Below are positions 1 through 64,000 of a stretch of 64,000 bases of DNA, one piece after another; position 1 is the stretch's first letter, and every line of letters begins with the position of its first letter. The DNA lies in contig OX419759.1 in NCBI GenBank assembly GCA_948567375.1, positions 37,538,593 through 37,602,592 on the forward strand, written 5' to 3'. Both the position numbers and the translations under genes were made by a program. The notes under the pieces are model-generated. The model searched no databases, was not told the DNA's origin, and saw only the letters and a program-made list of their open reading frames with translations. This stretch comes from Lunularia cruciata (Eukaryota > Streptophyta > Marchantiopsida > Lunulariales > Lunulariaceae).

Positions 1-408
1 GAGACAAGAAAGAGTAATGCAAAAGACACAGTCAAATAATTTGTTGATTTGTTTGTGAGAACTAGTAGATAGGAAAATATTAGAAGTAGGAGACAATATG
101 TGTCTTAGATTGGATCTTGTTAGGATAGAGTTGGATAAAATTCATAGTGAAGTACAAGTAGTTAGAAGATCCAAAGTAAGAGAGGTAGGAGTGTAGGTGT
201 CTTCATATTTGACACTTGACACTTTAGAGAAGAGTGGGCGGGAGATCAAGAGTTAGAAAGATTATGCATGACCTCAACTGTAGTTCATAGTGAAGGAGTA
301 AGAATAGAAGAGTTAGGAGTAGAATTGAGTAGACCCAAAGAAGGAGAAATTCTTGAAGGAACATTGGGTTTGGAAACCAAAGTCAAAGTTGCCATCAGAT
401 CGGATTAG
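1..408 (+). pseudogene. C-terminal tail of the LTR-A reading frame
   Basis: Translation gives LLICL*ELVDRKILEVGDN followed by a charged tail ending near ETKVKVAIRSD and a stop. It aligns with the tail at 38591-38950 and with the minus-strand tail at 2206-2541. It has an in-frame TGA where an arginine codon (CGA) is expected, a TAG further on, and a small frameshift near 240. The function is unknown; the same tail follows a long coiled coil in fuller copies. Confidence 0.7.
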
Positions 409-1198
409 TAATAATTTTGAAATTTTGAAGAGGTAGATATGAAGAGGTGCATTGTCATTTTGGATTTATAGGTAGGAAAATTTGTTGTAGAATGGTATAG
501 TTGTTAGCAATTATCAATTGCTCTACTATTTAAAGGGGTCATTTGTTGTGTTATGTTGTTCAATGCTCATAATTTTTGAGAATAGATAAAGCAAAGTGCT
601 GATTTTAGTGCTTATTGCTTGTGCTTGATTCTGAGTATCAACTCTATTTTTGTGTTTATTTGGAGAATTCTGAATTGAAAATCAATGTGCATGTTGGATG
701 TTGGATTCCATAGCCTTGATCTTCATTTTGTGTGTTTGATCCTAAGTGAAGTGCAATCGGAGCAATGCTTTGACAGAGCTAAGAAGAATTGTAGTGTTGG
801 TAGTACTCTACAGTTGTGAGTGCAGTGCAGTGTTGATGTGAAGCAATTTTGGTTGAGGAATTTGTGCCTTTAGTGAAGGGGTGGAACACAATTCTGAGGC
901 AAAGTTGTTTTGTAGTGGAGTGCCATTTTTGGGAGAGATTGAATCATCACAATCAAGATTGTTTGGAAAAATTTGATGGAGTTGTGATTAAATGTGATAA
1001 ATTGTTGTGACGAGATTACAAGACAATGCTTTTTACTCTCTTCTAGGTGTTGTTTCTACTTGAGAGATTAAAGACGCAACCAAGAAGAACTAATTTGGTT
1101 ACTTTGCTTTGTATTTGGACATTTTTGAATTGTATCTCTGTGGGAGCAAACTTTACTTACCCAATTACCGCAAAAGTGATATTTGTTGGGTTATCATA
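1..1198 (+). mobile_element. LTR-A (giant LTR), 3' portion, cut by window edge
   Basis: This is the downstream third of a family A LTR in plus orientation. Its last part matches the reverse complement of the solo LTR at 1413-5190 and the 3' LTR at 35990-39721. It ends near 1198 with GGTTATCATA, where the sister copy has GGTTATCACA, so the terminal CA has decayed to TA. It abuts family P integrase sequence, so it was inserted into P1. Its left end and target duplication lie outside the window. The span 409-1198 is non-coding terminal LTR sequence. Confidence 0.85.
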
Positions 1199-1412
1199 GT
1201 TAGAGCAATCATTGTGTCAAATGCTGGTGCTAAATGGATATGCTTACTAAGCTTATCCACAAACACCACGATTGTTGTGTGACCTTGCTTTGTCTTGGGC
1301 AAGGATGTGATGAGATCTAAGCTCACGTGTTCCCATCAAGTAGATGGAATGGGGAGTGGTTGATGGAGTCCACTCGGTTTTTGGTTACTGGTCTTGTAGT
1401 ATTAGCACCTCT
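1199..1412 (-). pseudogene. Family P1 integrase core fragment
   Basis: The minus strand reads from the second zinc-finger cysteine through YYKTSNQKPSGL to WEHVSLDLITSLPK and VVFVDKLSKHIHL. This is the start of the DDE integrase core of a chromovirus. It is the direct continuation of the pol at 5191-7703: removing the solo LTR at 1413-5190 joins LCERC to YYKTS in frame. One stop lies at the junction (TAA, expected CAA) and one before WEHVS. The fragment is cut at 1198 by a second, opposite LTR-A. Confidence 0.85.
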
Positions 1413-2209
1413 TGTGATAACCCATCAAATATCACTTTTGCGGTATATCAAGTAAGTAAAGTTCATTCCCGCATAGATACTAGTCAGAATTGGTAAAATA
1501 CAAAGCAAAGTGACAATGTTGTTTTTCTTGAGTTCCTCTTTAGTCTCTCAAGGTAGAAACCACACCCAAAAGAGAGTAACAAGCATTGATCCGCAGTCTT
1601 GTCACAGATTAACACTTCTTAATCACAACTCCATCAAATCTTTTCAATTAATCTTGATTGTGATGATTCAAGCTCTCCCAAAAATGACATTTCACTGCAA
1701 AATGACTTTGCCTCAGAATTGTGTTCCACCCTTCCACTGAAAGCACAACGTCCTCAATCAAAATTTCTTCACATCAACACTGCGTTGCACTCACAAATGC
1801 AGAATACTACCAACACTAAAATTCCTCTCAAATTTGTCAAGACATTGCTTTGATTGCCCTTCACTCAGGATCAAACACATAGAATGAAGATCAAGGCTGT
1901 GGAATCCAACATCCAACAAACACACTGACTTGCATTTCAAATTTCTCCATACACTCACAAGCACAAACACAAAGTTGATACTTGGAATCAAGCTCAAGCA
2001 ATGAGCACTGCTTCACAACACTTTGCTTTATTTATTCTCAGAATTAATGAGCATTGAACAACATAAGACTGCAAATGCCACTCTTAAATAGTGAAGCAAA
2101 CAACAATTCTAACAACTATATCATTTCCTAACAACTCTTCTAACCTACAGATCCAAAATGACAATGCACCTCTTCATATCTGCCTCTTCAAATCTCAAAC
2201 TGTTATTAC

Positions 2210-4790
2210 CCCGATCTGATGTCAACGTCGTCATCGGCTTTCAAACCCGATGATCTCTCTATAATTTCCCCATCCTCAGGTCTATCCAATTCTACTCCTA
2301 ACTCTTCTATTTCTACAATTTCTTCACTACAAGCTACAATTGAGGTCATGGGTAATCCATCTACTTCCTTATCTCCCGACCCACTCTTCTCTAAAGTTTC
2401 AGAGAACAACTTCGAAGACACTTGAACTCCTACTTCTACAACTTTGGGTCTTCGTACTTCTGCTACCTCACTATGAAGTTTAACTAACTCCGTCCTAATA
2501 AGATCTAGTCTGAGACACACATTGTCTCCCACCTCTAACATCTTCCTATCTACACAATCTCACAGATGAATTAAGAGATTATTCAACTTCGTGTCCTTTG
2601 CTTTCCTCTTGCATGTCTCATGCACTAATAACTTTAGCTCATGCAATCTTGCCTCTTTGAGTTTACATTCAACTTTTGTGCTCAGCATGGCCTTGATTTC
2701 ATTGATGACGCCTTCTACTTCATTAGCTTCTTCTACAACTATAAGCTTCTCCCTCTTCCTTTCTTCCTCCAATTCACTGCGATACATCTAGAGCTCATCT
2801 TCAAATTCAGCCTTCAATGCCTCCTCCCGCCAATTCATAGAAAGTTGCTCCTCTGCTACTTGCACCAATCCTTGCAACCAATCTTCTTCTTTACTGCACT
2901 CCATTCACTCACATTGCTAGGCCTGATCTTTCTCCGCTGCCTTCTTCTTGAGACTCTCCAACTCTTGCTCCATCACTGCAACAATTGCTTTGGAATGTAT
3001 CAACTCTACACGCATATCTGCAAGTTCTACTTTCAACCCTGCAACCATCATGGTCATCTCCTTTGCTTCCTCGCAACTCTTTACTAATTCTTCCCTCATC
3101 ACCTCAAAATGCTTACTCCAAAGAACCTCCTCAACCCAAAGTTCTTTGACTTCCATCTCCACCCTCATCAACTTACTTCACAGCAACAATGTTTCTGCAC
3201 TCCAGGTCTTTACTACTGCCAATTCATCCGGCACCTCAAGATTGGCACTTACCATCTCCATCTTCTTCTGCTACAACATCATCAACAATGGACATACGAC
3301 TCCGGACAAATAGTCCATTCCTTTGCACCTTGTGTCATGGGCTCAGACTTTGGGTTCCGACCACTCTACATCTTGTACCTTGCTCCAAAGTCACGATCTT
3401 TGCACCTTCAAAGTTTCTTCTTCTGAACTTTCTCCCCCTTCCTGAGTAACTTTACTGTGCCCCACTACAGATGCATTTAGAGCATTCTTACCCTTGGCAG
3501 TTCGGGGTTGTGCCACGACTTCCTCTCCCTTCTTCTTCTCACTTCCTCGTTCAAGCATGGAAACTTTGGGACTCAGCTTTCCGGCCTCCTTCATCAATTA
3601 TCGCATTTGCTGAACCTCCGCTTCACCTTCGCTATCACTGCTCGGTTCTTCACTTTGTAGCGTGAAATCCTCTTCTTCTCCTAACATTCCTTCCTTTGAT
3701 CTGGTTTCTCCTTCCGATTCTTCTTCTTCTTCTTCTTCTTCTTCTTCTTCTTCTTCTTCTTGCATGGCTTCTGTTTTCTTCACTACCACCGCCATTGGGT
3801 TAAGCTTTGGAACTTTCTGGCTTTGGACTGTCGCAACACAATTCTCAAGCTTGGCTCTCTTTCTTGCCCTTAGAAGGTCAATTGCTATGATCTTCTCCTT
3901 CCCACTTTCCTTGTAGTACGCATCCCCATCTCACACTCTCTCCATATAATATCGCTCATCTACATCGGCCTCCTTTCGTAAATCTGGATGAAAGTGCAAA
4001 CGCATTTGACTTCATTCTTCCAAAGTCAGCAAGTTCAACCCAAAATAAAAGTGCATTGCAAATGGCACAAAGTAATGTGGTGGCATATCCATTCTCCATC
4101 CTGAAATCATCTGCCCCACTCTCTGATGCTGACATTTTGCCCAATCTACTTCCTCTCTCGCAAACATTTAGTGAAAGAACACCGCATATTGCATAGTAAC
4201 ATAGGTGGTTCACTCTGGCTTGAACATGGCCATCATTGTGCTTACTATCCCTCTCCGCTTAGGGTCTCTATAGCTGTCCACCTTATACCCATTCTTAGTG
4301 CGGGGTAGATTGAACAAATTCCTCATTTTGGCAGTCTCTTCTGAAGCATCACACTTCCAATAGAAGGTGGTACCTCCTACCTCTCCTGCTTCTCTTCCCA
4401 ACACTACTCTCTAATCTGCCTCCATCCATTGAGTGGGATTCCCTCTCTTCCCCTCATGCTTCGGGCCATCTTTGCTATTGCTTGCTGCAATTTCTACCAT
4501 GAAACCTAGAAAATTGAAGTTCCAATTCCAGGCCAAAAACATGATACAAAGTCTCGTCAAGACTTTGATCCACGCTATTACTTCTAATCTACAAATTGCA
4601 AGCCCTCTCACTGCACTCTGCTTACTTATTTTTGGAGTCATCGTGTGCTTCCTCACCTTCCTCTTGTGGAAGATCGTCCCTAAAATCCTAACCCACTCTT
4701 CCTGCGGATTTGCAATTTGCATTACTTTGGGTCGACTCTGAATAGGAACCGGGTAGCGACTGGACATTGCTCTTCTTCCTTACACAACTT
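2210..4790 (-). pseudogene. LTR-encoded reading frame (coiled-coil protein), degenerate
   Basis: This is the minus-strand remnant of the long frame carried inside LTR-A. In order it shows the conserved N-terminal region (FLAWNWNF, GNPTQW, TTFYWKCDASEETAKM, NGYKVDSYRDP, MFKPE), then an acidic region with a poly-Glu run, then a coiled coil and the charged C-terminal tail (MLEVGDNVCLRLDL). It corresponds to 36154-38950 and 26150-28815 on the other strand. The frame is broken by several stops and shifts. I do not recognise the family of the N-terminal region. Its place, in the LTR upstream of the putative promoter part, resembles a U3-encoded accessory gene. It is a pseudogene here. Confidence 0.7.
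3717..3762. repeat. (TTC)n microsatellite, about 15 units
   Basis: This is an uninterrupted run of TTC triplets. On the minus strand it is GAA and falls in frame inside the acidic part of the LTR-A reading frame, giving about 15 consecutive glutamates. The plus-oriented LTR-A copies have only short mixed acidic stretches at this position, so the run expanded in this copy. Confidence 0.9.
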
Positions 4791-5190
4791 GTAATTTTAT
4801 AGTCCTGTGCCAATCAGTCACTCTTCAATTGCTCCTCCTCTCCAATCTCTGATTTGGTGAAGTTGTTGCCTGTCACTATCAAGAAGTTCTTGATCCTGAG
4901 GTCATTACTTTCTTCACGTGTACTTTCTTGATTGCGCTGACTCCAAAGAAGTTTGTTACATGTTATTTGGATCTGCTCACGCCGGCCGATATGAAGTCTC
5001 TCCTTCTTCTTCTTTGTCTTTGTGTCTTTGGGTTTTACTTCACATCTTGACCCGAGGTAGACTTCAGGTTTTACTTCACACCCCCGCTTCTTCTTATTTC
5101 TTCCTAAGTTAGCCCGCTTTAGGTTCTAACCATCTTCTTCTTCTTCAAATGCTAACAAAACAGAAAAAAACAAAAAATGTGGGTACCACA

Positions 5191-7703
5191 CCTCTCACAC
5201 AATTGTAAAAACTCTTGAACATCTTGTGCCATATTGGGCCACCACCATTGGCATTGGAGGTTACCCAAGGTCTTATCTATAGCCATGTGACCAACGATTG
5301 GTAAATCATGGGCTTCTCAAAGATGCACAAGTCATAGATCACCCTTGGCTAGAACATAAATCTGGTCCTCATGAAATAGAAGGCCTTGCTTGAAGGAGAA
5401 GGTGTTGTACTCCTTTTTGCATGTTGCAATATGACCTTGTACCATTTGAAAGAAAAGATCTTGTTGTAGAGCTATTCTAAACTCAATTTGGACTTTGGAG
5501 TCAATTGACACCATTGTAATTGCCACCATTATAATTGCCACCGTGATGAGAGGAAGAGACTTCAAATCAGGTTGTCATGATAGGGCATCGGGGATGACAT
5601 TGAACCGACTGGGTTTGTACTCAAGTTTGATGTCAAAAAAATAAGTTGTTCCTCCCATCAATAACATTGACTCTTCATGTGTTCCAAATCTAATGTCTAC
5701 AACAAGGGTTTGTGATTGGTTTACATGATCACCTATTTCCCAAAATATTATATCTTTATACCTTGGTGGCATATACAATTGCTAGTTGTTCCCAATCTTT
5801 TGTAAAGTAATTCCTTTCTCCGGTGTTTAGTTGATGAGACACAAAGGCAATATGATGTAATCCATCTAGGATTCTTGTTGCAACATAGCTCCAATAGCAA
5901 AGTTAGAAGCATCAAAATCAACTACATAAGGTAGTTGAGAGTCATATGGTTGAAGAATGGGTCTTGAAGACACCATAGGTTTTAGCTTTTGGAAATTTTT
6001 TTCATGCTTGAAAGTCCACTAAACGCTTGAGTTCTTCTCCAAGAGGTTGGTCAATGGTGTTGCAACATGTGCATAAAAGTGGATGAACTATCAATAAAAA
6101 CTTGCCAATCCATTAAATGCTTGCACTTTTGTGGTATCCTTTGGAGTAGGCCAATCAATAATGGCCTTGATTTTCTCATCTTCCATCTTGATCCTTTCTG
6201 ATGAGATCTCGTGACCCAAGAAGGTAACTTCCTTATGCAAAAAAGCACACTTTGACTTCTTGCAATAAAACTTCTATTGACGTAGTCCTCTTCAAACTTC
6301 TCACAAGTGATTTGCATATTTTACTTCCATCTTGCTATAGATTAAAATTTCATCCAAGAACACAACCATGTACAAATCCAATGGTCTATCCAACACTTGA
6401 TGCATCTAATCCATGAAGACTATTGGAGCATTAGTGAGCTCAAAAGGTAGAACTCTCCATTCAAAATGCCCATATTCCATGCAAAAGGTAGTCTTTTGCC
6501 CATCCTTCCTATCAATAGGGATTTTCCAACAACTATTTCAAAGATCCAACTTGGAGAATTATCATGCTCCACTCAATTGATCAAGCAAGTCATCAATTTG
6601 AGGAAAAGGATATGCATTTTTCATTGTTTATTGAGCCCATGGTAATCAATATAGAAATAAAGTCCTCCATCCTTCTTTGGAACAAAAAGTATTGGTGCTC
6701 CCCAAGAAGACATACTATATCATATGAATTCCTTCTTCAACAACTCTATAAGTGTTGTTTGCAACTCCTCCAACTCCTTTGGTGAGAGCCAATAGATTGG
6801 TTTACTCACTAGAGTACTCCTAAGCAATAACTCAATCTTGAAGGGCATATCATGATTGGAGGGTAATCCCTTGGGTAGATCATCCAAAAACACATCCACA
6901 AGCCTTTAAACTATTTGATGAACCATTTCTTGATGAGGCTTTTGACACTCCTCAAATTCTCCTTGTGCAATTGGCTTCATCCACACCGCAAAAATAGACT
7001 TATCTTCCTCCAAAGCTTGCTCTATTGCTGCTTCATTGACAAACTTCCCATCTTGAGACTTATCTTCTTTCAAAGCTTGCTCTATGGTTGCTTTCTTGAC
7101 AAACTTCCCATATTGGGACTGACTATTCTTAGGTGTCTTACTCAAAGGTGCCAAATAACCTAATAAGAAATTCCTACCTTGGTATTGTACTTGAATTTGT
7201 CATCAGGTCCAATCAAATTGAACCTTATGACATTCAAGCCAAGGCAAACCCAAAATGACATCATACTATAGAGGTGTCACTATAAACCTCATACACTCCA
7301 AATACTCCTTCCAAATCTTAAATGTAACAAGATGTGAGGTACAAAATGCAAAACCCTTTCTACCACCTACCATCATCAATCTACTTCCAATTATTGGCAT
7401 GGTAGGAATATGTAATTCCTTTGCTAATTGTATGGACATGCAATTCTTTGAACTTCCAAAATCAACCAAAATCTAACAACCATGATCAGATATCATACCT
7501 TGCAAGTGAAGCAAACTTATATAGGTCAAGCCTTTGATCCCATAAGAACTAATCAAGTTCCCAATAGAAAGCTCAAAATCTCCTATTGTGATTCCTTGTT
7601 TCCTTGATCATTTTGCTCCACAAACTCCATTTGGGCTACTTGTCAAGGTCATCTATTCTTAAGTGGACATTCAACAATACAATGTCCAATTTGGTGATGT
7701 TGT
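5191..7703 (-). pseudogene. Family P1 gag end, protease, RT, RNase H and integrase zinc finger
   Basis: Reading the minus strand from 7703: the end of a Gag CCHC knuckle (HQIGHCIVECPLKNR); an aspartic protease segment (7469-7266, VDFGSSKNCMS, a changed D-S-G site); RT with GAPILFVPKKDG, LPFELTNAP and VVFLDEILIYSKME around 6900-6330; RNase H around 5960-5600 (VVDFDASNFAIG); and the integrase H2C2 finger near 5300-5196 (PIVGHMAIDKTLG, LQLCERC). It is a Ty3/gypsy chromovirus pol with many stops and shifts. The 5' side is interrupted by D1, the 3' side by the solo LTR-A. It is inactive. Confidence 0.85.
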
Positions 7704-7745
7704 GCGTATATACATTGCTACACAACATACATAGTTGTGAACATC

Positions 7746-9629
7746 TGTGACAACTCGGCAAATATCACTTTTGCGGTAAGTAAAGTTTGTTCCCGTAGAG
7801 ATACGAGTCAAAATTGGTCAAATACAAAGTCAAAGCAATAATTGCAATTCTTCTTGGTTGCGTCTTTAATCTCTCAAGTAGAAACCACACCAAGAAGAGA
7901 GTAACAAGCACTGATTCCCAGTCTTGTTACGAATTAACACTCCATATACACAACTCCATCAAATCTTTCCAAACAATCTTGATTATGATGATTCAGGCTT
8001 TCCCAAAAATGGCACTTCATTGCAAAACAACTTCACCTCAGAATTGTGTTCCATCCCTCCATTGAAGGCACAACTTCCTCTATCAAAATTGCTTCACATC
8101 AACCTTGCACTGCACTCACAAATGGAGAATACTACCAACAAAACAATTCCTCTCAGATCTATCAAGGCATTGCTCCGATTGCACTTCACTCAAGATCAAA
8201 CACACAGAGTAAAGATCAAGGCTGCGGAATCCAACATCCAACAAGCACACTAACTTGCACTTTGAATTTCTCCACACACTCACAAACACACGTACAACGT
8301 TGATACTCAAAATCAAGCTCAAGCGACGAGCACTGCTTCACAGCACTTTGCTTTATCTATTCTCAAAAATAATGAGCACTGAACAACAATTCTCTACAAA
8401 TGCCACTCTTAAGTAGTGAAGCAACCGACAATTCTAACAACTCTACTGTTCTACAACAACTCTTCTAACCTGTAGATCCGAAATGACAATGCATCTCTTC
8501 ATATCTCCCTCTTCAAATCTCAAAACTGTTACTAATCCGATCCGATGTCTACTTCGTCATCGGCTTTCAAACCCGAAGTAAATTTACTTCCTACTACCCT
8601 GTCTTTGGGTTTCACAACTCCTACTTTCTCCACTAATTCTAACACTTTTCCTTCCTAATTTGCAGTTCCTATCATAATTAAGCCTTCTAAATCTCTATCT
8701 CTCGACCCACTTTTCTCAAAAGTGTCAAATGTCAAATCCAAAGACACTTGCACTCCTATCTCTCTTACTTTGGGTCTAACCAATATCAATTCTTTTACTA
8801 ATTCTACTGTGTCATCATCAAGAATTATAATTGAAAGTATGAATACACTATTTACACCTTCAATTTATAACCCACTGTCCCCTAATCACTCATGTAATTG
8901 ACCCAAAGACACTTACTGTCTGATCCTGGACTTTGGGTTTATTCACTACTGCTACTTCTCCTTCAATTCATGTTCCATCTTCAATCAAAACTGAAATTGA
9001 AGTCATGGGTATCCTAACTATCTTCTTTCCCTACTCTAACTTCCTTTAATCCCTTTGGCAAAACTCCTGAAGTCACCTTCACTACACTCCGAGGTCCGAC
9101 TTCCTCGGATTCAGTCATCTTTGTCTTGAGGTGAAGTCTCATGACCGGAAGTCATATAAACCCGAAGTCCGAAGTCCGAGGTCACATTGACCGGAAGACA
9201 CCAAACAACTCTTCACATCTACTCTTGAAACTTCAAATGCTTGTAACTTCTTCTATAGACTTCCAAACTTTGCGATTTTGGTAGCAATGAAAAGCCCTGA
9301 ACAAGATGCTTCCAACGAGATATAACATGCTTGATTTAGATCTGTCGTCACTAAGATATGATCCCCGCAAGAATCCTGACCTGTAACCTTCATTCCGATA
9401 TGAAGAAACCCTCCTTCGGCGTCTGCTCTCCTTCTCCAAGTTTTTCCTCCTCTGACACACAGTAAACTTCTTTGGGTTTGATCCAGTCTGAGTCCTTCTT
9501 CCTCTAACACAAAGTGGACTCTCTCGAGCTTGATCAAAACATAAGTTTCCACTCATTTCTTCTCTATTTGGTTTCAGCAAGACACTTCTTCTTCAAAACT
9601 CATCCAAAATGAAAAATATGTGTATCACA
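7746..9629 (-). mobile_element. Solo LTR-A, short subfamily (1884 bp)
   Basis: The plus-strand edges are TGTGACAACTC at 7746 and GTGTATCACA ending at 9629. A perfect 5-bp duplication ACATC occupies 7741-7745 and 9630-9634. Uninterrupted versions of the target occur in this window at 10165-10200 and 42365-42400, proving the insertion. The 7746 end and the tail-coding part match the long LTR-A. The long coiled-coil frame is replaced by other sequence, and only a remnant of the charged tail remains near 8560-8830. The rest shows no coding content I recognise. Confidence 0.9.
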
Positions 9630-9697
9630 ACATCATACACTATAGAAGCACAACTCACACATAAGTCATACATAGACTCTAAAGTGTCAAATAATCA
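9630..9697 (-). repeat. D1 beta2 repeat, first part (continues at 7745-7704)
   Basis: The minus strand reads TGATTATTTGACACTTTAG and on to GTGTATGATGT. It then continues beyond the solo LTR-A at 7745-7704, ending GTATATACGCACA. It repeats beta1 (10231-10132) with about 10 extra bases. The same alpha-beta junction and the same beta end occur in an independent copy at 42338-42860. The end at GCACA borders P1 Gag sequence. Confidence 0.8.
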
Positions 9698-10131
9698 GAT
9701 TGTTTACAACTCTTGAATCCACTCAACTCATATTAGTACTTGATCTGTCACTCTATTAATTGGGCATTGATTACAGTCAAGCCACACCCACTCTAGCTAA
9801 GAGAATCTAGGTGACACTCGCTGGCCTTTGTCTATCATAACTAGGAACTTGAAGGCTCAACATCATAGAAGTGAGCTCTTTGAAGCTGCACTTCAAAATT
9901 ATACCCCTGGACTTGAGCTAGGTCTGAAACCCTAACGGTTGTGCTAATGGCACACTTGATGGTGCAAATAGTGCAAAGTGACAATGGGCCCCATCATGAA
10001 GTCAGTACCCCGAACACAAAATCTGACCATCGGAAAGTAGTCTTTGAGAAACTGCTAAAATTACTCTAACTATTATCACTGCAACTCCAATGTCCGAGCA
10101 ATCTAGATGTGACACTACAAATTGCGTGATA
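9692..10131 (-). repeat. D1 alpha2 repeat
   Basis: On the minus strand it starts TATCACGCAATTTGTAG and ends AATCTGATTA. It is a direct repeat of alpha1 at 18751-18304 and of the D2 start at 42861-43312 (TGTCACGCCATTTGTAG...AATCTGATTA), about 440 bp. At the 5' end of D1 and D2 the alpha repeat runs straight into the leader; here it runs into beta2. Confidence 0.85.
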
Positions 10132-10231
10132 GTTGTCGTGCATATATACATCGTTACACAACATACATCGCTGTCAACATCATACACTATAGAAGCAAAA
10201 CTCACACATAGAATCTAAAGTGCTATAATCA
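10132..10231 (-). repeat. D1 beta1 repeat
   Basis: The minus strand begins TGATTATAGCACTTTAG directly after the polypurine tract and ends near GTATATATGCACGACAAC, followed by alpha2. It matches beta2 (9697-9630 plus 7745-7704). A start with TG immediately after a G-run is what a U3 start looks like. If so, U3 is beta and R-U5 is alpha. Confidence 0.75.
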
Positions 10232-10240
10232 CCCCCTTAG
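10232..10240 (-). other. Polypurine tract of D1
   Basis: The minus-strand sequence CTAAGGGGG immediately precedes the TG of beta1. It lies about 155 bp downstream of the PHD-finger stop codon, the expected place for plus-strand priming. The intervening 10241-10395 shows nothing coding. Confidence 0.6.
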
Positions 10241-10395
10241 TTGGCAATTAGGTCCCTCTAACTCTAGATAGCCATCTACTCCAAGTATATGGTATACCCT
10301 ATGATGGCAAAGATCAGAAGGCCGGGTGCTATGGAGCTCCATTGTTAGTTGCTTGTCTGCAATCTATACCATATAAAGAATGAACTAGCTATAGG

Positions 10396-11110
10396 TCAAG
10401 TACATCTAGGACATAACCACTGTCCTTGAAGAACCACCGTGAGGGGAGGAGTCATACATGCCATATGCCATCTTCTCGAATATCTATCACACACTAACAT
10501 AGTAGTAGCTCTACCAGAAGAGCCACATAACATACACCTCAAGCCTGCACATACAAGTGCCAAGCTTGGGTCCATAGTACCATCAATGTTTGGGAGGTGG
10601 CATGGCACACAATTGCATACATGAGCTTTCCAAACAACACCATCACGTCCTTCTAACACAAGGACTCTAGATGGCAAAACCTCATGCACTCTCAAGATAG
10701 TGCAACCTATCAAAACATCAAGTGTCATTGATGTTATTTGCTGTAGATATCTATAGGCTCCTAGATGAAATCAACGGATTGAGTGTTTATAACCTCCTCC
10801 TTGAATGGTAGCATAGCATAAAGTATCTCTATGCTGAGCAATCGCCAAGTTCTCAAAGGCCATTGACATCACTCTTTGAAAGATCTCTACCCATCGAGAA
10901 CATGCACTCATCCATACATCTAGGTCATCCAAGTCCTAAACTACAGTAGCATCTTGACGAATGGTTGTAGGTAAATTTGGATCTCATCCATAGAGTAGGA
11001 AGTAAAGAGAGAAGGATGCTAAGGAGGCTTGCCGGCTGAATCGATAGCCCATGGCCAACCAAGATAATTAAAGATTCCAATCTCCCAAGTGACCTCTCTA
11101 CAAACCATAA
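10396..11110 (-). pseudogene. D1 integrase C-terminus with terminal PHD finger
   Basis: After the end of the integrase core (QASLASFSLYFLLYG), the minus strand gives an integrase C-terminal barrel-like region (LGAYRYLQQ, ILRVHEVLPS, VLVLEGRDGVVWKAHV), then CHLPNIDGTMDPSLA, then a PHD-type zinc finger that ends the protein. In the open 110-codon stretch 10728-10396 the ligands are C65, C68, C80, [C83 replaced by Tyr], H88, C91, C106 and C109, which is exact C4HC3 spacing. The Cys-to-Tyr change is one G-to-A step (TGT to TAT). PHD fingers in host proteins bind histone H3 tails. By inference this one takes the targeting role that a chromodomain has in chromoviruses. Three stops lie upstream of it. 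Confidence 0.8.
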
Positions 11111-13500
11111 TTTTGCAATCCTCTCTTCACTGTCTGAAACACTCTCTCTGCTTAGCCATCTGCCTCAAGGTGATCTCAAGATGTAGTACAATGATCAATC
11201 AAAGCCTTGTTACACAAGACCTAAAACTCTCTCAAGAACTTTGTACCTTGATCAGTCAAAACCTCAGTTGGTGCACCAAAATAACTAAGAACTCAATCTA
11301 GGAACAAGTAAGCCATCCCTTCACTAGACTTGTCAAGAAGTACCACCAACTTAGTCCACTTGGAGAAGTGCTCCACCATCACCAAAACATACCAATGATG
11401 TCTCACAGTCAACGGTAAAGGTCTAGCAAAGTCCAAACTCCAACGGTAACCCAATCCCATGATAGGTAATGGGTGTAACTATGGTGTAGGAGCATTGAAT
11501 GATGCTCTAACTTGGTCACAAACCACACATTTGGCAACAGACTATTGTACCTTGGTCTGCATACCGTGCCACCAATAGTGACTCTGGAGTAAGCTATATG
11601 TATGCTTTACTCCAAAATGTCCTAGCTCCTCATGAGCATGACGGACCAACTACGGTCTCTAAGATGGAAGTGGTACTACTCACACTCTGCCATCCTCCCA
11701 TACATGCAAAAGGTATCTACCTTCCAATCTGAACCATTTGGCTCGTTGAAGAACACGGTCTCTCTCCTTGGCCCAACTGTGCCACCCATAACACTAGTGC
11801 AAAGATAATCCATCACTAAGACATCATCATGAATGTCTTGCTGAACTATACCAATATCTTCACTCCTTGGATTTGTGACCTCAATACCTCCTCCTGTATG
11901 CACTGAGAGAGATACCACCAAAGCCTTAGAAAATATACACAAAAGGCCAATGCATGCCAACTTGACACCATCTCCTCATTTGTCTCACCATGCCAACGTG
12001 CTCCGGTCTGATCCTACTGACTGGGACATGGGTTTCTACTCAACCCATCTGCATCATGGTTCACCACTCCAGGTTTGTGAACAACCATAAAATCATACTC
12101 TTGTAAAATCAGAGCCCATTGTGCAAGCTTCCCTAAAAGCTTGTCGGACTCCATCAACCACTTCAACGGTTGATGATCAATGATGAGAGTGAGTGGGTTA
12201 CCAAATAGGTAACATCAAAAATGTGCTACTACCCAAAAGGCTGCCAAGCACTCTCCCTTGTATGAACTATACTTTGCCTTTGCTAAATTTTTGGAGCGAC
12301 TAGCATAGGCCACCACAAAATCCTTCCCCTCATCATCATGGTGGGTGAGCATTGCTCCAAGCCCCAACATACTCCAATCAGTATGAACCTGAAATGGTTG
12401 TCCTTTGATCGGTCTCCTCAAAATAGGAGCAAATGTCAACCTCTCCTTGAGCTCTACAAGAGCTCTTTCTCTCTCATCTCCCCAACACCACTCCTATGTA
12501 AGCTTGGTCAACTTTGTCAAGGCCTTGGAAATGGCACTAAATCCTCTAACATAGTAGCAATAGAAGTTTTCCAACCCAAGTAATGCTCACACTTTGCTCA
12601 CATCTATAGGCTTAGGAATACATGCAATAGGCTCCACCTTGGTCTACTGAACACCAAGTCCTTCGGGGTAGATAGTGTGACCCAAATACTCAACCTGCTC
12701 ATGGAAGAACCTACACTTCCTAGGATGTAATTTGAGTCCATGAGATCTCAACCTCTCAAACACCTCCAACAACTGTCTCTCATGTTCCTCCATAATAGTG
12801 CTATAGACCAAAATGTCATCAATATAGCACCAAGCAAAATCCAATCCAACTAGGATCCTATCCATGATCCTCTGGAACTCAGCAAGAGCGTTCTTTAACC
12901 CAAATGGTAAGAATCTCCACTAATATAACACATCCTTGCTGTGAGGATCAATAGCCCAAAATGTTGTCTTGGACTTATCCTCCTCCCTGATTGGCAATTG
13001 ATGATATCCTGCTCAAAGATCCAAAGTATTGAAGACCTTTGCATGCCTAATTGCATAAAAAATCTCCTCTAATGTAGGCATAACATATTGATCAGCCTTG
13101 GTCTATTGATTGATAGGACGGTAATCTCCACACATCCGCCTATCTATGTAGTTGCCATGCATATCCTTCTTGGATGGCATCATTGTTGCTGATGTATACT
13201 CTCTATGTGAGATCTCCACCAAATCAACCTCAAAAAGGTCACTACTCTGGCTTTGAATCAATGTCCTCTTTGTATCATTATATTGATAACGATGTTGGAA
13301 AACTGGTGTATCGCTAGTCCACTCAATTCTTATACTAGGTCCCTTTAGAGCACCCAAATCCTTCATACTAAAGGCAAAACAACTCATATAGCTCCTCAAG
13401 AACCTCCAAACCCTCCGTCTTTCCTCTCCAATAAGCTTGGATCCAAGATCTAGCTCCCAAGTATCCTTTGTAATTGTTGTAGGAGTGGAAGACGTATTGA
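11111..13500 (-). pseudogene. D1 RT, RNase H and integrase core
   Basis: This is a degenerate minus-strand pol. RT pieces include MCGDYRPINQ (about 13130), CYIDDILVYS (about 12810) and LKLHPRKCRFF. RNase H has QVHTDWSMLGLGAML (about 12370) and KYSSYKGECLAAFW. The integrase finger and core lie at about 11620-11100. It aligns throughout with D2 49601-52100. There are many in-frame stops; most differences from D2 are C-to-T and G-to-A. It encodes no working enzyme. Confidence 0.85.
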
Positions 13501-14790
13501 CTAGCTGCTACACTAGGCCCTTGGGAGCAATAGTGTCATGCTCACGACCACTAGAGATCCCAACCTTTATGTGAAAAACTCCCTCCACTCTAGCTGCAAG
13601 CTCCACACGTCCTCTAACTACAGTCCAAGTGGACCAAGGGTGTAATCCAAGTAGCCCATGCTCACTTGGATGGACTCCAAGTAGACCACTCTCCCTAGTA
13701 GCTATTGGCTGTGTCCCAAGAATACCATGTCCACTCGGTCCATTGCCCCCAACATGTGCTTGAATCATCTCAATCGGCACAGGACTAACAAGTGTTTGAG
13801 TGTTGATGCCTATCAAGCGCATCCTACGTTGCTCTACCAATCCAATGCTCATAATCCAAGTCAAACAAGTTAGGTCCATACCCTGACCTAACACCTAATG
13901 CCTAGATGCCTCTTACACTGCTAGAACAATGGTAATACTAGTGCAAAAACCCATTGCCCGCTCTCTCTCATCAACATTGAGCTCCACCAACTACTATAAC
14001 TATGAGTCCCAAACAAGTCCAAGTCCTCCCTCTCAAAAAGCATGAGAACTTGAGAAACTCATGAGTGTGGGAAATGCGGCTCTAGGCTGTCCAACTAGGT
14101 TCACCACTGCCATAGGTGACCTATCAGCCACTACCACTATCTGAGATTGATGCCTAACATCCAAGATATCGTTGACAAGGATGTGGTCAAGTCATTGAAT
14201 CCCATTATAAGCATGTTGTAAAACCTCTCTGAGTAAGAGATTTGTCCACCAAAGACAAAGATAATGAGCCCATGATCCTACTCTAGCTGCATCCAACAAT
14301 ATAGCATGTCCTATCCAAGAATGGACCTAATGTGTACTTACCACCACTCTGGTGCGGAATCACCCATCAAAGGAATGTTCTCCAAAAGGTAAGCTGGAGA
14401 AACGGATTGATGAACCTAGAGATGTTGTAGTATCCGTAGCATCTCCCAAAACACACCAAAACAAGGATCTTAAAGACCCAAACCTCAACTAGCACGTGTA
14501 TGTCCCTGACATGGCCCTCCAGAAATCACCAAGTGAATAGGCCCATGTCTCTCTAAATCATGCACCCCCCGTAAGGAAATGTCTATTGGTAGGGCCTTCT
14601 GGTAACCTTTGACTGCTGACTTTGGTAATAACTCTGGATACCAATAGGTCAAGTGTGCCACATGATGTAGAGAGACTTGCCTAGTAGTCTCATCTCTCTC
14701 TACATACAAGTACCCTATACTCGTATACCCACCTATATTACCGCAGCTAGTCCGGTGCTAATCCCACCGGACAACTCCAATAGACATATC
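13501..14790 (-). pseudogene. D1 C5-cytosine methyltransferase remnant
   Basis: Minus-strand pieces in order: motif I (GGISTGLAAV, about 14760), YVERDET (about 14700), motif IV with the catalytic proline-cysteine (ISGGPCQGHT, about 14500), motif VI (YLLENIPLMGDS, about 14360), and the C-terminal motif with LGQGMDLTCLTWIMS (about 13890). It matches D2 47521-49240 but is interrupted by stops and shifts. No LTR-C is present at the position where D2 has one, so this copy shows the empty site (tctttggtggacaaatctc on the minus strand near 14245). It serves as independent evidence that the methyltransferase belongs to the element. Confidence 0.85.
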
Positions 14791-15746
14791 CCCTGTATTG
14801 GATACTGCCAAGCAATGAGTATGGTATCCAAAGGTGTCAAAGTAATCAACTCTAGAGGCTCATCCTCACACTCATCTCCTAATGGTACGAAGGCTCCACT
14901 CCAAGCCTATTGCACCAACTAATCTGCATGCTACTGCAATGCCTCCTCTGAACTCCACAATAGAACATCCAAGGTGGATGGAACAATCCCACTTGTACTC
15001 CAAATCAGAGTGATCTCCTCTGGTACTAAAGTATCCTTTGCATGGGTGTTCCCCTCCAACAAGTCACCAAGCCAAGTAACTACACCATTGAAAGCTAAAA
15101 CTGATGTTGCCATGGTCTTGGACTGTAGTGAGCCAAGATTGCCATTACTAAAGCATACTCGTAGGCAACATACCCGTCCCTCACCAGACTACCAACTTGG
15201 TCTATAGGAGGCTGTCTCCTCCCAATAGTCAAAATTGAAACCCATGGGGCATAAAACTGCCTCCCCAACTAGCACATCATATGACTTAGCTATTGTCGCA
15301 ATAGCCTGAGCTCTCACCACCAAGCTATCAATCGGATTATCAAGCTACACCTGAACAATAAGCTTCCCATGTGTGATGTACTGTGTCGAACCACCACCTA
15401 AAGATCTCTAGATTTGAAATGGACACCTCTCCACATTGGTCTTTTGTAACTCCATATCGACAACTATAGCCTTCCCCAACATAAGGCATTGTGGACTTGA
15501 GTCTAACAAGACTCTTTGTGGTGTATAGACTTTCCCTAAAGGTCCCACCAAATGGAAAATCCCCCTTTGGTTATCCAATAGGACAACACCAAGTGTGAAC
15601 CCCGCTCTCTCAAAGGCCGGTCTAGTTGGCAACTCCTCCAGTCTAGCCGTTATTGCCTGCCATAAACCACTGGTCACTGAATGGATCCCATGCTCCTCAA
15701 CCAAGTCAGCTCTACTATCAACCACTTCTGCTCTAGGAGTAGGAAC
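14791..15746 (-). pseudogene. D1 protease region
   Basis: On the minus strand the stretch 15725-15408 reads through RVLLDSSPQCLMLGKAIVV. This corresponds to the D2 protease site LLDSGAQPLMLG with the active-site glycine changed. Upstream are GLWQAITARLEELPTRPAF and downstream ATSVLAFNGVVTWLGDLLEG, both collinear with D2 46600-47300. Several stops are present. It is an inactive aspartic protease segment. Confidence 0.75.
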
Positions 15747-16436
15747 TGTGAGCCGGCCTGTCTCTCACTCAGGATGAACCTCTGATGGCTATTATGGTAG
15801 CGCACCATGGACTAAGAAGGCAAGGAACCCCAACTCCATCATACTCCTCCAAGGCTAACACTCCAAGACTCAAGACATTGCTCACTAGAGAACTCAATGA
15901 GAGAGAGATAGTTGCAAATGAAAGGATGATAAGTACCTCCTCACCCCTTGTTTATATACTTGTGAAATAGTTACGTACCAAAGTTACTAATTACCATAGT
16001 AACTCAAGTAACTAGACTAAAAGTCAAGTAAAGTCAAAAAGTAGAAAGGAATAACCATTCACATGGGCATATTCCCCTAAGCATGTGGTCTTATCTTGAC
16101 CCAACCACTAAGTCAAGGATTCCTTCACATGGGCTATCCTTGGACTAAAGAAGAATCCAAAACAAAAAGGCTTGCGGGCCCAAGAGTTCTCAACTCTCTC
16201 CTCAAAGCCAAACACCTAGGAATAATACCAAGTCAACACACTAAAATCCAAAATAGTGGTGCTCATCTTTTCTACTTCCTCTAAAGTAAAGTCCCCTCTA
16301 TCTTAGCTATGACTAACTTTAGCTAACCATGACTAATATAGAACCATCCTTTATCTCTATAAATAATATCTCTTAAGTACTTGTAATACCAAGCTAAATA
16401 TCACAATGCCACACACATGCACAAATGGGTGTTACA
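15747..16436 (-). mobile_element. Solo LTR-C (690 bp) inside D1
   Basis: On the minus strand it starts TGTAACACCC at 16436 and ends GGCTCACA at 15747. The flanks are GTTTT (upstream) and GTTCC (downstream), a decayed 5-bp duplication. D2 has the intact target (GGTGCAGTTCCTACTACT, near 46565), so the site is polymorphic between copies. The short open stretches inside (about 60 codons each) recur in every LTR-C and have no recognisable domain. Confidence 0.9.
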
Positions 16437-17900
16437 AAAACTGCATCATCCAAACTCTCACAAAGCATGGCAACCAATTGGAACACTGGGGTTGGGTCAA
16501 CTCCCAATGTAAACATGTCATTGGCTGAAAACAAAGGGTACAACATAATCAGCTGAGCCACCCCCAACATTGTGCTAGACTCAGTCTGTGTAGTAGTAGG
16601 TAGTCTATCATGCACTCCATCACCACCTACCACACCTGCATTGGGATGTCCAGGAACCATGGATGTTGTCTGCAATGCCTCATATAGCATGAAAGACTGG
16701 GGAAGTCTGACCTATCTCCCAACCTCTCCTCTTTGTGGGTCCAACTCCATTGATGCTCCTCTAGGCTCTGGAGCATGTAATGCACTCCTAGTCATTGTTG
16801 CAGATGCATCAACCTGAGCTGCTCCGCACATGAAGTCCAAAGCATCTCTATCACTAGCATATGAGGTGGAAGCCTCAACACCCAAATCTGATCTCCTTTG
16901 AGCAATTGCCATACTAGCCAATCTCTGCTCCAATTGCTCAATCCAAGTAGCCATAGTTGTATCAAAATTAAGGGCAAGTACTACACCTCTACTAGGTGTA
17001 GATCCTCTACCACCACCTCTACCACCTTGTCCTCCATGAGCTAGAGCTTCTACTACTTGCCATAGCAGCCCTACCACTCCGTAACTTTGGGTGTAGGTCC
17101 AAGAATTGGTCACTAGTGTGACCAAATCTATGGCAATGCTCACATTGCCTCTATGCTGACTATGATGCACCAGAGGTATGAAGTTTGTTGCCTTGAGTAC
17201 ACTCTCTCCTATGATGAGGTCCACCACAAGTCAAACAAGCAACACCACTACTCACTGGCTGTTGCTGACCCAAAAATGAAGGTAAGGGTCTAACTCCACT
17301 AGACCCTCCACTTGCTCCATAGGATCTAGGCTATCCACTCTGTCCTCAAAAACCAACTGGGCATAGTGCACTCTTCTACACTCTAGAAGAAGTCTCCCTA
17401 CTAAATCTAGATGTCACCACCCTCTCCTCCACCATGTTGAGCTCAATAGGCAAAGTAGCATGTAACAACGTAACATCATGAACTCTACGTTGCAACTCTT
17501 TGTCCAATATCCCATACCAAAACTAGACTGCTTGAGTCTCAGTAACTCCCTGAGTGAAACTAATCAGCCGCCTCATGCAAGTGTATGCCTCATGTAGGCT
17601 CTCTTTAGCCTTCCATTGGAACTCTTGCAAGCCTCTTCCATTGGAACTCTTACAAGCTCCTTAGCTTGTTAGTCTGCACTCCCTCGTAGTTCTACCTCAA
17701 ACATTGGAAGAACTCCACAATGAGGTTAAACCCCAATACCACACCACCTCCTGCAACGGTACCTCCACTTGTGGTAGCACTATCTCCAACTAGTGCACTT
17801 CCACTAGCTCCACCAACACTACTCAAGCTAGAACTTGTAGGTATAGCCAATCTACTCATGGCCACCAAACCTTGAAGTGATCGAGAGATAGTTCCCTAAA
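16437..17900 (-). pseudogene. D1 Gag with CCHC knuckles
   Basis: The minus strand is collinear with D2 45100-46560. It holds the second half of the Gag capsid-like region, the two zinc knuckles (a CGGPHHRREC type and CEHCHRFGH type, about 17230-17090), and a Gly/Arg-rich stretch. Gag packages the RNA; the knuckles bind it. Stops and shifts break the frame. The N-terminal half of Gag present in D2 (44640-45100) is deleted: sequence jumps from the leader directly to the SLQGLVAMS part at about 17890. Confidence 0.7.
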
Positions 17901-18303
17901 TTTGACTGACCGCTAAATCCTCTACTAACTCTTCAATTGGGCCAAATTGAAAACATGGGTTTCTCCAAATCACAAATTCACAAGAATAGCTTCCCAACTC
18001 CACCTTCAATTTTACTTTTTGAGCACAACTTGCAACAAATTGGTCCTACATTCACCTCTTGAGCTCAAAATCACAACCATTGCTCTACAATTGCTTCTTC
18101 TTTGCTAAAAATTTAGCCAACGCTTCTGCACATTGTCCGCCTTACTACCAAATCTGCATCAAGCAATGAGCTTCTGCACACCAAGGAAAAATTGAATTTA
18201 AATCAAGCTACTAATGATCCATCAAGCTTGGAGATACCATCAACACTCAAAGTTACTGCACCCAATTCCCCCCTGCCTTCACTTCTTTGATGTAATCGGA
18301 TTG
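17901..18303 (-). other. D1 leader
   Basis: This is sequence between alpha1 and gag, matching D2 43313-43700. It starts GAAGTGAAGGCAGGGG after ATTACATCA and contains TGATGGTATCTCCAAGC about 50 bp in (D2: TTGGTAGTATCTCCAAGC), a possible primer-binding site whose tRNA I cannot assign. No coding content was seen. Confidence 0.5.
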
Positions 18304-18751
18304 TTTACGACTCTCAAATCCACTCAACTTAGATCAATACTTGATCTATCACTCTATAAATTGCCAACAACTGGGCACTGATTATAGCCAAGCCACACCC
18401 ACTCTAGCTAAGAGAATCCAAGTGATGCTTGCTGGCCTCTGTCCACCATCGCCAGGAACTCAAAGGCTCAACATCAAAGAAGTGAGCTCTTTGGAGCTAC
18501 ACTTCAAAAGTATATCCCTGGACTTGAGCTAGGTCTGAAACCCTAACGGTCATGCTGACGGCACACTCAACAATGCAAAAAATGAAAAGTGACGGTAGGC
18601 CCTATCATGAACTCAATACCTTGAACATGAAATCTGACCGTCGGAAAGTAGTCTTTGAGAAACTGCTGAAATAACTCTAATTACTATCACTACAACTCTA
18701 GTGTCCGAGCAATCTAGATGCAACACTATAAATGGCATGACAATGTCAATA
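18304..18751 (-). repeat. D1 alpha1 repeat (5' terminal)
   Basis: On the minus strand it starts TGTCATGCCATTTATAG and ends AATCCGATTACATCA, then the leader. It starts at the same base as the independent D2 copy at 42861. It lacks the beta segment that follows alpha2 at the other end of D1. Confidence 0.85.
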
Positions 18752-18755
18752 AAAA

Positions 18756-19560
18756 CAACCACCATTTTGTCATAATTTTTCTCTATCTACAATGCCAAGT
18801 GGTCTTTATTGAATGACATCAATCTCCATTGATGCTAGCTCTTCCACCCATGTGTAGTGTATTGGTAGGTTTTGTGGAGGTCAAGGTTGAGACCAAGTTG
18901 TTGCAACCAAGGAATCAAAGCATTTGGCCAATTGCATGGCTTCCTCCAAGTGTTTTGGTTCTTGCATTGTCACCTCTACTTTTGGTTTGTGACTTCAAGC
19001 CACTCACAAATTGATCAAGAGCTTCACCTTCTAGTATATCTAAAACTTGCATGATGGTGTTCTCAAATGTGTGACTGTAAATTCTTACAAAGCCAATTTG
19101 CTTCAACTTTGCCAACAACTTATCTCATGTAGCTCATGTGGCATTTATAGTTTGGAATTGACCAATTATTGCACTCTTGAATTCTGCCCAAGTCAAGATT
19201 GGTGCAGCAAATTGCCCTTCAGTTGCTCCATTTGATATCACCACCATAGCTTTGCTACTCAATCCAATTGGCTAGAAGCCAAGAGAATATATTTTCATTC
19301 ATCTTGAAGATTGGTAGCTTCAAAATAATATTTGTAATCAAACAAAAATTCCCCATTGCACCCAAAAGATTCTTGCTTTCAAATACATTGGGTTTTGGAA
19401 TTGGATTTGGTCTTCTCTCTTTCAAATTGGTGCTCTCTCTTGTGCTCTGTCATTGATGGTCTTGTTCGTCCAAAAATTGAGTAAGGTGCTCAATTTTTTG
19501 TTGCATAGCAATGATAACCTTAGGCATTGCCACCATGACTCCTCCTCTATGACACTACTC
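18756..19560 (-). pseudogene. Family P1 Gag, N-terminal to zinc knuckle
   Basis: The minus strand reads ILEGEALDQFVSGLKSQTKS (within 19118-18915), a retrotransposon Gag capsid motif, then SLVATTWSQP, HYTWVEELASMEIDVIQ and REKL*QNGGCFY. The zinc knuckle stops at CFY and resumes on the far side of D1 at 7703 (HQIGHCIVEC), giving a CX2CX4HX4C knuckle. Multiple stops and shifts are present. Confidence 0.8.
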
Positions 19561-19807
19561 CCAATTTATCTAATTTATTAACAGATAGATGTAACACATC
19601 CACTATTCTCCTAGGTTACAACCGGAAGTACTAAGGATTACTTGGATAAGGTGACTATATTCAAAAAATTCTACACAAAGTGTGAGGTGATGGACTATGT
19701 GAAATGATGCTTGGGTAGTAATTGGACACAAAAATCCCAATGGTTTGGCAGAAATAGATTTGGTGATCCATACATTCTATCCATCCCATTCTTGCTCTAA
19801 TACCAAT
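19561..19807 (-). other. P1 leader with tRNA-iMet-type primer-binding site
   Basis: The minus-strand TGGTATTAGAGCAAG (19805-19791) is one transition from the common plant initiator-Met primer site TGGTATCAGAGC. It sits immediately downstream of the LTR-P end. This fixes the LTR boundary and the orientation of P1. Confidence 0.75.
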
Positions 19808-20649
19808 ATAAAGACCAAGATCAAGGAGAAAAATAGGACAATGGAAGGTCAAAGTGAAAGACATATTAGAACTCTTGAATGAGTGAAACTTTGAATGCTT
19901 AACATGAGCTTTGGTTTTGATATTTATTTAAATGCAACATACAAGGCTCTTAAGAACCTTCTCAAGACTCTTCCTTAAGCAGCTTTCTTGGATTGTAAGC
20001 CAAGTTAACCAAGAAACTTCTTTCTAGAAGCTGCCTACTTGGCATGCAAGCTAAGGTAATTAGAAGCTTTCTTCCAAAAGCTACTTACTTGGGATGCGAG
20101 TTAAACTAGCCGAAAGCTTTCCAAGAAGCTTCTTCCTAGAAGTCACCATTTGGCATGCACGTTACTCAATACTTGGAAGGTACCAAGTAGCTTCTTAGAT
20201 ACTTTTAGAATATTTAGTCTAATTTGGCCTATTTGCTACTTTATTAGCCTTGACTAACTTTATCGCTAAACTCCATATTGTTACAAAGGAGACTCCTTTG
20301 AAGGAAAGTCCACCCTTGGATCAAATACATGGATTGGTGACATGTCAACAAGCTCTACCCTTAGATTAGTTGTATGCATGGGTGACATGTTGGTTCTAAT
20401 CCTATCTTGTTAGTCAGACCATCTTTGACCAATAGGAAACTATATATTTTCAAGGCCTAATTCATCTATTTAGGCCTCCAAAATTGGCTCTAAAGTTTTC
20501 AAGCTTTTTTTGACTCCCACTTTATTAGTAAAAATACTCTTTTGGTGACACCTCTATATGATCTACTTATCCTATCATACATGACATCCTTCCAAATGTT
20601 ATCAAGCCAATTTCACCTCTAGATGATATGTCTAGTTCTTGGTATTGCA
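19808..20649 (-). mobile_element. LTR-P (about 842 bp)
   Basis: On the minus strand it starts TGCAATACCAAG right after the purine tract AAAAGAGAGGAGGTA (20664-20650) and ends next to the primer-binding site at 19805. It is therefore bounded by a polypurine tract on one side and a primer site on the other. It acts as 3' LTR of the copy at 20650-21845 and 5' LTR of P1. The terminal CA is not preserved. Confidence 0.75.
19975..20200 (-). repeat. Imperfect tandem repeats inside LTR-P
   Basis: Three to four diverged units of about 50-60 bp share AGCTTCTT...GGCATGC or CTTGGNATG...AAGCTT cores. They lie mid-LTR, a usual place for enhancer-like repeats. The function is inferred only from position. 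Confidence 0.5.
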
Positions 20650-20664
20650 TACCTCCTCTCTTTT
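20650..20664 (-). other. Polypurine tract of a family P element
   Basis: The minus-strand purine run AAAAGAGAGGAGGTA stands directly before the TG of LTR-P and downstream of the chromodomain. It primes plus-strand DNA synthesis in LTR elements. Confidence 0.65.
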
Positions 20665-21845
20665 AAGACGCAATGTCCTCATTGTGAAGCTATTGCTCAA
20701 AAGATTTCACTAATACTAATGCATGGTCAAGTTGGTTGTTGGCTCCCATGTTGCATCATGTAGTGGGTACCCTTTCCAATGTACAAGATGTTCCACACAC
20801 AAATAGCGAGTATCCTAGATTGCATTTTTGGAGAATGCGTTTGACTTCATATTCCTCTATGTCATCCATGAGTGTTGGATAAGGTCAAATTTATTGTATA
20901 GAAGGAAAGTGGCATGGTATTTAAGGACCATGCCACTTTAGTGAGGTTTGTTATTGATAACCAGACTTGATCCCCAACATTGAACTCCATGTACCAACAA
21001 TGTGTGCCAACATACTATTTTTGTCAATTTTGGGCAATCTACAACCTAAATTTAGCATTCTCCACTCCTTGTTGGATTCAAGAAACAAAAGCGTTAACAA
21101 TATCCATCTTGTTATCCACCAAATGGATCTTCATCAAGCTTGAAGGTGTTAAAGGATGCTCTCCATACATGAGAAAGAATGGTGTGACCTATGTAGATGC
21201 ATTCATTGAAATGTTGTATGCAAATTTCACCAGTGGAAGTAAGGTGTATCACCTTTCTTGCTCTTCTAGGGTGAAGCCTTGGAGCATATCCTTAGTAGTG
21301 TGATTAGCCCGCTCTATTTTTCCATTGGTTTGTGGATGGTAGGCCGTGGACGTGGCCAATTTTGTTTTGGAGAAACCAAAGAGTGTTCTCCAAAACAAAT
21401 TGGTGAATTCAATGCCTCTATCTATGATGAGCATTTGAGACAGGCCATGGTGAGAGAAGACAACTTTAAGTAAAATTGAGCTAATTGTAGAGCCGTCACA
21501 TCCTTGGTGGTAGGATACACATGAATCATTTTCTTGAGTCGGTCAACAAAGACTGTGATGGAGTCAAACCTTGAGGTGGTCTTGGGCGATTCACAAACTA
21601 AATTCATGCTTACCTATTCCTAACATTGTGTAGGAGTAGGAAGGGGTTGAAGGAGTCCTATGGAAGAAGCTTGATGTTGATGACAAAGTAGGCAGCTTTG
21701 AACATACTCCATCACATCATTGCTCATCTTGGGCTAATAGTAATGGTGTTTGGTTGCATCCAAGGTCTTGTCCAGTCTAATGTTGTCAAGGGAAATTGGA
21801 TGGTCTTGAGAGTGCACCAAGCACTTGGCTGCTTGTGTTTAGGTT
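20665..21845 (-). pseudogene. Family P5 integrase and chromodomain
   Basis: Minus-strand order: integrase finger region (KTLDATKHHYY, about 21760; VQSCLLCHQ), core with FVDRLKKMIHVYPTTKDVTA (about 21540), MLIIDRGIEFTNLFWRTLFG (about 21430), HPQTNGKIERANHT, then the C-terminal part FNVGDQVWL (about 20975), and a chromodomain: DDIEEYEVKRIL then, after a one-base shift, VEHLVHWKGYPLHDATWEP (about 20870-20710). The chromodomain places family P in the chromoviruses, where it directs integration by binding modified histone H3. The copy is truncated at about 21845 and broken by stops. Confidence 0.85.
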
Positions 21846-23550
21846 GTCATATTCAGTAGTGGATTGTAAGTTTCTTCCCAGCCTATTGTAGGTTCTACTC
21901 TTTCATCTAATTGCAGGTTGCTCCTTTTCATAGAGCGACTTGTCTACAGTCGCTCCTATCTGTAGGCTCCTCATGAGGCTGTTTGGGTTGTGTTTACTGG
22001 TTTGAAGTTGGACTTCATATATCACTAAGGCATGTTTGTGTTCTGTTAATATTTAGGCTTGAAGTTCATGGACTCAGTGGGGTTTGTTTACAGTACACAA
22101 GCTATGGGCCAGACTCATTTCAGTTCAAACAGATCAGCAACTTGATCTGTCTACATATGCTAGACTGGAAGCTCCAAGAGGGGAGACATTCTTCTTGATA
22201 CTATACACAATTCATAAAAAATACATTTATCCACAAAAATTCATCTAGGTTCTAACACACCTTTGTATCACTATTTATAAGCCCTCTTGGGAAAGCATCC
22301 AGCTCCAAATTAACACATTGACTATCCTAAGTTTCAGGAAAAGTCAAATAACCAATAGAAAGGAATCAAACACCACCAAGTCCTAATCTTGGGTTTCCAT
22401 CACGTTCTCCCTCTCTTTCATGTCTTGTCTAGCTCAAACTCAACTACAAAAATTTGCCTCTCTCGGTCCTGCCACTGTCAAGGCCTAAGCTCTTGCTCAA
22501 AAGTTCCAGTTTATTCACCTTCTGTCACAGTCAAGACAACACCCACTAAAAAATTCCAGTCTCTTCACTTCTATCATAGTCAAGACAACTTCCACTCAGA
22601 ATTCCAGCCTCTTCACTTCTGTCACATTCAAGACAACTTCCATCAAAATTCTAGCGTCTTCACTTCTATCACAATCAAGACAACTTCCACTCAAAATTCT
22701 AGCCTCTTCACTTCTATCACAGTCAAGACAACTTCCACTCAAAAGTCTAGCCTCTTCACTTCTGTCATAGTCAAGGCAACTTCCACTCAAAAATTCTAGT
22801 CTCTTCACTTCTGTCATAGTCAAGACAACTTCCACTTAAAAATTCCAATATCTTCACTTTTGTCACAATCAAGACAACTTCCACTAAAAAATTCTAGTCT
22901 CTTCACTTCTGTCACAATCAAGACCTAAGCTTTCTTGTGTCCAGATCCAACTTTGCCAGTCTAGACCAACTTAACTTCAAGGATTGTTTTCTTCTTCTTA
23001 CCTCTCTGCCCAAGCAACTTCAATTTCAAAGTGCCTCTTCTTCTGTCTTGTCTCCTTTAGCATGCCCTTCAAAAAGTTCATTCCTAGCAATTGTCTTATA
23101 AACTCCTTCTAGGGTCTCTCCATTCAGCCTTGAACCTCTGCCTTTGTCTATGGTCTCCAAACCCTCTATACACCCAAGCTTTCTCTCGGAAAATCCCTCC
23201 TGTCCTCTCTCTCTCAAAATTTCTTCCTCCAATTTCTTCCTGTCCTCTACTCTCTCAAAATTCTTCTCTTGGTTCCAATCCTTCCTCTCTCATGTCCTTT
23301 GAAAATTCTCTCCTATTTTCCTTGACTTCTTAATTCTTCTCAGATTTCCCAAGTCCTCTTGATGCTTCACAAACCCTACCTTTCTCTTTGATGTTCCCTC
23401 AATCCTTCTCTTAGAACTCTCTTGAAGCTCTTCTTCTTCTCTGTCCGAGCTTGGTTAGTCTCTCTCAAAATGCTACTCTCTTTTGAAAATCCTTGTTAGC
23501 TCCTCCCAAGCCCTTGTTCCTTCAAAACCTTTCTCTTCTCCCTTCAGACC
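21846..23550. other. Unassigned repeat-like stretch
   Basis: No domain is recognisable. It contains an 8-bp-stem hairpin (21933-21955), a TATA-like CTATTTATAAG (22271-22281) followed by a likely transcribed leader, a 48-bp minisatellite (22505-22925), and a strongly pyrimidine-rich plus strand from 22930 to 23550. It may be a terminal region of another retroelement, since it lies between a truncated family P copy and an LTR-C. No boundary or duplication could be fixed. Confidence 0.4.
22505..22925. repeat. 48-bp minisatellite, about 9 copies
   Basis: Diverged units of 47-50 bp follow the pattern CTCTTCACTTCTGTCACAGTC then AAGACAACTTCCACTCAAAATTC. Most units are 48 bp, a multiple of three, so both strands stay open over several units (plus 22389-22799, minus 22835-22596) as a 16-residue repeat. 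The openness is explained by the repeat period and is not evidence of a gene. Confidence 0.85.
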
Positions 23551-26103
23551 TGTAACACCTATTTGTGCATGTGTGTGGTATTGTGATATTTAGCTTGGCA
23601 TTACAAGTACTTGAGAGATATTATTATATAGAGATAAAGGATGATTCTACATTAGTCATTATTAGCTAAATTTAGTCATAGCTAAGATAGAGGAGACCGT
23701 ACTTTAGAGGAAGTAGAAAAGATGAGCACCACTATTTTGGATTCTAGTGTGTTGACTTGGTATTATTCCTAGGTGTTTGTGACAACCCGGCAAATATCAC
23801 TTTTGCGGTAATCGGGTAAGTAAAGTTTGTTCCCGTAGAGATACGAGTCAGAATTGGTCAAATACGAAGCAAACAATAACAATTTAGTTCTTCTTGAGTT
23901 CTTCTTTAGTCTCTCAGGTAGAAACCACACCCAGAAGAGAGTAACAAGCACTGATTCGTAGTCTTGTCACGAATTCACACTTCTTAATCACAACTCCTTC
24001 AATTCTTTCCAAACAATCTTGATTGTGATGATTCAGGCTCTCCCAAAAATGACACTTCACTGCAAAACGACTTCGCCTCAGAATTGTGTTCCACCCCTCT
24101 ACTGAAGGCACAACTTCCTCGATCGAAATTGCTTCACATCAACCTCGCACTGCACTCACAAATGTAGAATACTACCAACACTACAATTCCTCTCAGATCT
24201 GTCAAGGCATTGCTTAGATTGCACTTCACTCAGGATCAAACACACAGAATGAAGATCAAGGTTATGGAATCTAACATCCAACAAACATACTGACTTGCAC
24301 TTCAAATTTCTCCACACACTCACAAACACACTTGCAAAGTTGATACTCGGAATCAAGCTCAAGAGATGAGCAGTGCTTCATAGCACTTCACTTTATCTAT
24401 TCTCAAAAATTATGAGCACTGAACAACAATTCTTTGCGAATGCCACTCTTAAGTAGTGAAACAATCGACAATTATCTTCCTTATACACCTCTTCCTAACA
24501 ACTCTACAAACCTGTAGATCCAAAATGACAATGCACCTCTTCACATCTGCCTCTTCAAATCTCAAATTGGTTTCTAATCCGATCCAATGTCTACTTCTTC
24601 TTTGGCTTTCAAACCCAAACCCAAAGTAAATTTACTTCCTACTACTTTTTCCTTGGGTTTCACAACTCCCAATTTCTCTACTAATTCTAACACTTCTCCT
24701 TCCTGATCTACAATTCCTATCATAATTAAGCTTTCTAAATCTTTATCTCCCAACCCACTCTTTTCTAAAGTGTCAAATGTCAAATCCAAAGACACCTGCA
24801 CTCTTATCTCTCTTACTTCGGGTCTAACTACTATCAATTCTTTTGCTAATTCTATTGTGTCATTGTCAACAATTGTAATTGAAAGCATGAATACACTATC
24901 TACATTTTCAATTTATAACCCACTTTCCTCTAATCACTCATGTAACTGACCCAAAGACACTTATAGTCTGATCTTGCACTTTGGGTTTATTCACTACTGC
25001 TACTTCTCCTTCAATTCATGTTCCATCTTCAATCAGAACTTAAATTGAAGTCATGGGTATCCTAACTATCTTCTTTCCCTACTCTAACTTCCTCTGATGC
25101 TTCTCACAAGATTCCCAAAGTCACCTTCACTGCACTTTGAGGTCCGACTTCCTCAAATTTAGTCGGTCATCTTAGTCTTGAGGCGAAGTCATGTAAACCC
25201 AAAGTCCAAAGTACAAAGTACAAAGTCCAAAGTCACATTGACCCGAAGACACCAAACTACTCTTCACATATACTCCCAAAACTTTAAATGCTTGTAACTT
25301 CTTTTACAGACCTCCAAACTTTGCGATTTTAGTGGCAACAGAAAGCCCTGAACAAGACGCTTCCAACGAAATATAACACGCTTGATTTGGACTTGTAGGC
25401 ATCGAGATATGGCCCATGCAAGAATCCTGACCTGCAACTTCTATTTCTTCTTCGGGTTTGCACTCCTTCAACATCTGATTTGAGTTTTTCACTCTTCTGA
25501 CACAAAGTAAACTTCTTCGGGTTTGATCCCGTCCGAGTCCTTCTTTCTCTTACACGAAGTAGACTTTCTTGGGTCTGATCAAAACACAAGTTTGCACTCA
25601 TTTCTTCTCCATTTGGTTTCAATTTGGTTTCAACAAGGCACTTTTTCTTCAGAACTCGTTCAAAATGAAAAATGTGAGTACCAGAGTGTTTGGCTTTCAG
25701 GAAAGAGTTGAGAACTCTTGGGCCCGCAAGCTGTTTTGTTTTGGATTCTTCTATAGTCCAAGGATAGCCCATGTGAAGGAATCCTTGACTTAGTGGTTGA
25801 TTCAAGATAAGATCACATGCTAGTGGAATATGCCAATGTGAATGGATATTCCTTTCTTCTTTTTGATTTTACTTGACTTTAAGTCTAGTAACTTGAGTTA
25901 CTATAGTAATTAGTAACTTTGATGCATAACTATTTCACAAGTATATAAAATAGGGATGAAAAGGTACTCATCATCCTTTCATTTGCAACTATCTCTCGTT
26001 CATTGAGTTCTCTAGTGAGCAATGTCTTGAGTCTTGGAGTGTTAGCCTTGGAGGAGTATGATGGAGTTGGGGTTCCTTGCCTTCCTGGTCCATGGTGTGC
26101 TAT
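23551..26103 (+). mobile_element. LTR-C, interrupted and truncated
   Basis: It starts TGTAACACCTATTTGTGC at 23551 and follows the LTR-C consensus to GGTGTT at 23777. It is then interrupted by a short solo LTR-A, resumes at 25686-25691 (GTGTTTGGC) and runs to CATGGTGTGCTAT at 26103. There a giant LTR-A is inserted. The last 40 or so bases of the LTR (to GGCTCACA) are missing. It serves as the target for the family A element to its right. Confidence 0.85.
23778..25685 (-). mobile_element. Solo LTR-A, short subfamily (1908 bp)
   Basis: The plus-strand edges are TGTGACAACCC at 23778 and GTGAGTACCAGA at 25685 (terminal CA changed to GA). A perfect 5-bp duplication GTGTT occupies 23773-23777 and 25686-25690. 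The intact target CCTAGGTGTTTGGC is present in the LTR-C copies at 48290 and 57410. It is collinear with the short copy at 7746-9629 and carries the same tail-coding remnant on the minus strand (24888-24574, VQVSLDLTFDTLEKSG). The span 24900-25680 has no recognisable coding content. Confidence 0.9.
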
Positions 26104-28815
26104 TGTGGTGCCCACATTTTTTTTTTTTTTTTTGTTTATTAGCGTTTGAGGGAAGAAGTAAACACAGAGAGCCAAATTGCAAAAGAAGTAATGGACAGAA
26201 TTGACTTTGGAGGAAATCCAAAGAAGGCGAGATTGGATCCAATGATGGAGGTACTCAGAAGAGGAGTACGACGGAAAAATTCCGAAGAGTATAGTCTTTG
26301 GGTCAGAAAGCGCATGTGATACAAAGACCGTCTAACAACCTTGGTACGTGGCAAGAAAGTACACTTCAAGAAATGGCGGAGGCAGAAGAAGCATGTCTTG
26401 ACAATGGCAGGACAGCAACACGCAGAAGAGGGGAAGTCAAATTTGAAATCAACTTAAGAATGATTGCAATTCAAGGTAAAATAAAATTGCGATTGTGTAG
26501 GGACAAGTTGAATATGCCAAGTAAATTTCCAATTCCTTTGAGTAGTCGTCTTGTAGTAATGCGTGTTCGGAAGCTAATTGAGAGTGCAATTTTCCAAAAT
26601 CTAGAAGGGGTTAGAGTGTCTCGTCCAGGAGAAGGCATACTCTTTTAGTGCCAAAGAACAAGAGAGCAAATCATGGCAAAGAAGGTCACAAATGCTCTGG
26701 CAGTGCAAAGTTTTGCAATTCATAGGTTAGATGTGGTAGCCAGAATCAAGGTCTTGAATAGACTTTGTATTATGTTTTTAGCATGGAATTGGAATTTCTG
26801 TTTCCTAGGAGTGATGGCAGAGATAGCTGCCAGTAATTGTGAAGAGGGCCCCAAAGTCAAAGGGTAGAGAGGAAATGCCGCTCAATGGACTGAGTCGGAT
26901 TGGAGGTTAGTGTTGGAGAAGGAAGCAAGAGAACCAACAAGGATCACCTTCTATCGGAAGTGTTATGCTGCAGAAGAGACAATGGAAATCCCAAATTCTT
27001 TCTTTGCTCCGAGAACAACAAATGGTTACAAGGTGGAGTTCTATCGGGATCCAATTAGAAGAAGTATTGTGGGGGTGATTATGACCATGTTCAAACCAGA
27101 ACGGACAACTTATGTGAACATGCAACAAGCAATCTTCTTCCACCAGATGTTTGCAGGGGTAAAGGTGAATTGGGCAAAGTGTTTTCACCACCAAACGAGG
27201 CAGATGGTGATCAATTAGAGGACAGGTTTACCTCCACATTATTTCACACCATTTGCAACACATTTCTACTTTGGGTTGAATTTGCTAACAATGGAGGAGA
27301 GGCATTGCATGGTGTTGTATTTCCATCCTGATTTAAGACGAGAAGCGGATGAAGAAGAGCGACAATATATGACACACATGCAAGCCAATGATGATCACTT
27401 CTTGAAGACATGACAATGGAAGATGGAAGAAGTCACAAGTCTGAAGAAGAAGAGTCGCTATAAACCCAAAGAAGCAAAGTTGCCTCGAGCTCAAAGGAAG
27501 ACTTGAAGACTAGTTGTGTAGAGTAAGAAGATGGTGAGAGAAGCATCATTGGAATCAGAGTCTAAAGAAGAAACAGAGTTGCAAGGCGAGGAATCAAAAG
27601 AGGATGAACTCACCTTACAAAGTGAGGAGTCTGGAAGTGAGAGTGAGGGGGAACCTGAGGTTCAACAAGCGGTTGGAGTCGGTGAAGCTTGTCATGCGAT
27701 GATTGATAGAGTACCTAGAACAATGAGTCATTGCATAGCCCTAGTGGTAGACAAGCAGAGACTAAAGAAAAAGAAGGAATATCCTACGGGGCCAAGTTCA
27801 ATTGGTAAACAAGAAGAGAGCTCAGAAGCGGTGTCTATGAAGATACGAAGATCACACCTTTGGCAGAAGGAGCCGATGGAGGAGCCAAAGTATGAAGACA
27901 AAGACGGCAACAAGGATGAAGAGAACTTTGGTGGGATACTATATCGAACCAAGGTTGTCACACCATTGCTGGAACTATTGAAGGAGCATCAGAAAGTAGT
28001 TCACCAAGATCGTAGAAAGGTGATGAATGAGTTGTAGGTGGTGAAGCATCTGTTGAGTGAAGTGAAGGGGTTGCAGGAGTGAGAAATCCAAAGAAATGAA
28101 GAACTTTGGAGGGATGAAGCCTTGAAGACAAAGACTTTTGAGATGTTACAAGAGAGCTACGAGTGAAGAGGGAAAAAATTGCAAAAGCAAGCGGAGGAAT
28201 TGAAGGAGCAGGTGATGTTGCTGAGCAAAATGAAGGAGTAAGTGAATGATGTGCGCACTGAGAATATTCATTTGAAGGCAACAGCAGCAATAATGGAGCA
28301 AGAGTTGGACAGCTTGAAGAAGAGTGCAGCCGGGAAGGATCAAGCATGGCAAAGAGAGTTAGCAGTCAGGCATGAAGAAGAAGAAAGATTGTGTGAGCTG
28401 GTACAAAGTGCGGAGGTATGAAGTTCACAGTATGCGGAGGAGAAGAATATGCTCATTGTTGAGTACAAAGACAAGCTGAAGATGTATCATGAAGAGTTGA
28501 AGGCAGAGCGATCGTGAGGGTATGAGTCCGAATCAGTGGGACACGTAGTAGGAAAATTGAGAGCTATGCTGTGCATTGAGGCTGAAGGGAGATTAGAAGA
28601 AGCATGTTTGCATGTGCTAAAATTGCTTGTAGAGGAAACTTGGAAGAGGAGAGTTAAAGACGTAGATATGAATACTTTGCTGATCTGATTGAGGGAGAGA
28701 GTAGATCAGAAGATGTTAGAAGTAGAGGACAACGTTAGTCTCAGATTAGATTTAGTCAATTCATAGTTGGAGAAAATTAGGAGTAGTGTGACAAGGGAGA
28801 GGAAGTCAGATCATA
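26104..28815 (+). mobile_element. LTR-A, likely 5' LTR of the family A element
   Basis: It starts TGTGGTGCCCACA followed by a 17-T run, matching the starts at 35990 and (reverse) 5190. It is inserted in LTR-C after GCTAT. It is collinear with the 3' LTR up to 28815, where it is cut by the minus-strand C1 element, so the last third (about 1 kb) is lost. With the pol at 33276-35915 and the 3' LTR it forms one plus-strand family A element, by inference from order and orientation. Confidence 0.8.
26150..28815 (+). pseudogene. LTR-A reading frame (coiled-coil protein)
   Basis: A single frame runs through nearly the whole stretch with no length shift, broken only by stops. Order: basic N-terminus; conserved region of about 250 residues (MAKKVTNALAVQSFAIHRLD, FLAWNWNFCFLGVMAEIA, RITFYRKCYAAEETMEIP, NGYKVEFYRDPIRRS, FFHQMFAGVKVNWAKCF, PPHYFTPFATHFYFGLNLL); acidic linker (SEESGSESEGEPEVQQ); long coiled coil (28000-28520); charged tail. 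Three stops (before QWKMEEV, before RLVV, and in NTLLI*LR) are shared with the copy at 36154. I do not recognise the family. The C-terminus is lost at 28815. Confidence 0.75.
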
Positions 28816-30676
28816 TCAAGAAGTACCGATTGTTCCTTGGGGTTCTATTGAGAGGACCTACAAAATCAATTCCCCACTTCTCAAAAGGTCCTAGCAATGG
28901 AATTGATCTTAGTGGTGGAGTGGATGTAGACTTTCTAGCAAAAGCTTGACAAACATGACAAGTTTTGCAATAATCAAGACAATCCTTGAAAATCCCTCTC
29001 CAATGGTAACCTGCATCTAGAATCTTGAAAGCAGTCACCTTTCCTGCAAAGTGTTCTCCACATACTAAACCTTCATGAAACTCCTTTATGAGTAGGATAG
29101 ACTCTTCCTTACCCACTGCTCTTTGAAGTAGACCATCTGCTCCTTGGTGAAAAAGAATATCCTCCACCATTGTGTAAGGTCTAGATCTTGCTGCAAGGGC
29201 CTTCCTCTCCCTAGCATGCATCCCTTCTGGATAGTTACCTCTTGTCACAAAATCCACAATCTCCTTGTACTCCATTGGAACCTCTTGAGTGACTGAGATT
29301 GTCATGAGCTCCTCATCCGGGAAGGAATCATCCATTGGCTCATCTCTATCATGATCATAGGCTCTAGATAACAAATCAGCATTTGCATGTTTCTTTCCTG
29401 GCCTATCCTCAATGGTGTAGTCATACTCAGACAAGAGTATCATCCACCTTGCTAGTCTCCCTTCAACATTAGGCTTGTTGAAGATGTACTTCAAAGCCTT
29501 ATGATCCGTGACAATGGTGGATTTCCCTCCAATCAAGTAGTGTCTAAACTTCTTGAGACCAAAGATCACTGCCAACCCTTCTCTCTCTGTGACAGAGTAG
29601 TTCTTCTCTGTTGAAACCATCTGCCTACTAGCATAAGCTATTGGATGATCATGCCCATTTTGGTCTAATTGACTAAGAGTGCATCCTATAGCTACATTAG
29701 AAGCATTAGTGTAGAGGATGAAAGGCTTACTCCAATCAGGTTTAGCAAGAATTGGAGCTACAACAAGGGGTTGCTTGAGCTCCTCAAAAGCTTTGAGAGC
29801 CTCCTTGTCCTCCAAAATCACCATGTAATCTACACCCTTCTTCATGTAGATGGTCAATGCATAAGCCTTGTTGGAAAATGAGAAGATGAATCTCCTATAG
29901 TATCCAACCATCCCCAAGAATTGGCATAACTTTGTCAAGCTTGAAGGGAATGGAAGGTCTGAGATTTTCCTCACCTTCTCAAGATCAACTGCTATTCCAT
30001 CCTTGGAGATGATGTGCCCCAAAAGTAGACCTTCTTCACATCCAAAAATGCACTTCTCTGGGTTGAGTGATGCATTTGCCTCATCCAAGCATTGCAAGAC
30101 TTTGATTAGGTGCTCAAAGTGCTCCTCCTTGCTTCCATAGACACAAAAGTCATCAATGAAGTCTCTCACAAATTTCCCAGTGAAAGGTTCAAATACCTTG
30201 TTCATGAACCGTTGGAATGTGGATGGAGCATTGCAAAGCCCAAAAGGCATGACCTTGAAAGCGTAAGTTCCCCAAGGTATGGTGAATGTGGTGAGTTGTT
30301 GATGCTCTGGTGCAATCTTGATTTGGTTATATCCACTATAACCATCTCCAAAACTATACCTCTCATGACCAACAACCTCCTCCAAGATCTCATCAATGAA
30401 TGGCAATGGGTAGTAGTCCTTCTTGGTAACAACATTGAGCTTCTTGTAATCCACACATACCCGAAGCTTGCCATTCTTTTTCTTCACAATGACAATTGGA
30501 GACACCCATTCTGAATTCTCCACCTCAAAGATAAATCTAGCCTCCTTGAGCTTATCAATCTCCTCCTTCACAACCAAAGATATTGGTGGGCTAATGCGAT
30601 GTTGTTTTTGGCGGATTGGTCTTGCATGTGAGTCCACCTCTATCTTGTGCTCCTCCAAGGTGACTTCCTTCAAATC
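28816..30676 (-). CDS. C1 RT-RNase H-integrase, long open frame, 3' truncated
   Basis: About 620 uninterrupted codons. [58 protein letters not shown] (catalytic DD), LNPEKCIFGCEEGLLLGHI. RNase H: ILYTDASNVAIG, TEREGLAVIFGLKKFRHYL, VTDHKAL. Integrase finger: FHEGLVCGEHF ... CKTCHVCQAF, then EKWGIDFVGPL. The FIDDF and MPFGLCNAP signatures resemble the Athila/Tat branch of Ty3/gypsy. All key catalytic residues are present in the part that survives, so this is the youngest-looking pol in the window. Integrase lacks its second and third catalytic residues because of truncation. The frame begins as the RT part of a longer polyprotein. Confidence 0.85.
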
Positions 30677-31605
30677 CTTTTAACTAAAAGCAAACACATG
30701 GATGAACTTGCGGAAAATCTCCTCAAATTTCACCTTCTCCTCCTAGGTAACATTTGGGCCATACTTGAGGGTAGATAACCTTCTCTCTACCTCCTCAAGT
30801 GTCAATGGTGATTTTTCTGGGTCCTTCAAAACCTCTGGCTTAGGTGCAAAATCCATAGCACACAAAGGATACACATCTGAATCAAATTCAGATTCATCCT
30901 CCTTTGTGGAAGTCTCCTCTTCCATGCTTGTGTCCACCCCTGAAGCTCCTTCTTCAAAATCTGATTCCCAATAATCAGAAGATGGTGTATCTGAATGTGA
31001 AGTGTTGGTGGTGTTAGTCACAGGAACTGTGACTCTATGGTTTGATGGCCCAATCCTCAAGTACCCTTTGTGCCATCAATCAGTTGTGCGTGCTGCTCTC
31101 AACCATGGCCTCCCAAGAAGTAAGTCATAGCTTGAATCCTTCAAGACTTGGAAAGTCATGAGATTTTGAACTCCAATAACTGAAACTACCACTTTATCCA
31201 TCACCCCTACTGGTCAAACTTGTTGCTTGTTTGCCATGCTCACCACAAATGTTGAAGGTCTTGAGGGTATCATACCCAACTTCTTCATCAACCTTTCTAA
31301 CATGGCATTTACTGCTGATCCTCCATCAACCAATGCATCCTTGATGTTGTGACCATTCACTTTCACATCAATCTTGGAGGCATATTGACAAGCCTTCCAT
31401 GGTGTTGGCTTGGCATCCACCACCCCCATTGATACTGGAACTTTTGCCTTCTTCTTCCTCTTGCTCCTTGTTGAACTCAAACGACCTCTAAGCTCCTTTC
31501 TCAAGGTAGGGTTCAAAGCAATTAATTGGCCCACTGTGATGTTAGCCTTGTGACTACCAACATCCTCCAACACATTGTAGTTCCATTGTTGCTTTGAGAT
31601 CAAGA
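30677..31605 (-). pseudogene. C1 protease and acidic linker
   Basis: On the minus strand 31603-31214 carries ISKQQWNYNVLEDVGSHKAN, ALVDGGSAVNAMLERLMKKL (aspartic protease-like, D-G-G in place of D-S-G) and FVVSMANKQQV. It then reaches a TGA where C2 has CAA, and YDLLLGRPWLRAARTTD followed by another TGA where C2 has CGA. The linker 31060-30743 is Ser/Glu/Asp-rich. Protease matures the polyprotein; here two stops separate it from RT. Confidence 0.75.
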
Positions 31606-31889
31606 AGTCTCTTTTCAGGACAATTCACTGAAAATTGAAGAAATGGCAGACTCTGTACAATTTTCCAAAGAGCATGCAGTTGTAGGAGCACTTTACCCTA
31701 TCAACTTTCAAAAATTCTAGCCCAGTGCGCATAGTAGCTCTCACAATAATTTCAAGTGTCCTAACTAAACGATAACCCAAGCTATCATGTGTAGAATTTC
31801 AAGTCCAGATCTCAAACTTGAGATTTTGCCCAAAATCACCTTAATTCCCAAAATCTGCAATCCACCTCACACAATCTCTCCAATTCCTC

Positions 31890-32060
31890 TCATGTGTACA
31901 AGATGTACAAAATCAACTCAAAGACATCATAATGAACTACAGGGTATACAAATGGATCTTGGTTCTCTAACATAAGTTCAGCCCTCTCCTCTCCTAATGT
32001 CCTCTCCAAGTGAGCTCTCATAGCCTCCTTCTGCCTAATGTAGAATTGAACACGGAACAT
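31890..32060 (-). CDS. Family C leader ORF (C1 copy), 56 codons
   Basis: It starts at an ATG (MFRVQFYIRQKEAMRAHLER) about 20 bp after the primer site and stops after VVHYDVFELILYILYT. The same frame is open in C2 (52190-52359) and, from its truncated start, in C3 (39722-39853), with few amino-acid changes. It may be a small leader protein or the start of Gag. No known domain is recognised. The span 31606-31889 shows no coding content. Confidence 0.45.
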   Translation of the reverse strand: MFRVQFYIRQKEAMRAHLERTLGEERAELMLENQDPFVYPVVHYDVFELILYILYT

Positions 32061-32080
32061 TATCTTGCCTTCTAGAGAGG

Positions 32081-32097
32081 TCCCGGCAATGGAACCA
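32081..32097 (-). other. Primer-binding site of C1
   Basis: The minus strand TGGTTCCATTGCCGGGA lies four bases inside the LTR-C end. C2 has TGGTTCTGTTGCCGGGA at the same place. It resembles the tRNA-Asp-type primer site of some plant elements but with mismatches, so the tRNA is not secure. Confidence 0.6.
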
Positions 32098-32101
32098 AAA
32101 A

Positions 32102-32793
32102 TGTGAGCCGGCCTATCTCTCACTTAGGATGAACCTCTGATGGTTATTATAGTAGCGCTCCATGGACTAAGAAGGCAAGGAACCTCAACTCCATCATACT
32201 CCTCCAAGGCTAACACTCCAAGACTCAAGACATTGCTCACTAGAGAACTTAATGAGAGAGAGATAGTTGCAAATGAAAGGATGATGAGTACCTCCTCACC
32301 CCTTGTTTATATACTTGTGAAATAGTTACGTACCAAAGTTACTAATTATCATAGTAACTCAAGTTACTAGACTAAAAGTCAAGTAAAGTCAAAAAGTAGA
32401 AAGGAATATCCATTCACATGGGTATATTCCCCTAAGCATGTGGTCTTATCTTGACCCAACCACTAAGTCAAGGATTCCTTCACATGGGCTATCCTTGGAC
32501 TAAAGAAGAATCCAAAACAAAAAGGCTTGCGGGCCCAAGAGTTCTCAACTCTTTCCTCAAAGCCAAACACCTAGGAATAATACCAAGTCAACACACTAAA
32601 ATCCAAAATAGTGGTGCTCATCTTTTCTACTTCCTCTAAAGTAAAATCCCCTCTATCTTAGCTATGACTTACTTTAGCTAACCATGACTAATATAGAACC
32701 ATCCTTTATCTCTATATAAATAATATCTCTTAAGTACTTGTAATACCAAGCTAAATATCACAATACCACACACATGCACAAATGGGTGTTACA
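32102..32793 (-). mobile_element. LTR-C, 5' LTR of C1 (692 bp)
   Basis: On the minus strand it starts TGTAACACCC at 32793 and ends GGCTCACA at 32102, followed by a primer site. This ties LTR-C to family C. Its outer flank (32794 onward) is family A internal sequence, so C1 was inserted into the family A element. No matching duplication can be found because the other end of C1 is lost. Confidence 0.9.
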
Positions 32794-33275
32794 ATACAGT
32801 GCCCAGGTCATGATGGATTGGCACCAGCAAAAATTAAGATTTAAAGACATTTTGTCCAAAGAGCAAAAGCTGGTGACCGTGAGTTGGACAAAGGTTCCTC
32901 ACCTTGGGGAAACAACTTCATCAAAAGATGAAGATGAATCCAAAGATTCATCGTCTTTGTCTTCCAAAGACTCCAAAGACAAAGTCCAAGTTAATAACCT
33001 AGAATGCTATGAGGTAGAGGTTGAAGACAAAGATCCATAAAGCATCACCTCGGGTGAACAAGACTTGGAGGACAGGGGTTTGATAGCAATACGTCTTGGA
33101 TTGAGCCGAGTAAGCCACGTTGAAGGTGTCATCAACCCCGATGACTGTCAAGATGTGGTCTTTGACTGATGGAAAGTTTTTGAAGATTTCAAAGACAGTC
33201 ACTACGGAGGAGTTGGCAGGATACACTGCCTTGTTTTAAGAATTCTAGGATGTGTTTTCCTAGTCTATTGATCAA
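32794..33275 (+). pseudogene. Family A region upstream of RT
   Basis: A plus-strand stretch, open from about 32797 to 33040, is rich in Lys, Ser and acidic residues (SSKDEDESKDSSSLSSKDSK), followed by stop-interrupted sequence up to RT. There is no Gag knuckle or protease motif. It may be the end of the Gag/protease region, most of which is missing between here and the 5' LTR. Confidence 0.4.
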
Positions 33276-35915
33276 ATGCCGGGAATTCCACAAGAATTTG
33301 GAGAACACCAAATGGATCTGGTTGAAGGTGCAGTTCTGGTTTGGCAAAGACAATACCGCCTAAACCAGAAGTACTCCCTCTTGGTGAAAGACAAAATTGA
33401 CAAGTTCTTAGGGACCGGAATAATCTTTCATGTCTTGAGCAGTGACTGGGTTTCCCCCATTGTCATCATTCCAAAGAAGAAGACGGGAAAGATTTGAGTG
33501 TGCCAAGATTTTTGCAAATTAAATGCAGTTACAAGAAAGGATCATCATCCTTTGCCTTTTACTTATACAATTTTGGACCAAGTAGCTGGTCATCCTTGTT
33601 ATAGTTTTCTTGATGGATTTTCAGGATATAATCAAGTATCCATTTGAGAAGAGGATAAGGATAAAACTACATTCACAACCAATTGGGGCACTTTTGCTTA
33701 CAATCAAATGCCCTTTGGGTTGTGCAATGCTCCCGCTACTTTCTAACGGATGATGAATGCAATCTTGAAGGATTTTCTATGTAAATTTATGGAAGTCTTC
33801 ATTGATGATTTTTGTGTGTTTGGACAAAGAGATGTACATTTGGATTACCTTTGCTAAACTTTTGAAAGGTGTCATTTTGCTGGTTTGTCATTACACCCGG
33901 AGAAATGTTTCTTTGCAATGAAAGAAGGAATTCTTATGGGGCATTGGGTGTCAAGCCGAGGTATTGAAGTCAATGTCGAGAAGGTCAAAGTAATCTCAGC
34001 TTTGGAATCCCCAAAGAATATCCAAGAACTGAGAGCCTTCTTAAGACATGTCAGATACTATAGATGCTTTGCGTCAAATTATGCGGTGCTAGGTGCACCA
34101 CTTACAAAGCTATTGAAGAACTCCGAAGACTACTTGTGGGAAGCCACACAAGAAGATGCTTTCCAAGTATTGAGGCAGAAATTGGTTGAAGCACTAGTTA
34201 TGAGGGCCCCAAGTTGGGACGCCCCTTTTCATGTGTATGCAGACACTTTGTCCATGGCAATCAAAGTTGTCTTAAGTCAAAATGACAAGAAGAAGAAGGA
34301 CTACTCGGTCTATTACGCCAGCCGACAATTATCAGTCTCAAAAAAGAACTATTTGATGATTGAACAAGAAGCACTCAAAATGGTGTATGCCTACAAGAAA
34401 TTTTGCCACTACCAATTGGGATATTAGTTCGCCTTCTATGTTGACCATTATGCATTGCAACACTTGGTCAAGAAGGCAGATTTGTTCGGGCAAATTGCAT
34501 GATGGATCTTGTTGTTATAAGAATTCACATACATTGTATAAGTAAGGAAGGGAGCTTTGCATTCAAATGCGGACTTCTTATCTAGGTTAGAAACTCAAGA
34601 CCAAGACTTGGAAATCAATGATCGGTTTCCTGATGAAAAGCTATATCATTTGATGGCGGTTCAAAGTACAAGGTATGCAGCCAAATATCACTATTTGCAT
34701 ATGTATCATTGTCTTGAGGAGCTGGACCCGGAGCAAAGGGCAGTCTTCCTCTAGAAAATAGGACCGTACCAATTAAAACACAACATTTTGTTTGAAATGT
34801 GCAAAGATGAAGTACTTCGGAGATGTTTGGAAGCATATGAAGTCGGAGGAGTCATTCAATCCTTACACTCAGAAGCATTGGGAGGACACTATGCCCTGAA
34901 AGATACGGTAAAGAAAATTCTTTCAGTAGGGTATTGGTGGCATATGATGTATAAAGATACTCACGCCCATATTTGAAGTTGTGATACCTGTCAAAGAACA
35001 AGGAAACCGACGGCAACTTCCTTGTGGCCTTTGAAACCAATTTTGCTCTTGGCTCCATTTGAGAAATGGGGTATTGATTTTGTGGGCTCTATTCAACCAA
35101 TGACCCATGTCACGAGGAAGAGGTACATCTTGGTATGCACTGATTATGCTACCAAGATGGTGGAAGCAAAGGCAACACAAAGAGATGATGCAGAAATAGT
35201 GGCATAATTTTTCTTCCAAAACATCATTTCCCGTTACGGGTGTCCTCTAGAATTGGTCAATGATTGGGGAACTCATTTTTTGAACTCAATGGTGGAAGCA
35301 TTAACCAAGTACTTCCAAATTAAACATCAGAAGACCATGCCTTACAACCCAAAAGTGAATGGACTCACAGAGAAGGCCAACATATTGTTATGCAGAATTT
35401 TGAATAAGGTGATAGTCAATTATGCCTATGATTGGGACACAAAGTTACCTGCAGCTTTGTGGGCATATCAAGCAATTGAAAAGATTACTACCAAGCAAAC
35501 TCCTTACTTCCTGACATATGGATTGCATCCTATATTACCAGTTGAATTTGAAGTACCAATATATCAAATTCTTTGCAAAGAATGATTGTCGGCGCAAGAA
35601 AGCCAAGATCTTTGGATCCATCAACTGATATGGTTAGAAGAGAAAAAGGACAATGCAATGCAAACTACAAAGGAAGTCCAAGAACAACGGAAGGTCAGGC
35701 ACAATAAAAGAATCAAACCTGTGGCTTTTCAGGAGGTGGACTTGGTATTGTTATATGATAATCGCCGCATATTTTTTCCAAGAAAATTACATTTGAGGTG
35801 GATGAGGCCATATCGCGTGATGCACATATATGTCAATGGCTCTATTCAACTTGTAGACCTGGATGGCAATCCTTTTGCCACTCGCGTCAACGGGTGGAGG
35901 GTTAGAAAATATTGA
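33276..35915 (+). pseudogene. Family A RT, RNase H and integrase
   Basis: One frame runs throughout with about a dozen stops and no net shift. [53 protein letters not shown]. RNase H: FHVYADTLSMAIKVVLSQ, YYASRQLSVSKKNYLMIEQE. Integrase: H2C2 finger (ALGGHYALKDTV ... SCDTCQRTRKP), core with KWGIDFVGSIQP, LELVNDWGTHFLN and NGLTEKANILL (D, D, E), and a C-terminal part ending NGWRVRKY*. No chromodomain. It resembles Athila/Tat. Stops such as TGA for CGA or TGG and TAG for CAG make it inactive. Confidence 0.85.
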
Positions 35916-35975
35916 ACCATGCACCCGACTTTGTATAAAGACCTAGTTGTTGGTGTTCGTGGGGATGCTCACATT

Positions 35976-35989
35976 TGAGAAAGGGGGTA
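35976..35989 (+). other. Polypurine tract of family A
   Basis: TGAGAAAGGGGGTA lies immediately before TGTGGTGCACACA and about 60 bp after the integrase stop. It defines 35990 as the first base of the 3' LTR. It is therefore the key evidence that the following 3.7 kb, including its reading frame, is LTR. Confidence 0.8.
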
Positions 35990-38900
35990 TGTGGTGCACA
36001 CATTTTTTGTTTTTTTTCTATTTATTAGCATTTGAGGGAAGAGGTAAGCACGGAAAGCCAAATTGCAAAAGAAGTAATGGACTAAAGTGACTTCAGAGGA
36101 AATCCAATGAAGGTGAGATCAGATCCGATGATGGAGGTACTCAGAAGAGAGGTATGACAAAAAAAGTCCAAAGAGCATCATCTTCAAGTCAAAAAGTGCA
36201 GACGATACAAAGACCGTCTAACAACCTTGGCACGTGGCAAGAAAGTACACTTCAAGAAATGGTGGAGGCAGAAGAAGCATTTCTTGATAGTGACAGGATA
36301 GCAACATGCAGAAGAGGGGAAGTCAAATTTGAAATCGATTGAAGAATGACTGCAATTCGGGGTAATATAAAATTGTGATTGCATAGGGACAAGTTGAATA
36401 TGCCAAGTAAATTTCCAATTCCTTTGAGTAGTCGTCCTGCAATAATGCATGTTTGGAAGCCAATTGAGAGTGCAATTTTCTGAAATCTAGAAGGGGTTAG
36501 AGTGTCTCGTCCAAGAGAAGGCATACTCTTTCAATGCGAAAGAATGAGAGAGCAGATCATGGCGAAGAAGGTCACAAATGCTCTAGTGGTGTGAAGCTTT
36601 GCAATTTGTAGGTTAGATGTGGTAGCCAAAATCAAGGTCTTGAATAGACTTTGTATTACGTTTTTAGCATGGAATTGGAATTTCAGTTTCCTAGGAGTGA
36701 TGGCAGAGATAGCTACCAATAATTGTGAGGAGGGCCCCAAAGTCAAAGGGAAGAGAGGAAATCCAGCTCGATGGAGTGAGTCGGATTGGGTGTTAGTGTT
36801 GGGGAAGGAAGCAAGAGAACCAATGGGAATCACCTTCTATCGAAAGTGTGATGCTGCAGAAGAGATGGCTGAAATCCAAAATTCTTTCTTTGTTCTGAGA
36901 ACAACAAATGGTTACAAGGTGGAGTCCTATTGGGATCCGATTAGAAGAAGTATCATGGGAGCAATTATGACCATGTTCAAACCAGAACAGACAACTTACG
37001 TGAACATGCAACAAGCAGTATTCTTCCACCAGATGTTTGCAGGGGTAAAGGTGAATTGGGCAAAGTGTTTTCACCACCAAATGATGCAGATGGTGATCAA
37101 TTGGAGGATAAGTTTGCCTCCACATTATTTCACACCATTTTCATCACATTTCTTCTTCGGGTTGAATTTGCTAACAGTGGAGAAGAGGCATCACATGGTG
37201 TTGCATTTCCATCTTGATTTAAGACAAGAAGTGGATGAAGAAGAGAAATAATATATGACACAATTGCAAGCCAATGATGATCACTTCTTGAAGACATGAC
37301 AATGGAAGATGGAAGAAGTCACAAGTCCAAAGAAGAAGAAGCACAGTAAACCCAAAGAAGCAAAGTCACCTCCACCTCAAAGGAAGACTTGAAGACTGGT
37401 TGTGCAGAGTAAGAAGATGGTGAGAGAAGCATCATTGGAATCAGAGTCTGAAGAAGAAACATAGTTGCAAGGAGAGGAATAAGAAGAGGATGAACTCACC
37501 TTACAAAGTGAGGAGTCTGGAAGTGAGAGTGAGGAGGAACCTGAGGTTCAACAAGCAGTTGGAGTCAATGAAGCTTGTCATGTGATGATTGACAGAGTAC
37601 TTGGAACAACAAGTCATTGTGTAGCCCTAGTGGTAGCCAAGCAGAGACCAGAGAAAAAGAAGGAATATCCTACGGGGCCCAATTCAATCAGTAAAGAAGA
37701 AGAGAGCTCAGAAGCAGTGTCTCTAAAGATACAAAGATTGTGCCTTTGGCAGAAGGAGCTGATGGAGGAGCCAAAGTATGAAGACAAAGATGATGACAAG
37801 GATGAAGAGAAATTTGGTGGGATATTGTATCTAACCAAGGTTGTCACACCATTCCTGGAACTATTGAAGGAGCATCAGGAAGGAATTCCCCAAGATTGTA
37901 GAAACGTGATGAATGAGTTGCAGGTGGTGAAGCATCTGCTTAGTGAAGTGAAGGGGTTGCAAGAGCAAGAAATCCAAAGAAATGAAGAAATTGAAGAACT
38001 TCAGAGGGAGGAAGCCTTGAAGAAGAAGACTTTTGAGATGTTACAAGAGAGCTACAAGTCAAGAGGGAAAGAACTACAAAAGCAAGCGGGGGAATTGAAG
38101 GAGCATGCAATGTTGCTGAGCAAAATGAAGGAGGAAGTGAATGATGTGCACACCAAAAATATTCACTTGAAGGCAATGGCAACAATAATGGAGCAGGAGT
38201 TGGACAGCTTGAAGAAGAGTGCAGCCGGGAAGGATCAAGCATGGAAGAGAGAGTTAGCAATCAGGCATGAAGAAGAAGAAAGATTATATGAGCTAGTACA
38301 AAGTGCGGAGCTACAAAGTTCACAGTATGCGGAGGAGAAGAAGACGCTCGCTGATGAGTACGAAGACGAGCTGAAGATGTATTGTGAAGAGCTGAAGGTA
38401 GGGCAATCGCGAGGGTATGAGTCAAAATTTGGAATTGGTTGGAGACGTAGCAGGAAAATTGAGAGCTATGTTATGCACTGAGGCTAAAGGGAGATTAGAA
38501 GAAACATGTTTGCATGAGCTAAAGTTGCTTGTACACAAAACTTGGAAGAGGAGAGTTAAAGATGTAGATATGAATACTTTGCTGATCTGATTGAGGGATA
38601 GAGTAGATCGGAAGATGTTAGACGTAGAGGACAACGTTAGTCTCAAATTAGATTTAGTCAATTCAGAGTTAGAAAAAATTAGGAGTAGTGTGACAGGGGA
38701 GAGGAAGTCCAATATTGTAGACATCGGAGTAGAAGTGTCATCAGAATTATTACTAGAGACATTAAAGAGGAGTGGGTCAAGAGATAAAGAGTTAGATAAG
38801 TCACTCCTTAGTGCAATTGTAGTTCCTAGTGAAGAAGGAGTAGAAGTAGTGAAGGAATTAGTAGTTGTGGATATACCCAAAGAAGGAGAAGTGGTAGGAA

Positions 38901-39721
38901 GACCATTGGGTTTGGAAGCCGATGATGAGGTAGACATCAGATTAGGGTAGTTCCAATTTTGAGATAGGAAGAGGTAGATATGAAGAGATGGATTGTCAAT
39001 TTGGATCTGCAGGTAGGAAAAGATGTTAGGAAGTGGTGCATAAGTAGGAGGAAATGCTATTTGCTTCAGTATTTAAGGGGAGCATTTGCAGTACTATGTT
39101 GTTCAGTATTCAAATTTTTGAAGATAAATAAAGCGAAGTGCTGGTTTTCAGTACTCTTTGCTTGAGCTTAATTCCGATTGTCAATTCTGTGTTTGTGTTT
39201 GTGAGTGTGTGTAGAATTTTGAAGTGCAAGTCAATGTATTTGTGGATGTTGGATTCTACAGCCTTGATCTTCATTCTGTGTGTTTGATCCTGATTGAAGT
39301 GCATTGGAGCAAGGCCTTGACAGATCTGAGAGAAATTGTAGTGTTTGTAGTATTCTGCATTTCTGAGAGGAATTATAGTGTTGGTAGTATTTGTGCATGC
39401 ATGAGTGCAGCACAAAGTTGATGTGAAGCAATTTTGATTGAGGAAGTTGTACCTTCAGTGGAGGGGTGGAACACAATTTTGAGGCGAAATCATTTTTCAC
39501 AATGAAGTGCCATCTTCTAGAGAATCTAAATCATCACAATCAAGAGTTGTTTGGACAGAATTTGCTATGTTGTGATTATGTGTGTGTGTATTCGTGACAA
39601 GTTGTCAAGATTGTAAGCTTGGTACTCTCTTTTGGGTGTAGTTTCTGCCTGAGAGATTAAAGAAAAAATCAAGAAGAACTACATTGTTACTATTTGACTT
39701 TGTATTTGGACGTTTCTGAAC
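35990..39721 (+). mobile_element. LTR-A, 3' LTR of the family A element
   Basis: It starts TGTGGTGCACACATTTTTTG after the polypurine tract and is collinear with the solo LTR-A at 5190-1413. It is cut after GGACGTTTCTGAAC at 39721, about 85 bp short of the expected ...TTATCACA end, where family C leader sequence begins. The first 2.9 kb hold the long reading frame; the last 0.75 kb is non-coding and includes AT-rich promoter-like sequence around 39065-39130. On this layout the frame lies in U3. Confidence 0.88.
36154..38950 (+). pseudogene. LTR-A reading frame, fullest copy (about 930 codons)
   Basis: From an ATG at 36154 the frame passes a conserved N-terminal region (36619-37251: FLAWNWNFSFLGVMAEIA, GITFYRKCDAAEEMAEIQ, NGYKVESYWDPIRRS, YVNMQQAVFFHQMFAGVKVN, LPPHYFTPFSSHFFFGLNLL), an acidic linker (37430-37560), a coiled coil of about 200 residues (37860-38420: heptad-rich, e.g. 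LLSEVKGLQEQEIQRNEEIE) and a charged tail (38591-38950). Nine or so stops and a frameshift near 38430 break it. There is no signal peptide or membrane segment, so it is not env-like. The start is uncertain: the sister copy has ACG at that codon. The function is unknown; a structural or nucleic-acid-packaging role is only a guess. Confidence 0.75.
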
Positions 39722-41110
39722 TATGAGAGCTCACTTGGAGAGAACATTAGGAGAGGAGAGTGTTGAACTTATGTTAGAGAACCAAGATCCATTTTTACAC
39801 CCTGTAGTTCATTATGATGTCTTTGAAGTGATTTTTTACATCTTGTACATATGAGAGGATTTGGAGAGATTGAGTGAGGTGGATTGCAGATTTTGGAGAC
39901 TAAGGTGATTTTGGGCAAATCTCAAGGTTGAGATCTGGACTTGAAATTTCTACACATGATAGCTTGGGTTATCTTTCAGTCAGCACACTTGAAATTATTG
40001 TGAGAGAAAATATGTGCACTGGGCTAGAATTTTTGAAAGTTGATAGGGTAAAGTGCTCCCGCAACTGCATGCTCTTTGGAAAATTGTACAGAGTTCCATT
40101 TCTTCAATTTTTAGTGAATTGTCCTGAAATGTTTTAGGAAAATTCAGTACATTGTATCCTACATGATGCCACAAAATTAGAGAGAGATCAGTCTTGCAGA
40201 GGGAGTTATGAGTTTTTGAAGTGAGGGGGGTGGTTTTTAGACCAAATCTGAAATATGTGTGCTTAATAGAAAGATGTCTATGCCAAATGGCTTAATGGAA
40301 AGATCTTAAATTTTGCGGGGAGAGAGGCCCTGAAATTGTGATCAAGTGTACAAAATTTTAGAGGACTATAACGTACTGGTTGGGAGATTTGAGTGACATT
40401 GTGAGGAAGGGTCAATTCTGTAGAGTTGAGATCTCATGCATGAGGAGTTTGAGAGCAACATGTTTGAGTGTTTAGATTCATCTTGGGAACATGGAAGGTC
40501 ATCAAGAGTGAAAATTGAGACTATGCAAGGTTCTCCAAGGGTTTGAGGTGATTTTAGGGGTGGATTTGAGGAAAAGAGAGTTTATAATAGAATTTGAAGA
40601 GAGTGTTGAGAGGATCCAAACACCTACCTAACTTGGAGGAAAGAGTGAGTGTAAGTGCTATCTATGTAGAGAGAAGGGACATAAGGCAAGTTCATGTCCA
40701 TTGACCTTTGAAAGCAAGAGATTAAGGGAAAGGAGAGGTTTACTTGACTTGGGTTTGCATGTTGGACCTTCTTCACCAAGATTGGGAGGGAGAAGATCTA
40801 AGACTAAGGAGTTGTGTGAGGTTTTTGGAGTGGAAGGACTTCCAAAAGGACATGAGTGTAGTGGAGTAAAAGCACTTTTGGAGACTTTGGTGAAGGATCT
40901 TGGAGAGAGTCTTAGTACAACTACAAAAATACTACCATCTTCATCAGCTAGTTCTCAAGATTAGTGATGGAGATAATCTTTCAACTTATAGATAAACTAT
41001 CAATGACAGTTAGATTAATATGCACTCTAGGATTTGATGTTGCTATAGAAATCTTGGAGCAACCTGAACCTTTTGTGTTTACTAGATTAGATTATTCTCA
41101 GATAGTGTTA
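39722..41110 (+). pseudogene. Element C3 fragment: leader and Gag
   Basis: It begins mid leader ORF (RAHLERTLGEES, VVHYDVFEVIFYI), continues collinear with C2 52220-53240, and reaches the Gag zinc knuckle (near 40655: a degraded CX2CX4HX4C, CYLCREKGHKASSC-like). It then has about 260 bp of Gag (40701-40964, MTFESKRLRERRGLLDLGLH) that C2 lacks. No LTR lies on either side: it joins LTR-A at 39721. The span 39854-40480 shows no open frame; it is the same non-coding stretch as in C2. Confidence 0.7.
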
Positions 41111-41195
41111 GTCATGTATATACTCTATTAGTTATAGAGTGAGAGAAAAGAAAAGAGAAAAAGAAGAAAAAAAATTGAGAAAAGAAAGATAGTGA

Positions 41196-41458
41196 ATGGT
41201 TAAGATGGGGAAACTTCCGGTTTTCTTTGGCAAGGATGGAGAAGATGTGGAGGCCTTTGTGAGAGACTTCAAGAGAGCTTGCATAGGAAACAATGAGAGG
41301 AGGAAGAATGAGTGGGCCTCATTATTACCAGATTTCTTTGAGGATGCAGCACTTACATGGTATGAGTCAGAATACCAAAAGAGAGAGAGGAGAGATGGGC
41401 AAGAAGAGTCTTGGGAGAGTTTGACGCATATCTCTCTCAAAATTTATTACCAATAGAA
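41196..41458 (+). pseudogene. Gag capsid fragment, family uncertain
   Basis: An 86-codon open stretch: MGKLPVFFGKDGEDVEAFVR, FFEDAALTWYESEYQKRE. This is the start of a retrotransposon Gag capsid domain (the LP-F-G-x-D-G-E-D...F and A-x-x-W-Y pattern). It lies downstream of C3 Gag rather than upstream of a knuckle, so it is displaced or from another element. The purine-rich AAAAGAAAAGAGAAAAAG at about 41149 precedes it. Confidence 0.6.
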
Positions 41459-42337
41459 TGCAACTACAAACCACCAAAAAGAAGAGTTGGCTATCGTCCT
41501 TGCAACCAAGCATTGGAAGCACTATCTTGGCAAGAAGGAATTTGTAGTGAAGATAGACCAAAAACCTCTAGTCTATCTTGAGACACAAAAAGATCTATCT
41601 CATCAATAGATTTGGTTGGCAAAGTGGAGACAATGGTTCAACATAACAATTACATATGTGGAAGGCAAGAACTAACTTATAGATGCATTCACTAGGATGC
41701 CTATGGCAAACAGTTTGGTGGTAGAGGTCAATATGAACCTAGAATTCTGGCCAAAGATTCTTGCTACTACAAAAACTGACCCACAAATTGTAGGAGCTCA
41801 ATCATCCAAGGGTGTAAAAAATACCCAAGGACTCACCTTTTGTGATAGCAAGTTATGGATCCCAAATGGCATAGATATAAGAATTGTAATCCTAGCAAAA
41901 TGTGATGATCTACCATTATAGGTCAAGTTGAAGTGGACAAGACCTTAGATGCAATCAAATGCCATTACTATTGGCCCAAGATGAGCAACAATATGATGGA
42001 GTATGTTCAAAGCTATCTACTCTATCAACAAAACAAAACTTCTAATCAAGCTCCCATTGGACTCCTTCAACCCCTCCATACTCCTACACAACATTAGGAA
42101 TAGGTAAGCATGGATTTGGTTATGAATTTCCCAAGACTACCTCAAGATTTGACTCCATAATAGTCTTTCTTGATTGACTCAGCAAAATGGTTCATGTGTG
42201 TCCTACCACCATGGATGTGACTGCTCCACAATTAGCTCAATTGTACTTAAATGTAATCTTTTCTCACCATAGCTTGTCTTGAGTGCTCATCCTTGATAGA
42301 GGCACTCAACTCACTAGTTTGTTTTGGAGAACAATTT
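41459..42337 (+). pseudogene. Family P4 RNase H and integrase fragment
   Basis: Plus-strand remnants: RNase H (KEELAIVLATKHWKHYLGKK, FVVKIDQKPLVYLE, AKWRQWFNITITYVEGKN), connection, integrase finger and core (KTLDAIKCHYYWPKMSNNMM, VSMDLVMNFPRLPQDL, VLILDRGTQLTSLFWRTI). It ends at the second catalytic region, where a D terminal repeat is inserted. It is related to P5 (shared KTLDA...HYY.PKMSN and DRG...LFWRT). Stops and shifts throughout. Confidence 0.8.
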
Positions 42338-42860
42338 TGTGTGTATATACATCACTACACAATAAACATCACTGTCAACATCACACATTATAGAAGCACA
42401 ACTCATACATAAATCATACATGGACTTTAAAGTGCCACAATAATTAGTTTGTTCACACAACTCGAATAACACTCAATTAGATAAGTACTTGATTTGTCAC
42501 TCAATAATCTGCCAAAAATTGGGCATTGATTACAATCAAGCCACACCCACTCTAGCTAAGAGAATCCAAGTGATGCTCATTGGCCTCTATTCCCATAGCC
42601 AGGAACTCAAAAGCTCAACATCAAAGAAGTGAGCTCTCTAGAGCTACACTTTGAAAGTATACCCCCTGGTCTCAAATCATAATAGGCTCATTGACGGCAC
42701 ACCAAATACTGCAAATGTTGCAATTGACAATGGGCCCCACCATGTAGTCAATACTCTAAATGCAAAACCTGACCGTCAACAAGTAGTCAATGAGTAACTA
42801 CCAAAATACTCTAACTACCAACACTATTACTCCAAATCCTGAGCAATCTAAGCGCAATGT
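42338..42860 (-). repeat. D terminal repeat, alpha-beta unit (D3)
   Basis: On the minus strand, alpha (42860-42444, ...CAAACTAATTA) is followed by beta (TTGTGGCACTTTAAAG ... GTATATACACACA) and then family P4 integrase sequence. The beta end matches that of D1 at 7704, which makes this a genuine element end. The first 18 or so bases of alpha are missing, where the plus-oriented D2 begins. Confidence 0.8.
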
Positions 42861-43312
42861 GTCACGCCATTTGTAGTTCCGCATCTAGATGCTCGGACAC
42901 TAGAGTTCCAGTGATGGTAGTTAGAGTTATTCTAGCTGTTTCTCAGGGACTACTTTCCGACGGTTAGATTTCGTGTTTGGGGTACTGACTTCACGGTGGG
43001 GCCCACCGTCACTTTGCACCGTTTGCACCGTCGAGTGTGCCGTCAGCGGGACCGTTAGGGTTTCAGGGCTAGCTCGAGTCCAAGGGGTATAGTTTCGAAG
43101 TGAGCTCCAGAGAGCTCACTTCTCTGATGTTGAGCCTTTGAGTTCCTGGCTATGGTGGACAGAGGCCGGCGAGCGTCACCTGGATTCTCTATGCTTGAGT
43201 GGGTGTGGCTTGACTGTAATCAGTGCCCAGTTGTTGGCAGTTTATAGAGTGACAGATCAAGTACTGATCCGAGTTGAGTTGAGTTGAAAGTGTTAAGCAA
43301 TCTGATTACATC
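42861..43312 (+). repeat. D2 alpha1 repeat
   Basis: It starts TGTCACGCCATTTGTAG and ends AATCTGATTACATCA. It begins at the same base as D1 alpha1, though the flanks differ (family D minus copy here, family P Gag there), so this is the true 5' end. It is followed directly by the leader, with no beta segment. Confidence 0.85.
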
Positions 43313-44588
43313 AGAGAAGTGAAGTCAGGGGGAAATCGGGTGCAGGAACGTTGAGTGTTGGTAGTATCTCCAAGCTCGGTGGATCGTGGTAGCTCAATTC
43401 AGGTTCTGTGTTTCCCTAGTGTGCAGAAGCTCGTGTAGTTGATGCAAATTTGGCAGTTAGGCGGACGGTGCGCGGAAGCGCTGGCCAAATTTTGAGCAAA
43501 GAAGGAGCAATTTTCGAGCAGTGTTGTGATTTTGAGCTCAGGAGGTGAAGGCAGGACCAATTTGCTGCGAGTTGGGCTCAGAAAGTGAAATTGAAGGTGG
43601 AGTTGGAAAGCTCTTCTCATGAAATTGTGATTTGGAAAAACCCGTTTTGTCAATTTGGCTCGAGTGGAAAGTTAGCAGGGGATTTGGCGAACATCCATCT
43701 TTAGGGATTTACGTCAGATTTTGGGCCAAAATTGGAGGAGTTTTGCTGTTTGGCCAGATTTGGAGAAGTTTCGCTAGTTTGGAGGAGTTTTGCAGATTTG
43801 GAGAAGTTTCGCCAATTTTGGAGGAGGTTCGAAGTGGCAACAAGAAAGGCCTCATTTGGCTGAATTTCGGCGTTTCGAGGCTTCGAGGCATAGGGCTGTG
43901 GGCTATGAGAGGCTACGAAGGCCTAGAAGGGCCAGCAAGCCAGCTTGCTAGCGTGAGGCTAGCTAGTTTAGTGTAGATCTTGGTCATTGGTTGGCAAAAT
44001 CTGCCTTTCTTGCTAGATTGTGCGCAACAGGGTTTGACCCCTAGATCTCTTGTTCCTAGACTGGTGCCCTAGCCAACTGGTCCACCCTCACTTGTTGTCA
44101 TAGTGACTGTGCCACTGTTATCTATACACATGTAACTTTGGCTAGGAGAGGCAGTTTGATCCCATTCTTGGTGATCCTGGTAGCTTAGGACTTAGATACG
44201 AACTACTCTTATGTCAAATGCCAAATGGTGGTAGAGTCAGTCCCGTGTTGTGTTATGAGATGGAGGGTTTTCGTTTAGATTTCTTGTGATTGGATCCCCT
44301 CCATTCTCTACTTCCTGTTTGTGCACCACGTTTGTGTGAGGTGCCTTGACTTTTGAGCGTTGGTGCTCTGGTGTGCTCTCGGTGGTGAGGCTGGAGTGAT
44401 GACCAGTCAGACTACCTTTGTTTCTCTCCGGTGAGGCAGGAAGTGATGACCTGCAGACCGTGAGAGTGCGTGTTATGATGGCAGGTTACAAGTTGCCCTT
44501 CCCCTAGTGTAGTTATCTCGGTTAGAGTTACATTAGTGGGTGGTGTCTAGTTGGTGTTGGCACTTGGTGGGGCACTTGCAGTTGCGAC
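43313..44588 (+). other. D2 leader
   Basis: About 1.3 kb between alpha1 and Gag. It contains TTGGTAGTATCTCCAAGC (about 43360), a possible primer site, and an array of TTTGGAGAAGTTTCGC-like units (43750-43830). D4 has the last part (to 44400), so the leader belongs to the element; D1 lacks 43700 onward. No convincing coding region. Confidence 0.5.
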
Positions 44589-46700
44589 TTGCGGTTGCAG
44601 TTGGTGGTTCGGGTTTGCTGTTGCAGTTACGTGGTCACGACGGAGTTCTTTGGAGATTCCAGAGGAGTTAGCCCTGCAGTACGTAGTGGGTTTACTCGGA
44701 GTGGTGCTCGGTATCAGCCTGTATCTCAGGTCCCAGTGAGGGAGGAGATTGACTCTGAGTTGGAGTTTGACACAGGAGCTGATTCAGTTGAGAGTGCACT
44801 TGGTGTGTCCGCACCGTTGTTGTGGGACATGGACGAGATTTATGGGGCCTCCAAAGGCCCTAGGCGTTACTCTGGTACAGTGGGTACTATTGAGTTGGAT
44901 GATTTCATCCAGGAGTTCGATAGTTGGTGTGATCTGCAGCAGATGCGGAACCCGACTTTGTTCACACCCTTCATGGCATGGAAGGGGTTGTTTCAGCACT
45001 TGGAGGGTCCACCGATGGACGACTACCATGAGTTCAGGAGAGCTCATTTGGAGGAGATTGAGTTATGGAGACAGTATTGGTCTCCACACTATGTCTCCAT
45101 CACTTCAGGTTTGGTGGCCAGGAGTAGGTCGGTTGTACCTACGAGTTCTAGCTCGAGTAGTGTTGGTGGAGCTTATGGAGGTGCACTAGTTGGAGATAGT
45201 GCTACTACGAGTGGAGGTACCGCTGTAGGAGGTGGTGTGGTACCGGGGTTTAACCCCATGGTGGAGTTCTTCCTATGTTTGAGGTAGAATTACCAGGGAG
45301 TGCGGACTGACAAGTTGAGGAGCTTGCAGGAGTTCCAGCGGAAGGCTGGAGAGAGCCTACGCGAGGCATACACTCGCATGAGGCGGCTGATCAGTTTCAC
45401 TCAGGGAGTTACTGAGGCCCAGGCAGTCCAGTTTTGGTATGGGATACTGGACAGGGAGTTGCGACATAGAGTTCGTGATGCTACGTTGTTGCAGGCTACT
45501 TCGCCCACTTTGGCAGTAGTCTTTGGTTTGGCTGAGCGTATTGAGCTCAACATGGTGGAGGAGAGAGTGGTGACAGCTGGATTTGGTAGAGAGACCTCAT
45601 CCACGGTTGTGACTTCTTCTAGAGTGCAGCAGAGTGCACCACGCCCAGTTGGTTTTTGAGGATAGGGTGGACAGCCCAGATCCTATGGAGTGAGTGGAGG
45701 GCCTAGTGGAGTTAGACCCTTACCCTCATTTTCGGGTCAGCAGTAGCCAGTGAGTGGTGGTGTTGCTTGTTGGACTTGTGGTGGACCTCACCATAGGAGA
45801 GAGTGTACTCAAGGCAGTGGACCTGATACCTCTGGTGCATCACAACCAGCACAGAGGCAGTGTGAGCATTGCCACAGATTTGGTCACACTAGTGACCGGT
45901 GTTTTGACCTACACCCGGAGTTACGGAGTGGTAGGGCTGCTATGGCAGGTAGTAGAGGAGCTCCAGTTCATGGAGGACGAGGTGGTAGAGGTGGTGGTAG
46001 AGGATCTACACCTAGTAGGGGTGCAGTACCTGCCCTTACTTCTGACACAGCTATGGCTACTTGGATTGAGCAGTTGGAGCAGAGATTGGCTAGTATGGCT
46101 ATTGCTCATAGGAGATCAGATTCAGGTGCTGAGGCTTCCACCTCATATGCTGGTGATAGAGATGCTTTGGACTTCATGTGCGGAGCAGCACAGGTGGATG
46201 CATCTGCAGCAGTGACTAGGAGTGCAGTACGTGCTCCAGAGCCTAGAGGAGCATCAGTGGAGTTGGACCCACAGAGAGGAGAGGTTGGGAGACAGGTCAG
46301 ACTTCCCCAGTCTTTCACGCTATCTGAGGCATTGCAGACGACATCCATGGTTCCTAGACATCCCAGTGCAGGTGTGGTAGGTGGTGATGGAGTACCTGCT
46401 AGTCAGCCACCTACTACTACACAGACTAAGTCTAGCATGATGTTGGGGGCGGCTCAGCTGATTATGCGGCATCCTTTATTTTCAGCCAGTGACATGTTTA
46501 CATTGGGAGTTGACCCAGCCCCAGTGTTCCGGTTGGCTGCCACGTTGTGTGAGAGTAGGGATGGTGCAGTTCCTACTACTAGAGCAGAGGTGGTTGGTAG
46601 TGGAGCTGACTTGGTTGAGGAGCATGGGATCCGTTCAGCGACCAGTGGTTTATGGCAGGCAACAGCGGCTAGACTGGAGGAGTTGCCAGCTAGACCGGCC
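44589..46700 (+). pseudogene. D2 Gag with two CCHC zinc knuckles
   Basis: The frame is open before the first ATG (44829); conserved PVREEIDSELEFDTGADSVE is shared with D4, so the true start is upstream and unresolved. Capsid-like part: ELDDFIQEFDSWCDLQQM, FMAWKGLFQHLEGPPMDDYH, QEFQRKAGESLREAYTRMRR, QFWYGILDRELRHRV. Knuckles at about 45770-45905: CWTCGGPHHRREC and CEHCHRFGHTSDRC. These are followed by a Gly/Arg-rich RGGRGGGRG stretch and a long Ala/Ser-rich region. Gag coats the RNA genome. Stops: 45285 (TAG; CAG in D4), 45657 (TGA), 45663 (TAG) and 45747 (TAG). Confidence 0.85.
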
Positions 46701-47520
46701 TTTGAGAGAGCGCGGTTTACACCTGGTGTTGTCCTATTGGATAATCAGAGGGGGATCTTTCGTTTGGTAGGACCTTCAGGGAAGGTCTATACACCACAGA
46801 GAGTCTTGTTAGACTCTGGTGCGCAGCCTCTTATGTTGGGGAAGGCTGCAGTTGTTGGTCTGGAGTTACGGAAGACCGATGTGGAGAGGTGTCCATTTCA
46901 GATCCAGACATCTCTTGGTGGTGGTTCGACACAGTACATCACACGTAGAGAGCTTGTTGTCCAGGTTCAGCCTGGTCATCCGATTGATAGCTCGGTGGTG
47001 AGAGCTCAGGCTATTGCGACGATAGCTGAGTCCTATGATGTGCTAGTTGGGGGAGCAGTGTTATACCCTATGGGTTTCAGTATTGACTATTGGGAGGAGA
47101 CAGCCTCTTATAGACCTGGTTGGCAGTTTGGTAAGGGACGGGTATGTCGCCTACCAGTACGCTTTAGTAGTGGCAGTCTTGGCTCACTACAGTTCGAGAC
47201 CATGGCAGCATCAGTTTTGGCTTTCAGCGGTGCAGTTACTTGGCCTGGTGACTTGTTGGAGGGGAATGCCCATGCAGAGGATACTCCAGTACCAGAGGAG
47301 ATCACTCGGCTATGGAGTACGAGTGGGATTGTTCCATCCACCTTGGATGTTCCATTGTGGAGTTCAGAGGAGGCATTGCAGCAGCATGCAGATCAGTTGG
47401 TGCAGCAGGCTTGGAGTGGAGCCTTCGTACCATCAGGGGATGAGTGTGAGGATGAGCCTCCAGAGGCGATTGCTTTGACACCTCTGGATACCACACTCAT
47501 TGCTTGGCAGTATCCAGTAG
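46701..47520 (+). CDS. D2 aspartic protease region
   Basis: It lies inside the uninterrupted 629-codon stretch 45750-47636. The active-site motif LLDSGAQPLMLGKAAVVGLE lies at about 46806, with FRLVGPSGKVYTPQRV just before. Downstream are VQPGHPIDSSVVRAQAI and LVGGAVLYPMGFSIDYWEE, resembling the second half of a pepsin-like retroviral protease (hydrophobic then G-x-x-L/V). It would release the polyprotein domains, including the methyltransferase that follows without a break. The catalytic Asp-Ser-Gly is intact. Confidence 0.8.
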
Positions 47521-48073
47521 AGGGGATATGTCTATTAGAGTTGTTTGGTGGGATCAGCACCGGACTAGCTGCGGTGTTACAGGCGGGTATCCGAGTACAG
47601 AGGTACTTGTATGTAGAGAGAGATGAGACTGCTAGGTGAGTCTCTCTACATCATGTGGCACACTTGGCCTATCGGTATCCGGAGTTATTACCGATGTCAG
47701 CAGTCAGAGGTTACCAGAAGGCCTTACCAGGAGACATTTCCTTATTGGGGGCGCATGACCTAGAGAGACATGGGCCTATTCACTTGGTGATTTCTGGATG
47801 GCCATGTCAGGGACATACACGTGCGGGCCGCGGTTTGGGTCTTCAGGATCCTCGTTCTGGTGTGTTTTGGGAGATGTTACGAATACTACGACATCTCCAG
47901 GTTCATCAGTTTGTTTCTCCAGCTTACCTTTTGGAGAACGTTCCATTGATGGGTGATTCTCGCACTAGAGTGGTGGCGAGTACACATCAGGTCCATTCTT
48001 GGATGGGACCTGCTGTATTGTTAGATGCAGCCAGAGTGGGATCACGGGCTCATCGTCTTCGTCTTTGGTGGAC

Positions 48074-48752
48074 TGTAACACCCATTTGTGCATGTGTGTG
48101 GTATTGTGATATTTAGCTTGGTATTACAAGTACTTAAGAGATATTATTTATATAGAGATAAAGGATGGTTCTATATTAGTCATGGTTAGCTAAAGTTAGT
48201 CATAGCTAAGATAGATGGGACCTTACTTTAGAGGAAGTAGGAAAGATGAGCACCACTATTTTGGATTTTAGTGTGTTGACTTGGTATTATTCCTAGGTGT
48301 TTGGCTTTGGGGAAAGAGTTGAGAACTCTTGGGCCCGCAGGCCTTTTTGTTTTGGATTCTTCTTTAGTCCAAGGATAGCCCATGTGAAGGAATCCTTGCT
48401 TTAGTGGTTGGGTCAAGATAAGGGGAATATGCCCATGTGAATGGATATTCCTTTCTACTTTTTGACTTTACTTGACTTTTAGTCTAGTAACTTGAGTTAC
48501 TACGGTAATTAGTAACTTTGGTACGTAACTATTTCACAAGTATATAAACAAGGAGTGAGGAGGTACTCATCATCCTTTCATTTGCAACTATCTCTCTCTC
48601 ATTGAGTTCTCTAGTGAGCAATGTCTTGAGTCTTGGAGTGTTAGCCTTGGAGGAGTATGATGGAGTTGGGGTTCCTTGCCTTCTTAGTCCATGGTGCGCT
48701 ACCATAATAGCCATCAGAGGTTCATCCTGAGTGAGAGACAGGCCGGCTCACA
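48074..48752 (+). mobile_element. Solo LTR-C (679 bp) inside the methyltransferase
   Basis: It starts TGTAACACCC and ends GGCTCACA, with a 4-bp duplication GGAC at 48070-48073 and 48753-48756. Removing the LTR and one GGAC joins LRLWWT to NLLPREVLQRAYD in frame. D1 has the empty site near 14245. The insertion is later than the copying of D2. Confidence 0.92.
48541..48548 (+). promoter_or_regulatory. TATA box of LTR-C
   Basis: TATATAAA is preceded by TTCACAAG and followed about 25-30 bp later by TACTCATCATCCTTTCATTTG, a plausible start region. The same box is conserved in all LTR-C copies, for example 57668-57675 (plus). It marks the U3/R boundary at about three fifths of the LTR. Confidence 0.6.
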
Positions 48753-49240
48753 GGACAAACCTCTTACCCAGAGAGGTTCTACAACGTGCTTATGATGGGA
48801 TTCAACGACTGGACCACATTCTTGTTGATGATATCTTGGATGTTGGGCGTCAGTCTCAGACAGTGGTAGTGGCTGATAGGTCACCCATGGCAGTGGTGAA
48901 CCTAGTTGGACAGCCTAGAGCTGCATTTCCCACACTCATGAGTTTCCCAGGCTCTCATTCTTTTCGAGAGGGAGGACCTGGACTTGTTTGGGACTCACAG
49001 TTACAGCAGTTGGTGGAGCCCAATGCTGATGAGAGAGAGCGGGCGATGGGTTTTTGCACCGGTATTACCGTTGTTCCAGCAGTGTCAGAGGCATCCAAGC
49101 ATCAGGTGTTAGGTCAGGCTATGGACCTGAACTGTTTGACCTGGATTGTGAGCCTTGGTTTGGCAGAGCAGCGTAGGATGCGCTTGATAGGCATCACCAC
49201 TCGGACACTTGTGAGCCCTGTGCCTATCGAGACGATTCAG

Positions 49241-51240
49241 GCACATGCTGGGGGTGATGGACCAAGTGGACATGGTATTCTTGGGACACATCCAGTAGCT
49301 ACTAGGGAGAGTGGTCTACTTGGAGTCCATCCAGGTGAGCGTGGGCTACTTGGATTACACCCTTGGTCCACATGGGATGCAGCCAGAGGACGTATGGAGC
49401 TTGCAGCCAGAGTGGAGGGAGTTTTTCACACAGAGGTTGGGACCTCTAGTGGTCGGGAGCATGACACTATTGCTCCCAAGGGCCCAGTGTAGCAGCCAGT
49501 CAGTACGTCTTCCACTCCTACTACAGTTACAGAGGATACTTGGGAGCCAGATCTTGGACCCAAGCTTACTGGAGAGGAAAGACGGAGGGTTTGGAGGTTC
49601 TTGAGGAGTCACACGAGTTGTTTTGCCTTCAGTATGAAGGATTTGGGTGCTTTGAAGGGACCTGGTATACGGATTGAGCTGACTAGCGACACACCAGTTT
49701 TCCGACGTCCTTATCGATATAGTGATATGGAGAGGACATTGATTCAGAGCCGGAGTAGTGACCTTTTTGAGGCTGGTTTGGTGGAGATTTCACATGGAGA
49801 GTATGCATCAGCGACAGTGATGCCAGCCAAGAAGGATATGCATGGCAACTATACAGATAGGCGGATGTGTGGAGATTACCGTCCTATCAACCGACAGACC
49901 AGGGCTGATCGGTATGCCATGCCTACACCGGAGGAGATTTTTGATGCGATTGGGCATGCAAAGGTCTTCAGTACTTTGGATCTTCGAGCGGGATATCATC
50001 AGTTGCCGATCAGGGAGGAAGATAAGTCCAAGATAGCATTTTGGGCTATTGATCCTCACGGCAAGGATGTGTTATATCAGTGGAGATTCTTACCATTTGG
50101 GTTGAAGAATGCTCCTGCTGAGTTCCAGAGGGTCATGGATAGGATCCTAGCTGGACTGGATTTTGCTCAATGCTATATTGATGACATTTTGGTGTATAGC
50201 ACTACTGTGGAGGAGCATGAGAGACAGTTGTTGGAGGTGTTTGAGAGGTTGAGATCTCATGGACTCAAATTACATCCTGGGAAGTGTAGGTTCTTCCATG
50301 AGCAGGTTGAGTATTTGGGTCACACTATCTACCCCGGAGGACTTGGTGTTCAGCAGACCAAGGTGGAGGCTATTGCACGTATTCCTCGGCCTACGGATGT
50401 GAGCAGAGTGCGAGCATTCCTTGGGTTGGCGAACTTCTATCGCCGCTATGTTAGAGGATTTAGTGCCATTGCCAAGGCCTTGATGAAGCTGACCAAGCTT
50501 ACACAGGAGTGGTGTTGGGGAGATGAGCAGGAGAGAGCTTTTGTAGAGCTCAAGGAGAGGTTGACATCTGCTCCTATTTTGAGGAGACCGATCAGGGGAC
50601 GACCATTTCAGGTTCACACTGATTGGAGTATGTTGGGGCTTGGAGCGGTGCTCACCCAGCATGATGATGAGGAGAAGGAGTTTGTGGTGGCCTATGCTAG
50701 TCGCTCCAACAATTCAGCGGAGGCGAAGTATAGTTCATATGAGGGAGAGTGCTTGGCAGCAGTTTGGGCAGTAGCACATTTCCGATATTACCTATTTGGT
50801 AACCCCTTCACTCTCATCACTGATCATCAGCCGCTGAAGTGGTTGATGGAGTCCGACAAGCTTTCAGGGAAGCTTGCACGATGGGCTCTGATTTTACAGG
50901 AGTATGATTTCACGGTTGTTCACAGACCTGGAGTGGTGAACCGTGATGCAGATGGGTTGAGTAGAAACCCATGTCCCAGCCAGCAGGATCAGACCGGAGC
51001 ACGTTGGCATGGTGAGACAGATGAGGAGATGGTGCCAGGTTGGCATGCATCAGCCTTTCTGTGTATATTTGCAGAGACATTGGTGGTATCTCTCTCAGCG
51101 CATACAGGAGGAGTTATTGAGGTCACAGATCCAGAGAGTGAAGATATTGGTACAGTTCAGCGAGACACTCATGATGATGTCTTAGTGATGGACTATCTTC
51201 GCACTGGTGTTGTGGGTGGCACAGTTGGGGCCAAGGAGAG
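49241..51240 (+). pseudogene. D2 reverse transcriptase and RNase H
   Basis: It continues the methyltransferase frame; one TAG at 49490 (expected CAG) precedes it, then 640 open codons run from 49601 to 51520. RT: MCGDYRPINRQTRADRYAMP, FSTLDLRAGYHQLPI, FLPFGLKNAPAEFQRVMDRI, CYIDDILVYS (50171-50200; YxDD intact), LKLHPGKCRFF. RNase H: FQVHTDWSMLGLGAVLTQHD, YEGECLAAVWAVAHFRYYL, LITDHQPLKWLM, DADGLSR. All catalytic acids are present. The RT belongs to Ty3/gypsy and differs clearly from families A and C (FIDDF type) and from P. Confidence 0.9.
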
Positions 51241-52146
51241 AGAACGTGTTCTTCAGCGAGCCAGACGGTTCAGATTGGAGGGTAGACACCTTTTGCGTGT
51301 ATGGGAGGATGGTAGAGTGCGAGTAGTACCACTTCCATCACAGAGACCACAGTTGGTCCGTCATGCTCATGAGGAGCTAGGACATTTTGGAGTAAAGTGT
51401 ACATATAGCTTACTCCAGAGTCATTATTGGTGGCGCGGTATGCAGACCAAGGTACAGCAGTTTGTTGCCAGATGTGTGGTTTGTGACCGAGTTAGAGCAT
51501 CATTCAATGCTCCTACGCCATAGTTACACCCATTACCTATCATGGGATTGGGTTACCGTTGGAGTTTGGACTTCGCCGGACCTTTACCGCTGACTATGAG
51601 ACATCATCGGTATGTTTTGGTGATGGTGGAGCACTTCTCCAAGTGGATTGAGTTGGTGGCACTTCCTGACAAGTCTAGTGAAGGGACAGCTTACTCGTTC
51701 CTGGATCGAGTTCTTAGTCATTTTGGTGCACCAGCTGAGGTTTTGACTGATCAGGGTACAGAGTTCTTGAGAGAGTTTCAGGTCTTGTGTGACAAGGCTT
51801 TGATTGATCATCGTACTACATCCCGAGATCACCCTGAGGCAGATGGCTTAGCAGAGAGAGTGGTTCAGACGGTGAAGAGAGGATTGCAAAAGTATGGTTT
51901 GCAGAGAGGCCACTTGGGAGATTGGGATCTCCAATTACCTTGGTTGGCCATGGGCTATCGGTTCAGCCGGCAAGCCTCCTTAGCATCCTTCTCTCCATAC
52001 TTTCTACTCTATGGACGAGATCCAGATTTACCTGCAGCCATTCGTCGAGATGCTACTGTAGTTTTGGACTTGGATGACCCTGATGTATGGATGAGCGCAT
52101 GTTCTCAGCGGGCAGAGATCTTTTGGAGAGTGATGCATGTTCTCAC
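51241..52146 (+). pseudogene. D2 integrase, truncated
   Basis: H2C2 finger: HEELGHFGVKCTYSLLQSHY ... ARCVVCDRVRA (51365-51500). TAG at 51521. Core: YRWSLDFAGPLPLTMRHHRY (first Asp, about 51570), VLTDQGTEFLREF (second Asp, about 51750), ADGLAERVVQTVKRGLQKYG (Glu, about 51855). So the enzyme is a DDE integrase, not a tyrosine recombinase. It ends at WRVMHVLT, 52146, at the junction with element C2. The C-terminal barrel and the PHD finger known from D1 are missing. Confidence 0.9.
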
Positions 52147-52189
52147 ATTTTTGGTTCTGTTGCCGGGACCTCTCTAGAAGGCAAGATAA

Positions 52190-52359
52190 TGTTCCGCGTC
52201 CAATTCTACATTAGGCAGAAGGAGGCTATGAGAGCTCACTTGGAGAGAACATTAGGAGAGGAGAGGGCTGAACTTATGTTAGAGAACCAAGATCCATTTG
52301 TATACCCTGTAGTTCATTATGATGTCTTTGAGGTGATTTTGTACATCTTGTACACATGA
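52190..52359 (+). CDS. Family C leader ORF (C2 copy), 56 codons
   Basis: ATG at 52190, MFRVQFYIRQKEAMRAHLER through HYDVFEVILYILYT, stop TGA. It is the same length and nearly the same sequence as in C1; C3 shares its downstream part. It starts directly behind the primer site. It is open in all three copies although their other genes are broken. The role is unknown; it may be the Gag N-terminus. The span 52360-53006 has no open frame of note. Confidence 0.45.
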
Positions 52360-53006
52360 GAGGAATTGGAGAGATTATGTGAGGTGGATTGCAGATTTTG
52401 AAGATTAAGGTGATTTTGGGCAAAATCTCAAGTTTGAGATCTGGACTTGAGATTTCTACATATAATAGCTTGGGTTATCTTTCAGTTAGCACACTTGAAA
52501 TTATTGTGAGAGCTACTATGCGCATTGGGCTAGAATTTTTGAAAGTTGATAGGGTAAAGTGCTCCCTCAACTGCATGCTCTCTGGAAAATTGTACAGAGT
52601 ATGCCATTTCTTTTATTTTCAGTGAATTGTCCTGAAAATTTCCAAGAAAATTCAGTGCATTGTATCCTACCTGCTGCCTAAAAAATTAGAGAGAGATCGT
52701 TCTTGCACACAGAGTAATGACTTTTTGAAGTTAGGGGGGTGGTTTTCAGACCAAATCTGAAATATGGGTGCTGAATAGAAAGGTGTCTAGGCCAAATGGC
52801 TCAATGAAAAGATCTGAAATTTTGCAGGAAGGGACGTCCTAGAGTTGTTATCAAGTGTGAAAAATTTCAGAGGAATGTGACATATTGGTTGGGAGATTTG
52901 AGTGACATTGTGAGGAAGGGTCAGTTCTGTAGAGTGGAGATCTCATGCATGAGAAGTTTGAGATCAACAAAAAGCATATTTGAGTGTTTAGATTCATCTT
53001 GGGAAC

Positions 53007-54123
53007 ATGGAGGGCCATCAAGAGTGGAAATTGAGATTATGTAAGGTTCCCCAAGGGTTTGAGGTGATTGTAGGGGTGGATTTGAGGAAAAGAGAGTTTA
53101 CAATAGAATTTGAAGAGAGTGTTGAGAGGATCCAAAAACCTACCCCACTTGGAGGAAAGAGTGAGTCTAAGTGCTTTCTATGTGGAGAGAAGGGACATAA
53201 GGCAAGTTCATGTCGATTGACCTTTGAGAGCAAGAGATAGAGGGAAAGAGGGAGGTAGTGAAACCCAAGTGGCTCCTAATCCCAACAAAGGTAAGGGGAT
53301 AGCATACATAGATGTGGTTGAGAGCAAGTATGAGAAGGGAAAGTGCTCAAACTCCAAGGGTCTTAATTTGGAGCTTTTGGCACAAGAGAAGAAGAGAGCT
53401 TGTTTTGCAGAGGATGTTCACTTTTCTCAAGGATTTACTTCAAGCAAGGATACTCCTATGTCTACTAGGAGCACTCGCACCTCAACACCATCAACAACAA
53501 AGACTCCAAGGAAGAAGTTGGAGATGGAGGACTTCTTGATCTCAAAGCAACAATGGAACTACAATGTGTTGGAGGATGTTGGTAGTCACAAGGCTAACAT
53601 CACAGTGGGCCAATTAATTGCTTTGAACCCTACCTTGAGAAAGGAGCTTAGAGGTGGTTTAAGTTCTACAAGGAGCAAGAAGAAGAAGAAGGCAAAAGTT
53701 CCAGTATCAATGGGGGTGGTGGATGCCAAGCCAGCACCATGGGAGGCTTGTGAATATGCCTCCAAGATTGATGTGAGAGTGAATGGTCACAACATCAAGG
53801 ATGCATTGGTTGATGGAGGATCAACACGGAATGCCATGTCAGAAAGGTTGATGAAGAAGTTGGGTATGATACCCTCAAGACCTTCGACATTTGTGGTGAG
53901 CATGGCAAACAAGCAACAAGTTCAACCAGTAGGAGTGATGGATAAGGTGGTAGTTTCAGTTATGGGAGTTCAAAATCTCATGACTTTCCAAGTCTTGAAG
54001 GATTCAAGCTATGACTTACTTCTTGGGAGGCCATGGTTGAGAGCAGCACGCACAACTGATCGATGGTACAAAGGGTACTTGAGGATTGGGCCATCAAACC
54101 ATAGTCACTGTTCCTGTGACTAA
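53007..54123 (+). pseudogene. C2 Gag zinc knuckle and protease
   Basis: 53007-53240: LRLCKVPQGFEVIVGVDLRK, then CFLCGEKGHKASSC (CX2CX4HX4C). After a shift, 53224-54123 carries a Lys/Ser/Thr-rich stretch, ISKQQWNYNVLEDVGSHKAN, the protease-like ALVDGGSTRNAMSERLMKKL and YDLLLGRPWLRAARTTDRW. The active-site serine is replaced (D-G-G), as in C1, so this may be the family's own variant. About 260 bp of Gag seen in C3 is absent here. Confidence 0.8.
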
Positions 54124-57100
54124 CACCACCAACACTTCACATTCAGATACCCCATCTTCTGATTATTGGGAATCAGATTCTGAAGAAGGAGCTTCAGGTG
54201 TGGACACAAGCATGGAAGAGGAGACTTCCACGGAGGAGGATGAATCTGAATCTGATTCGGATGTGTATCCTTTGTGTGCTATGGATTTTGCACCTAAGCC
54301 AGAGGTTTTGAAGGACCCAGATAAATCACCATTGACACTTGAGGAGGTAGAGAGAAGGTTATCTACCCTCAAGTATGGCCCAAATGTTACCAAGGAGGAG
54401 AAGGTGAGATTTGAGGAGATTTTCCGCAAGTTCATCCATGTGTTTGCTTTTAGTTAAAAGGATTTGAAGGAAGTCACCTTGGAGGAGCACAAGATAGAGG
54501 TGGAGTCACATGCAAGACCAATCCGCCAAAAGCATCGTCGCATTAGCCCACCAATATCTTTGGTTGTGAAGGAGGAGATTGATAAGCTCAAGGAGGCTGG
54601 ATTTATCTTTGAGGTGGAGATTCAGAATGGGTGTCTCCAATTGTCATTGTGAAGAAAAAGAATGGCAAGCTTTGGATATGTGTGGATTACAAGAAGCTCA
54701 ATGCTGTTACTAAGAAGGACTACTACCCATTGCCATTCATTGATGAGATCTTGGAGGAGGTTCCAGGTCATGAGAGGTACAGTTTTGGAGATGGTTATAG
54801 TGGATATAACCAAATCAAGATTGCACCAGAGCATCAACAACTCACCACATTCACCACACCTTGGGGAACTTACACTTTCAAGGTCATGCCTTTTGGGCTT
54901 TGCAATGCTCCAGCCACATTCCAACGGTTCATGAACAAGGTATTTGAACTTTTCATTGGGAAATTTGTGAGAGATTTCATTGATGACTTTTGTTTCTATG
55001 GGAGCAAGGAGGAGCACTTTGAGCACCTAATCAAAGTCTTGCAACGCTTGGATGAGGCAAATGCATCACTCAACCCAGAGAAGTGCATTTTTGGATGTGA
55101 AGAAGGTCTACTTTTGGGTCACATCATCTCCAAGGATGGAATAGCAGTTGATCTTGAGAAGGTGAGGAAAATCTCAAACCTTCCATTCCCTTCAAGCTTG
55201 ACAAAGTTATGCCAATTCTTGGGGATGGTTGGGTACTATAGGAGGTTCATCTTCTCATTTTCCAACAAGGCTTATGCATTGACCATCTACATGAAGAAGG
55301 GTGTAGATTACATGGTGATTTTGGAAGACAAGGAGGCTCTCAAAGCTTTTGAGGAGCTCAAGCAATCCCTTGTTGTAGCTCCAATTCTTGCTAGACCAGA
55401 TTGGAGTAAACCTTTCATCCTCTACACTGATGCTTTTAATATAGCTATAGGATGCACTCTTAGACAATTAGACCAAGATGGGCATGATCATTTAATAGCT
55501 TATGCTAGTAGGCAGATGGTTTCAACAGAGAAGAGCTACTCTGTCACGGAGAGACAAGGGTTGGTAGTGATCTTTGGTCTCAAGAAGTTTAGACACTACT
55601 TGATTGGAAGGAAAGCCATCATTGTCATGGATCACAAGGCTTTGAAGTACATCTTCAACAAGCCTAATGTTGAAGGGAGACTAGCAAGGTGGATGATACT
55701 CTTGTCTGAGTATGACTACACCATTGAAGATAGGCCAGGAAAGAAACATGCAAATGCTGAATTATTATCTAGAGCCTATGATCATGATGGAGACGAGCCA
55801 GTGGATGATTCCTTCCCGGATGAGGAGCTCATGACAATCTCAGTCACTCAAGAGGTTCCAATGGAGTACAAGGAGATTGTGGATTTTGTGACAAGAGGTA
55901 ACTATCCAGAAGGAATGCATGCTAGGGAGAGGAAGGCCCTTGCAGCAAGATCTAGACCTTACACAATGGTGGAGGATATTCTTTTTCACCAAGGAGCAGA
56001 TGGTCTACTTCGAAGAGCAGTGGGTAAGGAAGAGTCTATCCTACTCATAAAGGAGTTTCATGAAGGTTTAGTATGTGGAGGACACTTTGCAGCAAAGGTG
56101 AATGCTTTCAAGATTCTAGATGCAGGTTACCATTGGAGAGGGATTTTCAAGGATTGTCTTGATTATTGCAAAACTTGTCATGTTTGTCAAGCTTTTGCTA
56201 GAAAGTCTACATCCACTCCACCACTTAGATCAATTCCATTGCTATGACCTTTTGAGAAGTGGGGAATTGATTTTGTAGGTCCTCTTAATAGAACCCCAAG
56301 GAACAATCGGTACATTGTGGTAGTTACTGATTACCTTACCAAGTGGGTTGAGGCTAGACCATTGAGGGACAAGAATGAAGATGAAGTGGGTAGATTTCTT
56401 TATGAACGCATTATCACTAGGTTTGGATGCCCTTTGGAGTTGGTTTCTGATAGAGGAGGAGAGTTTACAAGAAGCATTACTACAGCCATGCTACGACATT
56501 TCTCTATCACACATAGAGTAACTACATCCTATAAGCCAAATTCCAATGGCTTGGCAGAGAGAACCAATCAGACCTTGTGCATGATGTTGGCCAAAGATGA
56601 AGAAATGGAGGGGGCTAAACATCATTGGGACAAGAGGATTCATGCAGTTTTGTGGGAGTATAGGACAACCATGAAAACTTCCACCGGATATTCTCCATTT
56701 CAATTGGTGTATGGTGTTGAGTCTACCTTACCTATTCACTTTGATCTTCCTACCTTCCAAAGCATTCATAGGAGATAAAAGAAAGCACAAGGAGGTGATG
56801 CAGAGAAGTCAAGGAAGGATCAACTCATGGAGTTGGAAGAGGCAAGAGCAGTTGCTATGGTTTGAGTGGAGCAAGCCCAAAGGAAACAAAAGGAGAGCTA
56901 TGACAAGAGGCAAGGCAAGAAGAAGGTGGAGACTTTCAAAGAAGGTGATTGGGTAATGTTGTTTGATTCCATTCGATTCAAGAGAGTGCAAAAGAAGTTT
57001 TTGCCTAAGTACTTTGGACCTTTCATAGTGGAGAAGGTGTGGGGAAATTACACCTATGATCTCAAGGAGTTGGGAGGAAGACACTTTGATAGGATTAACC

Positions 57101-57132
57101 ATGATAAGTTGAAGATGTACCATAGAAGGTAG
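54124..57132 (+). pseudogene. C2 RT, RNase H and integrase
   Basis: Acidic linker (54130-54450), RT start (54464-54620), a one-base loss near 54618 (C1 has GAGAATTCAG), then one frame from 54631 to 57132. [27 protein letters not shown]. RNase H: TERQGLVVIFGLKKFRHYL and VMDHKAL, where C1 has TEREG and VTDHKAL, so the catalytic Glu is lost. Integrase: HVCQAF finger, KWGIDFVGPL, LELVSDRGGEFTRS, NGLAERTNQTL (D, D, E kept), C-terminal FKEGDWVMLFDSIRFKRVQK and HFDRINHDKLKMYHRR*. Stops at 56245, 56776 and 56862. No chromodomain. Confidence 0.88.
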
Positions 57133-57180
57133 AGAGACCTTCACTTTGAGGACAAAGTGAAAACTTAGTCCTGGGGTAAA

Positions 57181-57879
57181 TGTAACACCCATTTGTGCAT
57201 GTGTGTGGTATTGTGATATTTAGCTTGGTATTACAAGTACTTAAGAGATATTATTATATTATTTATGTAGAGATAAAGGATGGTTCTATATTAGTCATGG
57301 TTAGCTAAAGTTAGTCATAGCTAAGATAGATGGGACCTTACTTTAGAGGAAGTAGAAAAGATGAGCACCACTATTTTGGATTTTAGTGTGTTGACTTGGT
57401 ATTATTCCTAGGTGTTTGGCTTGAGGAAAGAGTTGAGAACTCTTGGGCCCGCAAGCCTTTTTGTTTTGGATTCTTCTTTAGTCCAAGGATAGCCTATGTG
57501 AAGGAATCCTTGACTTAGTGGTTGGGTCAAGATAAGACCACATGCTTAGGGGAATATGCCCATGTGAATGGATATTCATTTCTACTTTTTGACTTTACTT
57601 GACTTTTAGTCTAGTAACTTGAGTTACTATGGTAATTAGTAACTTTGGTACGTAACTATTTCACAAGTATATAAACAAGGGGTGAGGAGATACTCATCAT
57701 CCTTTCATTTACAACTATCTCTCTCTCATTGAGTTCTCTAGTGAGCAATGTCTTGAGTCTTGGAGTGTTAGCCTTGGAGGAGTATGATGGAGTTGGGGTT
57801 CCTTGCCTTCTTAGTCCATGGTGCGCTACCATAATAGCCATCAGAGGTTCATCCTGAGTGAGAGACAGGCCGGTTCACA
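57181..57879 (+). mobile_element. LTR-C, 3' LTR of C2 (699 bp)
   Basis: It starts TGTAACACCC 48 bp after the integrase stop (preceded by CCTGGGGTAAA) and ends CGGTTCACA at 57879. The TATA box lies at 57668-57675. It is followed immediately by minus-strand family D sequence, so no target duplication can be seen. Confidence 0.92.
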
Positions 57880-59700
57880 GTACCTACCGTCCAATCTGAA
57901 CCATTTGGCTCATTGAAGAACATGGTCTCTCTCCTTGGCTCCAATTGTGCCACCCACAACACCAATGCAAAGATAATCCATCACTAAGACATCATCATGG
58001 ATGTCTCATTGAATTGTACCACTATCTCTACTCTCTAGATTTATGATCTCAATAACTCTTCCTATATGCACTAAGAGAGATACCACCAAAGCCTCAAAAG
58101 ATATTTAGAGAAAGGTAGATGCATGCCAACCCAACATCATCTCCTCATCTATCTCACCATGCCAACATGCTCCAGACTGATCTTGTTGGCTGGGACATGG
58201 GTTTCTACTTAAACCATCTACATCACACGTCACCACTCCAGGTCTATGAATAATTGTGAAATCATACTCTTGTAAAATTAGAGCCCATTGTGCAAGCTTC
58301 CATGAAAGCTTGTCAGACTCCATCAACCACTTCAATGGCTGATGATCAATGATGAGAGTAAATGGGTTACCAAATAAGTAACATTAGAAATGTGCTATTG
58401 CCCATAATGCTACTAAACACTCTCTCACATAAACTATAATTTTCCTCCACTAAATTGTTGGAGCAACTAGCATAGGCCACCACAAACTCTTTCTCCTCAT
58501 CATCATGCTAGGTGATCATTATTCCAAGCATCAACATACTCCATTCAGTGTGAACCTGAAATGGTCATCCTTTGATTGGTCTCCTCAAAATAGGAGCAAA
58601 TGTCAACCTCTCCTTGAGCTCTACAAAATTATCTCCTTCTCATCTCCCCAACACCACTCTTGTCTAAGCTTGATCAGCTTTATCAAGGCCTTGGCAATGG
58701 CACTAGATCCTCTAACATAGCGATGGTAGAAGTTTGACAACCCAAGGAATGTTCGCACTTGCCCACAACCAAGGCCAAGGAATACATGCAAAGCCTCCAC
58801 CTTGGTCTGTTGAACACCAAGTCCTCCAAGGTAGATAGTGTGAACCAAATACTCAACTTGCTCTTGGAAGAACTTACACTTTCCAAGATGTAATTTGAGT
58901 CCATGAGATCTCAACCTCTCAAACACCTCAAAAAACTATCTTTCATGCTCCTCCTTAATAGTTCTATAGACCAAAATGTCATCAATATAGCACTGAGGAA
59001 AATCCAATCCAATTAGGATCCTATCTATGACCCTTTGGAACTCAGCAGAAGCACTATTTAACCTAAATGGTAAAAACCTACACTGATATAACATATCCTT
59101 GCCATGAGGATCAATAGCCCAAAATGCTATCTTGGACTTATCCTCCTCCCTAATCAAGAATTGATGATATCCTACTTGAAGATCCAAATTAATTTAAGAC
59201 CTTTGCATGCCCAATTGCATCAAAGATCTCCTTTGGTGTAGGCATGGTATACCAATCAACCCTAGTCTATCAATTGATAGGATGGTTATCTCCATATATT
59301 TGCCTATTTGTGTAGTTGCCATGTATATTTTTTCTTAGTTGGCATTATTGATAAATACTCTCCATGTGAAATTTCCACCAAACCAGCCTTCAAAAGGTCT
59401 CTACTCTTGCTCTGAATTAGTGCTCTTTCCATGTTTCTATATTAATAAGGACATAAAAAAACTAGAGTATTGCTAGTTGGCTCAATCCAAATACAATTCC
59501 TTTTAGAGCACCCAAATCCTTCATACTAAAGGAAAAACAACTCATGTAGCTTCTCAAGAACCTCCAAACACATTGTCTTTTAGCTCTTGCAAGCTTGGGA
59601 GCAACATCTTGGACCCAAGCTTATAAAAAGCTTGGGTCCAAGATGTGACTCCCAAGTATCCTTTGTAACTGAAGTAGGAGTGGAAGACATACTGATTGTT
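57880..59700 (-). pseudogene. D4 RT and RNase H
   Basis: Minus strand: DLQVGYHQFLIREEDKSKIA (about 59187), QCYIDDILVYRTIKEEHER (YxDD kept, about 58985), FERLRSHGLKLHLGKCKFFQ (58926), RNase H remnants near 58560, MKWLMESDKLSWKLAQWALI (58335), DVDGLSRNPCPSQQDQ. Stops and shifts throughout; the integrase is missing. Confidence 0.8.
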
Positions 59701-60960
59701 TGCTACACTTGGCTCTTGGGAGCAATAGTATCATGCTCTCGACCACTTGAGGTCCCAACCTTTGTGTGAAAACTCCTTCCACTCTAGTTGCAAAGCTCTC
59801 TCTACATCCTCTAACTGCATCCCAAGTAGACCAAGGGTGTAATCAAATAGACCATGGACTCCAAGTAGACTCTCACTAGTAGCCATAGGATGTGTCCCAA
59901 GAACGTCCTATCCACTTGGTTCATTGTCACCAACATGTGCCTAAATTGTCTCGATAGGCATAGAGCTCACAAGTGTTTGAGTGGTGATGCCTATCAAGCA
60001 CATCCTACGGTGCTTTGCCAAGCCAAGGCTCACAATCTAGGTCAGATAGTTCAAGTCCATAGCCTAACCTAACACTTGATGGCTAGATACTTATGACATT
60101 GCTAGAATAATGGTAATACTAGTGTGAAAACCCATTGCCAACTCTCTCTCATTGACGTTGGCTTCCACCAACTATTGGAATTGTGAGTCCTAAACAAGTC
60201 CAAAGACCTCTCTCTTGAAAAGCATGAGAGCTTGGGAAACTCATGAGAGTGAGAAAAGTGGCTCGAGGCTATCCAACTAGGTTCACCATTTCCATAAGTG
60301 ACCTATCAATCACTACCACTATTTGACATCTTGGGACTAACGCCCAAGATGCCATCAATAGTGAGATGGTCTAGTCATTGAATCCCATCGTAAGCATGCT
60401 GTAGAACCTCTTTGGGTAAGAGGTTCATCCATCAAAGATGAAGATGATGAGCCATGATCCCACTCTAGCTACATCCAACAACAACAACAAGTCCTATCCA
60501 AGAATGGACTTGATGTGTACTTGCCACCACTCCGGTGAAAGCATCACCCATCAAAGGGATGTTCTCCAAAATATTATCTAGAGAAACAGAATATTGGAAG
60601 ATGTTGTAGTATCTATAATATCTCCCAAAACATGAAAAAAGAGATCCTAAAGACCCAAACCTTGACCAATGTGTGTATGTCCCTGACATTACCATCTAAA
60701 AATACCAATTGCATGGGACCATGTCTCTCCAAATCTTGTACCCCTAGCAAGGAAATGTCTACTAGTAAGATCTTTTGGTAACCTTTAATTGCTGACATTA
60801 GTAATAAATTAGGATACCAATAGGCCAAGTGTGATACATGATGTAGAGAGACTCATCTAGCAGTCTCATCTCTCTCCATATACAAGTACCCCTATACTTG
60901 TATACCCGCTTGTAATACCGTAGCTAGTCCAATGCTAATCCCACCAAACAACTCTAGTAG
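59701..60960 (-). pseudogene. D4 C5-methyltransferase remnant
   Basis: Minus strand in order: GISIGLATVLQAG (motif I, about 60940), YLYMERDETAR then TGA (same codon as D2), AYWYPNLLLMSAIKGYQK, a motif IV remnant keeping CQGHT but with the proline codon changed to a stop (about 60690), a motif VI region with ENIPLMGDA, and C-terminal motif pieces down to about 60050. It is the third copy supporting the methyltransferase as a fixed part of family D. Confidence 0.8.
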
Positions 60961-61990
60961 ACATACTCCCTCTATTGGATACTGCCAAGCAATGAGTGTG
61001 GTATCCAAAGATGTCAAGGTAATCAACTTTGGAGGCTCATCCTCACATTGGTCTTTTGGTGGTACAAAGCCTCCACTTCAAGCCTGTTGCACCAACTAAT
61101 CAGCATGTTGCTACAATGCTTCCTCTAAACTCCACAATGGAACATCCAAAGTGGATAGAAAAATCTCATTTGTACTCCAAATCTAAATCATCTCCTCTAG
61201 TACTAGAGTATCCTCTACATGGGCATTTCCTTCCAATAAGTCACCAAGCCAAGTAACAAAACCATTGAAAGCTGAAATTGATGGCACCATGGTCTCGGAC
61301 TATAGTGAGCCAAGACTACCACTACTAAAGTGTACTAGTAGGCAACATAATTTTCCCTCACTTGACTGCCAACCTGGTCTATAAGAGATTGTCTCCTCCC
61401 AATAGTCAATATTGAAACCCATGGGGTATAACATTGCTCTCCCAACTAACACATGACTCAAATATGATCTCAATGTCTTGAGCTCTCACCATAGAGCTAT
61501 CAATCAAATCACCAGGTAAATTTGAACAACAAGCTCTCCACATATTATGTACTGTGTAGAACCATCTCCTAGAGATGTTTGGATTTGAAATGGATATCTC
61601 TCCACATCGGTCTTTTGTAACTCTAGACCAACATAAAGAGCTACACATTAGAGTCTTGTGGTGTATAGACCTTCCCTAAAGGTCCCACCAAAAAAAAACC
61701 CCCCTTTGGTTATCCAATTAGACAACTCCAAGTGTAAACCATGTTTGCTCAAAGGCCGGTCTAGATGGTAACTCCTTGAATCTAGCCATTGCTGCTTGCC
61801 ATAAACCATTGGTCATTGAGTGGGTCCTATGCTCCTCAACCAAGTCAACTTCACTATCAACCACCTCTACTCTAGTAGTAGGAACCACATCATCCCTACT
61901 CTCACAAAGTATGGTAGCCAACCAGAACATTGGGATTGAGTCAACTCCCAATGTAAACATATCATTGTTTGAAAATAATGGAAAGTGCAT
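60961..61990 (-). pseudogene. D4 protease region
   Basis: Minus-strand remnants collinear with D2 46480-47500: MIMHFPLFSNNDMFTLGVDS (61996), GLWQAAMARFKELPSRPAFE, a decayed protease site near 61640, and VIPHGFQY (about 61410). Stops and shifts; the catalytic D-S-G is not intact. Confidence 0.65.
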
Positions 61991-64000
61991 AATCAACTAA
62001 GCTACCCCCAACATCTGCTAGACTCAATCTGTGTAGTAGCAAGTGGTCGACTAGTAGGTGGTCTATCATGCACCTCATCACCACCAACCACACTTGCACT
62101 AGGACATCTTGAAGCCATGGATGTTGTCTGTAGTACCTTAGAGAGTTGAAAATATTGGGAAAGTCTGACCTATCTACCAGCCTCTCCTCTCTATAGGTCC
62201 AACTCCACTAATGCTCCTCTAGGCTTTGGAGCATGTATTGCACTCCTAGTCATTGCAGCAGAGGCATCTACTTGTGTTGTTCTATACATGAAATCCAAGA
62301 CATCTATATCACCAGGATATGAGGTGGAAGCTTCAACATCCAAATTTGATCTCCTCTAAGCTATGGCTATGCTAGCCAATCTCTACTCCAATTGCTCAAT
62401 CCGAGTAGTCATAGCTATATCAAAAGTAAGGGCAAGTATTGCACCCCTACTAGGTGTGGATCCTCTACCACCACCTTGTCCTCTATGACTTGGAGCTCCT
62501 CTATCACCCACCATAGCAGTCCTACCACTTATTTATTTTGGGTGTAGGTCAAACCATCAGTCACTAGTGTGACCAAATCTGTGGCAATGCTCACACTGTC
62601 TCTATGCTAGCTATGATGCACCAGAGGTATTAGGTTTGCTGCCTTGAGTGCAATTTCTCTTGTGGTAAGGTCCACCAAAAATCCAACAAGTAACACCAGC
62701 ACTCATTAGCTCCATAGGATCTAGGCTATTTACCATGTTCTCAAAAACCAACATGGCGTGGTGCACTCTATTGCACTCTAGAAGAAGTAATAATTGTGGA
62801 TGAGGTCTCTTTACCAAATTTAAATGTCACCACTCTCTCCTCTACCATGTTGAGCTCAATATGCTCAGCCAAACCAAATACTATTGCCAAAGTAGGTGAA
62901 ATAACCTATAATAATGTAGCATCACAAACTCTACGTTGCAACTCCTTGTCCGGTATCCTATACCCAAATTGGATTGCTTGGGCCTCAAAAACTCCTTGAA
63001 TAAATTTATCAGCCATCTCATACAAGTGTATGCCTCACATAGGCTCTCTCTAGCCTTATGTTGGAACTCTTGCACGCTCCTCATCTTGTCAATATGCACT
63101 CCTTGGTAATTCTGCCTCAAACATTGGAAGAACTCCACCATGGGATTGAACCCCAATACTACACCACCTCTTTAATTATTACCTCCCATTTTAGTAACGC
63201 CATCTCCAAGAGATCCACCAATGCTACTAGAGCTAGAACTCATAAGTGCTATTGATCTACCCCTAGAAACCAAGCTTGAAGTGATTGAGACATAGTTTGG
63301 AGATCAATATTGTCTCTACAACTCAATCTCCTCCAAGTGAGCTCTCCTCAAATCATGGTAGTCATCCATTGGTGGACCCTCCAAGTGCTGAAACAACCTC
63401 TTCTATGCCATGAAGGGTGTGGACAAAGTCAAGTTCAAACAAAGTTGAGATTCACATTTGCTATAGATCACATCAACTATCCAACTCTTGGATGAAGTCA
63501 TCCAAATCAATGGTACCCACTATACTAGAGTAACACCTAGGGCCTTTGAAGGCCCCATAAATCTTTTCCATGTCTCACAACAACGGTGCGTACACACCAA
63601 GTGCACTCTCAGTTGAATCAACTCCTATGTCAAACTCCAACTCAGAGTCAATCTTCTCCCTCATTGGGACATGAGATATAGGCTAATATCAAGTGTCAAT
63701 CTGGGTAAACCCATTGTGTACTATAGCACTTTCTCCTTTGGAATCTCCAAAGAACTTTGTCATGACAAAGTAAACAGAAATTGCACCTTAACCAAAACCA
63801 TCACAAGTACTATACCAAAAATCACCTCCAAGTGCCAATACCACCAACTAAACATCACCAATCAATGTTGCTCTAACTATGACAACTACACTAGGGGAAT
63901 GGACAGCTATAACCTGCCATCACAACATGCACCCTCACAATCTATAGGTCATCACTTCTTGCCTCATCAAAGAGAAATACAAGTATTCTGATTGGTCACC
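61991..64000 (-). pseudogene. D4 Gag and leader part
   Basis: Minus strand: zinc-knuckle region (about 62700-62570, CWIFGGPYHKRNC and the CEHCHRFGH-type second knuckle), capsid part (MGFNPMVEFFQCLRQNYQGV at 63156; here CAG is intact where D2 has TAG), EKIDSELEFDIGVDS region (about 63650), then leader to the window edge. Broken by stops. Confidence 0.7.

Follow-up and report, generated by a model that had tools for sequence, protein, structure and literature searches.

The capture of a C5-cytosine DNA methyltransferase (DNMT) by a Gypsy element was described in 2018 by de Mendoza et al. in Klebsormidium nitens, together with constraint on the DNMT and DIRS-like repeats, as set out in the text of PMC5890265. 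When the K. nitens gypsy DNMT was assayed in yeast, no methylation was seen, a result that the authors call inconclusive in the same text (PMC5890265). Further DNMT-bearing elements, SymbioDIRS-Dnmt3 and SymbioLINE-Dnmt of the dinoflagellate Symbiodinium, are presented there as separate captures, so that the precedent named in a preliminary description of the locus studied here, retrotransposon-captured methyltransferases in dinoflagellates and charophytes, is real. DNMT3 in streptophyte retrotransposons is also mentioned in one sentence of the text available for PMC12344493.

The window analysed in this work, a stretch of 64,000 nucleotides from contig OX419759.1 of Lunularia cruciata, is filled with nested repeats, among which comparison of the window with itself identifies three copies of a family designated D, namely D2 on the forward strand and D1 and D4 on the reverse strand (Table 1). 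Like KnitGypsy-Dnmt3 of K. nitens, family D combines RT and other domains of the Gypsy type with an intronless DNMT3-class domain in canonical motif order, shows purifying selection on the DNMT and carries DIRS-like repeats around the Gypsy domains (text of PMC5890265). In the charophyte element, however, the DNMT is reported in the Pol ORF, whereas in family D it ends ORF1, behind Gag and protease (PR) and before a UAG codon; DNMT and RT in one ORF are found in a relative, protein P0213, and not in family D. Family D further differs from KnitGypsy-Dnmt3 in having a PHD finger at the end of ORF2 and in its named relatives, which are land plants; the words PHD, gag and readthrough are absent from the text of PMC5890265, figures and supplements aside. 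The Symbiodinium elements likewise represent DNMTs captured by retrotransposons; SymbioDIRS-Dnmt3 shares split repeats with family D but employs a tyrosine recombinase, and SymbioLINE-Dnmt, unlike family D, has no LTRs (text of PMC5890265). A literature search of incomplete coverage, with figures and supplements excluded, yielded no paper on land-plant DNMT elements, their PHD finger or their UAG. Accordingly, Gypsy DNMT capture, constraint and DIRS-like repeats are known from the text of PMC5890265, and the land-plant relatives, the conserved UAG and the PHD finger appear from this search to be new. One algal gypsy case was known before, and here hundreds of copies are found in a plant genome, with relatives in Marchantia and Sphagnum, two genera accessible to genetics and methylome analysis.

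Table 1. Family D features in the window, in window coordinates; the protease label and the motif numbers are those we presume to apply
Feature	Position	Strand	Basis
D2 5' terminal repeat A1, ~450 bp, starts TGTC	42859..43310	+	98% to A2, 97% to A1 of genomic copy L014/L091
Gag CCHC zinc knuckles (two) in D2 ORF1	45768..45902	+	read from translation
D2 presumed aspartic protease active-site stretch, LLDSGAQPLMLG	46806..46841	+	sequence
D2 DNMT motifs I and II, in Gag-PR frame	47532..47627	+	sequence
Motif I	47532..47588	+	
Motif II	47604..47627	+	
Premature TGA inside D2 DNMT	47637..47639	+	sequence
D2 DNMT motifs IV (PCQ), VI (ENV) and VIII	47640..48073	+	PF00145 8.9e-9; best PDB match DNMT3A 3.8e-5
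Motif IV (PCQ)	47784..47828	+	
Motif VI (ENV)	47922..47948	+	
Motif VIII	48036..48071	+	
LTR-C inserted in D2 DNMT, foreign to family D	48074..48752	+	95-97% to other LTR-C copies
Remaining D2 DNMT (IX-like, X, C-terminal tail)	48753..49489	+	frame open from 48731; 156 relatives of 48731-49489
Motif IX-like	49016..49054	+	
Motif X	49112..49156	+	
ORF1-ending UAG and CAGCCA in D2, type I readthrough context UAG-CAR-YYA	49490..49498	+	sequence; conserved in genomic copies
D2 ORF2: RT, RNase H, integrase zinc finger	49493..51523	+	RVT_1 9.2e-32, RT_RNaseH 1.2e-36, Integrase_H2C2 1.2e-17
D2 integrase core (rve)	51524..52135	+	PF00665 1.4e-14
Family D copy D1	9628..18742	-	window self-comparison and repeat comparison
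D1 repeat A1	18742-18293	-	
D1 repeat B1	~10240-10134	-	
D1 repeat A2	10129-9692	-	
D1 partial repeat B2	9692-9628	-	
LTR-C inserted in D1	~15744-16437		
D1 DNMT region	13511..14906	-	tblastn 79-84% identity; ORFs
D1 DNMT/RT boundary UAG-CAG-CUA	13502..13510	-	sequence
D1 PHD finger behind integrase	10399..10536	-	PF00628 E 4.4e-9, over cut-off
D4 DNMT region, broken, upper edge approximate	59706..60949	-	tblastn 51-86% over pieces; ORFs
D4 DNMT/RT boundary UAG-CAA-ACA, one base from CARYYA	59697..59705	-	sequence

In D2, the region 47532-49156, flanked by a Ty3/gypsy protease and RT, holds C5-methyltransferase motifs, which we take to be motifs I-X, in canonical order. The preliminary description had placed a complete enzyme here, in the same frame as both neighbors. 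Its motif order and its location of the domain, downstream of the protease and upstream of RVT_1 (49493-51520), are correct, as is its statement that the DNMT recurs in D1 and D4 (tblastn, ORFs); the D2 domain itself is incomplete, being interrupted by a premature TGA and by a frame-shifting LTR insertion. The frame 45747-47636 holds both CCHC knuckles, the protease site and motifs I and II, and motifs I-VIII share the protease frame; the remaining motifs are in the RT frame because the inserted LTR-C shifts the frame, and the UAG (49490-49492) stands between DNMT and RT. The TGA is also present in D4 (60855-60853), and a sense codon occupies this position in D1 and in all 21 genomic sites recovered by a motif search of fetched copies. 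The LTR-C in D2 is flanked by a GGAC target duplication, with no internal part seen between its edges. At least four copies of LTR-C, 95-97% alike, are present in the window (48074-48752, 57181-57880, 15744-16437 and 32099-32794), three of them in or beside family D, and an apparent fifth is split between 23551-23779 and 25686-26102.

The D2 piece 47640-48113 exceeds the curated cut-off of PF00145 (E 8.9e-9), in agreement with the preliminary assignment. The piece downstream of the LTR, 48731-49489, has no Pfam match of its own and no PDB sequence match, and a protein search returned 156 relatives for it; the D2 Gag-PR ORF with its CCHC knuckles and protease has no match in the Pfam search. 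In a PDB profile search the best domain matches are DNMT3 (1.5e-13), those to the tRNA methyltransferase class falling far below (0.0089), and this search, Foldseek and VIA-align all place the domain nearer DNMT3 than DNMT1, CMT, DRM, DNMT2 or bacterial enzymes. Profile scores against exon pieces, of differing coverage, of four DNMT-like host genes were 38.5 bits for the DNMT3-like L001, 19.2 for the DRM-like L002, 12.2 for the DNMT3-like L004 and 11.5 for the CMT-like L003. The permuted order of the DRM type is absent from the family D domain, in which motif I precedes IV and X; among the host genes, L002 has this permuted order. By sequence and predicted fold, the family D methyltransferase is of the DNMT3 class. 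Chance or a Pfam artefact as the source of the assignment is ruled out by the agreement of Pfam, relatives, PDB profile and fold. The predicted structure is poorly defined at 271-300 (pLDDT 30-37), a stretch that is probably the target-recognition region. Catalytic motifs are kept in most relatives (WPCQG in 35 of 37, EN(V/I)P in 42 of 51), relative P0064, with WPYQG, lacking the catalytic cysteine.

Copies were counted in the host genome (566 Mb in 74 contigs, at least 8 of them longer than 60 Mb), across which 150 DNMT matches were scored; RT follows in frame in the fetched copies, and an uninterrupted frame of at least 1,428 aa is found in at least 12 of the 150 listed matches. The DNMT, which the preliminary description had seen in the window, is therefore present in family D genome-wide, and intact copies exist; the absence from other family D copies that would have spoken against the preliminary description is not seen. 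ORF1 comprises 1,428-1,448 aa in genomic copies, with PF00145 in the one examined, and ORF2, of 1,037 aa, contains RT, RNase H, integrase and PHD (2.2e-10), the Pfam order of RT, RNase H and DDE integrase being that of Ty3/gypsy elements. The element thus reads Gag-PR-DNMT3, UAG, RT-RNaseH-IN-PHD. The top PDB matches of the PHD finger are CHD4, PHF12, Lid, PHF21A and KDM5B, with UHRF1 lower. Gypsy chromoviruses carry a chromatin reader, the chromodomain, at the integrase C-terminus; family D resembles them in having a chromatin-reader domain at this place, but the domain is a PHD finger, not a chromodomain. PHD fingers have been described towards the C-terminus of Ginger1 DNA transposases, which are related to the Gypsy integrase (text available for PMC2836005).

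Substitution ratios among the three window copies were dropped, as these copies hold too few changes, and 15 genomic copies were used instead. Summed over pairs of these copies, which are not independent, pN/pS is 0.32 for the DNMT, 0.33 for RT-RNase H, 0.44 for the DNMT tail, 0.46 for PR, 0.49 for both Gag and integrase, 0.61 for the C-terminus with PHD and 1.28 for the PR-DNMT linker. With transversions only, the values are 0.41 for the DNMT, 0.30 for RT, 0.39-0.42 for Gag, PR and linker and 0.65-0.73 for tail, integrase and C-terminus, so that by this measure the DNMT is not more constrained than Gag, PR and linker and slightly less than RT. The DNMT is under purifying selection, near that on RT by pN/pS and somewhat weaker by transversions.

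The UAG ends the DNMT in all three window copies and is followed by an in-frame RT ORF, the codons being UAG CAG CCA in D2, UAG CAG CUA in D1 and UAG CAA ACA in D4. It also ends 17 of 17 genomic DNMT ORFs (CAG-CCA in 15, CAG-UCA in 2), which derive from 16 of 20 fetched loci, four loci giving no ORF by the filter used. In 60 junctions sampled from the 150 listed DNMT matches, UAG is present in all, the exact CAR-YYA in 58, and the 19 codons past the UAG contain no further stop in all 60. A 30-base pattern with the stop codon position left free returned UAG in 507 of 518 genomic matches, and 100 listed matches of the pattern comprised 98 UAG and 2 UAA. Ordinary decay as the origin of the UAG is ruled out, since it is ancestral in window copies, ORFs, sampled junctions and pattern matches alike. 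Being common to the window and nearly all genomic copies, the UAG makes the DNMT the C-terminus of ORF1 and not part of a single Gag-Pol ORF; lying ahead of the UAG, the DNMT should be made at the level of Gag, which provides a concrete hypothesis in which DNMT dose is tied to Gag.

CAR-YYA has been identified as essential to the readthrough of TMV (text available for PMC2754532). Family D resembles this type I readthrough in its UAG followed by CAR-YYA and in occurring in plants; TMV readthrough extends the replicase, whereas in family D putative readthrough would fix how much RT-IN is made relative to Gag-PR-DNMT. CARYYA is common by chance (5 occurrences in the window vs 4.26 expected), so that its position alone counts, and because the sampled copies are near-identical, with nearly all codons 92-100% conserved, UAG in 60 of 60 taken alone reflects ancestry, not selection. 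The UAG context owes its weight to where it stands, to its occurrence in the diverged copies D1 and D4, and to ORF1 ends in relatives that match. Among relatives, DNMT runs into RT without a stop in P0213, P0099 has W at the stop position, and Sphagnum-type relatives have an apparent UAG-CAA-CCC-AUG, deduced from the frame-shifted proteins P0044 and P0088. An unusually stable RNA fold 3' of the stop was found in neither D1 nor D2 (z 0.49 and 0.65), which rules out RNA structure as the driver of readthrough for these two copies; the D4 stretch that was folded is rearranged. TAG-CAR-YYA also occurs at 28360-28368 and 38255-38263, at a similar place in two copies of another repeat (26104-28807 and 35990-38709), where it is probably due to chance, the second occurrence lying in a different frame from the listed ORF.

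The ends of family D show the split repeats of DIRS-like elements, in the order A1, ORFs, B1-A2-B2. In each of the 10 fetched 5' ends that extend as far as the edge of A1 (about 450 bp), the sequence beyond it is not B, and the 3' end reads B1-A2-B2, with B of about 108 bp, in L014 and in 12 of 12 other loci compared, which departs from the identical LTRs at both ends of Ty3/gypsy elements. The element spans TGTC to GACA in copies with both ends found, and a 4-bp target duplication surrounds 9 of the 11 copies for which both flanks are available, the exceptions being L012 and L021; with these duplications and an rve integrase, family D differs from DIRS elements, which have a tyrosine recombinase and no target duplication. 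A purine run directly precedes B1, and the B1/A2 junction is the palindrome GACAGCTGTC (GACA-GC-TGTC) in 9 of 14 junctions, with at least one change in the others. The coexistence of split repeats with a DDE integrase raises a clear replication question: such an arrangement of the ends would be expected from the opening of a two-repeat circle at the B/A junction. In L021, A2 and B2 are separated by five additional bases equal to those following A1, as if the A/B junction had arisen afresh and taken in part of the priming site. Identity between A1 and A2 is 96.7-99.8% in 11 of 12 measured copies and 89.4% in one (3 of 15 copies gave no value), which indicates that the family moved recently. We conclude that this DNMT-bearing retrotransposon family is real, conserved, abundant and recently active.

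Of the 156 relatives of the DNMT piece, 120 were listed, and their named hosts are Marchantia polymorpha, M. paleacea, Riccia sorocarpa, Calypogeia fissa, Sphagnum troendelagicum and S. jensenii; a second protein search returned 28 proteins, adding many Marchantia loci and S. fallax. None of three protein searches recovered a retrotransposon DNMT from K. nitens, and no relative in viral contigs was confirmed. Among 95 proteins with motif X, 31 end 92-100 residues past it, 36 earlier, 22 at 101-150 and 6 later; five of these six late-ending relatives reach RT, P0213 as one ORF and the others possibly through splicing in gene models. P0005 (Riccia) and P0099 also extend past the DNMT/RT boundary. 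In the RT tree, family D groups with Calypogeia, Marchantia and one further element (support 100/99), and two K. nitens RT proteins, which may not be from DNMT-bearing elements, branch apart from it; a motif or length filter kept 15 of 20 rows for this tree and 17 of 19 for the DNMT tree, in which two were dropped. P0213, a metagenome protein, groups in the RT tree with a second Calypogeia element (P0171), the two representing a second, distant DNMT-gypsy lineage; the motif IV of P0213 is WECQG.

Relative to D2, C-to-T loss amounts to 36% at CG, 29% at CHG and 5% at CHH sites in D1, and to 45%, 39% and 10% in D4. The order CG > CHG > CHH also holds in the four larger of five other window repeat pairs (e.g. 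32%, 21% and 6%), the fifth, LTR-C, having too few sites for comparison, and as the repeats differ in age these rates are not directly comparable. From this pattern, D1 and D4 were once methylated and have decayed as other repeats have, and they bear the signature of methylation by the host at CG and CHG. A methylation footprint specific to family D was not seen, and the resemblance to the other repeat pairs gives no sign of escape from silencing, protection or special marking; the suggestion of the preliminary description that the element hides its own DNA from host silencing thus finds no support.

Since the DNMT is constrained like RT, the element must gain something from a mark that usually silences transposons. 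In the mechanism we propose, ORF1, encoding Gag with its zinc knuckles, protease and the DNMT3-class enzyme, would stop at the UAG in its type I leaky context, and occasional readthrough would add ORF2 with RT, RNase H, DDE integrase and the C-terminal PHD finger. The DNMT would be made in Gag-like amounts, enter the particle within the Gag precursor, be released there or used in place, and methylate cytosines of new double-stranded cDNA before or at integration. If so, the element would enter the genome already marked as methylated DNA. Self-methylation of cDNA appears to be the best-supported role and would fit the anatomy, and we give about even chances to a Gag-level DNMT, supplied via a leaky UAG, that most likely acts on new double-stranded cDNA; readthrough, packaging, catalytic activity, cDNA as the substrate and benefit to the element are what we infer. 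ORF2 could instead be expressed through termination-reinitiation, splicing or an internal promoter, a possibility that we regard as rather doubtful. The apparent AUG six bases past the stop in Sphagnum-type relatives, deduced as above, and the RT ORFs of several relatives that start with Met near the boundary (P0124, P0126, P0127) would suit reinitiation, but family D has GUC (AUC in D4) at that AUG position, and the near-constant UAG-CAR-YYA with the open frame behind it in the sampled junctions weighs against these routes. Candida Tca2 also bypasses its gag stop, by a route left unexplained in the text available for PMC2194720.

The remaining alternatives concern the purpose of the DNMT. It is unlikely that the enzyme acts on chromatin after integration, with the PHD finger steering insertion and the site or sister copies being methylated, which would limit the element's own harm or its competitors. 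The chromatin proteins matched by the PHD finger (CHD4, PHF12, KDM5-type, PHF21A, UHRF1) and the decay of family D at CG and CHG are consistent with such action, but other window repeat pairs decay in the same order, and CHG methylation points to the CMT-type host pathway, a CMT-like gene, L003, being present. A slow-down of transposition is discussed as an option in the text of PMC5890265. Still less probable is that the fold has been retained not to methylate DNA but to bind nucleic acids, to methylate RNA or to serve in the structure of the particle: the domain's place at the C-terminus of the Gag precursor and the poorly defined model stretch would be in keeping with this, and RNA methylation is raised for the LINE type in the text of PMC5890265, but the catalytic motifs persist in most relatives and the DNMT3 matches far exceed those to the tRNA methyltransferase class. 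That the DNMT is a dead passenger, a functionless relic, would agree with the broken state of 3 of 3 window copies and is nevertheless highly improbable given its pN/pS near that of RT, the long open frames in the genome, the high identity of terminal repeats and the motifs kept in liverwort and Sphagnum relatives. Self-methylation of cDNA may be extended to a lineage that packages the DNMT at Gag stoichiometry through the leaky UAG, methylates cDNA in the particle and uses a DDE integrase tipped with a PHD finger to integrate from a circle that bears two repeats and is opened at GACA-GC-TGTC (B1/A2); this whole chain is doubtful, and if true the opening of the circle would explain DIRS-like repeats alongside a gypsy integrase and 4-bp duplications.

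Several minor features of the window and of the element accompany these results. A tRNA scan of the window gave 0 genes. The likeness of D2 to D1 ends at 52135, where a different repeat starts. Upstream of D2, inverted family D repeats are found at 42339-43308, the 3' repeats of an older copy adjoining the D2 5' repeat in opposite orientation. In family D the DNMT tail (49157-49489) exceeds by about 27 residues that of the 31 relatives whose ends lie 92-100 residues past motif X, and it contains the short repeats GILGTHP, GLLGVHP and GLLGLHP. Self-comparison of the window also reveals a tandem array at 22496-22924 with a period of about 49 bases.
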